Virus record (IMG/VR): IMGVR_UViG_3300020410_000016
Span: 1 to 51,419 of that record
DNA from: a virus
Strand: one strand, 5' to 3'
DNA: 51,419 nt
Below, piece after piece: positions 1-51,419 of the stretch. The notes under the pieces are model-generated. The model was given only the letters and a program-made list of their open reading frames with translations, searched no databases and had not been told where the DNA came from. Within the stretch, counting starts at the first letter, position 1, and each line of letters starts with the position of its first letter. A program made the position numbers and the translations under genes.

Positions 1-209
1 TTTACTCACTCTATAATGAAAAGCATGAACTGTTAGGACAGTTTAAAAGCATATATGAATTACAAACTTTTATACATGATTTTAGAGTAGATCGAGACGA
101 GTGGAGAATAAGAAAAAATAAAGACGTATCGGTATTTGATTATATCAAATCTATCGGATATAGTTGGGACGTTGTGCCAGTACAACAAGTGTCACAAGAG
201 AAGTTGTAA
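1..209 (+). CDS. C-terminal fragment of an unidentified protein
   Basis: An open frame enters from the left edge (codons in phase from base 3) and stops with TAA at 207-209, giving about 68 C-terminal residues. The start lies outside the window. The fragment is hydrophilic and rich in charged and aromatic residues, with a basic stretch near RIRKNKD and an end EKL. I see no membrane segment or motif I recognise. The next gene starts 48 bases downstream after its own promoter-like sequence, whose -35 box overlaps this stop codon. Function unknown. It could be a small phage protein or the tail of a larger one. The frame is supported mainly by its lack of stops and the natural-looking composition of the translation. 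Confidence 0.55.
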   Translation, partial: YSLYNEKHELLGQFKSIYELQTFIHDFRVDRDEWRIRKNKDVSVFDYIKSIGYSWDVVPVQQVSQEKL

Positions 210-231
210 TGGGTTGCCCTATTGCTATAAT
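204..231 (+). promoter_or_regulatory. Sigma70-type promoter with extended -10
   Basis: TTGTAA (204-209) is followed after 16 bases by TATAAT (226-231), a perfect -10 preceded by TGC (223-225), the extended -10 pattern. Transcription would start near 238, about 20 bases before the ATG at 258. The -35 box overlaps the stop codon of the upstream gene. This looks like an early or middle promoter read by host polymerase. The call is by sequence match only. Confidence 0.55.
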
Positions 232-257
232 TAATATAACAACATAAGGGAGACCAC

Positions 258-578
258 ATGAGAAAAATTGAAAGAGACATGAACAGAGCAATCAGAACAG
301 GCAGAAATTTCTCATCATCTAATACAACAGTCAAGCACGGTTGGGATAATGAAGCAGATGTTTATTTACATGGCAATCATATCGCAACTGTTAAAGATCA
401 TTCAATCATCATAAAAGATGGAGGTTGGCAATCTAATACAACTAAGTCAAGGTTAAACGCATTACTTGACGAATTTTCTTATGGTATGCGAGTTTTTCAA
501 AAGAATTACGAGTGGTTCGTATCTTATAAGAATGTTAAAGAGGATTTTGTTAGCGGTATGGAGTTAGCAATCGACTAA
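258..578 (+). CDS. Small hypothetical phage protein, 106 aa
   Basis: The start is supported by a good Shine-Dalgarno sequence, AAGGGAG at 246-252, five bases before the ATG. The product is 106 residues, soluble, basic at the N-terminus (MRKIERDMNRAIRTGR) and without a signal peptide or membrane segment. The motif order, FSSSNTTV, then a short LHGNHIA strand, then a TKSRLNALL helix, resembles small conserved proteins of unknown function scattered among tailed phages. I cannot assign a role. The gene has its own sigma70-like promoter and is followed by 283 bases without a gene, so it forms a single-gene unit separate from the structural genes downstream. It is more likely an early host-takeover protein than a virion component, but that is inference from position only. 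Confidence 0.8.
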   Translation: MRKIERDMNRAIRTGRNFSSSNTTVKHGWDNEADVYLHGNHIATVKDHSIIIKDGGWQSNTTKSRLNALLDEFSYGMRVFQKNYEWFVSYKNVKEDFVSGMELAID

Positions 579-647
579 CAACTTGCTGGCAGTTTACAGG
601 TTGCCTCGGCATTCACTTGCATCGGCACAAACCTAACGTAAGACCAG

Positions 648-676
648 TTGACAACTCACACGGAATAACATATAAT
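648..676 (+). promoter_or_regulatory. Perfect sigma70 promoter (TTGACA-N17-TATAAT)
   Basis: TTGACA at 648-653 and TATAAT at 671-676 are both exact consensus hexamers with the optimal 17-base spacer. Transcription should begin near 683, which falls inside the terminator hairpin at 674-693. The unit served would be the small genes at 862, 1086 and 1319 and possibly the structural genes behind them. It is the strongest host-type promoter visible in the window. Confidence 0.75.
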
Positions 677-700
677 GGGGTATAACAACCCCATTTTTTT
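674..700 (+). terminator. Rho-independent terminator
   Basis: The arms AATGGGGT (674-681) and ACCCCATT (688-695) form a perfect 8-bp stem with a six-base loop (ATAACA). The stem runs directly into seven T residues (694-700). It would end transcripts of the 258-578 gene. The left arm shares bases 674-676 with the -10 box of the promoter at 648-676. Confidence 0.85.
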
Positions 701-861
701 ATGTAAAATCAATCTCGCTAGTCTTATCGCAATCTTATAACGGGAATCGCAGTATTTTTACCCCCCGTTAATTAAAAAGCAGCCACTACCCTAACCTACA
801 AAGGTTCCCCAAAGCGATAGATATATTATTCGCATTTAAAAAAAATTTCCGAGAAAAAAAA
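683..861 (+). other. Long untranslated leader with small hairpins
   Basis: No gene is visible here. If transcription starts near 683, the first start codon lies about 180 bases away. The stretch holds TAACGGG (738-744) against CCCGTTA (764-770) with a 19-base loop, a tight AACCT/AGGTT hairpin with a four-base loop (793-806), and a weak GCGA/TCGC pairing near 814-833, followed by A-rich sequence up to the ATG. It may be a structured 5' leader or a small RNA. I match it to no known riboswitch or RNA family. Confidence 0.3.
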
Positions 862-1080
862 ATGCCTCCAGAGAAAAAACTCAGCAGACAAGATTTAAGA
901 GTATGGTGTATCGAACAGTTGATACGCTATGAAGGTCTCTTAGATAATCGTATGTACGAATGTGCAGACCATGCAGCGTCCGTCCTTAATGTAGACAGTA
1001 AGGAAACGCTATATACGTTATGGACAGATTGGAAGCGTAGAAACCCGACACCATCTTACCACCAAATAAATCGTATGTAA
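862..1080 (+). CDS. Small hypothetical protein, 72 aa
   Basis: A 72-codon frame lies downstream of the strong sigma70 promoter at 648-676 and its long leader. The ribosome site is weak: an A-rich run with a short CGAG about nine bases before the ATG. The product is soluble and mostly helical in appearance, with two cysteines (in VWCIEQL and YECADHA) and a C-terminal segment rich in W, R and P (LWTDWKRRNPTPSYH). No known domain is recognised. It is followed after only five bases by the AbrB-like gene at 1086, suggesting co-transcription. Function unknown. Its small size and host-type promoter suggest an early accessory gene rather than a virion protein. Confidence 0.65.
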   Translation: MPPEKKLSRQDLRVWCIEQLIRYEGLLDNRMYECADHAASVLNVDSKETLYTLWTDWKRRNPTPSYHQINRM

Positions 1081-1085
1081 TACTT

Positions 1086-1253
1086 ATGTCACACAGATTC
1101 ACAACTAAACTCGATGAAGATGATTATGGAGATCTTATATTGACAATACCTTATGAAATCTGTGAAGAGTTAGGTTGGAACATTCAAACAGAGTTACAGT
1201 TTGAGTTAGGTGATGAAGGTAGCAGTATTATACTGAAAAAAGCGATTGACTAA
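1086..1253 (+). CDS. AbrB/MazE-like small protein, 55 aa
   Basis: ATG at 1086, TAA at 1251-1253, five bases after the preceding stop. The 55-residue product reads like a single SpoVT/AbrB-type swapped-hairpin domain. A first strand (LILTIPYEIC) is followed by the short helix EICEELGW, then a hydrophilic turn, then an ELQFELGDEG strand, and ends with SSIILKKA. That is the order I-x-I-P-x-E-I-x-x-x-L-G ... L-x-F-E ... I-I-L-K-K known from AbrB, MazE and related DNA-binding or antitoxin proteins. No toxin gene is adjacent, so a transcription regulator or anti-restriction role is as likely as an antitoxin. Family assignment is by eye. The N-terminus is acidic (DEDDYGD), which is unusual for a DNA-binding face. 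Confidence 0.6.
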   Translation: MSHRFTTKLDEDDYGDLILTIPYEICEELGWNIQTELQFELGDEGSSIILKKAID

Positions 1254-1318
1254 AATATTAAATATAACTTTCGGAGAAACCATACAGTGTATGTATAAAA
1301 TTTGAAATTTACAACATC

Positions 1319-1534
1319 ATGGATGAAAAACAATTAGCAGAAGCATTAAATACTATTAATGATTGTTTAGTTAAAGTAGGTGAAAGACTAAACGCTATAG
1401 AAAAGTATGTAAGTGAACTACCTACACCTGATAAAACATATTATAAACCAACTGGAAAGGAAGAATATATGAATATAAAGGATAACTTCGATGAGATATA
1501 CTCTCGTTTAAACAAGATCGAACATGGGATGTAA
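1319..1534 (+). CDS. Small coiled-coil protein, 71 aa
   Basis: A 71-residue acidic, helical protein made of two heptad-like segments. The first is LNTINDCLVKVGERLNAIEK near the N-terminus and the second FDEIYSRLNKIEH near the C-terminus, with a Pro/Thr/Tyr linker (ELPTPDKTYYKPTG) between. Hydrophobic residues spaced 3-4 apart suggest a short oligomeric coiled coil. The last 11 bases overlap the start of the structural gene at 1524 (ATG inside GAACATGGGATGTAA), which suggests translational coupling. It may be a small virion or assembly factor acting with the downstream structural protein. That is inference from the overlap. There is no clear Shine-Dalgarno sequence. Confidence 0.7.
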   Translation: MDEKQLAEALNTINDCLVKVGERLNAIEKYVSELPTPDKTYYKPTGKEEYMNIKDNFDEIYSRLNKIEHGM

Positions 1535-4094
1535 AACAACACTATCAAATAATGGATGTGTAGGAGGGTTCAGTAATGGTACTCTCAGTGATGAGTCATG
1601 CAATAAGTATGATCCTCAAGCAGGTGGTGTAACTGTATCATATGTTGAATACCCTCAATCTCCTATCAGACAAGGCAATTACAATGTGCCTACTAGAGAG
1701 GCAGATTTTATCATGTATGAAAGTTTTACCACTGCTGGTTTTGTAACTTCATCAGGTAACTGCGGTAAGATACAAAGACCTAATCCTTGTAATACTAACC
1801 AACCAAACTCTAAATTGATATTTGACTATACTCCTTCTCAATTATCATTTGATTTTGCCTATTCTGATCGATTCTTTGCATACCTATACGATACTTCAAA
1901 TAAAGGTGGAACAGTAGGAATACCTTCTTTCTTTATTGAAGATAGTAACGCTACAACTACAGGTGGAAGTAATGATGGTAATGTAGCAACTTCTTCAAAT
2001 TGTTTCCCTTGTAGTAATTTTACTTGTACACCCGCAACCACATCTCTTTCATATACATGTGATACTGATTATACGGGCGATCCAGACTGCCCTCATCCGT
2101 CGCTGTTCGGGTTTGGAACCACAAGTAATAAGATCGCGTTCAAGTATGACGCTTTATCTTCTCAAGCACCTGACGGAGTAACTGATTTTAGTTTCTCTTA
2201 CGATGGGGTAACTTACGCTGACGCTTGGGTACAAAGCACTCAAGAGGGAATTGCGTATACTTCGACACAAAATCCGTGGCAAAGTGGGGACGAGTCGCTC
2301 GATGACTTTACTATCTACGAAATCAATGGGTCGGGAGCGACCACAGGACTCCGATTAAAGGTGAGAATACGTCCTATTGTAGACGAGTCGGGGTCGTCAG
2401 TCGCTTTTACGGGCACTGAATGGTTAGTTACAGAGATATTAGCAGCAGGTACATCATATAGTGTTAACGATGTATTCAGTCTAAGCTACACACATACACA
2501 TCCTGACACTACAACAAGCACATTAACAGTCAATTTAAAGATAACGGCTGTTGGTCCTGTTGATCAAACCTCCAGTGTATCGGGTTTTGATGTATTAAGA
2601 ACAGGAGATGTTGTAAATGGACATACCCTTACCCGCGTTTTCCACATGGATGAGGGTAATTTCCCTTATCATGTAGCATACGTTGACGGAAGTGGTAGTA
2701 ATTTTGCTAAAGATACCCAATATACGTCTAATAGAGCACATCAAATTACCACAGTAGCAGGTAAAGGTATAGCGGATCGTGCTATTTTAGTTGGAAAGTA
2801 TGAATTTTCCGATAAATCCATGCAATTTATCACCGCAAGTGTAGATTTATCCGCACCAGACATCTATAATACCATAAAACAACCCGATGTTACGCTTGAA
2901 ATCACAAATGGTCGCGTAACAGGTGCTACAATAGTGAACGGAGGTGCTGGTTGGAACCAATTACAAGAGTCACCAGACATAATTGTAACTCCTCCACTCA
3001 TTGAATCAGGAATTCAAGCGGAAGTTAAGGGAACTTTTAGTGCAGGTGTACTAACTGCGTTAGAAATTACACGCGGAGGTAGCGGATATGACGAAAATAA
3101 CGTTCCAAAAGTATGGATTCGCAATAATTACAAGAAAAAAGTAGAAACTTTTACAAATTCTGCGTTTGATTCTACTTTTGATGATGAAAATGAACGATTA
3201 ATGAACTCAATACCTAGTGCGGAGTTACCAAAAGTCGATGTTTCGTATATGTCAGCGTTAGATCCTCAAGGTTACAACAGATTACTTGAATTAGGGTTCA
3301 CTCCAGAGCAAATTGAACAAGAAATTAACAAAAATAATGCAAGAATACCCGATTTAGACGATTCTAACTTGCCTAAGATCACTTCGGAGCATATAAAAGC
3401 ACTTTCAGAGTCATATAATCAAATGTTAAAGACAGTTAACAACGAAAGTCGTGAACCAACAGTTGAAATCAAGTTAGATAACGATAGAAGACGCACTACA
3501 GTACTCCCACAAAGGAAATATTCCAAAGGAGTGACTGATGAACTGCGTGATATTGTCTCTCCGAAGTATGATTTGAACTTTTTAAACGATGATACCAATA
3601 TTAGTAACGAATATAAGGAAGTTTTAAGAGAAGAACTTGAAAGAACTACTTTAGAACGTTCACAATCGATTGATGACATCACTCAAACAAGTGTTCCAGA
3701 GTTATCAAACCATAAAGAGAGTCTTGTAGAGACTGTTCAAGGTTCTTTTACTGAATTACCCGCAGCTTCAACAGGCACTAAATACTTTATGACGCAATAC
3801 CGTGCAGATCAAGCAAAAGAGACTTCTCTTTCTGTTACATTGTCTATGTCTCCCGTAAATACGGGAAGTTCACATTTTACATGTAATGCACCCTCAGGAT
3901 CAACTGGTGGATCATCTAGTGATGGTCAAGGAGGAACTGTAAATACATCATATACAATGTCAGGTCTTTTAGGACCAGGTTGTCAACCATGGAGTGCAAG
4001 TGGAAGTATCAGGATGTTCCATGATTTATCTTCTGCAGCAATTCAAGCAGCAAACGCGGGAGCAGCGTACGGAAACCCATTCAATATAACTTAA
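1524..4094 (+). CDS. Virion structural protein upstream of the spike tip, 856 aa
   Basis: A large, Gly/Ser/Thr/Asn-rich protein typical of phage tail appendages. Residues 1-180 are cysteine-rich (CGKIQRPNPC, NCFPCSNFTC). Residues about 180-440 form a beta-rich domain with SYDGVTYADAW and THTHPDTTT. Residues 450-535 contain two units of the GSGY repeat (VNGGAGWNQ, TRGGSGYDE) also present in the giant protein. Residues 560-760 are charged and helical. The C-terminus is Ser/Gly-rich and ends in a compact Gly/Ala segment. It overlaps the preceding gene by 11 bases and stops one base before the PAAR gene, so it is probably part of the central spike or baseplate hub assembly. No lysozyme motif is visible, so I do not call it gp5. 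Bases about 2060-2420 have clearly higher GC than the rest. Confidence 0.8.
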   Translation: MGCKTTLSNNGCVGGFSNGTLSDESCNKYDPQAGGVTVSYVEYPQSPIRQGNYNVPTREADFIMYESFTTAGFVTSSGNCGKIQRPNPCNTNQPNSKLIFDYTPSQLSFDFAYSDRFFAYLYDTSNKGGTVGIPSFFIEDSNATTTGGSNDGNVATSSNCFPCSNFTCTPATTSLSYTCDTDYTGDPDCPHPSLFGFGTTSNKIAFKYDALSSQAPDGVTDFSFSYDGVTYADAWVQSTQEGIAYTSTQNPWQSGDESLDDFTIYEINGSGATTGLRLKVRIRPIVDESGSSVAFTGTEWLVTEILAAGTSYSVNDVFSLSYTHTHPDTTTSTLTVNLKITAVGPVDQTSSVSGFDVLRTGDVVNGHTLTRVFHMDEGNFPYHVAYVDGSGSNFAKDTQYTSNRAHQITTVAGKGIADRAILVGKYEFSDKSMQFITASVDLSAPDIYNTIKQPDVTLEITNGRVTGATIVNGGAGWNQLQESPDIIVTPPLIESGIQAEVKGTFSAGVLTALEITRGGSGYDENNVPKVWIRNNYKKKVETFTNSAFDSTFDDENERLMNSIPSAELPKVDVSYMSALDPQGYNRLLELGFTPEQIEQEINKNNARIPDLDDSNLPKITSEHIKALSESYNQMLKTVNNESREPTVEIKLDNDRRRTTVLPQRKYSKGVTDELRDIVSPKYDLNFLNDDTNISNEYKEVLREELERTTLERSQSIDDITQTSVPELSNHKESLVETVQGSFTELPAASTGTKYFMTQYRADQAKETSLSVTLSMSPVNTGSSHFTCNAPSGSTGGSSSDGQGGTVNTSYTMSGLLGPGCQPWSASGSIRMFHDLSSAAIQAANAGAAYGNPFNIT

Positions 4095-4095
4095 A

Positions 4096-4632
4096 ATGCC
4101 AGGAGCAGCACTATACATGGGGACAGACAGTGGACACGGAGTAGGAACTGGTTCATCACACCATCCTGGTCTAGGTGGAGGTGTATTACCTAACTGTCCA
4201 CATCCATCTCTTAGTCCTACTATAGTTCCAAGACCCGTGCAAGCGATGAATGCAACTACAATTTGGCCACCGCATCCGCAACTACCTGCGGGACCTTATT
4301 TGCGGACTGTTATTATCAATGGTCAGTTACCAATCATTGATCAAGACATTCTAATACCGCATCCTACACCGACCATGCACTCAACAACGTCTGTTGGGTT
4401 TAAATGTCTTACCACAAGGGCAACACCTGCCTGGTGGTGTACAATAGGAGTTGCAGGTGGTAGAGAACCTGCAGTTGGTCATTCGAGGAAACTTTTTGCT
4501 ACAAGTATGACTGTTTGGATTAATGGTCGTCGTGCTGGAAGGTTCGGAGACCCACTTGGAGATCAGACACCCGCATTTCCATGTACTTCCGTCGTAACAG
4601 GGTGTTCACCTAATGTTTTTATTGGAGTTTAA
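4096..4632 (+). CDS. PAAR-domain baseplate spike-tip protein
   Basis: A 178-aa protein with a C-terminal PAAR-type repeat at residues 139-178: TVWINGRRAGRFGDPLG, then a cysteine (C163), then GCSPNVFIG (C170). This matches the V-x-I-N-G-x-x-A-x-x-G-D ... G-x-x-x-V-x-I-G pattern of PAAR proteins such as T4 gp5.4. These cap the central spike and hold a metal ion with His/Cys residues. The N-terminal half is rich in Gly, Pro and His (HGVGTGSSHHPGLGGG, PNCPHPS), and H22, H23, H36 and several Cys are candidate metal ligands. Residues 65-100 contain a second strand-turn segment (TVIINGQLP). It starts one base after the upstream structural gene stops, consistent with a shared spike complex. The role is to sharpen the spike for outer-membrane penetration. 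Confidence 0.8.
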   Translation: MPGAALYMGTDSGHGVGTGSSHHPGLGGGVLPNCPHPSLSPTIVPRPVQAMNATTIWPPHPQLPAGPYLRTVIINGQLPIIDQDILIPHPTPTMHSTTSVGFKCLTTRATPAWWCTIGVAGGREPAVGHSRKLFATSMTVWINGRRAGRFGDPLGDQTPAFPCTSVVTGCSPNVFIGV

Positions 4633-4634
4633 TT

Positions 4635-4775
4635 ATGGCAACTAGATTCAACAACGGAATACCTACAGTTGAAACCAAACCGAAGAAAACACGTCAAGGA
4701 CGTGGACAGCACACAAAATACAGTGCAACTTCATCAAATAAAAGAAAAAAGAGATATCGGGGTCAAGGTCGATAA
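4635..4775 (+). CDS. Small basic conserved phage protein, 46 aa
   Basis: ATG at 4635 two bases after the PAAR stop, TAA at 4773-4775. The 46-residue product is strongly basic (about a third Lys/Arg) with Gly and Gln, including TKPKKTRQGRGQHTKYS and NKRKKRYRGQGR. It has no hydrophobic core, so it is probably disordered alone and binds nucleic acid or an acidic protein surface. I recognise this kind of short K/R/G/Q-rich protein as recurring just upstream of gp25 in T4-like marine phages, but no function is known to me. It is tightly packed with its neighbours, and its stop codon is embedded in the GATAAATA late-promoter motif of the next unit, which supports it as a genuine gene. Confidence 0.75.
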   Translation: MATRFNNGIPTVETKPKKTRQGRGQHTKYSATSSNKRKKRYRGQGR

Positions 4776-4778
4776 ATA
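4771..4778 (+). promoter_or_regulatory. T4-type late promoter motif GATAAATA
   Basis: GATAAATA, matching the NATAAATA late-promoter motif described for T4-like cyanophages (T4: TATAAATA), overlaps the stop codon of the 46-aa gene and lies 22 bases before gp25. Transcription would start near 4784. It would drive the gp25-gp6-giant protein unit in the late phase through the phage sigma factor. Confidence 0.65.
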
Positions 4779-4800
4779 ATACAGGACTTTCCCTGTAAAA

Positions 4801-5220
4801 ATGGCATTAAAGAAGATAAAAGGTAGTAATTTTACTGAATCTAGGTCTTTTAAGGACTTATCAGTTGGTTTTACACGAAATGCGAATACAAAAGACGTTG
4901 CAATCGTGAAAAACGATAATGCCATCAAACAAGCAGTTAAAAATCTTATTTTGACTGTTCCTGGTGAAAAACCATTCCAACCAGAGATCGGATCTCGAAT
5001 ATCCGAACTTTTATTTGAACCACTTGATCCATTTACTTCTGATTCCATCAAGCAAGAGGTAATAAATACAATTAGTCAGTATGAGCCTAGAGTTAGAATT
5101 GTCAATGTTTTTGTAAAAGCAAATTTTGATAAAAACTCTTTTGATGTTGAACTACGTTATCAGATCGTTGGATTACCTCCAGTGGAGTCTATTGAGTTCG
5201 TATTACAGAGACCCGAATAA
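4801..5220 (+). CDS. gp25: Baseplate wedge subunit gp25
   Basis: 139 residues, close to T4 gp25 (132). The protein shows the gp25-like family order: a hydrophilic N-terminus, the helix NAIKQAVKNLILT (about 40-52), PGEKPFQPEIGSRISELLFEP (about 54-74) and the hallmark YEPRV at 94-98. A final pair of strands ends in VLQRPE. In T4 gp25 binds gp6 and gp53 in the inner wedge, joins the first sheath ring to the baseplate and starts sheath polymerisation. The gene follows a GATAAATA late promoter by about 22 bases and overlaps gp6 by one base (TAATG), so the two are translationally coupled. The Shine-Dalgarno sequence is poor. Confidence 0.93.
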   Translation: MALKKIKGSNFTESRSFKDLSVGFTRNANTKDVAIVKNDNAIKQAVKNLILTVPGEKPFQPEIGSRISELLFEPLDPFTSDSIKQEVINTISQYEPRVRIVNVFVKANFDKNSFDVELRYQIVGLPPVESIEFVLQRPE

Positions 5221-7244
5221 TGCAACCGAATAACTTAACAGCATTAGACTTTAATGATATTAAAGCATCTATAAAATCATACCTCAGAACGAGGTCAGAA
5301 TTTAGTGACTATGACTTTGAAGGTTCTTCACTATCATATTTGATTGATACACTAGCATATAATAGTTACTATACAGCATTTAATGCTAACATGGCAATGA
5401 ATGAAGCATTTTTGCCTTCTGCCACTGTTAGAGACAACGTAGTTAATATTGCAAAACTTTTAAACTATGTTCCGAGATCTATTACTGGATCACAAGCATG
5501 TTTAAAATTCATGTTACAGACATCATTAACAAATGGTGCTTATCCTACTAGCGTAACTCTTGCAAAAGGGTCAGTTGCTAGTGGTGGTAATTATCTTTTT
5601 AATATTTTAGAACCAATAACAGCTTCAGTCAATACAACTACAGGTATGGCTGAGTTTGATAATGTTCTTGTTAGAGAAGGTAGTATTGTAACCTTTTCAT
5701 ATATTGTAAACACCTTTGCAGCACAAACATATAAGATTCCTACTGAAGCAGTTGATATTAGCACCTTATCAGTTCGTGTAAAACCAAACGAAACATCTAC
5801 TCAGTCTGATTTGTACAGTTTGACTGATACTATCACTGACTTGACTGCAACTACTCGTGCATATTTCCTTGCTGAAGGTGAAGATCAACGTTATGAAATT
5901 AAATTTGGTGATGATACTGCAGGTAGAGCACTAAAAGATGGTGAGGTAGTTGTTTTAGAATATCTGGTTACTTCTGGTGCAGAAGCAAATGAAATTAATC
6001 AGTTTGCTTATGTTGGTAGAATGGTTGATACTAATGGAGTCAATTACTCACCTGCAGATATAACTGTAGAGATGAAAGAACGTTCTCAGTTAGGTGCAGC
6101 TGCTGAAACTGTTGATTCTATCAAATATAATGCACCTAGGTTTTATTCTTCCCAATATAGAGCAGTTACTGCTCAAGATTATGCAACAATTACTAAAAAG
6201 GTATACAGTAATGCCGATGCAGTAGTTGCGTATGGTGGAGATACTCTTAATCCTCCAATTTACGGTAAAGTATACATTGCGATTAAAACTAAGACAGGTT
6301 CATTACTTAATGATGCTACTAAGAAATCAATTTCTGCAGATCTAAGAAAGTATGCTATGGCATCTATTGATCCTGTGATTATTGATCCAGAGGATATTTA
6401 CTTATATCTTAAAGTTTTTGCGTCTTACGATCCTGCAACTTCAACTAATACATCAGAGATTAATACTAATGTTCAAAACGGTATTAATGATTGGGCATCT
6501 CAAACACAGATTAATAACTTTAACTCTACCTTTAGACTAGGTTCATTTGAAAAAGCAATAAGTCTTGCTGATAGTTCTATTACTGATGTTTCTACTCAGT
6601 TAACACTTTTGAGATATATTAGACCAACCACTAACCAAACCAACACATATTGTATTGCTACTGGTGGTGCTCTTTATGATAGTAATCCAAGTAATAATGA
6701 TGGAACTACTTGTAAGAAAGAACCAATCTTACTATCAGGAACATTTAGAACTTCTGATAGACCTGGCGTAGATCAACAATTTGAAGATGATGGTTTTGGA
6801 AATCTTAGAACCTTTTATAATACAGGTAATAGAAAAGTATATACTAATAATGCAGCAGGTACGGTAAATTATTCAACTGGTGAAGTTTGCTTCGGTCCTG
6901 TTGCTATTATTGGTGCTGGTGTTAATATTCCTGTAAATGGTATAACAATTACTGATACTACAACTGGTGCAGGTTCTGTGAGTAATGCAGATCTATTACC
7001 TACAGGTCTTTCCATTCCAGTTTTATTCATTCCTGCTAACGTTTCAACAATTCCTGCTTCAACACCAGGCACAATTATTAACATTGTTAATCCTGAGGTC
7101 ACAATAGTTTCAGTTGGAACTGTTCCTCCTCCTACAATCCCACTAAATAGTTTGACACCTGCGGTATTCAATAATACACCAACAACACTTACTGTTGCTG
7201 ATATTGCAAACTCTGGTAATTTGACTAACACATCTTGCTTCTAA
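5220..7244 (+). CDS. gp6: Baseplate wedge subunit gp6
   Basis: 674 residues, near T4 gp6 (660). The N-terminus has the family pattern: LDFNDIKASIKSYLRTRSEF, then DYDFEGSSLSYLIDTLAYNS, then NMAMNEAFLPSATVRDNVV and LLNYVPRS (residues about 8-83). The region around 300-330 (RFYSSQYRAVTAQDYATITK) is the conserved J-like baseplate element shared with P2 and Mu wedge proteins. The C-terminal 120 residues are Thr/Pro/Val-rich and probably form an added beta domain. gp6 dimers form the inner ring of the baseplate, binding gp25, gp53 and gp7. The start overlaps the gp25 stop codon, and the giant gene follows after eight bases, giving a wedge operon. Confidence 0.93.
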   Translation: MQPNNLTALDFNDIKASIKSYLRTRSEFSDYDFEGSSLSYLIDTLAYNSYYTAFNANMAMNEAFLPSATVRDNVVNIAKLLNYVPRSITGSQACLKFMLQTSLTNGAYPTSVTLAKGSVASGGNYLFNILEPITASVNTTTGMAEFDNVLVREGSIVTFSYIVNTFAAQTYKIPTEAVDISTLSVRVKPNETSTQSDLYSLTDTITDLTATTRAYFLAEGEDQRYEIKFGDDTAGRALKDGEVVVLEYLVTSGAEANEINQFAYVGRMVDTNGVNYSPADITVEMKERSQLGAAAETVDSIKYNAPRFYSSQYRAVTAQDYATITKKVYSNADAVVAYGGDTLNPPIYGKVYIAIKTKTGSLLNDATKKSISADLRKYAMASIDPVIIDPEDIYLYLKVFASYDPATSTNTSEINTNVQNGINDWASQTQINNFNSTFRLGSFEKAISLADSSITDVSTQLTLLRYIRPTTNQTNTYCIATGGALYDSNPSNNDGTTCKKEPILLSGTFRTSDRPGVDQQFEDDGFGNLRTFYNTGNRKVYTNNAAGTVNYSTGEVCFGPVAIIGAGVNIPVNGITITDTTTGAGSVSNADLLPTGLSIPVLFIPANVSTIPASTPGTIINIVNPEVTIVSVGTVPPPTIPLNSLTPAVFNNTPTTLTVADIANSGNLTNTSCF

Positions 7245-7252
7245 ACTCGTAG

Positions 7253-10200
7253 ATGAACATCAATAAGGTCTCCCAATCTGTAGCACAACAGACCCCAGAT
7301 TTTATTGCTAACGATTATCCTCTATTCAATAAATTTCTTGAATATTATTATCGTTCGCAAGAAAAAACTGGATTAGGACAAAATATTCTTAACGATTTTC
7401 TCGGATATCTTGACATTGATAAACTCAATGTTGATATCCTTGATGGTGCAACGAAGATTGTAGAAGATATTACTGCGACTGCTGATGAGATTGTTGTTGA
7501 AAGTGTTGACCAATTTTTAGAAAATGATGGAAGTATATTAATTGATAATGAAGTTGTATATTATGAAGGTGTAACTCATGCACCAAATATCGCACTGAGT
7601 CCTGGTATTTCTTATGATCAGGTAAAACTTAAGTGGACTACTCTTGCAAACCCTTTAAATGGATTTGATGGAACTACAACTCAGTTTTCTCTTACATCAC
7701 AAGATAATCCAATAACTCCTCCTTCTGCACAACATCTGATTGTTACTGCATATAGTAAAGTTTTAGTTCCAAATATTGATTATACAGTAAGTGGTAGTAA
7801 TATTGTTTTTACAACTGCTCCTAGACTAAAACTTGCTTCTGATGACTCTTCACAAACATCTATTGTCTATCTTAGTGGTTTTGTAGAAAATAATATTTTA
7901 GCGATTGATAATTTATCAAACGGATTTGGTGAAGGTAAGACACAATTTACAATGACTCGAAATGGAGTCAGATATGATGGTATTGTTGATGAATATTTCT
8001 ATGCAGTATATGATAATCGTCTCTTAGTTCCTAAAGTAGATTTCTTTATTGATGGAGATCAATTTATTTTCTTAACTGCACCTTTAAATGGTCGTTTCCT
8101 ATCTCTGTACTCTATTGAAGCACCAGTTCCCTCTTTTGGTGCAAATGCTGTAGGATATGCTCGTGTTGATAATGATGGTAAATTAAGTAGTGTTGAGATA
8201 AATCAAAATGGTAGTAATTACAGATTTGAATATCCTCCTCAAGTTGGTATTAACTCAGATACTGGATCTGGTGCATCTGTAAAGACTTTAATTAATGGTG
8301 TTAAAACAGTTTCTTTACTTGATGGTGGTAAAGGTTATAGCGATACAAACCCTCCTACTGTTCAAATACAAACTCCAACAAAAGCAGGTTCTTCAGCAGC
8401 AGTATTAAAGGCAACTGTTACAAATGGTGCAGTTTCTACTGTAGAAATTACTACTTCTGGTAGTGGATATACTTTTACCCCTAGAATCACTTTCAAGCAG
8501 CCTGGTGGTGCTGTACTAGGTGTCTGTCCTATTGTAAATGGACAAGTATCTGGAACTATTCCTATTACTAATGGTGGACAAGGATATACTACTATTCCTA
8601 CAGTTTATATCGATGAACCTACTGGTGTTAACGGTATTAAAGCAGCATTGACAGCAGTTTTAACAAATGGTGTTATTACTGGAATTACTATTGCTAATCC
8701 AGGTCAAGGATACGAAACTGTTCCTAGAATTGCAATTATTGATCCTGTTGGTGCTCAAGTTCTTAGTACAAGAGTTGACTCTGATGGTAGAGTTGTTGGA
8801 ATTGATTTATTAAGTGGTGGTAGCGGTTACGATGACGTTCCTTCCGTTTATATTGTAGATAATAGAAATAATGATCAAGGTGTTTATATTGGTGGAACTG
8901 GTGCGACTGCAACTGCTTCAATATTCAATGGTCAAATTACTGATATTAACGTATCATCTTTTGGAACTGGATACAGTGCTGCTACTCCTCCAACAGTTGT
9001 TATACAATCTCCTCCAGAGGCAAAATGTTCTGCAGAAGTTGGTTTAAATGAAGTAACTGGATTCAAAGTAAATCAAACAGGTAAAGGATATCAAAAAGCA
9101 AAGTTTATTGGATGTGCTAGAGCAGCAAGTTCTATTACAGAATACACTGAAGATGGTAATGCTGTATTTTCTAATAATACCACTGCTGCTGCAGCGACTG
9201 TAGATACAAATGTTAAATGTCTTGATGCTTTATTTGTAAAGAGACTTCTAGACAAATATAAAGAACAATTCTTACCTGATGTTCCAGAATTAGATTATAA
9301 CAAGATTGATGTAAGAACATCAATAAAAACTATTAAAGATTTTTATAGTGCAAAAGGAACTTCCTTTAGTATTAGTTACCTTTTCAAACTTCTTTATGGT
9401 GAACAGGTAAGTATTTCATATCCTAAAGATCAGATTATCAAACCATCTGCTGCAACATGGTCTATTGATACAATTCTTCGTGCTACCTTAGTAAGTGGTA
9501 ATCCTAATGATATTAGAGATGGTCTTTTAATACAAGAAGCAGATATTGCTGATACTAACGTTCAAGCAGCAAGTGCATTAGTTGAAAACTATATTTCAAT
9601 TAAAACTTCTGATGTAGAAATTTTTGAATTAATTTTATCAGAAGAAACTATTAATGGATCATTTACAGTTCCATATAAAACGAAACTTGCAGAACCTCTT
9701 GGAACTGAAGATAGTATTATTACAGTAGACTCTACTATAGGTTGGCCAGAGAGAAACGGTGAATTTTTGATTGGAAGTAGCAGCGATACTACAGAACTTG
9801 TTCAATATAAAGAAAAATCTCTTAACCAGTTTATTGAGTGTACTCGTTCTGTAAATGGTGTTTCTGAAGATTGGGATTCTGCTACAATCGTATCTTCAAA
9901 TTTCACAGTTTTTATCAATAAAGGAACTACTCAAGAAGTAGTGATGAATATTGTTGGTATTGTTGATGCTCAACAAACAACACTTACTGATACTGGTTCT
10001 TACTACTTACCTGGTGATAAATTAACAGTTTCTAAATTAGGTGGTAGTAGTACTGGATCAGAACTAACAACTTGGTTGTATAATGTTAAAAAATTAATTT
10101 CTGTTAGTTCAATTACATTTGGTGGTGTTAATAATAGATCTGCAACTGTAACTTGTGCTAATAATCATGGATTGTTAGTTGGAGATTCAGTTACCATTTA

Positions 10201-13200
10201 TGGTGCAAACCCTATCATCTATAATGGATCTTTCTTAGTTACATCTAGAGATAGCGATACTGTATTTCAATATCAATTACCACAACCAGCAAGTGTAATT
10301 CCCCAAGGTAATATCCTTGTATCTGTTGACCTTAACAAAGGTAAATCTAATAATGCACAAATTTTAAATGCTATTGGTCCTTATACAACAAACGTTCAAA
10401 ACTCATTCTTTAATGATAATTACGTTTACGTTGCATCAACAGGTATTCCTAACTATGAAATAGGTCCTTTTCCTGGTTCTGCATTATTACCAGGCAACCA
10501 ACGTAAGTTAAATAGATTCCCTCTAGCACCCTCTACAATCTCCTCTAAGGACACTATTTCACCTGGTCCTATAGGAACATGGGTAAACGGTGTTTCTGTA
10601 TGGTCTTACAAGTCTCCTACTACAAAAACTTTCGGTGCTATCACTGGAGTTACAATTAATAACTCAGGATCTGGATATGATGCTGCATTCCCTCCTGTTA
10701 TTACAATATCAGGTGGTAACGGAAGTGGTGCTACTGCAGATGTTGTTGTAAATGGTTCTGTTAGTGAAATTACTGTAACTGCTGGTGGATCTGGATATAC
10801 TTCTTCTCCTCTAGTGTCTATTGCTGGTGGTAATGGTTCTGGTGCTGCTGCAACTGCTATCATTACTAAAGGTGTTGTTTCTAGAGTTTTAATTAATGAT
10901 GGTGGAACAGGATATACTTCTCAACCTACTATCACGATTGTTGGTGGTGGAGGAACTGGAGCAACTGCTACAGCATCTGTTAGAGGTCCTATTCAATCTG
11001 TAGGAATTACATCTGGTGGATCTGGGTATACTTCTACACCTACAGTAAATTTAAGTTCTGGTTCTGGTGCTGTTGCTCAAGCGATTGTACAGAATGGTCG
11101 TATCATTTCGGTTGCTATTATTTCTGCAGGTTCTGGTTATACAACTGCTCCAGAAGTTACAATTCAAGGTGTTGGTTTTGGTGCTGTTGCTAGAGCAACT
11201 ATTGACGTTGATGGTGAGAATGCTGGTAGAGTTACTGGTATCACTATTGTTAACAGAGGTATTAACTACGTTCAAGGAACTACACTTATAAGTTTAAATT
11301 CAGTTGGACAAGATGCATCATTTAGTGCTAACGTATTCCAGTGGACATATAATTTACAAGAAACATCAATTCAAGATGCTGCTAAAGGTGGAGTATTTGA
11401 AGGATTTAATCAACAGTATGGTGGAGAGTATGCACATATTTCTAATCCACAAAAATTAAGATTTATTCTCGGTGATAATTTATTCCAAAATAATGCTGGT
11501 GCTATTAAGGAACTTGAAACACAATTAGCACATTCACCTATTATAGGTTGGGCATTTGATGGTAACCCAATTTATGGTCCTTATGGATACACTGATCCTA
11601 CCGATCAAGCATCTAGTATTAAAAAATTAAATACTTCATATCGCTTGAAGGCAAATCTTGTATATAACGAAACAACTAATCCATATCCTGTAAGAACTGC
11701 TGGACCTTTACTTTCTGCAGAAGCAGCTGGTAGATTTGTAGAAGATTATGAATATGTCTTTAGTTTAGGTGATTTAGATCAGTACAATGGTCGTTTTTGT
11801 AAAACACCAGAATATCCAAGTGGTAGATATTGTTATTTTGTAACTATTGATACTACTGAAGATGGTAACCCTGTATTCCCATATGTTTTAGGTCCAAGTT
11901 TCAACTCTGTTGTTGATAAATGGAATCTAGCTGCAGAAGCGGTTCAGCAAAATATTCCTTCTGGAGTTGTCCGTTATCGTGATCCATATGAAAACGTTGA
12001 TATTGATGTAGAAAGAGCACCTAACGTATCTACTAATGCATTAACAACTGAAGCTGGTGAAATTTTACTATTTGAGATTGAAGACGAAGATAGAAGTGGT
12101 GTTATTGATCAAGCAGAGATTGATGATCCTGATCAAATTTTTGAAGAACCTCCACTACAGTTATTTGATTACTTCCCTACAGTTAAATTAGATTCTAAAG
12201 TTGATATTGAAGTTGATACAATTACTAAATTTGAAGATGCTTCTGTAACTGGATTTACTATTGAAAACCCAGGTATTAACTATCAGGTTAATGATAGACT
12301 TGTATTTGATAACACTGATACTGATGGTTCTGGTGTTTCTGCTCGTGTATCTAGAATTAAAGGAGAAACTCCAAGTTCATATACTTTTGAAAATATTGGT
12401 GGAGATAATTATGGTGTTTTAAAAACTACAACTCCTCATAACTTAGTTGTAGGAAATCAAGTTTTTGTTGATTATACGCCAGTTATGGCAAATACTAACA
12501 AATCATTTATTGTTAGACAATATAAGGGTATTGAAGAAATTACAATTAATCAACAAGGTTCTGGATATAATAGCGATATTCCTCCAGAAATTACTATCGT
12601 TCCTAGAGATGGAAATGGAACTTCTGGTAAACTATCTGCTGTAGTAAGTTCAGTAGGATCTATTTCAGCTGTTAATATCATTAACTCTGGTGAGGGATAT
12701 ACACAAAATCCTCGTGTGATTCTTTCACATCCTCAAATTTTCAAAAAAGCAGATTATTATGTTTCACTTATTGAAAATAATAATTATCTAAAAGTTAATG
12801 ATGTAGTTGTTAATGATAATAAAGAAGCATATGTTTGTGGTATAACTAAAAATACTGCTGGAACAGCAAATATAGCATTTATTGCTAAATTATCTGCTAC
12901 TGGTGTTAAAGAATGGCAAAAAACATTAGAAAGTACTGATGGAACTGATTATACAGAATTCCAAAAAATTTATGTTGATGGTGGCGATATTTGGGTTGTT
13001 GGTAATAATAGACCTAACAGTGCTCTTCTAGATTCATATAATCCTGATGTAATTCTTTGTAAGTATACTCAAACTGCTAATGGATTAGATGCTGCACTAA
13101 CTTTCCAAAAAGCATATGCAGGTATTTCTGGATCTACTCGTTCCGATCAAGTTACATCAATTACAAAATATTCAGATACTAGATTTGTTATTGGTGGATT

Positions 13201-16200
13201 TACAAATACCAACTCTATTAATCCTTACGATGCTTATATTGCATTAGTTGATACTAATGGTAACTTTGCTCTTAAGAGGAAAATTGCTTCAACCAGTAAG
13301 TCTGAAAAAGTAACTGGTTTAGTTGTAGATGGTTCAAGTGTATACTTCTCATTAGAAATTGCTAATAATGCTAATGCAGCAGATATTAACGCAGGTTTTG
13401 GTAAATTAACTGTTGGAGTCAATGTCCTCACTGTTGATTGGATAAAAGAATATAATAATACTGCATATTCATTCATTGATACTGGATTAGCAGTTGATGA
13501 ATTTAAAGAATTTTACATTACTGCTACTGCTAGATTAAAATCAGATGATACTACAAAAGATAGTTTCTGGGTTGGTAAAGTTGATGTTGATGGTACTTTA
13601 ATTTGGAATTATCGTTATGTTGTAAGTGGTGGATCTATTTCACTCGCTCCTAAGTGTAGTATTGATATATTTGGTGATCTTAATCTTACTTTTGGTAAAA
13701 TTGCTACTGGAGATGGAAATAAAACAACTGAAATTGTAAAAATTGGATATGATGGTGTAATTAAAAATCACACATCAAATGATTTCAATTTAAACAATAT
13801 TGAAGGTATTACACCATTTGCGATTGCTAGTGATAATTCTGGTGATATGCATGTTTATGGTCAATCATCTTGGAATAGAAATGAGTTTATATTCCAGTTT
13901 ACTGGTGGTGAAACTACTGATACTACAGGACATTATACACCAACATTTATAGGAACTGGTGGTGCAATTCAATATCTTGGAAATGCAGCATATATGCCTG
14001 CATATCAAACAGCATCTCCATCTACTTGGGAAAACTCTGCTATTAAATTTACTGCAGCTTCTTTAGGAACTAAACTTGCAAATGATTGGACTTTAGAGTT
14101 TATGCTCTATAAGAATGGTTCTGAGTATAACACACATAGTCAAACTCAAGTATCCTTAATTAATATTGGTGATGCTACAGACGCTACTGGTGGTCTCTGG
14201 TTGTATTATGATTTAAGCACTGGATATCTAGAATTAGTTGTTACTAATAGTACAACTCAACTTAATAGTGCAGGTTCTGCTTTACAATCCACATTGACTA
14301 ACATGTATGCTGATAATACATGGCAGTTTGTTGGATTGAAAAAAGAAGGTAATCAGTTTACTGGTTACATAAATGGAAATCAAGTATTTACTGGTTCTAT
14401 ATCTAATACTTCCTTAGGAAATAAAGATTTACATATCGGTAATATTCCTGGTAGAAGTGGCACAACTGGACAGTTCCGTAAAAACGAACAATTCCAAGGA
14501 ACTATTGACAATTTAAGATTAAGAAACCGTGCTGTAACTCCTACAGTTCCTAGTGATGTTACTGCATATCCTGCTGCAGGTGGATTTGGATTAAACTTCA
14601 CTTGGGTTGATACTGGATGGTTTACAACTAATCTAAACAAATATGATTATATCGAGTATGTTGGTTGGGGACTTAAAGTTGATAAAAATGCCGATGCTGC
14701 TAGGTTAGGAACAACTACAGTACAAACAAATACACAAGTTGGATTTATTAGAGCTGCTGTAACTGCAGTAACTCCTGTTGCATTAACAACTAGCACAGCT
14801 GGTCTTGGATTAGCAGAAGCTGGTTTCCAATCTCTTGACTTTGATGATGCGACAACTACAATGTCTCAGAATACTCAGACTCCAACTTATAAACAAGATA
14901 TTTGGAGTTCTAGAACTGCTACTGTTCCATCTGCAGGTTCACAAAAACTATCAGTTACAGCAGTTGTTAAAGATAGGTATTACTTTAAAGTTACAAATAC
15001 AGTAAAGATTGATAATATTCAAGAATTAACTCTTAATCAGTCATTCCAGTTTACAACTGGTGCAAAATTAAGACTTAATAATGATTCTGGATCATTTATT
15101 AACTCTGGTTATATTGTAAGACAAGATAATATTAATAGAAAAATATATCTTGCTGTAAACAATAATACTTGGACTAATGATACAAACACAGGACAATTAG
15201 TTACTGAACAATTTAATGAAGCATCTACTTATAATATTGTAGGTCCTATTCCAAATGATATTAATGAAATTAAATCATATACTTTTGCACAGGTTAATAA
15301 TACAACACCTGGTACATTTAATATAGATCTAAACAGTTATAATCATCCTGAGGGTGGATCTAATAACTTAGATGAACTTGCAATGTTCAAACCTCATAGT
15401 GATAATGATTATTCAATTAGAATTGATGAAGTTTCTGGATCTTCTCCATTCATTGTAGGTTCTGTTGTCTTTATTACTTCAGCAGATATTAGTTTTAATG
15501 CTGCTTATACAACAACACAAATTACTAATTTAACTGGTGTATTAAAAATAACTCTTGTTGCTAATTTGAAGAAGAGACTTCAAGTTTCTGCTGTTGCTAA
15601 TAGTGATGAAGTATATGTAATTACTGGAACAAGACATTATCTTTCTGCTGGTGAAATGCTACAGATTGATGGTAACCCAACACAAACTATTGGTGCTACT
15701 TCATATGATGAATATGATGGTGCTTTTGCTGTAGATACTGTTATTAGTCCTCTTGAATTTACATATAAACTTCCATCTGCTGCTTTAACAGATCCTGCTA
15801 CTACTGCAAGTAACGTTAGTATATTTGTTAAGTCTCCTGTTATCAAGATGTATAACGGACATCAATATTTGTTTGACTTGAGTCATTCTTCAATGGTTGG
15901 TGGTAACTTATCATTCTCTAAAGATAACCTATACAAACTTGAATATTCATTCAACTCTATTGAACGTGTTGGAACTCCTGGTATAAGTGGAGGAGGTGCT
16001 ACTACACCAACAGTTAAATTAAAAATTGATTCATCTGTAATTACAAATATTTCTTATTACTTCGATCCATCTAGAACAGGTGATGATTCTCCTGTTATTG
16101 CTGGTAGTTATCTTGATGTAACTAATTCACCTTATGTTGGAACATTTGATGTTACCTCTATATCTGGTGCAACTATTACTCGTGGTGCTGATACATTTAA

Positions 16201-19200
16201 GTTCTTACTTCTTAATGAACCTGAGGGAAATGCAGATATAAATCAAACATCTTATGCTACAAGTTCTGAAAAAGCAGTTGGTTCTATTGATACTATTCGT
16301 ATTATCAATCCAGGTGGTTTCTATACTAGATTACCAGTTGTAACTAATATTGCTTCAACAAGACAAATTGAAAGAGTTCAAATTAATGCACCAGGTACTG
16401 AGTATGCAGTTGGTGTTTATAATGCTGTTCCTATCGGTGGTGATGGTGAAGGTGGATTAGTTCAAATTACTGTTGCTGACGGAACTGATGATGAGGGTGT
16501 AACAATTCCTGGTCAAATTCAAGAAGTATTAGTCACATCACCAGGTAAAAACTATACAACTGCAACTATTGATATTGAAGCAATTTCTGGTATCCTTGGA
16601 TCTGGTTTGACTGGATCTGGTGCAGAATTAGTTGTTGTTATTCCTCCTTCTGGAACTGGTGCATCTGTATTCACTAAAGGTGATAAAGTTGGTAAGATTA
16701 AGAATCTTAAAAATAATAACTTTGGTTATGATTATCCTCATGATTATACTTTACGTCCTGAGATTACATTCCCAATTAATGCTCAGTTAACTGCTACTAG
16801 CATTCTGGATAGTATTACTGTAACTGATCCTGGTTCTGGATATTCTCAAGCACCTGCTGTTATTATCACTGGAGGTGGTGGATCTGGTGCTGTTGCAGAA
16901 TCTACAATTAGAAATGGTAGATTAGAAAAAATTGAAGTAAAAGATCCAGGTGCTGGTTACTCTTCTACACCAACAGTTTCTCTTAAATCTTCATTTAACT
17001 ATGTTGTTAACGTTGACTTAGGATTACTTCAGTTCTCATTCCCACATGGTATTACAAATGGAGCACAAGTTACTTTAGATGTAACAGCTACTGATGATGG
17101 TCAAGATTTCCCACTTGCATCTGGTGCTATTGGTCGTTTAAATGGAACTACAACTTATTTTGCTATTGCTGGTACTGCAAACTCTCTTGAAGATGATCAG
17201 TTAAAATTAGCGATCACTGCTGCAAACGCAAACTTAGGTGATGCTATTACTTTCATAAACGCAGGTAATGGTCGTCAATCACTATTAACTGAATCATTTG
17301 GTGGTGCTGCTGAAGCAAACGTTATTACTTCTACCTTCTTAGAAGGTGAACTTGTATATCAAGGTGATTCATTTGAAACTGCAACTGCACAAGGTTATGT
17401 CTCTACAAACAATGGTTGGCAAGTTGGACCTAGAGTTATTAAGATTGTTGATTATACAGGTAACTTTGCTCAAGGTCAGAAAGTAACTGGTGTTATTTCT
17501 AAGTCTTCAGGTACTATTAGTGATCTAAACATTGCTAAAGGTGTTCTTGAAATTGGATCTATCACTAAAACTACTGGTCAGTTTATTGATGACGTTGGTA
17601 AACCTTCAGAAATTATTCAGAAGATTCAAGACTCTTACTATTATCAGGACTTCTCTTATGCTGTTAAGTCTGCTGTTTCTATTGGTGAATGGAAAGATAT
17701 TCTTATTAAAAACGTTCATCCTGCATCCTTCAAAGTATTTGGTGAGTTAAATCTAAATGAATATGGTCAGATTCCTAATAAAGAAACTGATTTCCAATTA
17801 ACTAAGTCTGTTGAACTTGCTAGAGAAGCGATTGTTCCTAATATTCAAAACTTTGCTTTAGTTGAACCAATCTACTCTACATTTAATAATACTGAAGTAT
17901 TCTTCCGTCAGAAACGATTAACATCTTCTGAGAATATTCTAACTTCTGTTGTTCAAAGATTAGATGATATTTCTAGTTTATTTGATGGTGTTAGAATATC
18001 CTTCCCACTAACTGTTAACGGATCAAACGTTGTTGCAAATGCTAATCAGTTAATGATTGTATTGAATGGTGTTGTTCAGAATCCTGGTTCATCTTTTGAA
18101 ATTCAAGGTGACTCTGTTGTGTTTGCTGAACCACCTGCACCACCTGCTAGTGTTAAGTATGTAAGTGTTACTATTTCACAGATCGCAACTGTTGAAATGA
18201 CATTTACTAATATTAGTGGTATCTTCCCTTATGTTGGTAATACTCTTGTAGGTACTGCTTCTACTGCTAGATTAATTGTTACTAAAGTTGTTGGTAACGT
18301 AGTTTCTGGATATATTACTGAAGGAACATTCATAACAGGTGAACTTGCTACAGCAAGTGTTACAGGATTTGCTTCAAATGTTGCTACAGTAACTAACGTA
18401 ACTAATCTTGGTTTATTCACGTTTGGTGAAACAGTTACTAACTTTGCAGGTGACACTGCTATTGTTGAACAAATTAACTTAGAGACAGGACAAGAAACAC
18501 CTCTTGCTGATCTTCGTTTTGGAATTGGTGCTGCTACAACTACTATTGATTTAGTTAGTGCTACAGACGCTACTGCTGCTGTAACTGCTGGAACAATCGT
18601 TGCGACTGATAAGATTCAGATTGGATCTGAAATCATGTTGGTTAATAGTGTAACTGATTTCTCAAATTACACACAGATTACAGTAACTAGAGCACAAGAT
18701 GGAACTGCTGCTGTTGGTCATTTAGAAAATCAACCAATCTACGGAACTACTATTTCTGTTACTAATAGTTTAACTTTAAGTAAGACTGCAGGTACATATC
18801 AGTCTACACCAGGTCTCTTTAACATTCAAAATAATGATGTTATTATTGCTGCAAACTCTGGTGTAGTTGCTCGTGTTACTGCAACTGCTGTTTATCAAGA
18901 TCCTGCAACTCTAGAGTTTATTCCTCAGGTTAATATATCTGAAGGTTCTTCATTCTTTGGATTACTCTTTAACAGAATTGCTTCTCAAACATATCCAAAC
19001 GTTGTTCTTGATAATATTGCAGAATCTCAAGTTAATATTGTTGACTTTACAAATAATACAACTGCTATTGATGCTAACTTCCCTTCAAATGAAGAGATTA
19101 GTAATATCATTATACCTTATGATAATGCCTCTGGTGCTTTAACACAAGATGAATTTATTCGTAACTACAAATTAGAATATGGTAATAATGTTGGAGACTT

Positions 19201-22200
19201 TATAGCAGGTGAGCAAGCATACATTAGAAAACTAACATATAAATCTAAAGTTGGAGATGGTTTCTTCTCTGCAGGTCAAATTATTAGAACTACTGATACC
19301 AAAGCAGAAGTTATTGGATTTAACCAAGCAAGGAGCACAATCTATCTTGGTAAAATTGGTAGAACTCAATCAACTGGTCAAGATTATCATTCAATTACAT
19401 TTACTAATGGTGCACAGATAGACACTTCAACTAAGAAGTTTGGTCAAGCTTCTTTACTATTAGGTGCAGCAAATCATACTCACACATTCTCAAGCGGTGT
19501 TACAAATGCAATTACTGCTGGTGGTGGAGCAACTGGAACATTTACTGCTGTTGCAGGTACAACTTATGATCCTGAGACAGGTGTTTTAGTTATTAATATT
19601 GGATCTCATTCTTTGACAACTAGCAACACTGTAACGATCGCTGATAACGGAATCGTATTTACATGTTCTGCTGATAATAATACAACAACTCACGCATATC
19701 CAAGATCAACTGATCCTGCATCTGGATCTGCTCTTTCAATCACTGCTGTAACTGGAACAACTATTACAGTTAACGTTGGTGCTGCTAATGTTACTATTGA
19801 CTATATTACTATTCCTTCATCTGCAGAATTTGCTTGGGGTGGTAATGCATTTACAATGGAACTATATGTTAATCCTGCTGCTTCATCATTATCAGGAACT
19901 CATACACTGGTTGATATGAGAGCATCTGCTGCTAATGAGGTAGCATCTCGTTTATATCTTGAAGCAGGTCAAATTAGATATAATGTTAATAATTCAGATT
20001 TAGTCACATCTGGTGCTACAACACTTAATAACAATACATGGTATCATATTGCAGTTCAAAGATCATCTACAACCACTAAAATATATCTCGACGGAACTGA
20101 AGTAGGAACTGGAACTGATAGTACAACATATGTTGCTAAACCAGTTAGAATTGGTGCAGATTATGCAGCTGCAAATGCATTCATTGGTCATATTGATGAA
20201 TTCAGACTTTCTGATAATGCCAGATATTCTACAGCACCATTTACACCTCTTAATGGTATATTCCAAGGTGATACTAATGCAAAATTACTAATTCACTTTG
20301 AAGGTGATGATGCACAAACATTTACAGAAGATTGGTCTGGAACTGAAGGATTTACAAGAGGTGAGGACTTTAATAATGATGCAATTCTTGCAACATCTAG
20401 AACAACAGGAGCACCATCAGGATTTGCTGGTAAATCACAAAGATATTATGATGCTGCTGATTTAATAATTGCAAATAGTGATTTCATTAAGAAAGAATCT
20501 GTATATCGAATGAGACAGAGATATCCAGAAATTGTAGTTCTAGGTACTCGTTTCACTCCAACTAATGTAACATATGATGCTGCTACTGGTCTATTGTCTA
20601 TGACAGTAACTGGCAACACATTTACTAATGGTGGTCAATTTAAACCTACAACTGCTTCTTATGTTCCTGGTACAGGTGTATTGACTATCACTAAGATTAA
20701 TCATGGTGTTACAAATGGTCAAAGAATCAATATTAAAGTTGGTGGTATTACATTCCAGTGTAATGAAGATAGTTATGGATCTGATCATCCATATCCTCGT
20801 TCCACAGACCCTGTTGCTGGTAAGTGGTTGACAGTTTCTAATGCATCTGCAAATACATTTGATGTAAATGTTGGAACTTCATCTAATACTACAACTCATC
20901 AATTCTTAAGTGCTTTAGATAACGCGATTACTGTTGAGAAAGATAGACTTAAAATTGTAGATAATTCTCTCACATTTACTTGTGCGATGGATGGTAATAC
21001 TGCTAATAAAACTTATCCTCGTGCAACAGATCCAGCATCTAAAGATGTTGCTCTTCCAATCGTATCTTCTACTTCTACTAACTTAACAGTTAATGTAGGA
21101 CCTTCTCCTCTAGTTAATTTCCAACCATCTAACGCAACTTACGATCCTGCAACTGGTGCATTCGTAATGACGATTGCTAACCATACAATTAATGTTGGAA
21201 CACAAATTAGATTGACTGCAGATTCATTCACATTTACTTGCACACAAGATGGTAACAGTGCACAGAAGACTTATCCTCGTGCAACTGCAGGCGATGGATC
21301 TCCTGATCCTGCATATAATACTGCTTTAGATGTGACTGCAGTCGGTACATCAACACAAGATATTAGTAGTGCAGCGTATGTTCCTACAACAGGTATTCTA
21401 ACAATTAATACAAGTGGTAACCATGGATTATCTACTGGCAATAGAATTCAAATTGCTGATAATTCATTAACATTCACATGTGCTTACGATAGTAATGCTA
21501 CAAACCACACATATCCAAGACAGACTGATCCTATTAGAGGTGAGTGGGTTGCAGTGACTGTTGTTGATAGTGATACATTTACTATTGATGTCGGAACATC
21601 TAGTGATACTTCTACACATTCATTTGTATCTGCAACTGCTGGTGCTTTAATCAAGCAAACTGGAACTGTAACTATCAACGTTGGAGTTTCTGCACAGGCA
21701 GATCAATATGCACATACATTCGTATCTGCTGCAGCAAATGCAGTTGTTACTGGTGGTAACTACTTACATACATTTGTCTCTGCTGCAAATAATGCAGTCA
21801 TTATTGATGAAGGTATTAATTGTGAAGATGATGTTCGTGATACATTAAATGCAATCGTTCAAGATCTTCGTAATGGATCTAATAATCATATTTGGGATGC
21901 TGCATCTTACTACGTCGATAGAACAACCAATCCAGTTCAAATTTCAAATATTGAACCTGCTGTTAAAGAAACATTATTTGTTTATGAAACAGTCGATGAT
22001 ATGCTTCAATATATCATTACTAATACTCTTTGGACAGTTCAAGGTGATCATGGATTAACACAGAAGACTGATACAACCATTACAGACTCCTCTAATCCTT
22101 CATACACATATAAAACTCCCACGGGTATTACTTACAACGCTGCAACAGGTGAAATGGTAATCACCGCAGCAGGTCATGGTTTAACTACTGCAAATAGAAT

Positions 22201-25200
22201 TGGAATCGCAACTGAATCTTTAACCTTTACATGTAATAAAGATGGTAACGATCGTCAGACTGCATATCCTCGTGCGATTGCTGGTGACGGAAATCCAGAT
22301 CCTGCGTACAATGCGGTTATTGCAATTACAGCAGCAGATACAGATACATTTACAATTAACGTAGGTGCATCAGGACCTAATGATCAATATACACATACAT
22401 TTGTTTCTTCTACAAATAATTCAATTAAAGTTCTTGATTACTCAACTGCAGATTGTGCAGATGTATTCACAACTGTTGGTAACTTAATTAATATTCTTAC
22501 TGATACAATTTCTAACGCTGCTGCTTCTTCACCTGTTGATCATTTGGCAAGTGTTACTAAAGTTTCTCCATTGTATGAATTTGTTGGTGCTACAGTTGAT
22601 GCATTCTTACAAGTTCCATTTAATATTGATTATCATAATGCAAATACTGATCTTGCATATACTAATCAAATTGATGTTGATTCTCAATACAGATATAGAG
22701 ATGCTGCAAACTTAATTCGTGCAAACACTGGTCCTATTATTGATAAAGCATCTTATGATTTACTTCAGAGATATCCTGATCTTGCATCAGAGATGCCTAG
22801 AAACTCTGATGGAAGTGGAGATGGAACATTACGTTGTCAGACTGACTTACTATTAATTTTAAATGAAATAGTTAAGGATATTGAATTTGGTGGTAACTTC
22901 TTTACTAATCAAGTGGCAAGACAATATCTTGGTACTAATGATGAACTAATTCATATTCGTCTCCAAGTTTGGCAGTCTGCATACGCACATGATCGTCTTG
23001 GTTTCTACATGAAGCAAGCGATTAATGGTGATCTAACTTACGATAATACTGATGATATCATTGTTGGTGATTGGGGTATCACACAAGATGGCGGTTCATG
23101 TGCTAATGTTCAATCAACTATTGATACATTAATTGCTAATCTTAATGACACTATCGCTCCTACAAGTGCTGACTTTAATATTGGTGCTGATAGATTATAC
23201 TTCAATAGAGAATATCTTGCTCAAGAAGCAACAGGTCTCACTACTGCAGAGTTCACTTATACTCTTAACGGTATTAACTATACAGCGTTTACATACTCTG
23301 ATGTATCAGCACGTCAAACAGAATTTAAAAATATTATCCTTGGTGTAATTTCTGATCTACAAACTGGTGGAACTAATAGTACAATTCGTGCTATTGAAAC
23401 CTTTATTAATACATCAGGAAATATTCAAACTATTGATGATAAGTTACTACCAACACTTTATGCTCTTGAAAGAATTAGATTTGTAGGTCAAAAAGCACTT
23501 AACAATTTACTATATGATCTTAATGATTCTGTTACTGGAGATCAATATAGAGCACAACATGCTACTTCTAGTGCATATAGAGATTCTGAAACTCCTACAG
23601 ATATTAATCAAGTTCTCTATCGTTTCCGTGATTTAATTGATATTGCAGTTAACATCCTTGCACCAGGCAAAGATGAGATGAGAAGTGCTGCTAAGAATAT
23701 TCTTTATAATAAAAACTATTATAAAGATGAAATTGGTAATATTGTTAACAGTCAGTTTGGTTCTAGTTCTTGGACATATAACAGTTTCTTAGATGAAATG
23801 GTTGATAATACTGTTCATGACTTGATTATTACTGATGTAACTAAAGAAAGAACAGCATATACATTATCTGTTGAAAGTGTTTCTGCTACTCAGTTTGTTG
23901 TTGGAGAGACAGTTAGAACTAATAACTCTGGTGAAGCAGAAGTTTTAGAGTGGGATAATGAACTTAACAAACTTTATGTTGGTGCTTTTGGTGGTAATGC
24001 TTTTGTTGCTACTAACACACTTACAGGACTAACATCTGGTGCAACTGCTACTATTTCTACAAGTGGTGTAAGTGCTGCATACGATTGGCACACTGCTCCT
24101 GCTAACGTAAAAGTTTTAGCATCTGCTAAGTTAATTACATCTGCTATTAGTGGTCAAGTATCAGGAACTAATCTTTGGACTAATCCTGAGGCATTTGCAT
24201 CAAACTGGCAATCATTCCAGATCAGTGGTGCAGATAGTATTACTATTACTAACAATAGTATTGCTGCTCCAGATACAACTGTTACAGCAGAGAAGATATT
24301 TGCTCCTAATTCTCAAACTGGTGTTCACCAATCATATAGAGATTATAGTTTAAATGCTTTTGAAACTTTTGATACTGATTCAGTTAAATTTGACAGTGGT
24401 ACAGAAACATTTGATACTGGTGCATCTGGAACTGCAGTTGATGATCAAACATTTACATATTCAGCATTCTTTAAAGCAGCAGGTTCTCAATCTGTTAGAT
24501 TTGGTATTATTCTTGATGATGGAACATCTGGTGAACAAAATATATTCTTTGATCTCAATCTAGTAAATGGAACTATTGGATCTCTGTTTATACCTCAACA
24601 AGGTATTACAGGAGATGCTTATGGTGTAGTTCCTTATGGTGATGGTTGGTATAGAGCATATATTACAACTACATTTGGATTTGGTTTCTCTACTCTTAGA
24701 GGAAGTATTATTCTTAACAGTGCAACAGGTACACAAAGTTGGACAGGTGATGGAAGTGTTGGAGCATATGTTTGGGGTGTTAAACTTAATAAAGGTGCTC
24801 TTGATCCTTATACTGCAGTGAGTGGTGAAATATTCTATGCAAACACTGAATATAATATTAAACTTTATGCACTAGGATTACTTGAAACTTACATCAATCA
24901 AGCATTAGCAGGTACACTAACTTCACCATCTACTAATGCAGGTTTCTATGCTTTCTATGATTCAAACACTGCAACTAATTACAATACAACTACTATTAGT
25001 AGAAATATTAGATATGGATTGAATATTATTGAACAACAATTATCAGTTGATACTTACTACACCACACTTCAAGAAGTTAAGGGTATTAAGATTCCTACTA
25101 AAACTTATGGAGTCAGAGATTTACTTGTTGGTATTGGTGGAGGAATTGGTTTTGCTGACTTTGCTTATGGAACTCAAAGTGATGCATTAGCTGAGATTGA

Positions 25201-27088
25201 AACTCAAACTGAAAACTCAGGTAAGATTGTTCAAGTTTATAAGAGATTTAGAATTGATGGTGACATCACCGATGGTCCTTATACTATGAATGAGACAGTT
25301 CAAAAACAAGGTGATGCAAGTATCACTGGTGTTGTTTATGGATTCCATACTGACGACAATTACAAATATCTTGATGTTCGTGTTACTGCTGGTGTATGGC
25401 AAGTTACAGACAATGTTGTAGGTGCTACTAACTCAACAACAGCACAAGTTAGTGCTATCGAAGATAGAATCCATATTATTGATGTTAAAGGTGGATTTGA
25501 AAATGATATCCCATTCAAGGGATATACAAGTGGAAATACTGCAAGTCCTACTAATTACTTTAAAACACAAGCAGCAATCACTGATAATACAGGTGGTTCG
25601 TTAACTGTTGATACTGCATCACTCATAGGAACATTTGAGGTCAACTCTGTTGTTTATCCTACAAGTTCTAGAAGATACTTTGATGTTGTTAAATATGCTG
25701 GATTAGATATTAAAGTTGGTGATCAAATTGCCTCTTCTGGTCATGTTAGATTTGGTATACAAATCATAGGTGGATATCAAACATTCACTGTAGGAAATAG
25801 ACTTTATAAGGTTGTTAATGCAGTTGCAGATCCTGCACAATACTGCATTATCACTGAGGTTGACTTAGGTAGTAACTTCATATATGTAAGTGTTGCACAA
25901 GGAACATTTGGTAATGGTGATATTGTAGGTGATTATGGTGCTGCTATTAGTGATATTCCTAGTGGATATGCAAGTATTTTAACTACTGTTACAACAGCAG
26001 GTGCTGCTGCAGCAAGAATCCAAGATATCCGTACAATCGGTGTTAATAAGAGATTATATCTCAGTGGAATTACAGGAACATGGAATTCTAGAGATGGAAT
26101 CATAGGAGTTGATGGTTACAAATCTGCTATCACTAATAACGTAGAACTTAAGGCAAGAGTTAAACGTTCCTTCAGAGGTTTTGATGGAACTCAAACTAAC
26201 TTTAAACTTACCACTGCGAATGGAACTCCATACTTCCCAGATCCTGCAGGTCACATGTTGATCTTTATCAATGGTATTTTACAACCACCTGGTGCTAATA
26301 ATGCATTTACTGCGTTCTCTGATATTATTCAATTTACTGAAGCACCTGATCTTGGAGCATCATTTACTGGATTCTATATTGGTAAACTTAGACAGTTAGA
26401 TGATATCTCATTCGAGTTTGACTCATTGAGACAGTCATTCAACTTGAAACGTAATGATGTATTCTACTCACTAACTCTTACAGAAGGTGTTCAATCTAGT
26501 GTTACTAGACCTGAGAATAATATCATTGTTTCTCTTAATGGTGTTATTCAAGAAGCAGGCGTTGGTTTTGAAATTGTTGGTTCTAGAATTATCTTCTCTG
26601 AGATACCTAGATTTGGATCTACATTTGTTGCCTTCTCTTATGTTGGTTCTGAAGCGGACGTTGATGCTGCTGAAGTTGTTCCTCCTATTGAAATTGGAGA
26701 CTTTATTGACATACAAGGTGAAACAGATGACAGAGAAGTTGCTGTTATTGAATCTTCCAATTCACTTATTACATTTGACTATCTTGGATCTATCTTTGGA
26801 CAAGGTGCTCAAGGTCAAGCAGTTCTAACAACAGGATTTATTGACAAAGTACAGGTAACAGGTGGTGGATCTGGTTACACCTCACGTCCAACTGTTAGAA
26901 TTGACTCCATCTCTGGTTTCGATGGTAATATTCGTGCATTGGTTGGTGTAGCAGGTGTTGAAATTAGTAATGCTGGATCTGGATATCAGAATCCTACCAT
27001 TGCAGTAGAAACTTCTGTTCCTGATGATTGGACTGCTCCTGACCTTTCACTATACGGTGAAGAGTTAGTAGACCCCGAAACCCCATAA
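7253..27088 (+). CDS. Giant modular baseplate/fibre protein, 6611 aa (gp7 position)
   Basis: One uninterrupted frame of 6611 codons between gp6 and gp8, where T4 has gp7 (about 1030 aa). The N-terminus (FIANDYPLFNKFLEYYYRSQ) and the segment near residues 656-735 (RTSIKTIKDFYSAKGTSF, YLFKLLYGEQVSISYP) are the parts I recognise from large cyanophage baseplate proteins, and probably anchor it. Next come GSGY repeats (about 300-620 and 1125-1335), a YHYH domain (1417-1556, GWAFDGNPIYGPYGY, TPEYPSGRYCYF), an EF-hand-like loop (1611-1622) and a likely beta-propeller (1831-2218). LamG-like domains follow (2263-2430 and about 4050-4333), then more GSGY repeats (3010-3250), a conserved helical segment (3433-3636), the TFTC/YPR cassettes (about 4100-5063), a carbohydrate-binding-like module (5638-5846) and C-terminal paired beta modules. 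Location and host contact are inferred; gp7 orthology is uncertain. Confidence 0.85.
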   Translation: MNINKVSQSVAQQTPDFIANDYPLFNKFLEYYYRSQEKTGLGQNILNDFLGYLDIDKLNVDILDGATKIVEDITATADEIVVESVDQFLENDGSILIDNEVVYYEGVTHAPNIALSPGISYDQVKLKWTTLANPLNGFDGTTTQFSLTSQDNPITPPSAQHLIVTAYSKVLVPNIDYTVSGSNIVFTTAPRLKLASDDSSQTSIVYLSGFVENNILAIDNLSNGFGEGKTQFTMTRNGVRYDGIVDEYFYAVYDNRLLVPKVDFFIDGDQFIFLTAPLNGRFLSLYSIEAPVPSFGANAVGYARVDNDGKLSSVEINQNGSNYRFEYPPQVGINSDTGSGASVKTLINGVKTVSLLDGGKGYSDTNPPTVQIQTPTKAGSSAAVLKATVTNGAVSTVEITTSGSGYTFTPRITFKQPGGAVLGVCPIVNGQVSGTIPITNGGQGYTTIPTVYIDEPTGVNGIKAALTAVLTNGVITGITIANPGQGYETVPRIAIIDPVGAQVLSTRVDSDGRVVGIDLLSGGSGYDDVPSVYIVDNRNNDQGVYIGGTGATATASIFNGQITDINVSSFGTGYSAATPPTVVIQSPPEAKCSAEVGLNEVTGFKVNQTGKGYQKAKFIGCARAASSITEYTEDGNAVFSNNTTAAAATVDTNVKCLDALFVKRLLDKYKEQFLPDVPELDYNKIDVRTSIKTIKDFYSAKGTSFSISYLFKLLYGEQVSISYPKDQIIKPSAATWSIDTILRATLVSGNPNDIRDGLLIQEADIADTNVQAASALVENYISIKTSDVEIFELILSEETINGSFTVPYKTKLAEPLGTEDSIITVDSTIGWPERNGEFLIGSSSDTTELVQYKEKSLNQFIECTRSVNGVSEDWDSATIVSSNFTVFINKGTTQEVVMNIVGIVDAQQTTLTDTGSYYLPGDKLTVSKLGGSSTGSELTTWLYNVKKLISVSSITFGGVNNRSATVTCANNHGLLVGDSVTIYGANPIIYNGSFLVTSRDSDTVFQYQLPQPASVIPQGNILVSVDLNKGKSNNAQILNAIGPYTTNVQNSFFNDNYVYVASTGIPNYEIGPFPGSALLPGNQRKLNRFPLAPSTISSKDTISPGPIGTWVNGVSVWSYKSPTTKTFGAITGVTINNSGSGYDAAFPPVITISGGNGSGATADVVVNGSVSEITVTAGGSGYTSSPLVSIAGGNGSGAAATAIITKGVVSRVLINDGGTGYTSQPTITIVGGGGTGATATASVRGPIQSVGITSGGSGYTSTPTVNLSSGSGAVAQAIVQNGRIISVAIISAGSGYTTAPEVTIQGVGFGAVARATIDVDGENAGRVTGITIVNRGINYVQGTTLISLNSVGQDASFSANVFQWTYNLQETSIQDAAKGGVFEGFNQQYGGEYAHISNPQKLRFILGDNLFQNNAGAIKELETQLAHSPIIGWAFDGNPIYGPYGYTDPTDQASSIKKLNTSYRLKANLVYNETTNPYPVRTAGPLLSAEAAGRFVEDYEYVFSLGDLDQYNGRFCKTPEYPSGRYCYFVTIDTTEDGNPVFPYVLGPSFNSVVDKWNLAAEAVQQNIPSGVVRYRDPYENVDIDVERAPNVSTNALTTEAGEILLFEIEDEDRSGVIDQAEIDDPDQIFEEPPLQLFDYFPTVKLDSKVDIEVDTITKFEDASVTGFTIENPGINYQVNDRLVFDNTDTDGSGVSARVSRIKGETPSSYTFENIGGDNYGVLKTTTPHNLVVGNQVFVDYTPVMANTNKSFIVRQYKGIEEITINQQGSGYNSDIPPEITIVPRDGNGTSGKLSAVVSSVGSISAVNIINSGEGYTQNPRVILSHPQIFKKADYYVSLIENNNYLKVNDVVVNDNKEAYVCGITKNTAGTANIAFIAKLSATGVKEWQKTLESTDGTDYTEFQKIYVDGGDIWVVGNNRPNSALLDSYNPDVILCKYTQTANGLDAALTFQKAYAGISGSTRSDQVTSITKYSDTRFVIGGFTNTNSINPYDAYIALVDTNGNFALKRKIASTSKSEKVTGLVVDGSSVYFSLEIANNANAADINAGFGKLTVGVNVLTVDWIKEYNNTAYSFIDTGLAVDEFKEFYITATARLKSDDTTKDSFWVGKVDVDGTLIWNYRYVVSGGSISLAPKCSIDIFGDLNLTFGKIATGDGNKTTEIVKIGYDGVIKNHTSNDFNLNNIEGITPFAIASDNSGDMHVYGQSSWNRNEFIFQFTGGETTDTTGHYTPTFIGTGGAIQYLGNAAYMPAYQTASPSTWENSAIKFTAASLGTKLANDWTLEFMLYKNGSEYNTHSQTQVSLINIGDATDATGGLWLYYDLSTGYLELVVTNSTTQLNSAGSALQSTLTNMYADNTWQFVGLKKEGNQFTGYINGNQVFTGSISNTSLGNKDLHIGNIPGRSGTTGQFRKNEQFQGTIDNLRLRNRAVTPTVPSDVTAYPAAGGFGLNFTWVDTGWFTTNLNKYDYIEYVGWGLKVDKNADAARLGTTTVQTNTQVGFIRAAVTAVTPVALTTSTAGLGLAEAGFQSLDFDDATTTMSQNTQTPTYKQDIWSSRTATVPSAGSQKLSVTAVVKDRYYFKVTNTVKIDNIQELTLNQSFQFTTGAKLRLNNDSGSFINSGYIVRQDNINRKIYLAVNNNTWTNDTNTGQLVTEQFNEASTYNIVGPIPNDINEIKSYTFAQVNNTTPGTFNIDLNSYNHPEGGSNNLDELAMFKPHSDNDYSIRIDEVSGSSPFIVGSVVFITSADISFNAAYTTTQITNLTGVLKITLVANLKKRLQVSAVANSDEVYVITGTRHYLSAGEMLQIDGNPTQTIGATSYDEYDGAFAVDTVISPLEFTYKLPSAALTDPATTASNVSIFVKSPVIKMYNGHQYLFDLSHSSMVGGNLSFSKDNLYKLEYSFNSIERVGTPGISGGGATTPTVKLKIDSSVITNISYYFDPSRTGDDSPVIAGSYLDVTNSPYVGTFDVTSISGATITRGADTFKFLLLNEPEGNADINQTSYATSSEKAVGSIDTIRIINPGGFYTRLPVVTNIASTRQIERVQINAPGTEYAVGVYNAVPIGGDGEGGLVQITVADGTDDEGVTIPGQIQEVLVTSPGKNYTTATIDIEAISGILGSGLTGSGAELVVVIPPSGTGASVFTKGDKVGKIKNLKNNNFGYDYPHDYTLRPEITFPINAQLTATSILDSITVTDPGSGYSQAPAVIITGGGGSGAVAESTIRNGRLEKIEVKDPGAGYSSTPTVSLKSSFNYVVNVDLGLLQFSFPHGITNGAQVTLDVTATDDGQDFPLASGAIGRLNGTTTYFAIAGTANSLEDDQLKLAITAANANLGDAITFINAGNGRQSLLTESFGGAAEANVITSTFLEGELVYQGDSFETATAQGYVSTNNGWQVGPRVIKIVDYTGNFAQGQKVTGVISKSSGTISDLNIAKGVLEIGSITKTTGQFIDDVGKPSEIIQKIQDSYYYQDFSYAVKSAVSIGEWKDILIKNVHPASFKVFGELNLNEYGQIPNKETDFQLTKSVELAREAIVPNIQNFALVEPIYSTFNNTEVFFRQKRLTSSENILTSVVQRLDDISSLFDGVRISFPLTVNGSNVVANANQLMIVLNGVVQNPGSSFEIQGDSVVFAEPPAPPASVKYVSVTISQIATVEMTFTNISGIFPYVGNTLVGTASTARLIVTKVVGNVVSGYITEGTFITGELATASVTGFASNVATVTNVTNLGLFTFGETVTNFAGDTAIVEQINLETGQETPLADLRFGIGAATTTIDLVSATDATAAVTAGTIVATDKIQIGSEIMLVNSVTDFSNYTQITVTRAQDGTAAVGHLENQPIYGTTISVTNSLTLSKTAGTYQSTPGLFNIQNNDVIIAANSGVVARVTATAVYQDPATLEFIPQVNISEGSSFFGLLFNRIASQTYPNVVLDNIAESQVNIVDFTNNTTAIDANFPSNEEISNIIIPYDNASGALTQDEFIRNYKLEYGNNVGDFIAGEQAYIRKLTYKSKVGDGFFSAGQIIRTTDTKAEVIGFNQARSTIYLGKIGRTQSTGQDYHSITFTNGAQIDTSTKKFGQASLLLGAANHTHTFSSGVTNAITAGGGATGTFTAVAGTTYDPETGVLVINIGSHSLTTSNTVTIADNGIVFTCSADNNTTTHAYPRSTDPASGSALSITAVTGTTITVNVGAANVTIDYITIPSSAEFAWGGNAFTMELYVNPAASSLSGTHTLVDMRASAANEVASRLYLEAGQIRYNVNNSDLVTSGATTLNNNTWYHIAVQRSSTTTKIYLDGTEVGTGTDSTTYVAKPVRIGADYAAANAFIGHIDEFRLSDNARYSTAPFTPLNGIFQGDTNAKLLIHFEGDDAQTFTEDWSGTEGFTRGEDFNNDAILATSRTTGAPSGFAGKSQRYYDAADLIIANSDFIKKESVYRMRQRYPEIVVLGTRFTPTNVTYDAATGLLSMTVTGNTFTNGGQFKPTTASYVPGTGVLTITKINHGVTNGQRINIKVGGITFQCNEDSYGSDHPYPRSTDPVAGKWLTVSNASANTFDVNVGTSSNTTTHQFLSALDNAITVEKDRLKIVDNSLTFTCAMDGNTANKTYPRATDPASKDVALPIVSSTSTNLTVNVGPSPLVNFQPSNATYDPATGAFVMTIANHTINVGTQIRLTADSFTFTCTQDGNSAQKTYPRATAGDGSPDPAYNTALDVTAVGTSTQDISSAAYVPTTGILTINTSGNHGLSTGNRIQIADNSLTFTCAYDSNATNHTYPRQTDPIRGEWVAVTVVDSDTFTIDVGTSSDTSTHSFVSATAGALIKQTGTVTINVGVSAQADQYAHTFVSAAANAVVTGGNYLHTFVSAANNAVIIDEGINCEDDVRDTLNAIVQDLRNGSNNHIWDAASYYVDRTTNPVQISNIEPAVKETLFVYETVDDMLQYIITNTLWTVQGDHGLTQKTDTTITDSSNPSYTYKTPTGITYNAATGEMVITAAGHGLTTANRIGIATESLTFTCNKDGNDRQTAYPRAIAGDGNPDPAYNAVIAITAADTDTFTINVGASGPNDQYTHTFVSSTNNSIKVLDYSTADCADVFTTVGNLINILTDTISNAAASSPVDHLASVTKVSPLYEFVGATVDAFLQVPFNIDYHNANTDLAYTNQIDVDSQYRYRDAANLIRANTGPIIDKASYDLLQRYPDLASEMPRNSDGSGDGTLRCQTDLLLILNEIVKDIEFGGNFFTNQVARQYLGTNDELIHIRLQVWQSAYAHDRLGFYMKQAINGDLTYDNTDDIIVGDWGITQDGGSCANVQSTIDTLIANLNDTIAPTSADFNIGADRLYFNREYLAQEATGLTTAEFTYTLNGINYTAFTYSDVSARQTEFKNIILGVISDLQTGGTNSTIRAIETFINTSGNIQTIDDKLLPTLYALERIRFVGQKALNNLLYDLNDSVTGDQYRAQHATSSAYRDSETPTDINQVLYRFRDLIDIAVNILAPGKDEMRSAAKNILYNKNYYKDEIGNIVNSQFGSSSWTYNSFLDEMVDNTVHDLIITDVTKERTAYTLSVESVSATQFVVGETVRTNNSGEAEVLEWDNELNKLYVGAFGGNAFVATNTLTGLTSGATATISTSGVSAAYDWHTAPANVKVLASAKLITSAISGQVSGTNLWTNPEAFASNWQSFQISGADSITITNNSIAAPDTTVTAEKIFAPNSQTGVHQSYRDYSLNAFETFDTDSVKFDSGTETFDTGASGTAVDDQTFTYSAFFKAAGSQSVRFGIILDDGTSGEQNIFFDLNLVNGTIGSLFIPQQGITGDAYGVVPYGDGWYRAYITTTFGFGFSTLRGSIILNSATGTQSWTGDGSVGAYVWGVKLNKGALDPYTAVSGEIFYANTEYNIKLYALGLLETYINQALAGTLTSPSTNAGFYAFYDSNTATNYNTTTISRNIRYGLNIIEQQLSVDTYYTTLQEVKGIKIPTKTYGVRDLLVGIGGGIGFADFAYGTQSDALAEIETQTENSGKIVQVYKRFRIDGDITDGPYTMNETVQKQGDASITGVVYGFHTDDNYKYLDVRVTAGVWQVTDNVVGATNSTTAQVSAIEDRIHIIDVKGGFENDIPFKGYTSGNTASPTNYFKTQAAITDNTGGSLTVDTASLIGTFEVNSVVYPTSSRRYFDVVKYAGLDIKVGDQIASSGHVRFGIQIIGGYQTFTVGNRLYKVVNAVADPAQYCIITEVDLGSNFIYVSVAQGTFGNGDIVGDYGAAISDIPSGYASILTTVTTAGAAAARIQDIRTIGVNKRLYLSGITGTWNSRDGIIGVDGYKSAITNNVELKARVKRSFRGFDGTQTNFKLTTANGTPYFPDPAGHMLIFINGILQPPGANNAFTAFSDIIQFTEAPDLGASFTGFYIGKLRQLDDISFEFDSLRQSFNLKRNDVFYSLTLTEGVQSSVTRPENNIIVSLNGVIQEAGVGFEIVGSRIIFSEIPRFGSTFVAFSYVGSEADVDAAEVVPPIEIGDFIDIQGETDDREVAVIESSNSLITFDYLGSIFGQGAQGQAVLTTGFIDKVQVTGGGSGYTSRPTVRIDSISGFDGNIRALVGVAGVEISNAGSGYQNPTIAVETSVPDDWTAPDLSLYGEELVDPETP
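8150..9115 (+). repeat. GSGY protein repeats, block 1 of the giant gene
   Basis: About eight degenerate units of 40-45 codons. Each has a strand, then a G-x-G-Y turn (GGKGYSD, TSGSGYTF, NGGQGYTT, NPGQGYET, SGGSGYDD, SFGTGYSA, QTGKGYQK), a P-x-V-x-I strand, then a Gly/Ala-rich stretch and an NG turn. The pattern suggests a long beta-solenoid or chain of small beta modules acting as a spacer. The units are similar in protein but well diverged in DNA. Confidence 0.8.
10625..11260 (+). repeat. GSGY protein repeats, block 2 of the giant gene
   Basis: Five to six closely related units (NSGSGYDA, AGGSGYTS, DGGTGYTS, SGGSGYTS, SAGSGYTT). These are the most regular copies in the window. At the DNA level the units near 10789 and 11018 share a near-identical 21-base core differing at one position, so this block could recombine. 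Same predicted beta fold as block 1. Confidence 0.8.
12083..12118 (+). other. EF-hand-like calcium loop in the giant protein
   Basis: Residues 1611-1622 read DEDRSGVIDQAE, with D at 1, D at 3, S at 5, G at 6, I at 8 and E at 12. That is the canonical 12-residue EF-hand loop. It lies just behind the YHYH domain. A single loop without a clear partner could be a stand-alone calcium site that stabilises the fibre in sea water. Confidence 0.5.
19463..22440 (+). repeat. TFTC/YPR cassette repeats within the giant gene
   Basis: Six copies of a module of about 80-105 codons. The consensus order is TYDPATGVL, a strand, HGLTTGNRI, SLTFTC, D-G-N, TYPR-x-TDP, a strand and TFTVNVG. TF-x-C motifs lie near 19658, 20745, 20975, 21230, 21470 and 22220. 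Copies are often closed by short HTFVSAANNAV elements. The first copy lies inside a LamG domain, copies 2-5 are tandem (about 20560-21815), and copy 6 stands alone (about 22118-22440). The copies are diverged in DNA but clearly related in protein. Confidence 0.8.
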
Positions 27089-27091
27089 ATA
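27084..27091 (+). promoter_or_regulatory. T4-type late promoter motif CATAAATA
   Basis: CATAAATA overlaps the stop codon (27086-27088) of the giant gene and sits 20 bases before the ATG at 27112. The transcript would start near 27097. It gives the two following fibre-type genes their own late transcription, so their amount need not depend on a 20-kb messenger. Confidence 0.65.
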
Positions 27092-27111
27092 ACTAAAAAT
27101 TGTAGCAAGAA

Positions 27112-28329
27112 ATGGCTAAACAAACCCTAGGTCTTGGAACATCAGCTAATGATAACACAGGTGATACCCTGAGAGCTGGTGGTGACAAGATTAACGATAA
27201 TTTTAACGAGATTTATTCAGCGTTAGGTAATGGTAGCACTTTACAAGTCAATACCACTAACCCTGCTACTGGACAAGTCTTAAGATATAATGGTTCGCAG
27301 TTTGCTGCTAGTGATTACTCTAACTTGACATCTGCATTAGATGTTAATGGAAACTCTATTGTTTCTTCATCTAATGGTAATATTGCAGTAGCTGCAAATG
27401 GAACTGGAGACATTACTCTCGCTGCAGGCGGTGTAACAAGTATTTTTGATGGTGCAACAGGAACTATTGCTTTTCCAACTAAGATTTCATATAAAAATGA
27501 ATTTTCTTCACTAGCTGCTGCACCTGCTGCAGCGACATATCCTGGTTACTTTTTCACTGTAGATGGTGATGACAAACCATATGTCAATATTAATATTGCA
27601 ACTGGCGGTGTTGGTGATACAAGAGCATTTTTATTAACTCAATATACTGGAATTGGTGATCTTTCTAATGTCGATGTTACCACTACTGCACCAACATCTA
27701 ACCAAGTTTTAAAATGGAATGGAACAAATTGGGTACCTGGTGATGATAATGCAGGTGTAAGTTCCATCAACGTTTTCCAAACAGTTGGTGCTGATACAGG
27801 ATCTACGACTGCAAATTCACAAACTGACACATTAACCATAGCTGGTGGAACAAATATTACAACAGCTATTTCTGGTGATACTGTAACTATTAACTTCAGT
27901 GGATCTCTAACAACTACATTTGCAGCTTTAACAGATACAAACGTAACTGGTATTGCTCAAGGTGACTCTTTATTCTGGAATGGAACTAACTGGATTCCTA
28001 CTCGTAGTCCTATTACATGGTGGGAAATAGATGCAAATGGTAATGCTGATTATACATTCACTGGTCCTGGTTTTGCAACTTCAACAAATGATCCTACTCT
28101 CTATCTAATGAGAGGTATGACATACGCTTTTGATAATAACACTGGTGGTAATCATCCTTTTAGAATTCAATCTACTCAAGGATTATCAGGTACTCCATAC
28201 ACTACAGGTCAATCTGGTAGTGGAACTGCTGTTTTATACTTTACCGTTCCTATGGATGCACCTGCTACACTGTATTATCAGTGTACAATTCATGCAGCAA
28301 TGCAAGGTCAAATCAACATTGTAAGTTAA
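27112..28329 (+). CDS. Tail fibre-type protein with C-terminal cupredoxin-like domain, 405 aa
   Basis: The N-terminal 45 residues (LGLGTSANDNTGDTLRAGGD, then KINDNFNEIYSALG) are the attachment segment found at the start of many marine T4-like fibre proteins. Residues 45-300 are Asn/Thr/Gly-rich beta repeats, including two QVLKWNGTNWVPG / LFWNGTNWIPT strands. Residues about 305-405 look like a cupredoxin: FTGPGF, TLYLMRGMTYAFDN, GNHPFRIQS with H348, a Gly/Thr loop, FTVPMDAPATLYYQC, then C391-x2-H394-x2-M397 and a closing GQINIVS strand. Those are the four type-1 copper ligands in order. Copper binding is unproven; the fold may be used only as a host-contact knob. It follows a CATAAATA late promoter, and the next gene starts three bases after its stop. 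Confidence 0.8.
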   Translation: MAKQTLGLGTSANDNTGDTLRAGGDKINDNFNEIYSALGNGSTLQVNTTNPATGQVLRYNGSQFAASDYSNLTSALDVNGNSIVSSSNGNIAVAANGTGDITLAAGGVTSIFDGATGTIAFPTKISYKNEFSSLAAAPAAATYPGYFFTVDGDDKPYVNINIATGGVGDTRAFLLTQYTGIGDLSNVDVTTTAPTSNQVLKWNGTNWVPGDDNAGVSSINVFQTVGADTGSTTANSQTDTLTIAGGTNITTAISGDTVTINFSGSLTTTFAALTDTNVTGIAQGDSLFWNGTNWIPTRSPITWWEIDANGNADYTFTGPGFATSTNDPTLYLMRGMTYAFDNNTGGNHPFRIQSTQGLSGTPYTTGQSGSGTAVLYFTVPMDAPATLYYQCTIHAAMQGQINIVS

Positions 28330-28332
28330 TAA

Positions 28333-31300
28333 ATGGCAAGAACTGTTCCTGGTACTGGTGCTGTAATCGAACCAATATTCGATGAAATTTTTGGTGTTCG
28401 TGCAGTAAAGGTTACGAATGGAGGATCTGGATATATTCCTACAGATCCACCACGTCTTACAGTAACTGGTTGTGGGACACCTGATGTAGAAGCGTTATTA
28501 TATCCTATTATTGATACAGACTCTGGACAAATTATTCATGTCAGAGTATTAAACAGGGGTAGAGGATACGATCCTTTAAGATTAAAAATTACACCTTTAC
28601 AAGAAACTCCAAGTGTAATTACTTCTTTTGATATTAACAGAATTTGGCAAGGTCATCCTAATTCACCTACAACTGGTGTATTTTCTACCAGTAATGCAGG
28701 TAATATAATTGATAGATTAAGAATACAATCTGATAATCATCCTAAACCTTCAATGCATACAGGTATTGATGTTGAAAGACAACCTGGTGGTAATGCATTA
28801 ATTGGAGATAGATCTTTTGATCAAACATTCATATATCGTGGTGGAAAAGACGTTCCTAATCCAGGTACTAGACAGATTCAAGTTGATAAAGCCATTGGTA
28901 TTATGGCAAATGGTGGTTTATTACATACTCCTGAGTTTGGTGCAGATGGAAATCCACCAGCTGGTTTTGGCATTGATACAGTAAAATATGATTATGTAAA
29001 AAATACAAATGCTTATGATGCTGTAATTGATAATAACACATACTTTTATCAATCAAGTAAAATTACAGATGAATTTGCTATTACTAATGGTGTATTTGAA
29101 TGGGGTCAAATTCAAGTATTTACTTGGAATATTAAAGTAGAATTTGATAATATTTTTATTGCTGTAAATCAAGTTGATGAAACTTTAGGTTCTGTTGAAG
29201 TTGGTAGAATTGTTGATGAAATATCTGGAACAGCAAGAGCAGAAGTAGCAAAGATTGTCAGAGATAATCAAAACAATATCACACACCTATACTTGAGAAG
29301 TGTTAGTACTGGTGCATCTTTTGCAAACGGAGATAAAGTTTTAGGATCTAATGGATTTAATTTTACCATTAGTGAAGATCCTCAAGCATTACCAAATGGT
29401 ATTTTTTATATTGATTTTGGAACAGATGCAGATGAATTTGGTCCTTTTGTTTCTGGTCAATATTACTTTGCTCCAGAAGGAATTAAAGTTCAGAGAAATT
29501 ATCTAATTATATGGAATCAGTCTGATAGTTCTAATGGAGTATCAGAAGCACATCCTCAAGGTCATGCAATGCAGTTTAGCACTACAGCAGATGGTGTTCA
29601 TAATGCATCGCCAGGTACTCTTTATTATAACAGCACAGGTGTAAGTCAAGCATCAGCTGCTGATTATGAAAATGAATTTGCACCAATCTTCTTGATGAAT
29701 GCTGATGAAAATGGATTTATATATTATTTCTGCAAACATCATCCTGACATGTCTGGTAAAGAGGGACATGAAGGATATATGTATTTGGATCCTGAGTTAG
29801 AAGACCATGTATTTACAAATAACTATTACTTAGAAAATTATTATCAATCTGATTCAAATGATCCAAATACTATCGATCGTTCTCGTCATGTAGATGGTCA
29901 TTCAAAAATCTTGGGTATGTCATTTGATGGATATCCAATTTACGGACCTTATGGATATAATTCTAGTGGTGCAGTTGCTAGAGAAGTATCTTCATATCGT
30001 CTAAGAACTACTCTTGAATTACAAGGTAATCGTCCTCAAGTTAATACAGTATCTAATGTAACTTACAATATAACAGTTGTAGGTGGTAAGTTTGTATACA
30101 GTGGCACATCACCCTCATTCTTAAATCTTGAAAGAGGAAAAACATATATTTTCAATCAAAACGATTCATCAAATGATGGTTTTACATTATTAGTTTCACC
30201 ACAAGAAGATGGATGGCATACATCAAATCCAATAATTGTTGGTAATACAAATGATCTATACGACGGTCCTGTAACTAATGGTAACGGTATAAAATATTAT
30301 ATCGATGGTTCTGAAACAACATATCAGACATACATTTCTAGTTTCAATGGTGCTACAACAAGAGAAATTAGATTTACAATCCCTGTAAATGCTCCTAATA
30401 TATTATATTTGTTCTCATATAGTGGAACTGGATATGGAATTAGAATAGTTAATGATGGTTATGTACTAGGAGATCTAGTAAATGATTACATTTATGATAC
30501 ATCTGTAGGAACTTTAGATGCTTATAATGGTAAGTTTGCTCCTACTCCAGAATATCCAAATGGAACATATGCATACTTTATGACAGAGGATAGTAGTGGT
30601 AATCCTGTTTATCCTTATGCTATTGCAGATCGTTTCTATGGAGTTCCTTTATTTGAAGGTGATACACCTCCTACAGAAGTTGATATATTCCCATCAGAGG
30701 CAGAAGGAGAGGTAATATTAAGTGATAGTGGAAATGTTTCTTATGTCAGAATGACTAAGAAAGGCGATAACTTCTTTGGTCCTGCTACAGCAAAAATTTT
30801 AGGAGGACAAGGAACTGGAGCTACTGCATCTCCGACTGTTCAAACAGTCACAGGTTTATCATTATTAAATCAAGGTAGAAACTATGCTACACCTCCTACT
30901 CTTATATTTGAAGGTGGTGGGGGACAAGGAGCACAAGGTGCTGCAGAAATTGATACTCTAGGTGAAGTTACTTCTATTAATGTTGTAGATCAAGGAGAAT
31001 TTTATCAAGAACCTCCTTTCATATTAATTACAGGTGGAGGCGGTATTGGTGCAAGAGCAGAAGCAACTGTTGATCAAGGTAAGATTACTGGTATTAATGT
31101 AATAGAACCAGGTAAAGGATATACTTCTGCTCCTAATATTATCTTTACTAAATTAGTTAATTTAAAAAGAAAGTCAGATGCTAGACAGTCATTTAACTCT
31201 TCAGTTATATACTTAACTGGTGTTGTTAAAGATGTTGGTGCTGGTGACACAGAAATATTTGTAGATTCTACAGATGCATATCCTGGTTCTGGTCAAATTA

Positions 31301-32547
31301 TATTAAATAAAGAAACAATATCGTACACTGCTAAGACTGCAGGTAAATTCTCTGGTTTAACTAGAGGTGTGAACTTTAATTATGATCAGAGAGTCATTTT
31401 AGACGCAGGTCAAAATGATTCTAATGGTTTATCAACATATAAATTTAATGTTGGTGATATTGCAATTCGTGCTGTTGAAAGTGCTAATAATAAAATTGCA
31501 AGAGTTTATGATTGGGATCCATCAACAAGAGAACTATTAGTTACTTTTGAAGTTGATGAACTTGCATTTATTGATGGTGGTATTCCTTCAACTGAGGACG
31601 CTATTGTTCAATTTGATGGAGGAACTGCAGCAAGTGCACCATCAGGATTTGATCCTCATGTTGTGTTAAATACTGTTGGTAGTAATATTACATTATTAAC
31701 AGTTCCAATCCAAATATTTTCAGATAGATCTTTCCAAGATATTGCTGAAAATGAAGGTGCAGGTGATGGTATTGCTGACTTGGTAAATACTGGAACAGAT
31801 TATGATGGTCAGATTAGTCTTGATGGTGGTTTATATAATTCATTATATGGTATTGAGGAAACTCAAGGTGGAACTAACACAACTCTATTTGCTGTTGGTG
31901 ATAGAGTAAAAGATGCTAGTTTACCATTTAAGTTTGCAACTGTTGACACTGCAGGTACACTTACAGATGGTGTAGAACATCCTGCAATATTAAATATTTA
32001 CTTAGATCCTAATGTAGGAAATGGACAGAACTTTAGTGTTAACGAAGTAGTATTAGGTTCTGTATCACAAGTAAGAGGAACTGTAGTATCTTGGGATGCA
32101 TCACAGAGTCTTTTACAAGTTAAAGACGTAGTTCCATTTAATACAGGTAATATAAATGTTGGTATTGGAGGATTATTATATGAATTCTCTCAAGATGGAA
32201 CGATTGTGGATTTCATTGTTCAGAATCCAGGCACCAACTATACAGGAACACCAACTGTAGCTATTGAAAACTTAGGTGATATACAAGCAACTGCAACAGT
32301 TACCATGACCACTGCGGGTGACCAAGTTGCTTCTCTAAGTATTACTAATGGTGGATATGGTATTCCACAAAGTGTAGATAGTTCATATAACTATCACCCT
32401 ACAACTACATTTACAAATGCTGGTGGAGATTCCACTGGATCGGGTGCAGTTGTACAAGCGATTCTTGGTGGTGAGAATCTCGTAGGTAACGGTGGAGCAA
32501 CGTACAGAATCAAGAGTATTGATTATCAAACGATTGTTCGCTCGTAA
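28333..32547 (+). CDS. Modular virion structural protein with YHYH and cupredoxin-like domains, 1404 aa
   Basis: Two GSGY units open the protein (residues about 22-90). Residues 370-480 resemble a cupredoxin-like module: EGIKVQRNYLIIWNQ, SEAHPQGHAMQFS, and YYFC467-KH469-H470-PDM473. A YHYH domain follows in two halves, GMSFDGYPIYGPYGY (528-558) and LDAYNGKFAPTPEYPNGTYA (713-767). Between them, residues about 571-708, sits a second cupredoxin-like domain that has lost the Cys/His/Met residues (LYLFSYSGTGYG). Residues 800-940 and 1290-1390 carry further GSGY units. A YTAKTAGKFSGLTRG segment matches a strand pattern common in these phages. It is a likely baseplate appendage or fibre. It begins three bases after the 405-aa gene, with no usual Shine-Dalgarno sequence. 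Confidence 0.8.
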   Translation: MARTVPGTGAVIEPIFDEIFGVRAVKVTNGGSGYIPTDPPRLTVTGCGTPDVEALLYPIIDTDSGQIIHVRVLNRGRGYDPLRLKITPLQETPSVITSFDINRIWQGHPNSPTTGVFSTSNAGNIIDRLRIQSDNHPKPSMHTGIDVERQPGGNALIGDRSFDQTFIYRGGKDVPNPGTRQIQVDKAIGIMANGGLLHTPEFGADGNPPAGFGIDTVKYDYVKNTNAYDAVIDNNTYFYQSSKITDEFAITNGVFEWGQIQVFTWNIKVEFDNIFIAVNQVDETLGSVEVGRIVDEISGTARAEVAKIVRDNQNNITHLYLRSVSTGASFANGDKVLGSNGFNFTISEDPQALPNGIFYIDFGTDADEFGPFVSGQYYFAPEGIKVQRNYLIIWNQSDSSNGVSEAHPQGHAMQFSTTADGVHNASPGTLYYNSTGVSQASAADYENEFAPIFLMNADENGFIYYFCKHHPDMSGKEGHEGYMYLDPELEDHVFTNNYYLENYYQSDSNDPNTIDRSRHVDGHSKILGMSFDGYPIYGPYGYNSSGAVAREVSSYRLRTTLELQGNRPQVNTVSNVTYNITVVGGKFVYSGTSPSFLNLERGKTYIFNQNDSSNDGFTLLVSPQEDGWHTSNPIIVGNTNDLYDGPVTNGNGIKYYIDGSETTYQTYISSFNGATTREIRFTIPVNAPNILYLFSYSGTGYGIRIVNDGYVLGDLVNDYIYDTSVGTLDAYNGKFAPTPEYPNGTYAYFMTEDSSGNPVYPYAIADRFYGVPLFEGDTPPTEVDIFPSEAEGEVILSDSGNVSYVRMTKKGDNFFGPATAKILGGQGTGATASPTVQTVTGLSLLNQGRNYATPPTLIFEGGGGQGAQGAAEIDTLGEVTSINVVDQGEFYQEPPFILITGGGGIGARAEATVDQGKITGINVIEPGKGYTSAPNIIFTKLVNLKRKSDARQSFNSSVIYLTGVVKDVGAGDTEIFVDSTDAYPGSGQIILNKETISYTAKTAGKFSGLTRGVNFNYDQRVILDAGQNDSNGLSTYKFNVGDIAIRAVESANNKIARVYDWDPSTRELLVTFEVDELAFIDGGIPSTEDAIVQFDGGTAASAPSGFDPHVVLNTVGSNITLLTVPIQIFSDRSFQDIAENEGAGDGIADLVNTGTDYDGQISLDGGLYNSLYGIEETQGGTNTTLFAVGDRVKDASLPFKFATVDTAGTLTDGVEHPAILNIYLDPNVGNGQNFSVNEVVLGSVSQVRGTVVSWDASQSLLQVKDVVPFNTGNINVGIGGLLYEFSQDGTIVDFIVQNPGTNYTGTPTVAIENLGDIQATATVTMTTAGDQVASLSITNGGYGIPQSVDSSYNYHPTTTFTNAGGDSTGSGAVVQAILGGENLVGNGGATYRIKSIDYQTIVRS

Positions 32548-32551
32548 CCTT

Positions 32552-32559
32552 CATAAATA
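32552..32559 (+). promoter_or_regulatory. T4-type late promoter motif CATAAATA
   Basis: CATAAATA lies four bases after the stop codon of the 1404-aa gene and 26 bases before the gp8 ATG. Transcription would begin near 32565. It probably starts the late gp8-DUF4815-small-gene unit that ends at the terminator at 41763-41786. Confidence 0.65.
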
Positions 32560-32562
32560 AAC

Positions 32563-32568
32563 AGGAGG
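32563..32568 (+). promoter_or_regulatory. Consensus Shine-Dalgarno far from the gp8 start
   Basis: AGGAGG is a perfect anti-16S match but lies 17 bases before the gp8 ATG at 32586, too far for normal use. It overlaps the predicted start of the late transcript, so it would be complete only on read-through messengers. No alternative in-frame start closer to it is visible. Confidence 0.4.
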
Positions 32569-32585
32569 ACAGTAGTCACTAGGAA

Positions 32586-34118
32586 ATGGCAGCTCTATTA
32601 ACTGATCAATTTAGAATATTCTCAGCGAAGAAATTCATTAAATCTTTGGAAGGTCCTGATGCAACGCAAAGCGATGCAGTAGCAGGAGCAAACAGAGACA
32701 GGATCTACCTGTTTATAGGTAGACCTCAAACATGGGATAATGAAAACTCACCGCCACAGGCAGTGGACTCATTTTCCGAATTCTCAGGTTCGTATGACGA
32801 CATGATCTCTCTGAAGAGAGTTCTAGCATCGGATACTGTACAAGTTTGTCGTAGAATCGACTGGGTTTCACCTGAGGAAACCACTGGTGGATTAGGTTTC
32901 ACCTATGACATGTATCGTCATGATTACTCTCCTAGTAAAACTGCTGCTTCTGGTGCAACTAAATTATACGATTCTGATTTTTACGTTGTAAACTCTCAGT
33001 ATCAAGTATATAAGTGCATCTATAATGGAACATCTCCTAGCGACCCTAACGGAAAACCTTCGACTGTTGAACCCACTGGAACGTCTACTTCTATTATCAC
33101 TACTGGTGATTCCTATCGTTGGAAGTATATGTATACTATTCCAGTTGCTTCTGTGCTTAAATTCTTCTCCAATGACTACATGCCTGTCTTTACCAATGAT
33201 GCGGTAAAAACAAACGCAGTTGCTGGTGAAATTGACACTGTTGTTATCAACGCTGCAGGTTCTGGTTACAACAACGGAACTTATGATAACGTTGCGATTA
33301 ATGGTGACGGAACTGGTGGTAGAGTTTCGGTTGTTGTTGATGGTGGTAAAATTATCTCCACAACTGTGACATCTGGTGGAACTGGATACACATTCGGTAA
33401 GATTAGTGTTGATAGTATTACTGGTGTTGGAACAGGAACTGGTGGACAAGTTGATGTTATTATTCCTCCTCCAAATGGTCATGGTTCTGACTCTGTTGTA
33501 GAACTTGGTGCATTCCGAGTTATGATTAATGCTAAACTTTCATATGATGAAGGTGCAGGTGACTTCCCGATTGATAACGATTATCGTCGTATTGGTCTTA
33601 TCACCAACCCTTTAAAGTTTGGAACTGAAGAACTTATTTCTGATCTAACGGTATCTGCTACTAAAGCGGTTATCTTTTCTCCCACATTCCAAGGAAATTA
33701 TGTCCCCGACGAGATTATCACTCAAACTAGAGTTGTTGGTGGTACAAACGTTACTGCTCGTGCGAGAGTTATCTCGTGGAACGCAATCACCAAAGTTTTG
33801 AAATATTATCAAAACGCTGTTGATGGTATTTTCCCAGAGGTAACTGGTACACAAAATGAGTTTGATGGATCTAATGTAATTAATGGTGCAACATCTGGTG
33901 CTGCTGGTCAACCTGATGTTAACTTCCCAGCTGTTCCTAATGCTTCTTCTAGAACAATCAACAATACCGAGTATGACTTGGGTATGAAATTTAACAATGG
34001 TTATGCGAAACCCGAAATCAAGTCAAATAGCGGTGACGTTGTGTATATAGATAATAGAAGATCCATTAGTCGTGCAAACGACCAGGTAGAAGATATTAAA
34101 ATCGTAATCGAGTTCTAA
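32586..34118 (+). CDS. gp8: Baseplate wedge subunit gp8
   Basis: 510 residues against 334 in T4. The N-terminal half is the gp8 core: RDRIYLFIGRPQTWDNENSP (about 36-56), YDDMISLKRVLASDTV (about 70-85), RRIDW, YDMYRHDYSP, LYDSDFYVVNSQYQVYKCIY, PNGKPSTVEPTGTS and TGDSYRWKYMYTIP (to about 190). The extra length comes from inserted modules: two GSGY units at about 214-298 and a GET-type unit at about 355-441. The end (NGYAKPEIKSNSGDVVYIDN, then QVEDIKIVIEF) returns to the conserved core. gp8 sits in the intermediate part of the wedge and links gp7 and gp10 in T4. It has its own late promoter, and its TAA overlaps the next ATG (TAATG), so translation of the DUF4815 gene is coupled to it. Confidence 0.9.
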   Translation: MAALLTDQFRIFSAKKFIKSLEGPDATQSDAVAGANRDRIYLFIGRPQTWDNENSPPQAVDSFSEFSGSYDDMISLKRVLASDTVQVCRRIDWVSPEETTGGLGFTYDMYRHDYSPSKTAASGATKLYDSDFYVVNSQYQVYKCIYNGTSPSDPNGKPSTVEPTGTSTSIITTGDSYRWKYMYTIPVASVLKFFSNDYMPVFTNDAVKTNAVAGEIDTVVINAAGSGYNNGTYDNVAINGDGTGGRVSVVVDGGKIISTTVTSGGTGYTFGKISVDSITGVGTGTGGQVDVIIPPPNGHGSDSVVELGAFRVMINAKLSYDEGAGDFPIDNDYRRIGLITNPLKFGTEELISDLTVSATKAVIFSPTFQGNYVPDEIITQTRVVGGTNVTARARVISWNAITKVLKYYQNAVDGIFPEVTGTQNEFDGSNVINGATSGAAGQPDVNFPAVPNASSRTINNTEYDLGMKFNNGYAKPEIKSNSGDVVYIDNRRSISRANDQVEDIKIVIEF

Positions 34119-37100
34119 TGGCACAAAACACTAATCTAAACGTCACACCATACTACGACGATTTCGATAAAGCAAAAAACTTTTATCGAGTGCTGTTTCG
34201 TCCTGGTTTTCCAATACAGGCACGAGAACTGACGCAAACTCAGAGCATTATGCAAAACCAGATCGAGAACGTAGGTTCTCATCTGTTTAAAGATGGTGCG
34301 ATGGTCATTCCTGGTCAAATAGGATATGACTTACAAGTTGATGCAATCATGCTTCAAGAGTCATTTTTGGGTGCTGATGTTGAATTGTATAGAACTCAAC
34401 TTAATAACAAAATTGTTACTGGTCTTACATCAGGTGTAAAAGCAAAAGTTCTGTTTAGTGTTTCAGAGACTTCATCTGATAAAGGATACATTACATTATA
34501 TGTTAAGTATATTGAGTCTGGTGGAACTACACAAACTCAACAAACTTTTACTAATAATGAACAGTTAATTACTGATACAGAAATTACTTTTGGAACAACT
34601 CTTATTGAAGTTGGTTCACCATTTGCACAATTATTACCAACTGGAGCAATCCAGACTGGATCTGCTGCGTACGTTCAAGAAGGTGTTTACTTCATTAGAG
34701 GTTTCTTCGTAGACGTGCCATACCAATATATTCTCCTTGATCAGTATGGAACCACACCAAAATATAGAATCGGACTTGAAATCCTTGAGTCAATCGTCAC
34801 CCCAGAAGATGACTTATCGCTCAATGATAACGCTGCAGGCACATCTAACTATGCTGCTCCTGGTTCTCATAGATTCAGAATAACTACAAACTTAATTAAG
34901 AAGCAACTAACAGACGAGGCAGATAAAGACTTTATTGAATTACTTCGTATCAACGGTAATAAGATTGAAAAATTAGTTGATAGAAGTGCATATGATGAAC
35001 TAGAAAAATCATTAGCTCTTAGAACATTTGAGGAATCTGGTGACTACGTTGTAAACGATTTCCAAATCACTATGAGAGAAAACCTCAATGATGGTTTTAA
35101 TAATGGTGTTTATGAAACTGGAGATACTACAGCACAAGGAAATACTGCTATTGAAAGTAATTATGCAGTTGAATTTGGTCCAGGTACTGCTTATGTTAGA
35201 GGATATAGAATTAAAACTTTAACACCAAAATATGTTGACCTTGCTAAACCAAGAGATACTGATTCTGCACAGAATACTATCATTCCATTTGAATTAGGTA
35301 ACTTCTCGTTAGTTCAAAATGTATTTGGTTTTGTAAACGTATCAGGTTCTACAATCACTAATTCATATCAGACTATAGAACTTCATGATAGATTTACAAC
35401 AACACCTGGTGATGCTGTAGGTAATGTTATTGGATATGCTCGTGTTTCTTCTTTAGAACATTTTGCAGATCCTAACACAACTTTTGGTGACGCTGATGAC
35501 AAATATAAATTAAATCTTTTTGATGTTCAGATGTTTACTATTCTGGACTTAGCAAGTGCTCAAACTGTAGGTCTTGGATCAGTTGTTACTGGTGTAACAT
35601 CTGGTGCTAAAGGATATGTGGTATCTGCATCTACAGGTGATCATGCAACTTTATACGCAGTAGAGGGAAGTTTCCAAGCTGGAGAAATGATACAAATTGA
35701 TGGTATTAATTTAGATACCATTACAAATGTTCATGTTTATCAGTATTCTGATACTCGTCAAGTATTAGGAAGAGATGAAGGAACAAATGCTATTGAATTT
35801 ACTGCTGATATTGTTCTTGAAGATTTTGTAGAATTGCAAGGTTCTACATTTACATATGATGCAACAGGTTCAGCTGAAAATATTATTGGACAAAACTCAA
35901 ACTTCTCAATAGACTTGAGACCTGGTGATAGAATTTATTTTAGTGCAACTAAATTTGTTGATGTAGATTTTGTTGATCCTACAAATTTAACTTCTTCTAA
36001 TACTGGAACTATATTTGACTTTGCTTTACAAAAAGTAAATGTTACACCTGGTGCAGGTAGTGCTGCTCCATCAGCAGGTGATTATTCTGTTGCTGTTAGA
36101 TATAGAGCAAATCTTCAAGGGACAAATAATGCAACTCTCTTAGAACAGATGCCAAAACCATATGTCAAGAGTATCTCTGATGAATCTATGGTTGTTAGAA
36201 GAACTTTTGATGCTCAAACTGTATCATCTGGTTCTATTTCTATTACTCTTCCTGAGAACGAACAGTTCCAAGCACTTTCTAATTCAAACTATACATTTAC
36301 TGTATTAGCAAGTACTAATGGAACTCATCCTGTTGGTGATCAAATTCCTATTATCACATCTGGAACAGGAAACTTAGGATATACATCTTTCACATCTGCA
36401 GATAGAACAACTATTCAGATTGACAATCTTACTAATATCACTTCAGTTAAAGTAACTGCATCCATTTCTAAGAATGTTACGCAGAGAAAAACTAAATCTG
36501 CTCAAAAGATGTTTGTGTTGAAAGTTAATAAAACTACTTTAAACTTAGACAAACAAAATTATAATTTAGCATATTCTAATCTTTATGGAACTAGAGTTCA
36601 AGATAAAGATATATCTCTTGGATTAACAGATGCTTATAAGATTCATGCTGTCTATGAATCACTAGATGATAGTGATCCTGTAATTCCTTCAATTACATTA
36701 GTTGAACCAACTTTCTTTGCTAATGGAACAGTAGTTACTGGTAGCACATCAAAAGCAAGAGCAAGAGTTGTAGATTTCAACTCAAGCACACTTAAGTTAA
36801 CTATTGTATATCTAAGTGGACAATTTATTTCTGGTGAGACTGTAACTGGAACTGATAGTGCAAACACTGCTATCTCAGGTATTATCAATGATAGTGTAGG
36901 ATCAGTTGTTGCTGGTTCTAAAGTAATTACTGAAAGATATGATCTTGTTGATGGTCAAACTAACTTTATTTACGGAATTGCTAAGATAGTTCGTAAGAAA
37001 GGTGTTGCTACACCAATTAGAAAATTAAAGATTGTTCTTGATTACTATGCACACTCTGCAACGGGTGATTATTTTGGTGGTCAATCATATCTTGATACTG

Positions 37101-40100
37101 CGTATGAAGATATTCCTATATTTGGATCTAAGTATTTACCAGATTATCTTGACTTCCGTCCAGGTGTTAAGAATCTATTCAGTGGAACTGGAACTGTTGG
37201 ATCTCCTGCATTTGTAAACTGTTCAACATTTGACTTTATATCAAGAATATTCCCAACTTCTGGTACACCTTCTGCAACTTTATTTGATGTTCCTAAAATT
37301 GCAAGTGATTTCCGTTGTGATTTTGATTGGTATCTATCAAGAATTGATAAGGTATTCATATTACCTAATGGTGAATTCCAAGTTGTAACAGGTAAATCTG
37401 CAGAGGATCCTCAAGAACCATCAGGTATTGCAGATGGTATGCTTCTTGCAACATTATTACATTCTCCATATGGTTTTGATCCTTCAGAGGATACTATTAT
37501 TCTTAGATCTGAGAATAAACGTTACACAATGCGTGACATTGGTAAACTTGAAACACGTTTAGGTCAGGTTGAATATTATACATCTCTGAATATGTTAGAG
37601 ACAGATACATTTAATACTGAAATATTAGATGCTAATGGTAATAATAGATTAAAGAATGGATTTATTGTTGATGATTTTACAGATCATTCTAAATCTGCTG
37701 TATCAAATCCAGATTATAACGCTTCATTAGATTTTGTTTTAGGAGCTGCTCACCCATCTCATTATACAACTAATGTATCATTATTAATTAATGAATCATT
37801 ATCTACAAATTATCAAAAAACTGGTCCTCTAATTACACTTCCATATACAGAAGAAGTATTAATTAATCAACCATATGCATCCCGTGTTGAAAATGTTAAC
37901 CCATTTAACGTTTTTGCATACATTGGTCGTATTGATCTTTTACCTGCCTCTGATGATTGGGTTGATACAAGTCGTCTTCCAGTACGAGTTACTAATATTG
38001 AAGGTGATTTCCAAGCAACTAGATTAGCATTGAATACTAATAATGAAGGTTTCGCACCTGTTCAATGGGGTAGTTGGAGAACAAACTGGACTGGAACTGA
38101 GATTAGTGAAAGAACATTCAGAGCTGGTCGTCGTTCTGACTGGGGTAGAGGTCGTGCTGTAGATAGAACAACTACTACAACTACAACTGAAAGACAAACC
38201 AGAAGTGGTATTAGAACTAGAGTTGTTCCTAGAATTGATAATAGATCTCTAGGAGATAGTTTAGTTTCTGCAACAGCAATCCCATGGATTCGTTCTAGAA
38301 ATATTGAAGTAGCAGTTGTTAGAATGAAACCTAGAACTACTTTCTATGGATTCTTTGATGGACAAAAGATTGCAGAATATATGATTCCTAAGGTTATTGA
38401 AGTTATTAAAGATGCATCAACTGATAGTAGAACTAACTCTACACCATTTGTTGTTGGTGAAACAGTTACAGGTTTGACAAGTGGATGTAAATTCCAAGTT
38501 GATCCTCCTAATAATTTCTATGAATTTAATCCTTATGATGATACTGCGATGCCTACATCATACTCATCTACTACAAACTTTATCAATATTGATACTGATA
38601 GATTAGCGGTTCAAGCAGTTGGAGATTACTATGGTAACTTCCAAGTTGGTGAAGTTCTTCAAGGTGCTTCTGGAGCAAGAGCTGTAGTTAGGCAACGTCG
38701 TCTTTTAACTGATAGATTAGGACAATGGAAAGGATCATTCTTTATACCAAGTCCTAGAACAGATACTAATCCTCGTTGGTCAACTGGAACTAGAACTTTA
38801 CGTCTTACAACTAATGAGAATGATTCTAGAGTATTTGGAACTGTTGCATCTGCTGCTGAAACACAGTACCGTGCTGAAGGAACATTAAATACTGTTCAAG
38901 AAAATGTTCTTGCTATTAGAAACGCTGATATTGTTCGTGATACTGTTACTCAAGATAGAACAGTTTCCTCTACTAGAACTGAGACACGTCAGGTTGGTTG
39001 GTGGGATCCACTTGCACAATCATTCTTGGTTGATGAAGAAGGTGGAACATTCTTAACTTCAGTTGATATTTACTTTAATGCTAAAGATAATAACATTCCA
39101 ATCTCTATGCAGATTAGAACAATGGAAAATGGTTATCCAACAACAACTATTCTTCCTTTCTCTGATACAACTTTAAATCCTGCAGACGTTCAGATTTCTG
39201 AAACAGGTGCTATTGCTACTAGGTTTACATTTAGAGCACCCGTATTCATTCCTCAATCTATAGAACATTGCTTTGTTTTATTCTCTGACTCTAATGAATA
39301 TCAGGTATGGATTTCTAGAATGGGTGAATTAGACATTAGTGGTGATAGAACTATCTCTGAACAACCATATGCAGGTGTGTTATTCAAGTCACAGAACGCA
39401 ACTACTTGGACTGCAGACCAGTATGAAGATATGAAATTTATTATTAATAGAGCGAGATTTGATAATTCTGCTGCTACTAGAGTTAGTTTAAATAATGCTC
39501 CTCTTGATATTGGTAATGGTGGAAAGGTTAAATTAGCCATTGATCCAGTTATTACTTTCAAACCACAACTTCAACTTGTAACTAACTCAACAACATTACC
39601 ATTTACTATTGGTGCTAGATTGTATCAAAAAACAACTCTCGCTGAAGGTACTATTGTTGCTATTGCTACAAGTAGTTCTGGTGTATTGTTAACTATTAAT
39701 GATATTTCTGGTAGTTGGCAAGCAGGTTCTAACACTGGTGGTGTTATTGCAAACCGTATTGTTTCATCTAAAACAACAGCAACTATGGTTGTGTCAAGTG
39801 CATCTGGTGACTTCCTAGTTGGTGAAACGATTACAGGTAACTCTGCTTCAGCACCTACTGCTGAAGTTGTAACTTGGACATCTGGAACAAATACACTGAC
39901 CTTAAGATATGTTTCTACAGACTTCACTGCTTCAACTGAAACCATTACAGGTGGAACTTCTAGTATTACTGCTACTGTAAGTTCTATAACTTATGCTGGA
40001 GACGTTGTTGAAGGCGGTGCAGTTAGTGATGCATTTGTAAGTACAACTCCGACATATACAACAGATCAAAGAAGAGTTAGAATTTTACATCCTAATCATG

Positions 40101-41290
40101 GTATGCATGATACAGATAACAACGTTGTTCTTACAGGTATTACTTCAGAAGTTTCAGATACTTATCTAACATCTTCTATATCTGCTAGTGATACTTCTAT
40201 CTCAGTTAATGATGCTAATGCATTCCATAAGTTAATTAATGGTGCTGCTATTAGTACAACAAACTTAGGATACATCAAGATTGATGATGAAATTATTTCT
40301 TATAGTGCTATCTCAGCTAATGGTAAAACAATTACTGCTAATGAAAGAGGACTAGATGGAACCACTGCAGCATCTCATGTTGATGAATCAGTTGTTGAAT
40401 GTTATAACCTTGATGGTATTCCTCTAATAGAAATTAATAAAACACATACTGCAATTTCATCACCAACACTTGATAGTTACGATTTAGCAACATCTTCTAT
40501 TGGAAAACTTGGAATTAAATCTGGAGGATCAAATTCTGTAGCATCACAGAATATTCAGTATGAAGTTCTTGTTCCTCAGATTCAAAAACTTCTTCTTCCG
40601 AAGACTACTATGACTGCAAGAGTTAATACTATCACAGGTACATCAATCAATGATGGTGCTACAATGTCACAAAATTCATTTAGTAACACTGGTGCATTCT
40701 TAGATGTTAACCTTGATCAAGATAATTACTTTACTTCACCACAATTAATTTGTTCACAGGCAAATGAGTCTGCTGAATTGAATGGTGAAAAATCAATTAG
40801 AGTTGATTTAACAATGCAGACAGAATCTACACTTGTATCTCCTATTTTAGATACTGATAGAATGTCTCTTACATTGGTAAGTAGTAGGATTAACAGTCCT
40901 TCTGATCCTAATACTGCATTATTACCTTTCGGTGATACACATGAAGCAGTTTATATTACTAAAGCTGCTGATTTGGTTAACCCATCTTCGTCAATTAAAT
41001 TGATATTCAGTGCTTACCGTCCAGCGAACACTTTCATAAAACCTCTATATAGAGTATTACCGACTGGATCTACTGATTCGATCGATACTCAGGGTTTTGA
41101 ATTCTTCCCAACAGGGTCGGATTCTGCCTCTATTCCTGCTACAACAGAACAGGAGATTTATAGAGAATATGAATATGAGATTTCTGGATTAGACTTTAGT
41201 CAATATCAGATTAAAATCTTATTCGTATCTAACAATCAGGCATATACCCCTATTGTTAAAGATTTAAGAGCAATCGCTCTTGCTGTATAA
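34118..41290 (+). CDS. DUF4815-family virion structural protein, 2390 aa
   Basis: The N-terminus is the hallmark of the DUF4815 phage family: NLNVTPYYDDFDKAKNFYRV, then LFRPGFPIQARELTQTQSIM, QNQIENVGSHLFKDGAMVIP (residues 5-65). A second conserved block lies near 1380-1430 (SATAIPWIRSRNIEVAVVRM, TTFYGFFDGQKI), preceded by an Arg/Thr-rich linker. Further on, VGWWDPLAQSFLVDEEGGTF (about 1620-1645) and VLFSDSNEYQVWISRMGELD are typical of large marine T4-like fibre or peripheral baseplate proteins. Several GET-type modules (VGETVTGLTSG, VGETITGNSAS) are interspersed. The end, DLRAIALAV, follows a conserved YEYEISGLDFSQYQIK segment. It occupies the T4 gp9-gp11 interval and may replace those pins and fibre-attachment proteins. 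That replacement is inference. Its start overlaps the gp8 stop and its stop overlaps the next start. Confidence 0.85.
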   Translation: MAQNTNLNVTPYYDDFDKAKNFYRVLFRPGFPIQARELTQTQSIMQNQIENVGSHLFKDGAMVIPGQIGYDLQVDAIMLQESFLGADVELYRTQLNNKIVTGLTSGVKAKVLFSVSETSSDKGYITLYVKYIESGGTTQTQQTFTNNEQLITDTEITFGTTLIEVGSPFAQLLPTGAIQTGSAAYVQEGVYFIRGFFVDVPYQYILLDQYGTTPKYRIGLEILESIVTPEDDLSLNDNAAGTSNYAAPGSHRFRITTNLIKKQLTDEADKDFIELLRINGNKIEKLVDRSAYDELEKSLALRTFEESGDYVVNDFQITMRENLNDGFNNGVYETGDTTAQGNTAIESNYAVEFGPGTAYVRGYRIKTLTPKYVDLAKPRDTDSAQNTIIPFELGNFSLVQNVFGFVNVSGSTITNSYQTIELHDRFTTTPGDAVGNVIGYARVSSLEHFADPNTTFGDADDKYKLNLFDVQMFTILDLASAQTVGLGSVVTGVTSGAKGYVVSASTGDHATLYAVEGSFQAGEMIQIDGINLDTITNVHVYQYSDTRQVLGRDEGTNAIEFTADIVLEDFVELQGSTFTYDATGSAENIIGQNSNFSIDLRPGDRIYFSATKFVDVDFVDPTNLTSSNTGTIFDFALQKVNVTPGAGSAAPSAGDYSVAVRYRANLQGTNNATLLEQMPKPYVKSISDESMVVRRTFDAQTVSSGSISITLPENEQFQALSNSNYTFTVLASTNGTHPVGDQIPIITSGTGNLGYTSFTSADRTTIQIDNLTNITSVKVTASISKNVTQRKTKSAQKMFVLKVNKTTLNLDKQNYNLAYSNLYGTRVQDKDISLGLTDAYKIHAVYESLDDSDPVIPSITLVEPTFFANGTVVTGSTSKARARVVDFNSSTLKLTIVYLSGQFISGETVTGTDSANTAISGIINDSVGSVVAGSKVITERYDLVDGQTNFIYGIAKIVRKKGVATPIRKLKIVLDYYAHSATGDYFGGQSYLDTAYEDIPIFGSKYLPDYLDFRPGVKNLFSGTGTVGSPAFVNCSTFDFISRIFPTSGTPSATLFDVPKIASDFRCDFDWYLSRIDKVFILPNGEFQVVTGKSAEDPQEPSGIADGMLLATLLHSPYGFDPSEDTIILRSENKRYTMRDIGKLETRLGQVEYYTSLNMLETDTFNTEILDANGNNRLKNGFIVDDFTDHSKSAVSNPDYNASLDFVLGAAHPSHYTTNVSLLINESLSTNYQKTGPLITLPYTEEVLINQPYASRVENVNPFNVFAYIGRIDLLPASDDWVDTSRLPVRVTNIEGDFQATRLALNTNNEGFAPVQWGSWRTNWTGTEISERTFRAGRRSDWGRGRAVDRTTTTTTTERQTRSGIRTRVVPRIDNRSLGDSLVSATAIPWIRSRNIEVAVVRMKPRTTFYGFFDGQKIAEYMIPKVIEVIKDASTDSRTNSTPFVVGETVTGLTSGCKFQVDPPNNFYEFNPYDDTAMPTSYSSTTNFINIDTDRLAVQAVGDYYGNFQVGEVLQGASGARAVVRQRRLLTDRLGQWKGSFFIPSPRTDTNPRWSTGTRTLRLTTNENDSRVFGTVASAAETQYRAEGTLNTVQENVLAIRNADIVRDTVTQDRTVSSTRTETRQVGWWDPLAQSFLVDEEGGTFLTSVDIYFNAKDNNIPISMQIRTMENGYPTTTILPFSDTTLNPADVQISETGAIATRFTFRAPVFIPQSIEHCFVLFSDSNEYQVWISRMGELDISGDRTISEQPYAGVLFKSQNATTWTADQYEDMKFIINRARFDNSAATRVSLNNAPLDIGNGGKVKLAIDPVITFKPQLQLVTNSTTLPFTIGARLYQKTTLAEGTIVAIATSSSGVLLTINDISGSWQAGSNTGGVIANRIVSSKTTATMVVSSASGDFLVGETITGNSASAPTAEVVTWTSGTNTLTLRYVSTDFTASTETITGGTSSITATVSSITYAGDVVEGGAVSDAFVSTTPTYTTDQRRVRILHPNHGMHDTDNNVVLTGITSEVSDTYLTSSISASDTSISVNDANAFHKLINGAAISTTNLGYIKIDDEIISYSAISANGKTITANERGLDGTTAASHVDESVVECYNLDGIPLIEINKTHTAISSPTLDSYDLATSSIGKLGIKSGGSNSVASQNIQYEVLVPQIQKLLLPKTTMTARVNTITGTSINDGATMSQNSFSNTGAFLDVNLDQDNYFTSPQLICSQANESAELNGEKSIRVDLTMQTESTLVSPILDTDRMSLTLVSSRINSPSDPNTALLPFGDTHEAVYITKAADLVNPSSSIKLIFSAYRPANTFIKPLYRVLPTGSTDSIDTQGFEFFPTGSDSASIPATTEQEIYREYEYEISGLDFSQYQIKILFVSNNQAYTPIVKDLRAIALAV

Positions 41291-41514
41291 TGAAAGTTGC
41301 TGTTCAAGATTGTGAAGGATGGTATAAAGATGACATAACTGGAGCAGTCCAGTGTGCCGATACCAAAAAATATAATGATTACATGAGAAGTTATCGTGCT
41401 CGAAAACGAAAGGATAGAGATTTCGATACTTTACAAAATGAGGTTTCTGAGTTAAAATCTGAATTAGGCGATATTAAGTCGCTTTTACTAACGTTAGTCA
41501 AAAACTCAAATTAA
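41290..41514 (+). CDS. Small coiled-coil protein, 74 aa
   Basis: The ATG overlaps the stop codon of the DUF4815 gene (TAATG), so translation is coupled. The N-terminal 25 residues form a small cysteine pair module (VQDCEGWYKDDITGAVQC). There follows a very basic stretch (YMRSYRARKRKDRD) and then a heptad region (FDTLQNEVSELKSELGDIKS) that is very likely a coiled coil, ending LLLTLVKNSN. The shape suggests a small oligomer that binds nucleic acid or an acidic partner, perhaps an assembly factor for the neighbouring structural proteins. No family recognised. Confidence 0.75.
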   Translation: MKVAVQDCEGWYKDDITGAVQCADTKKYNDYMRSYRARKRKDRDFDTLQNEVSELKSELGDIKSLLLTLVKNSN

Positions 41515-41517
41515 ATT

Positions 41518-41757
41518 ATGTCTGCAACACCTAGTTCAGCACCTGTTGAGAGAGTATCTCAGGAGAGTATGCTTGGTCAGTTCAAAGAACAATTAAGTAA
41601 ACTCCTTGCAGAGAATCAGCAAATGTCTGAAAAAATCAAACAAAATGAAATTCAAGCACTTAAGCTTCAAGGTGCTATTGAAACCCTAGAATATTACAAC
41701 CCACCAACACCAGAAACACCTCCAGAAGAGGAAGTAGACAACGTAGATGTGGGATAA
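41518..41757 (+). CDS. Small coiled-coil protein, 79 aa
   Basis: It starts three bases after the previous gene. A Ser/Pro-rich N-terminus is followed by a long amphipathic helix (about 20-60: GQFKEQLSKLLAENQQMSEK, then QNEIQALKLQGAIETLEYYN) with clear heptad spacing, and an acidic, proline-rich tail (PPTPETPPEEEVDNVDVG). The helix and the LQGAIETLEYYN ending resemble a short protein I recognise as recurrent in T4-like cyanophage late regions, without known function. It is the last gene of the gp8 unit, followed five bases later by a strong terminator. Possibly a chaperone or trimerisation helper for the adjacent fibres, but that is only suggested by position and coiled-coil content. Confidence 0.8.
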   Translation: MSATPSSAPVERVSQESMLGQFKEQLSKLLAENQQMSEKIKQNEIQALKLQGAIETLEYYNPPTPETPPEEEVDNVDVG

Positions 41758-41762
41758 TATTT

Positions 41763-41786
41763 AAAGGGGGAGCAATCCCCTTTTTT
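41763..41786 (+). terminator. Rho-independent terminator
   Basis: AAAGGGG (41763-41769) and CCCCTTT (41777-41783) form a perfect 7-bp stem with loop GAGCAAT, followed by T residues through 41786. It ends the gp8-DUF4815-small-gene unit five bases after the last stop codon. A late promoter follows within ten bases. Confidence 0.88.
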
Positions 41787-41791
41787 ACTAG

Positions 41792-41799
41792 CATAAATA
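41792..41799 (+). promoter_or_regulatory. T4-type late promoter motif CATAAATA
   Basis: CATAAATA sits five bases beyond the terminator and 36 bases before the ATG at 41836. It restarts transcription for the 2064-aa fibre gene and probably for gp13-gp16 behind it, since no further terminator is seen before the window end. Confidence 0.7.
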
Positions 41800-41835
41800 A
41801 CTTTGAAGCATTATCTCATAGAGTTGTCGTAAAAA

Positions 41836-44800
41836 ATGGCAAATAGATTACAATTAAGAAGAGGTGGAGCTCAGGAATGGGCAAACTCAAACCCAATTCT
41901 CGCACAAGGAGAATTAGGAATAGAATTAGATACTGGTAGATTTAAAATCGGTGATGGTGTTACTGCATGGAACACTCTCCGATATGAACGTCCTGTAGAA
42001 TCTACATCAAACACTGCCAACACTCTTGTACAGAGAGATGCTGATGGTAATTTTGCAGCAGGTACGATCACTGCGACACTGATCGGTAATGCTTCAACTG
42101 CTGCTAGATTATCTTCAACTCGTCAAATAAACTTAGCAGATGACCTTACAGGATCTGCTGTTTTTGATGGATCTCAAAACATCACAATTAATGCTTCTCT
42201 AGGTTTAATAACAACACTTCCACATTATGATGGAACAGCAGCACCAACAGGAACTTACACAAAACTTGTTGTTGATGCTAAAGGTAGAATTACAAATGGT
42301 TCTTTTCCCTCTACTCTTGCAGATTATAACTTAAATGGAACAGTAGAAGGTTCATCTGCACAACCATATGACCTTGACTTAGTTGCAATTTCTGGTCTAA
42401 CGACTACAGGTATTATTTCAAGAACTTCTGGTGGAGCAATGTCCACTAGAACAATTACAGGTACTGCAGGTAGAGTTTCTATCACAGATGGTGGTGGAAT
42501 AAGCGGTAACCCAACTATTGATTTGGTTACTACAGCTGTTAGTGCAGGTGACTATAATACTGAATCCCTGACATCTGTAGCAGGTTCACAGACAGTTAAT
42601 GCTACAAAATTCTCAGTTGACGACAGGGGTCGTTTAACAAGTGCTGCAACTGTGCCTATCGCTACAGCAGTTGAAGGAACTACTGCACTAGATTATAATG
42701 CAGGTACTTCATATTCTAGATATGATATCATTAAAAATGCCTCGAAGGTATATCAGGCATATCAAGATGTTAGTGCAGGTGCAGGTGCTCCTACTCATAG
42801 TAGCGGTGACAATGGCGGGTGGAGATATCTCGCTGCCGAAAGCACAGAACAAAAGGGTCTTGCCTCTTTCGCACAAGAGGATTTTGATGTAGCATCTGGT
42901 CATGTATCTATTGCTGCTGCAGGTGTAGACAACACACAATTACAAAATAATAGAGTTTCTTTTGCTGATGGAAATGCTGTTGAGCATTTTGAATTAGATC
43001 AAGAACTTACCTCTACCACAGGTTATCGTGGTTTCAATAAATTAAATTACGTTAAAGTAAATGATACCTCAGGTAATCTTCTGTTTGGTGCTAATAACAC
43101 TGGCGATAGTGGTGCTGGTGAGGTCGATATCAATGTAAGAACATATATTTCTGATCCAGATATTACTTTAGATGGATCTAGCAATCAGACATTATCTAAA
43201 ACTGGTGATGGTAACTTAACGTTTGGTTTATCTCAAAGTAGTTCTTCTGCTAGGAATCTAACACTTACTTCAGTAAACTCAGGTGCTGGTGCTGGTAACA
43301 TTCTTCTTTCAGCAGATGATACTATTACACTTACTGCTACTGAATCTACTGGTAAAGTTCATATTGAAGATTCAAGATTCCAAGACAATTATATTGGAAC
43401 AACTAATTCTACAATGCACCTTGATCCAGGTGATGATAGAGCAATCACAGGATTAGTAAGGATACATGGAGACTTACAGATCGATGGAACGACTACAACA
43501 GTTAATAGCACAACGATCACATCTGATGATCCTATCATCACTCTTGGTGGTGATACTGCTCCTAGTACTGATGATAATAAAGATCGTGGAGTTGAATTCA
43601 GATATTACGATACTCAAGCAAGAGTTGGATTCTTTGGTTACGACGATTCTTACACAGACCTTGGAGGACATGTCGGAGGATTTACATTCTTACACAATGC
43701 CACAAATACCTCAGAAGTATTTACTGGAACAGCTTCTGGGATCACAGCAGGTAATTTAAAACTTACAACAAATACTAATTCAACATCTAATACTACTGGA
43801 GACTTAGTAGTTGCAGGTGGTGCAGGTATTGGAGATGATGTTAATATTGGTGGATTACTAGATGTAGATGGAACATTCCGTGCTAATAGCACTTCTCGCT
43901 TTGATGACACCATGGTGTTACAAGGTGCTTCTAAATCATTACAGTTTAAAAATGGATCTGGAACTGTTAAGACAGAGATTCATACAACTTCTGGTAATGC
44001 AGAATTTGGTGGTATCGTAACAGTCTCTGGTAATACAGACTTAAATTCAAACTTAAATGTAGCATCTAATGTTCATTTTGAATCTACAGATACACCTACG
44101 ATTGTATCTGGTGCTCCTCATACTATCGGTTCTAATGACTATGGTTCATTTAGATTTGATGGTGGTGGATATGTTGCAGGTAATGTTCTCTTTAATGGTG
44201 ATATTTTCCTTAACGGTGACTTTAACCAACAAGAAGACGTAACTGAAAACTATGGTTTAAGAAACTACCTATCTATTCGATACAAACTAAGAACTGGTTC
44301 TATTGCTGCATATACTCCAAGTTATTCAAACCATAACACTTCTAACTTAAGAGTCTTTGGTGGTGCTGGTATTAACACAACACTACACGTTGGTGCTACT
44401 GGATCAGGACAAGGTTTATTTGTTGGTAAGAAAAACTCTGGAGACACAGTTAAGTTTAGTGTTGACGGTCCTTCTGGTAACACTGATATTCAAGGAACAT
44501 TAACAGTAGAAGGTCAATCAACCATTAATGATGGTCTAATTATCAATGCTTCTAACGAAGAGTTTGCAATTCAGAATGGTTCTGGCACAGATAAGTTTAC
44601 AGTTGATACTGATAATGGTAATACTGTAATTCAAGGTACAGTTAATATTAATGGTGTTACTGATATTGATGCTGATTTCGCAGTTAGAAACGGAACTACT
44701 GATAAGTTCTTTGTCGATAACGTAACTGGTAATACTAATATTGAAGGAACTCTAACTGCTGATGGTCACACTGAATTAAATTCCACTCTTAATGTTGATA

Positions 44801-47800
44801 GTAATACAACTCTTGGTGCACAACTTACAGTAACTGGTAACTCCGAGTTCAACGGAACTGTAGATGTTGATGCAAACTTTGCAGTCAGATCTGGAACTAC
44901 AGATAAGATGACTGTTGCATCTTCTACAGGTAACATCGCAACTGATGGAACTCTAGTTGTTGCAGGTCAAACAACTATTAATGACTCTTTAATTGTTCAA
45001 AGTGATAACGAAGTAGTTAATATAAACAATGGTTCTGGCACAACTAAGTTCAGTATTGATACTGATAACGGTAATACAAATATTATTGGAACATTAACAG
45101 TTGGTGATGCAACTCAGATTAATGATACATTCCAAACATCTGGTGTAAACACATTTACAAATAACACACAACAAACTCTAACTGGTTCTTATGCTGCTGA
45201 TGGTGCTATCAGGTTAACTGGTGGTGCAGGTATTGCTAAGAATCTTGCTGTTGGTGAGGGTCTAAGAGTTTATGGTGGCACTGAATTAACAGGTGCTCTT
45301 GATCTTAACAATAGTGCTGATATATCTGGTGCTTTAGTAACTCACGATGATGTTACTATCACTGCAGATAATAAGATGTTTAAGATTCAAAATGGATCTG
45401 CAGCAAATAAATTTACAGTTGATACTGACAATGGTAATGTTGATGTTCAAGGAACACTAGATGTTGCAGGTGCTTTAACAACTGCAAATGATCTAATAAT
45501 CACAGGTAATCTTACAGTCAATGGAACAACAACTACAGTTAACTCTACGGTCACAACTATCGATGACCCTATCATTACTGTTGGTGGTGACACAGCACCA
45601 GCGTCTAACGATGGTAAGGATCGCGGTGTTGAATTTCGTTATTACGATGGGTCTGCTAAAATTGGTTTCTTTGGTTTCGACAGATCATCATCCCAATTCG
45701 CATTCGTAACAAGTGCAACTAATAGTTCAGAAGTTATTTCTGGTACTGATGGTGCTCTAAGAGCAGGTAGTTTAAATCTTACTGGTGCTGGTACATCTCT
45801 TGATGTTGATGCTAATGCAAATATTGATGGCACACTCACAGTAGATGGACAAATTATATCTCAAGTATCATCTGGACCTGCTCTTGTTATACCTACAACT
45901 GACAAAATTAATAATCTAAACGCAGACTTACTAGATGGTATGACAACTGCGACTGCTGCAACAGTCTCTACAGTTGTAAATCGTGACTCATCTGGTGACT
46001 TTGCTGCTAATCAAATCACTGCTGCTAGTGCTGCAGGATCTGGTGCAGGTTTCTTAGGTAACGCATCTACTGCTGATGCATGGAAGACTGCTAGAACATT
46101 CACCCTTGCAGGTGTTGTTCAAGGTTCTGTATCTGTAGATGGTAGCTCTGCTCCAACAATTACAACAACATTTGTTGATGGTGACATTACTGCACTTGCT
46201 GCAATGTCAGGAACTGGTTATGTAGTCCGAACTGCTGCTAACACCTATGCCCAAAGAACTCTCCAAGTTACCGCATCGTCAGGAATTACTCTTACTAATG
46301 CTGATGGTGTTTCTGGTAATACTACAATTAACGTTGCTTCTGCGAGTACTAACTCTGCTAACAACCTCGTCCTAAGAGACGCATCTGGTAACTTTGCTGC
46401 TAATGTTATTACTGCTGCCTTAACTGGTAACGTAACTGGAACAGTTTCAAGTATTGCAAACCATGATACTGATGCATTATCTGAAGGATCAACAAATCTA
46501 TACTTTACTAATGAAAGAGTTGATGACAGGATTGATGCTCTTGTCTCAGCAGGTACTGGTATTACTAAAGTTTATGATGATGCTGCAGGCACATATACAT
46601 TAACAGTAACTCAAGCAGATATTAATACTGACAATGTAACTGAGGGATCAACAAATCTCTTTACTACTGCTGCTAGAACAAGGACTCATTTCACATACGG
46701 AACTGGTATCACACACAGTAGTGGAACTCTTTCTGTAACTCAGGCAGACATTAATACTGATAATATTACTGAAGGTAGCACTAATATCTTCTTTACAACT
46801 GCTCGTGCTAACTCCAACTTTGATACTAAGATTGCTGCTGCTGACACAGATGCTTTATCTGAAGGTTCATCAAATCTTTACTATACAGATGCAAGAGCAA
46901 ACGCAAGAGTTGCTGCTGCAACAGGTGCAAACTTAGATCTATCCAGTAAGTCTACAACTAACCTTTCTGAAGGAACTAATCAATATTATACAGAAGCAAG
47001 AGTTCAAGCAAAACTTGACAATGCGTTCTCACAACTTAAAGCAATGTTAAATAATCTTGCTACTACAACTACGTTAACTCTTAACTTATCAGGTGATCCT
47101 ACACCTGGTGCTGTTGTAGCAACGACTGTTTCTAATGGTGGTGGAGGAGGATTCTCTGGTGCTACTGCGGTTGCAACCTCTGGTGGAACTGGATCTGGAT
47201 TGACTGTTAACACAACAGTTGATGCTGATGGAAATATCACTGCTGCTGCAGTCAACGCAGGTGGTTCTGATTATCTAATCTCAGATACAGTTACAATTAC
47301 CAACGCAAATGCAGGTAAAGTTCTATCAATGAACTTAGGAACATTATCTGGAGGAACTGGTTACACAACTGCAACTGGAGTTTCTGCAACTGGTGGATCT
47401 GGATCTGCTCTAACTGTTGACATTACTGCTAACGCAGGTGGTGTTGTTACTAACGTTGTTATCAACAATGGAGGTACAGGATACGCTGCTGATGAAACAG
47501 TAACTATCCTAAATGCTAACGCATCTGGTATTAAGACTGTTGGTAATATTAGTGCTGCTGATGCATTAAGAACTCAAGGAACTTACACCTTAGGAACATC
47601 TGATTACAGTACACAAGAATCAGGTGCTAACGCAACATTCACTGTTGTTGTTGATGCAAATGGTGCTGCTAGTGTTACTGTGACAGATGATGGTAGTGGA
47701 TTTATTGTAAATGAAACAGTAACAGTTGCTGATGCTCAACTTGGTGGTGGCGGTGGTGCTTCACTTACATTTGATGTAACAACCATTCATGGTAACAGTG

Positions 47801-48030
47801 CTACTGTAAACACTTCCACAGTTGCTACAAACGCAACTCTTGCTCTAAGTGACATTACCACTATGGAAGTGGGAGCGACTGTCACAGGAGCAACCAGTGG
47901 CACTACAGGGGTCATTACTGCTTTAGGCACTAATGCTATCACTGTTGATAATGTTGACGGATTCTTCAAGTCTGGAGAAGTCGTCGCTGCTAATGATGTT
48001 TCTGCCTTGACTATATCCTCATTCAGTTAA
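41836..48030 (+). CDS. Long tail fibre protein with Mtd_N-type N-terminus, 2064 aa
   Basis: Residues 1-50 (RLQLRRGGAQEWANSNPIL, then LGIELDTGRFKIGDGVTAWN) match the attachment domain known from the Bordetella phage major tropism determinant and many fibre proteins. Long stretches of beta repeats follow. A module with TTTVNST, DDPIITLGGDTAP, DRGVEFRYYD and VGFFGYD occurs twice (about 550-645 and 1229-1320). Several units of the type KFTVDTDNGNT-x-IQGTL alternate between about 880 and 1220. Five SEGSTNLYFT repeats lie at about 1542-1726. The last 330 residues are GSGY and GET modules. No C-terminal chaperone or peptidase motif is seen. It lies where T4 has gp12 and fibritin. It probably contacts the host surface, but the receptor is unknown. 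Confidence 0.85.
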   Translation: MANRLQLRRGGAQEWANSNPILAQGELGIELDTGRFKIGDGVTAWNTLRYERPVESTSNTANTLVQRDADGNFAAGTITATLIGNASTAARLSSTRQINLADDLTGSAVFDGSQNITINASLGLITTLPHYDGTAAPTGTYTKLVVDAKGRITNGSFPSTLADYNLNGTVEGSSAQPYDLDLVAISGLTTTGIISRTSGGAMSTRTITGTAGRVSITDGGGISGNPTIDLVTTAVSAGDYNTESLTSVAGSQTVNATKFSVDDRGRLTSAATVPIATAVEGTTALDYNAGTSYSRYDIIKNASKVYQAYQDVSAGAGAPTHSSGDNGGWRYLAAESTEQKGLASFAQEDFDVASGHVSIAAAGVDNTQLQNNRVSFADGNAVEHFELDQELTSTTGYRGFNKLNYVKVNDTSGNLLFGANNTGDSGAGEVDINVRTYISDPDITLDGSSNQTLSKTGDGNLTFGLSQSSSSARNLTLTSVNSGAGAGNILLSADDTITLTATESTGKVHIEDSRFQDNYIGTTNSTMHLDPGDDRAITGLVRIHGDLQIDGTTTTVNSTTITSDDPIITLGGDTAPSTDDNKDRGVEFRYYDTQARVGFFGYDDSYTDLGGHVGGFTFLHNATNTSEVFTGTASGITAGNLKLTTNTNSTSNTTGDLVVAGGAGIGDDVNIGGLLDVDGTFRANSTSRFDDTMVLQGASKSLQFKNGSGTVKTEIHTTSGNAEFGGIVTVSGNTDLNSNLNVASNVHFESTDTPTIVSGAPHTIGSNDYGSFRFDGGGYVAGNVLFNGDIFLNGDFNQQEDVTENYGLRNYLSIRYKLRTGSIAAYTPSYSNHNTSNLRVFGGAGINTTLHVGATGSGQGLFVGKKNSGDTVKFSVDGPSGNTDIQGTLTVEGQSTINDGLIINASNEEFAIQNGSGTDKFTVDTDNGNTVIQGTVNINGVTDIDADFAVRNGTTDKFFVDNVTGNTNIEGTLTADGHTELNSTLNVDSNTTLGAQLTVTGNSEFNGTVDVDANFAVRSGTTDKMTVASSTGNIATDGTLVVAGQTTINDSLIVQSDNEVVNINNGSGTTKFSIDTDNGNTNIIGTLTVGDATQINDTFQTSGVNTFTNNTQQTLTGSYAADGAIRLTGGAGIAKNLAVGEGLRVYGGTELTGALDLNNSADISGALVTHDDVTITADNKMFKIQNGSAANKFTVDTDNGNVDVQGTLDVAGALTTANDLIITGNLTVNGTTTTVNSTVTTIDDPIITVGGDTAPASNDGKDRGVEFRYYDGSAKIGFFGFDRSSSQFAFVTSATNSSEVISGTDGALRAGSLNLTGAGTSLDVDANANIDGTLTVDGQIISQVSSGPALVIPTTDKINNLNADLLDGMTTATAATVSTVVNRDSSGDFAANQITAASAAGSGAGFLGNASTADAWKTARTFTLAGVVQGSVSVDGSSAPTITTTFVDGDITALAAMSGTGYVVRTAANTYAQRTLQVTASSGITLTNADGVSGNTTINVASASTNSANNLVLRDASGNFAANVITAALTGNVTGTVSSIANHDTDALSEGSTNLYFTNERVDDRIDALVSAGTGITKVYDDAAGTYTLTVTQADINTDNVTEGSTNLFTTAARTRTHFTYGTGITHSSGTLSVTQADINTDNITEGSTNIFFTTARANSNFDTKIAAADTDALSEGSSNLYYTDARANARVAAATGANLDLSSKSTTNLSEGTNQYYTEARVQAKLDNAFSQLKAMLNNLATTTTLTLNLSGDPTPGAVVATTVSNGGGGGFSGATAVATSGGTGSGLTVNTTVDADGNITAAAVNAGGSDYLISDTVTITNANAGKVLSMNLGTLSGGTGYTTATGVSATGGSGSALTVDITANAGGVVTNVVINNGGTGYAADETVTILNANASGIKTVGNISAADALRTQGTYTLGTSDYSTQESGANATFTVVVDANGAASVTVTDDGSGFIVNETVTVADAQLGGGGGASLTFDVTTIHGNSATVNTSTVATNATLALSDITTMEVGATVTGATSGTTGVITALGTNAITVDNVDGFFKSGEVVAANDVSALTISSFS
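43484..43770 (+). repeat. Duplicated fibre module, copy 1
   Basis: Residues about 550-645 of the 2064-aa protein: GTTTTVNST, DDPIITLGGDTAPSTDDNKD, RGVEFRYYDTQARVGFFGYD, then FLHNATNTSEV. The second copy is at 45520-45790. The two are similar across their full length in protein and still visibly related in DNA. Confidence 0.8.
45520..45790 (+). repeat. Duplicated fibre module, copy 2
   Basis: Residues about 1229-1320: GTTTTVNSTVTTIDDPIITV, GGDTAPASNDGKDRGVEFR, YYDGSAKIGFFGFDRSSSQF, VTSATNSSEV. Compared with copy 1 at 43484-43770 it lacks the Gly/His stretch (LGGHVGG) before the second strand pair. Confidence 0.8.
46460..47010 (+). repeat. SEGS-x-NLYFT repeats of the fibre protein
   Basis: Five units of 25-45 codons built around D-x-L-SEGS-x-NLYFT-x-x-R (LSEGSTNLYFTNERV, VTEGSTNLFTTAART, ITEGSTNIFFTTARA, LSEGSSNLYYTDARA, LSEGTNQYYTEARV). 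Three units also carry VTQADINTDN. This repeat type is common in phage tail fibres and usually forms a trimeric beta shaft. Confidence 0.8.
47090..47790 (+). repeat. GSGY/GGTGY repeats at the C-terminus of the fibre protein
   Basis: Three to four units with NGGGGGFSG, AGGSDYLI, SGGTGYTT and NGGTGYAA turns, followed by DDGSGFIVNETVTV. They resemble the blocks in the giant protein but have a different DNA sequence. They form the end of a fibre rather than an internal spacer. Confidence 0.7.
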
Positions 48031-48036
48031 TAAAAA

Positions 48037-48843
48037 ATGTCTGCTACTAAACCTGCAAGTAAAACAGAATTAAAAGACTACGCTCTTCGTAGATTAGGAT
48101 ATCCTACGATCGATATCAACGTTGCAACTGAGCAACTTGATGATCTAGTAGACGAAGCAATCGACTTTTATCAAGAGTATCACTATAATGGTAGTTACAA
48201 AACCTTCATGAAAATTGAGGTTACTGATGCTATTAAAACTGCTGCACAAGGATTTTCTCAGGAAGGTTCTACTGCATGGTATGAAATGGATAACTATGTT
48301 TCATTACCACCAGGCACATTAGGTGTTAATCATGTATATTCTCAGATAGGTGCATCAAGTATAGTACCAGGCAATATTTTTAATATTAAATATCAAATCT
48401 TTTTGAATGATATCTATGCTATGACGCATGGACATATTCTACATTATTTCATGACTTCACAGTATCTTGAAACTCTTGACTGGGTGACTAACTCACAAAG
48501 AGATCGTAGAGTCAGATTTAATGAACATCAAGGTAGATTATATCTTGATATGGATTGGGCAGATTTAATGGCTGGTGATTTCATATTAGTTGAAATGTCT
48601 CTTAGACAAGATCCAACTACATATACCAGTATGTTTAATGATAACTGGTTGAAAGATTATGTTGAAGCATTATTCATGCAACAATGGGGAAGAAACCTAA
48701 GTAAGTATGATGGCATTCAAATGTTAGGTGGTGTTACACTTAATGGTCGTCAAATTTTAGAAGACGCTTCTAAATTTAAAACAGATTTAGAGGAGACTCT
48801 TAGAACAACTTACGAACTTCCACCTTTAGACTTAATAGGGTAA
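48037..48843 (+). CDS. gp13: Neck protein gp13 (head completion)
   Basis: 268 residues, a little shorter than T4 gp13 (309). The N-terminus shows the family pattern: SKTELKDYALRRLGYPTIDI, INVATEQLDDLVDEAIDFYQ, EYHYNG (residues about 9-50). Conserved later segments are VNHVYSQIGAS, IYAMTHGHILHYFMTSQYLE, HQGRLYLDMDWADLMAGDFI and WLKDYVEALFMQQWGRNLSK, with GVTLNGRQILEDASKF near the end. gp13 and gp14 close the portal after DNA packaging and form the platform for tail attachment. The gene starts six bases after the fibre gene without an obvious Shine-Dalgarno sequence and is followed six bases later by gp14. Confidence 0.93.
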   Translation: MSATKPASKTELKDYALRRLGYPTIDINVATEQLDDLVDEAIDFYQEYHYNGSYKTFMKIEVTDAIKTAAQGFSQEGSTAWYEMDNYVSLPPGTLGVNHVYSQIGASSIVPGNIFNIKYQIFLNDIYAMTHGHILHYFMTSQYLETLDWVTNSQRDRRVRFNEHQGRLYLDMDWADLMAGDFILVEMSLRQDPTTYTSMFNDNWLKDYVEALFMQQWGRNLSKYDGIQMLGGVTLNGRQILEDASKFKTDLEETLRTTYELPPLDLIG

Positions 48844-48849
48844 CCACTA

Positions 48850-49782
48850 ATGGCAATCTCAAATACACCAGCACAAGATTACGTCCAAAGTGATTATTCT
48901 AATAGTGCTAGACTTAACGTTAATGGGTCTGCACAAGAACAAAAATTTATTGAAAATCTTATTGTAGAAACTATTGAAATTTATGGGCAAGATATTTATT
49001 ATGTTCCGAGAACGATTGTCAACAGGGATACAGTCCTTGGAGAAGACGCGGATTCGCAATTTGACAGTGCAAAAGCAATTCGAGCATATGTCAATAATGT
49101 TGAAGGATGGGAAGGACAAGGTGAGTTACTTAGCAAATTTGGAGTACGTATCGAAGACAAGACAACTTTTATTTTCTCCCGTGAAAAATTTAAAGAAAAG
49201 GTTGACGACTCTACAGTTCTTAATGTCGAAGGACGACCCAACGAAGGAGATCTAATTTGGTTTCCTGTAACAAAACATTTGTTTGAAATTAAATTTGTAG
49301 AAGCAGAAAAACCATTTTATCAATTAGGAAAAGGTTATGTTTGGGAATGTCAGTGTGAACTCTTTGAATACAGCGACGAAGATCTCGACACAGGAATCGC
49401 AGAGATCGATGCAATCGAAACTGCCTTTGCTAATGCTATTACAGTTAACTTTGCTACTGGAGGGACTGGTGATTTCACAGTTGGTGAGATTGTTGCTGGA
49501 GGCACATCTAATGTAACTGCTGAAGTTAAGGCATGGGATTCCAATACAAGACAGTTACAAGTCTTTAATAGAAGCGGTATCTTTACTATTCCTGAGACTG
49601 TCACAGGACAGTCCTCAGGTGCTGCATGGACTTCTGCATCATACAATACACTAAATAATGTGAACACTGCGGACTCTATAGATCAGAACTATGACTTTGA
49701 GACCCTAGATAACGATATAATAGATTTTTCAGAAACAAACCCATTCGGGACATTTGGTTCATCTACTGACACTACGGTTTAA
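48850..49782 (+). CDS. gp14: Neck protein gp14 (head completion), with added repeat module
   Basis: 310 residues against 256 in T4. The N-terminal two thirds is the gp14 core: QKFIENLIVETIEIYGQDIY, YVPRTIVNRDTVLGEDADSQ, FDSAKAIRAYVNN, EGQGELLSKFGVRIEDKTTF, REKFKEK, RPNEGDLIWFPVTKHLFEIK, FVEAEKPFYQLGKGYVWECQ, then CELFEYSDEDLDTG. Residues about 207-264 are a GET-type module (FTVGEIVAGGTSNVTAEV, DSNTRQLQVFNRSGIF, ETVTGQSSGA) like those in the fibres and the DUF4815 protein. The tail returns to an acidic FSETNPFGTFG ending. The protein seals the neck with gp13. The module probably projects from the neck. It follows gp13 by six bases and precedes gp15 by two. Confidence 0.93.
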   Translation: MAISNTPAQDYVQSDYSNSARLNVNGSAQEQKFIENLIVETIEIYGQDIYYVPRTIVNRDTVLGEDADSQFDSAKAIRAYVNNVEGWEGQGELLSKFGVRIEDKTTFIFSREKFKEKVDDSTVLNVEGRPNEGDLIWFPVTKHLFEIKFVEAEKPFYQLGKGYVWECQCELFEYSDEDLDTGIAEIDAIETAFANAITVNFATGGTGDFTVGEIVAGGTSNVTAEVKAWDSNTRQLQVFNRSGIFTIPETVTGQSSGAAWTSASYNTLNNVNTADSIDQNYDFETLDNDIIDFSETNPFGTFGSSTDTTV

Positions 49783-49784
49783 TT

Positions 49785-50570
49785 ATGTTAGGCACTTATA
49801 CATACCACGAAATTTTTAGAAGATCAGTTGTTGCATTTGGAACATTATTCAACAACATCGAACTTCGTCGTAATGATGAAGTGATGAAAGTTCCTTTAGC
49901 ATATGGTCCTAAAGCAAAATTCTTAGCAAGACTAGATCAAGTTCCTGATCCTACTAATAAAAGAGTTCAACTTACTTTACCTAGAATCTCTTTTGAGATT
50001 AATGGTCTTGAGTATGATTCAAGTAGAAAAGTTTCACCAACACAAAAAATTAAAATAGCAAACACTGCTGATAAAAACAAATCAATGTTTATGCCAGTGC
50101 CATATAATCTATCATTTGAGATGGGTATTATATCTAAGAACCAAGATGATAGTTTACAGATTGTTGAACAGATATTACCATACTTCCAACCTCATTATAA
50201 TTTGTCAGTTAAATTAGTCCCTTCAATGAATGAGACTAGGGATGTTCCTATTGTTTTAACTAATGTAGAATACGAAGATATTTACGAAGGTGAATTTGCA
50301 ATAAGAAGAGCAATCACATATACTCTTCAGTTTACAATGAAGACATACTTATACGGTCCTGTCAGAGACGAGAAAGTCATCAAGAAGGTTATTACAGACA
50401 TGTATACCAGTACAAACACTACATCTGCACCAAGAGAAGTTCGTTATACTATTCAACCAAATCCTCTTACTGCAGATGCTGATGATGATTTCGGATTTGG
50501 TATTACAGATGCAGACTTTACAGACAGTAAGAAACGTAATCCTGTGTCTGGAGCTGATGAAAACGTATGA
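49785..50570 (+). CDS. gp15: Tail sheath stabiliser/completion protein gp15
   Basis: 261 residues, near T4 gp15 (272). Family features are GTYTYHEIFRRSVVAFGTLF (2-21), NNIELRRNDE, KVPLAYGPKAKFLARLDQVP (about 37-56), LPRISFEINGLEYDSSRKVS, MPVPYNLSFEMGIISKNQDD, ILPYFQPHYNLSVKLVP and IRRAITYTLQFTMKTYLYGP. gp15 forms the hexameric ring at the top of the tail, holds the last sheath and tube rings and binds gp14 of the neck. It begins two bases after the gp14 stop. Its TGA overlaps the next ATG (ATGA), so the secreted 99-aa protein behind it is translated by coupling. Confidence 0.93.
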   Translation: MLGTYTYHEIFRRSVVAFGTLFNNIELRRNDEVMKVPLAYGPKAKFLARLDQVPDPTNKRVQLTLPRISFEINGLEYDSSRKVSPTQKIKIANTADKNKSMFMPVPYNLSFEMGIISKNQDDSLQIVEQILPYFQPHYNLSVKLVPSMNETRDVPIVLTNVEYEDIYEGEFAIRRAITYTLQFTMKTYLYGPVRDEKVIKKVITDMYTSTNTTSAPREVRYTIQPNPLTADADDDFGFGITDADFTDSKKRNPVSGADENV

Positions 50571-50866
50571 TAAAAATTTTTGTTGTATTAACTTTAGTAT
50601 GGGGAGTTCTAATCGGATTACCAAAATTTGCTCATGCAAATCATTTACCAGTGATGTATGTGCAAGTACCTCAGTGGGCAGATGATTGGGCAGTTTGTGC
50701 TGTAGATGTTCCTGATGCGAAATGTCATTGGTATGTTATGTCACCTGACAATACATTTGGTGAAGGTTTTGATTGGGAAGAAGCACCATGGTTTGATGCT
50801 AATGGTCTAAATGATATTGCACCCATGCAAGCAAAAACAGTTGTAGAGAGGTTACAAGAACAATGA
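50567..50866 (+). CDS. Predicted secreted 99-aa protein between gp15 and gp16
   Basis: The N-terminus is a classical Sec signal peptide: MIK, then a hydrophobic core (IFVVLTLVWGVLIGLP, residues 4-19) and an AHA motif at 22-24, with cleavage predicted before N25. The mature part is about 75 residues, acidic and Trp-rich (QWADDW, CHWYV, FDWEEAPWF), with two cysteines (C44, C53) that could form a disulfide in the periplasm. It overlaps gp15 by four bases and gp16 by four bases (ATGA at both ends), so it is embedded in the late operon. I know no function. An envelope role such as superinfection exclusion or a periplasmic virion factor is possible. It could alternatively stay membrane-anchored if the signal is not cut. 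Confidence 0.8.
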   Translation: MIKIFVVLTLVWGVLIGLPKFAHANHLPVMYVQVPQWADDWAVCAVDVPDAKCHWYVMSPDNTFGEGFDWEEAPWFDANGLNDIAPMQAKTVVERLQEQ

Positions 50867-51294
50867 CTAATCCTTTTGATGGTTTAAATGATGAGTTTGG
50901 TGTAGAGAAAACTGCATTACAAAAACATGTTGAAAAAGTAAAACCTATAATTAAGAAGTCTGCGGAAGAAGATGTAAAGTCAGACTATGAAGTTTCTCGT
51001 GCTGCATTACATAGTTTAGTAATGAAAGGACAAGAGGCAGTAGATGGCATATTAGAAGTTGCACAAGCATCTGATCATCCTCGTGCGTACGAAGTTGCTG
51101 CAACAACAATTAAAGCAGTGGCAGATACAACAGATAAATTAATTGATCTTCAGAAAAAAATGAAAGACTTAGATTCTGAAGAAAAAAAGAATTCTCCATC
51201 TACAGTAAATAATACTATGTTTGTTGGTAGCACTGCAGAGTTACAAAAGATGTTAAAGAAAGAAAAAGAGATAAATAAAAAGGACAAGAAATAA
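50863..51294 (+). CDS. gp16: Terminase small subunit gp16
   Basis: 143 residues against 164 in T4. Features of the family are a short acidic N-terminus (NPFDGLNDEFGVEKT), then long helices: YEVSRAALHSLVMKGQEAVD, GILEVAQASDHPRAYEVAAT and TIKAVADTTDKLIDLQKKMK, forming the antiparallel coiled-coil core. A disordered Ser/Asn linker leads to NNTMFVGSTAELQKMLKKEK, the conserved C-terminal segment. gp16 forms a ring that recognises DNA and stimulates the ATPase of the large subunit gp17. It overlaps the 99-aa gene by four bases. The large subunit does not follow directly: another gene starts 12 bases later. Confidence 0.9.
   Translation: MTNPFDGLNDEFGVEKTALQKHVEKVKPIIKKSAEEDVKSDYEVSRAALHSLVMKGQEAVDGILEVAQASDHPRAYEVAATTIKAVADTTDKLIDLQKKMKDLDSEEKKNSPSTVNNTMFVGSTAELQKMLKKEKEINKKDKK
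51270..51277 (+). promoter_or_regulatory. T4-type late promoter motif GATAAATA
   Basis: GATAAATA lies inside the last codons of gp16 and 28 bases before the ATG at 51306, with transcription expected near 51283. The surrounding codons are A-rich (Glu/Ile/Asn/Lys), so a chance match is more likely here than at the intergenic sites. Confidence 0.45.
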
Positions 51295-51305
51295 CACGAC
51301 GAGAC

Positions 51306-51419
51306 ATGTCAGTTTTAAACGTTTTAAGCACTAATTCAGTTTCAGCAGGTGCAACTGAATATCAAGTAATACAAACAGGATATTACAGAGTTGGATCTAC
51401 TGCAGGTGCAGCAACTGTA
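51306..51419 (+). CDS. N-terminus of a virion-type protein, truncated by the window end
   Basis: ATG at 51306, open for 38 codons to the last base. The start MSVLNVLSTNSVSAGATEYQ, then VIQTGYYRVGSTAGAATV, is Ser/Thr/Ala/Gly-rich and beta-like, as in small structural or decoration proteins of marine T4-like phages. A gene of this kind between gp16 and gp17 is something I recall from cyanophages, but I cannot name a function. It lies 11 bases after the gp16 stop and behind a GATAAATA motif. No clear Shine-Dalgarno sequence is present. The rest of the gene is outside the window. Confidence 0.7.
   Translation, partial: MSVLNVLSTNSVSAGATEYQVIQTGYYRVGSTAGAATV

Follow-up and report, generated by a model that had tools for sequence, protein, structure and literature searches.

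In the gp7-like virion gene of a marine cyanophage, the second LamG domain is interrupted by one complete copy of a repeat, the TFTC/YPR unit. The unit is very probably an autonomous beta domain of an unnamed cyanophage family, lodged in a hairpin loop of the LamG domain and recurrently inserted into loops, and it is predicted to have an accessory adhesin or spacer role. The window, that is the whole stretch of DNA analysed, is 51,419 nt long (IMG/VR virus record IMGVR_UViG_3300020410_000016, positions 1–51,419). A sequence-only reading of the window had proposed an in-frame module inserted in LamG with duplication of its target. The separable in-frame module is upheld by the analysis; the duplication of a target is not.

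A DNA similarity search shows that DNA similar to the window is confined to records of Synechococcus, Prochlorococcus and other cyanophages or marine phages, and on its sequence the window is assigned to a T4-like cyanophage. The host gene of the unit encodes 6611 amino acids and its reading frame is uninterrupted across the whole cassette region (Table 1). Residues 1–2583 match the baseplate wedge family PF23786 (E = 4e-7, score 30.2 against a cutoff of 27), residues 1–1250 match phrog_701 with 2394 bits, and the protein also matches phrog_2885, “baseplate wedge subunit” (E = 5e-148). The PHROG matches carry the names virion structural protein or baseplate wedge. A profile search places a YHYH domain in the first part of the protein, and the P-SSM4 homologue is annotated as gp7. 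The cassette-bearing homologue in phage S-SM1 is SSM1_102, a member of cluster T4-GC969, and the T4-GC969 protein has been detected in purified S-SM1 virions (PMC3037559). Two more very long open reading frames are present downstream in the window, at positions 34118–41290 (2390 aa) and 41836–48030 (2064 aa).

Table 1. Features of the host gene and of the LamG site in the window.
Feature	Position	Strand	Basis
Host gene, 6611-aa gp7-like baseplate wedge/virion structural protein	7253..27088	+	Open reading frame, PF23786, phrog_701, P-SSM4 annotation
YDNASG-loop insertion site (second site), empty in the window; filled in L112, L114 and L116	19118..19135	+	Position read from the window sequence
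Second LamG domain, first part, up to its first strand (KKFGQASLLL)	19376..19462	+	Alignment of filled and empty loci; strand is model residues 26–29
Left linker GAAN, left copy of 12-bp repeat	19463..19474	+	GGTGCAGCAAAT
Inserted TFTC/YPR unit, predicted nine-strand beta domain (HTHTF...TFTC...YPR...TITVNV)	19475..19777	+	Alignment, profile, predicted structure
Right linker GAAN, right copy of 12-bp repeat	19778..19789	+	GGTGCTGCTAAT
Rest of LamG domain (VTIDYITIPSS...)	19790..20299	+	PF13385 E 2e-21; pentraxin, laminin G and neurexin LNS fold matches
TTGAPSG-loop site before KSQRYY (third site), empty in the window; filled in L108, L014, L027 and others	20402..20422	+	Position read from the window sequence
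Run of four further TFTC/YPR units (20636–20878, 20885–21100, 21119–21364, 21359–21598)	20636..21598	+	Profile search
Another TFTC/YPR unit, apart from the four-unit run	22043..22369	+	Profile search

The two GAAN linkers are separated by 101 codons, which contain one full TFTC/YPR unit. This unit covers positions 3–107 of the 108-position unit profile with 136 bits, a match that holds by construction, as LamG-site units were the starting set of the profile before it was widened (the matches of other units are not by construction). The FTC and YPR motifs and the terminal VNVG strand are all present. The LamG domain itself matches PF13385 (Laminin_G_3) at profile positions 5–145 of 151 (77 bits against a cutoff of 27.6). 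The open reading frame, the unit profile and the resumption of the PF13385 match together bear out the proposal of a complete in-frame repeat within the second LamG domain.

The AlphaFold model of the LamG domain with its unit has a pLDDT of 91.1 and a pTM of 0.81, and the model of the isolated unit has values of 86.8 and 0.77. Only IMG/VR rows entered the structure prediction. After an offset of 29 residues, all nine strands of the isolated unit match those of the in-place model. Because the nine strands coincide alone and in place, the unit is predicted to be an autonomous domain, separable from the LamG fold. An inseparable fold had been named as an outcome that would speak against a module; the predicted unit folds alike by itself and inside LamG. 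It is placed between LamG strands at model residues 26–29 and 143–146. These two strands would pair as the first beta-hairpin of LamG, and from this position the two ends of the unit should be close in space. In Foldseek comparisons with the PDB, the LamG part matches pentraxin PTX3, laminin LG and neurexin LNS (E about 1e-6 to 1e-5, probability 1.00), and it is modelled as a beta-sandwich of the concanavalin/pentraxin type.

Related phages provide natural counterparts. Eighty-four related loci, some of which duplicate one another, are readable on both sides of the LamG site; 46 of them are filled and 38 are empty. When only distinct loci are counted there are 63 (33 filled and 30 empty). Filled loci have an insert of 315–327 nt (105–109 codons) between the LxL and DY strands. 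Empty loci read LLL-DGTG-DYVSIP, or variants of this, with no gap between the same strands. The sequence-only reading had suggested alignment with relatives devoid of the cassette, and had held that its proposal would fail if related LamG domains always contained the segment; the 38 empty loci supply the former and show that the segment is not always there. The left linker of filled loci spans about six residues from LxL to HTF, a length that suits one shared insertion point at the LamG site.

The 26 named phage records retrieved comprise 12 filled ones, e.g. S-SM1, Syn19, S-TIM4 and P-SSM7, and 14 empty ones, e.g. P-SSM3, P-SSM4, P-RSM1 and Syn33. In a metagenomic virus contig such as the window, an apparent insertion might be an artefact of assembly or binning. 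The arrangement is found, however, in independent contigs and in the sequenced isolates S-SM1, Syn19, P-SSM7 and S-TIM4; the isolates refute an artefact, which has virtually no chance of being the explanation. The hosts WH7803 and WH8102 have each yielded phages of both states, therefore no simple host-range role of the unit is evident. Both S-TIM4 and Syn19, which are filled, were used in host-adaptation experiments (PMC6224464); the gp7-like cassette gene is not among the examples given in the main text of the paper.

The presence of both states could also mean that the segment is ancestral to this LamG domain and that the empty forms are deletions. Change at the LamG site could in principle have run either way, and some of the five filled/empty state changes required by the midpoint-rooted tree of LamG bodies may be losses. 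However, the most divergent LamG bodies on that tree are found among the empty forms, and both the PDB relatives of LamG and the Pfam profile are without the segment. The unit also occurs outside this site, in runs and within other loops, and is predicted to fold alone. An ancestral segment is considered unlikely. Under the preferred reading, an inserted domain, the unit would have been gained at the LamG site, with or without subsequent losses; the argument for this direction is that LamG domains elsewhere do not have the unit.

The near-identical direct repeat at the two junctions is present as first described. GGTGCAGCAAAT and GGTGCTGCTAAT are identical at 10 of 12 bases, lie 315 nt apart and encode GAAN in the same frame. 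GGTGCNGCNAAT sites occur twice in the whole window (+ strand) and GAAN occurs only twice in the 6611-aa protein, in each case at the LamG junctions. Such a repeat could be the duplicated target of a transposition-like insertion. A match of at least 10/12 is rare among random codon-phased pairs (p = 0.0008). When the best match is sought within junction-sized zones, however, 7–12% of random placements attain this level, so that the repeat by itself is weak evidence and within chance. Its distribution is also narrow. Only the clade of the window (the window itself, L008, L009, L010 and L054) has GAAN at both ends. The nearest filled clade reads GRAN..GVAQ, with 7/12 or fewer bases matching, and the majority of filled phages show no repeat, their junctions reading S[KP]Gxx..VGAVP. 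In the larger clade to which the window belongs, GxA at both ends may be the usual G-A linker that joins units in a run.

The cleaner unit insertions at two other sites (B and C, described below) show no target duplication. A target duplicated in independent insertions, as would be expected of a transposable element, was thus not seen at the LamG site or at sites B and C, and the insert is shorter than would be needed to encode a known mobility enzyme. The claim of target duplication is therefore largely refuted, and a transposition-like origin of the repeat is highly improbable. The GAAN repeat is better read, on sequence, as a clade-specific likeness of two glycine-alanine linkers.

The history of the LamG site was followed with trees of the LamG bodies and of the units. 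A single clade of filled LamG bodies is rejected (AU p = 1e-5). In the unit tree, a group with support of 0.99 includes all LamG-site copies and three copies from other sites. In a larger unit tree, the smallest clade with the LamG-site copies has 43 copies, all of them from the LamG site (three of these tips carried the wrong automatic label “other”); support of its stem is weak (44). The grouping together of LamG-site units suggests that there were probably one or very few ancient entries into the loop. The conflict between the two trees appears to arise because the LamG domain, and not the cassette alone, is exchanged.

Close pairs of loci that differ in state point in the same direction: their LamG bodies have 61–70% DNA identity, as against 80–89% in the upstream flank. 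P-RSM1 (empty) and metaG-MbCM1 (filled) show 89% identity upstream, 70% in the LamG body and 83% downstream, and S-M1 (empty) and S-IOM18 (filled) show 87%, 67% and 84%, respectively. A third discordant pair, L012 and L037 (81%, 61% and 48%), is less informative, given its diverged downstream flank. In pairs of the same state the LamG body is usually near the identity of the flanks; exceptions include L014/L038 and L053/L091. Judged from these identities, filled/empty differences in close pairs reflect exchange of the whole LamG body rather than of the cassette alone. As the body is replaced as a whole, the cassette and LamG together behave as exchangeable alleles. No in-place excision or insertion was seen at the LamG site, the discordant close pairs having swapped LamG bodies, and no filled/empty pair among the compared loci is DNA-clean there; the founding insertion is therefore hidden. 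Between L037 and L039, identity falls from 100% upstream through 93% in the LamG body to 87% downstream, and a recombination breakpoint within or beside LamG is likely in this pair.

Insertion can be followed more closely at other loops. The search for empty counterparts was limited to isolated full-length units (n = 114), as neighbours in runs confound it. Empty counterparts were found for all 39 contexts of the LamG site class, for 25 of 25 contexts in the loop before KSQRYY (site B) and for 3 of 3 in the YDNASG loop (site C). By sequence these three site classes are well supported. The QLDQIGDE loop class has empty counterparts in both of its contexts, with flanks about 61% identical in protein, and the class adjacent to IINN..W has them in 21 of 33. 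Several single-case classes are weak, and assignment of the weaker classes, with identities around 40–60%, is unsure.

The cleanest filled/empty pair is L108 and L107 at site B. The two are about 92% identical in DNA over 8 kb, and a 294-nt unit in L108 replaces about 25 nt of L107 between flanks of 94% and 92% identity. At site C, a 306-nt unit is present in L116 as compared with L107 or L108 (flanks 84–86% and 83%). Evidence for insertion of a domain into a loop usually comes from ancient cases. In contrast, natural before/after pairs exist in these related viruses, one of them with flanks 92–94% identical in DNA, and the unit enters several host folds as well as itself. This makes directly testable both the rules by which a domain insertion is tolerated and the ways in which marine phage adhesins diversify.

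Units also occur within units. In 15 distinct contexts, one unit is split between its FSC and YPR parts by a second, complete unit. In most cases the rejoined outer halves score near the sum of the two halves, with up to 98 bits; in P-SSM7, outer halves of 56 and 36 bits give 96 bits when rejoined. Rejoining gives no such rise in L125, L141 and L156, where nesting is less sure. One protein fragment, L124, has two separately nested units (positions 405–710 and 1314–1613).

It is doubtful that the unit is a domain-scale mobile element, a fold that uses its own recombination route to spread through cyanophage virion genes into surface loops of unrelated folds and into its own FTC-YPR loop; were this true, nested adhesins would grow through repeated loop insertion. 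Site labels on the unit tree require 39 changes, compared with 136 in shuffles (the labels are automatic, and the three LamG-site units mentioned above are mislabelled). This strong clustering suggests that moves between sites are rare. There are no near-identical units within one genome, the best being 79.6% over 230 bp; therefore no fresh transposition was caught.

The preferred reading of loop insertion entails the following sequence of events. The unit would have entered the LamG hairpin loop in the distant past, on one or very few occasions, and cassette and LamG would then have been exchanged among phages as alleles. New copies may arise by illegitimate or short-homology recombination. 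Such insertions would survive where the close ends of the unit fit a surface loop and leave the host fold unbroken.

Sugars or proteins are common ligands of LamG folds. Since the protein is also a virion component, the likeliest role of the unit is that of an accessory adhesin or spacer; on the virion it may alter the lectin face that LamG shows to the host surface.

The unit was compared with known domains. A tblastn search with the window's unit gave hits in 327 phage records, all of them named Synechococcus, Prochlorococcus, Cyanophage or Marine. No family in Pfam or NCBIfam matches the window's unit. A few of 80 unit members weakly match PF14262 (Cthe_2159) and PF12195 (best E = 0.0006); for PF12195, the beta barrel of phage endosialidase, the weak matches are 2 of 80 (best E = 0.003). 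A predicted endosialidase of cyanophage S-PRM1 appears in the fold search of the unit at E = 0.03. A fold search against the PDB gave a best E of 1.0, with no match at E ≤ 0.001, while predicted viral structures gave E-values down to 2e-15, the named significant matches being all from Synechococcus phages. Sequence matches of the unit in the PDB, to Hax3 and iota-carbonic anhydrase, cover 24–37 positions and were judged to be chance. PHROG profiles include the unit within long whole virion proteins but not as a named domain, and no description of it was found in the open-licence literature on LamG or insertions in cyanophage tails. By its sequence, the TFTC/YPR unit constitutes a cyanophage domain family without a name in Pfam or NCBIfam, one that is widespread and yet missing from the curated libraries searched. 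An alignment of the 80 units (A3) has invariant H49, C68, Y79, P80, R81 and D84; the lone conserved cysteine and the histidine perhaps form a metal or packing site.

By analogy, the nearest precedent in kind would be the “evolved” Dit proteins of 936 lactococcal phages, which are described as having an inserted BppA-type carbohydrate-binding module (PMC6669499; Hayes et al. 2018, cited there). As far as that account goes, there too a separate module lies in frame in a baseplate protein and is present or absent within a phage group; the scaffold, however, is Dit and not LamG, and the insert is of a known type with demonstrated binding. The TFTC/YPR unit, unlike the Dit insert, matches no known structure and nests in itself. 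Mosaicism of receptor-binding and tail proteins, in which recombination swaps domains among phage structural proteins, is also comparable, and the portion of the survey consulted describes domain sharing between otherwise unrelated proteins (PMC10684548). The present unit differs in its recurring insertion into loops of folded domains that have empty counterparts. The tandem BACON domains of crAssphage likewise represent a small domain expanded in a phage protein, although the opening of the abstract does not describe loop insertion or self-nesting (PMC6949934). BACON was not among the matches in the Pfam searches with the unit. Neurexin LNS (LamG) domains have loops with optional inserts that regulate function (PDB 1c4r, as far as that entry was consulted). 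Those inserts derive from alternative splicing, whereas the cyanophage insert is an entire domain, encoded permanently in the gene, and the parallel is functional only.

In metaG-MbCM1 (L006, positions 188–7390), the region with LamG and the unit lies in an open reading frame annotated as “gp14 neck protein” (AFD02936.1), and is followed by a second open reading frame. From its sequence, AFD02936.1 looks like a gp7 homologue that has been split and misnamed.
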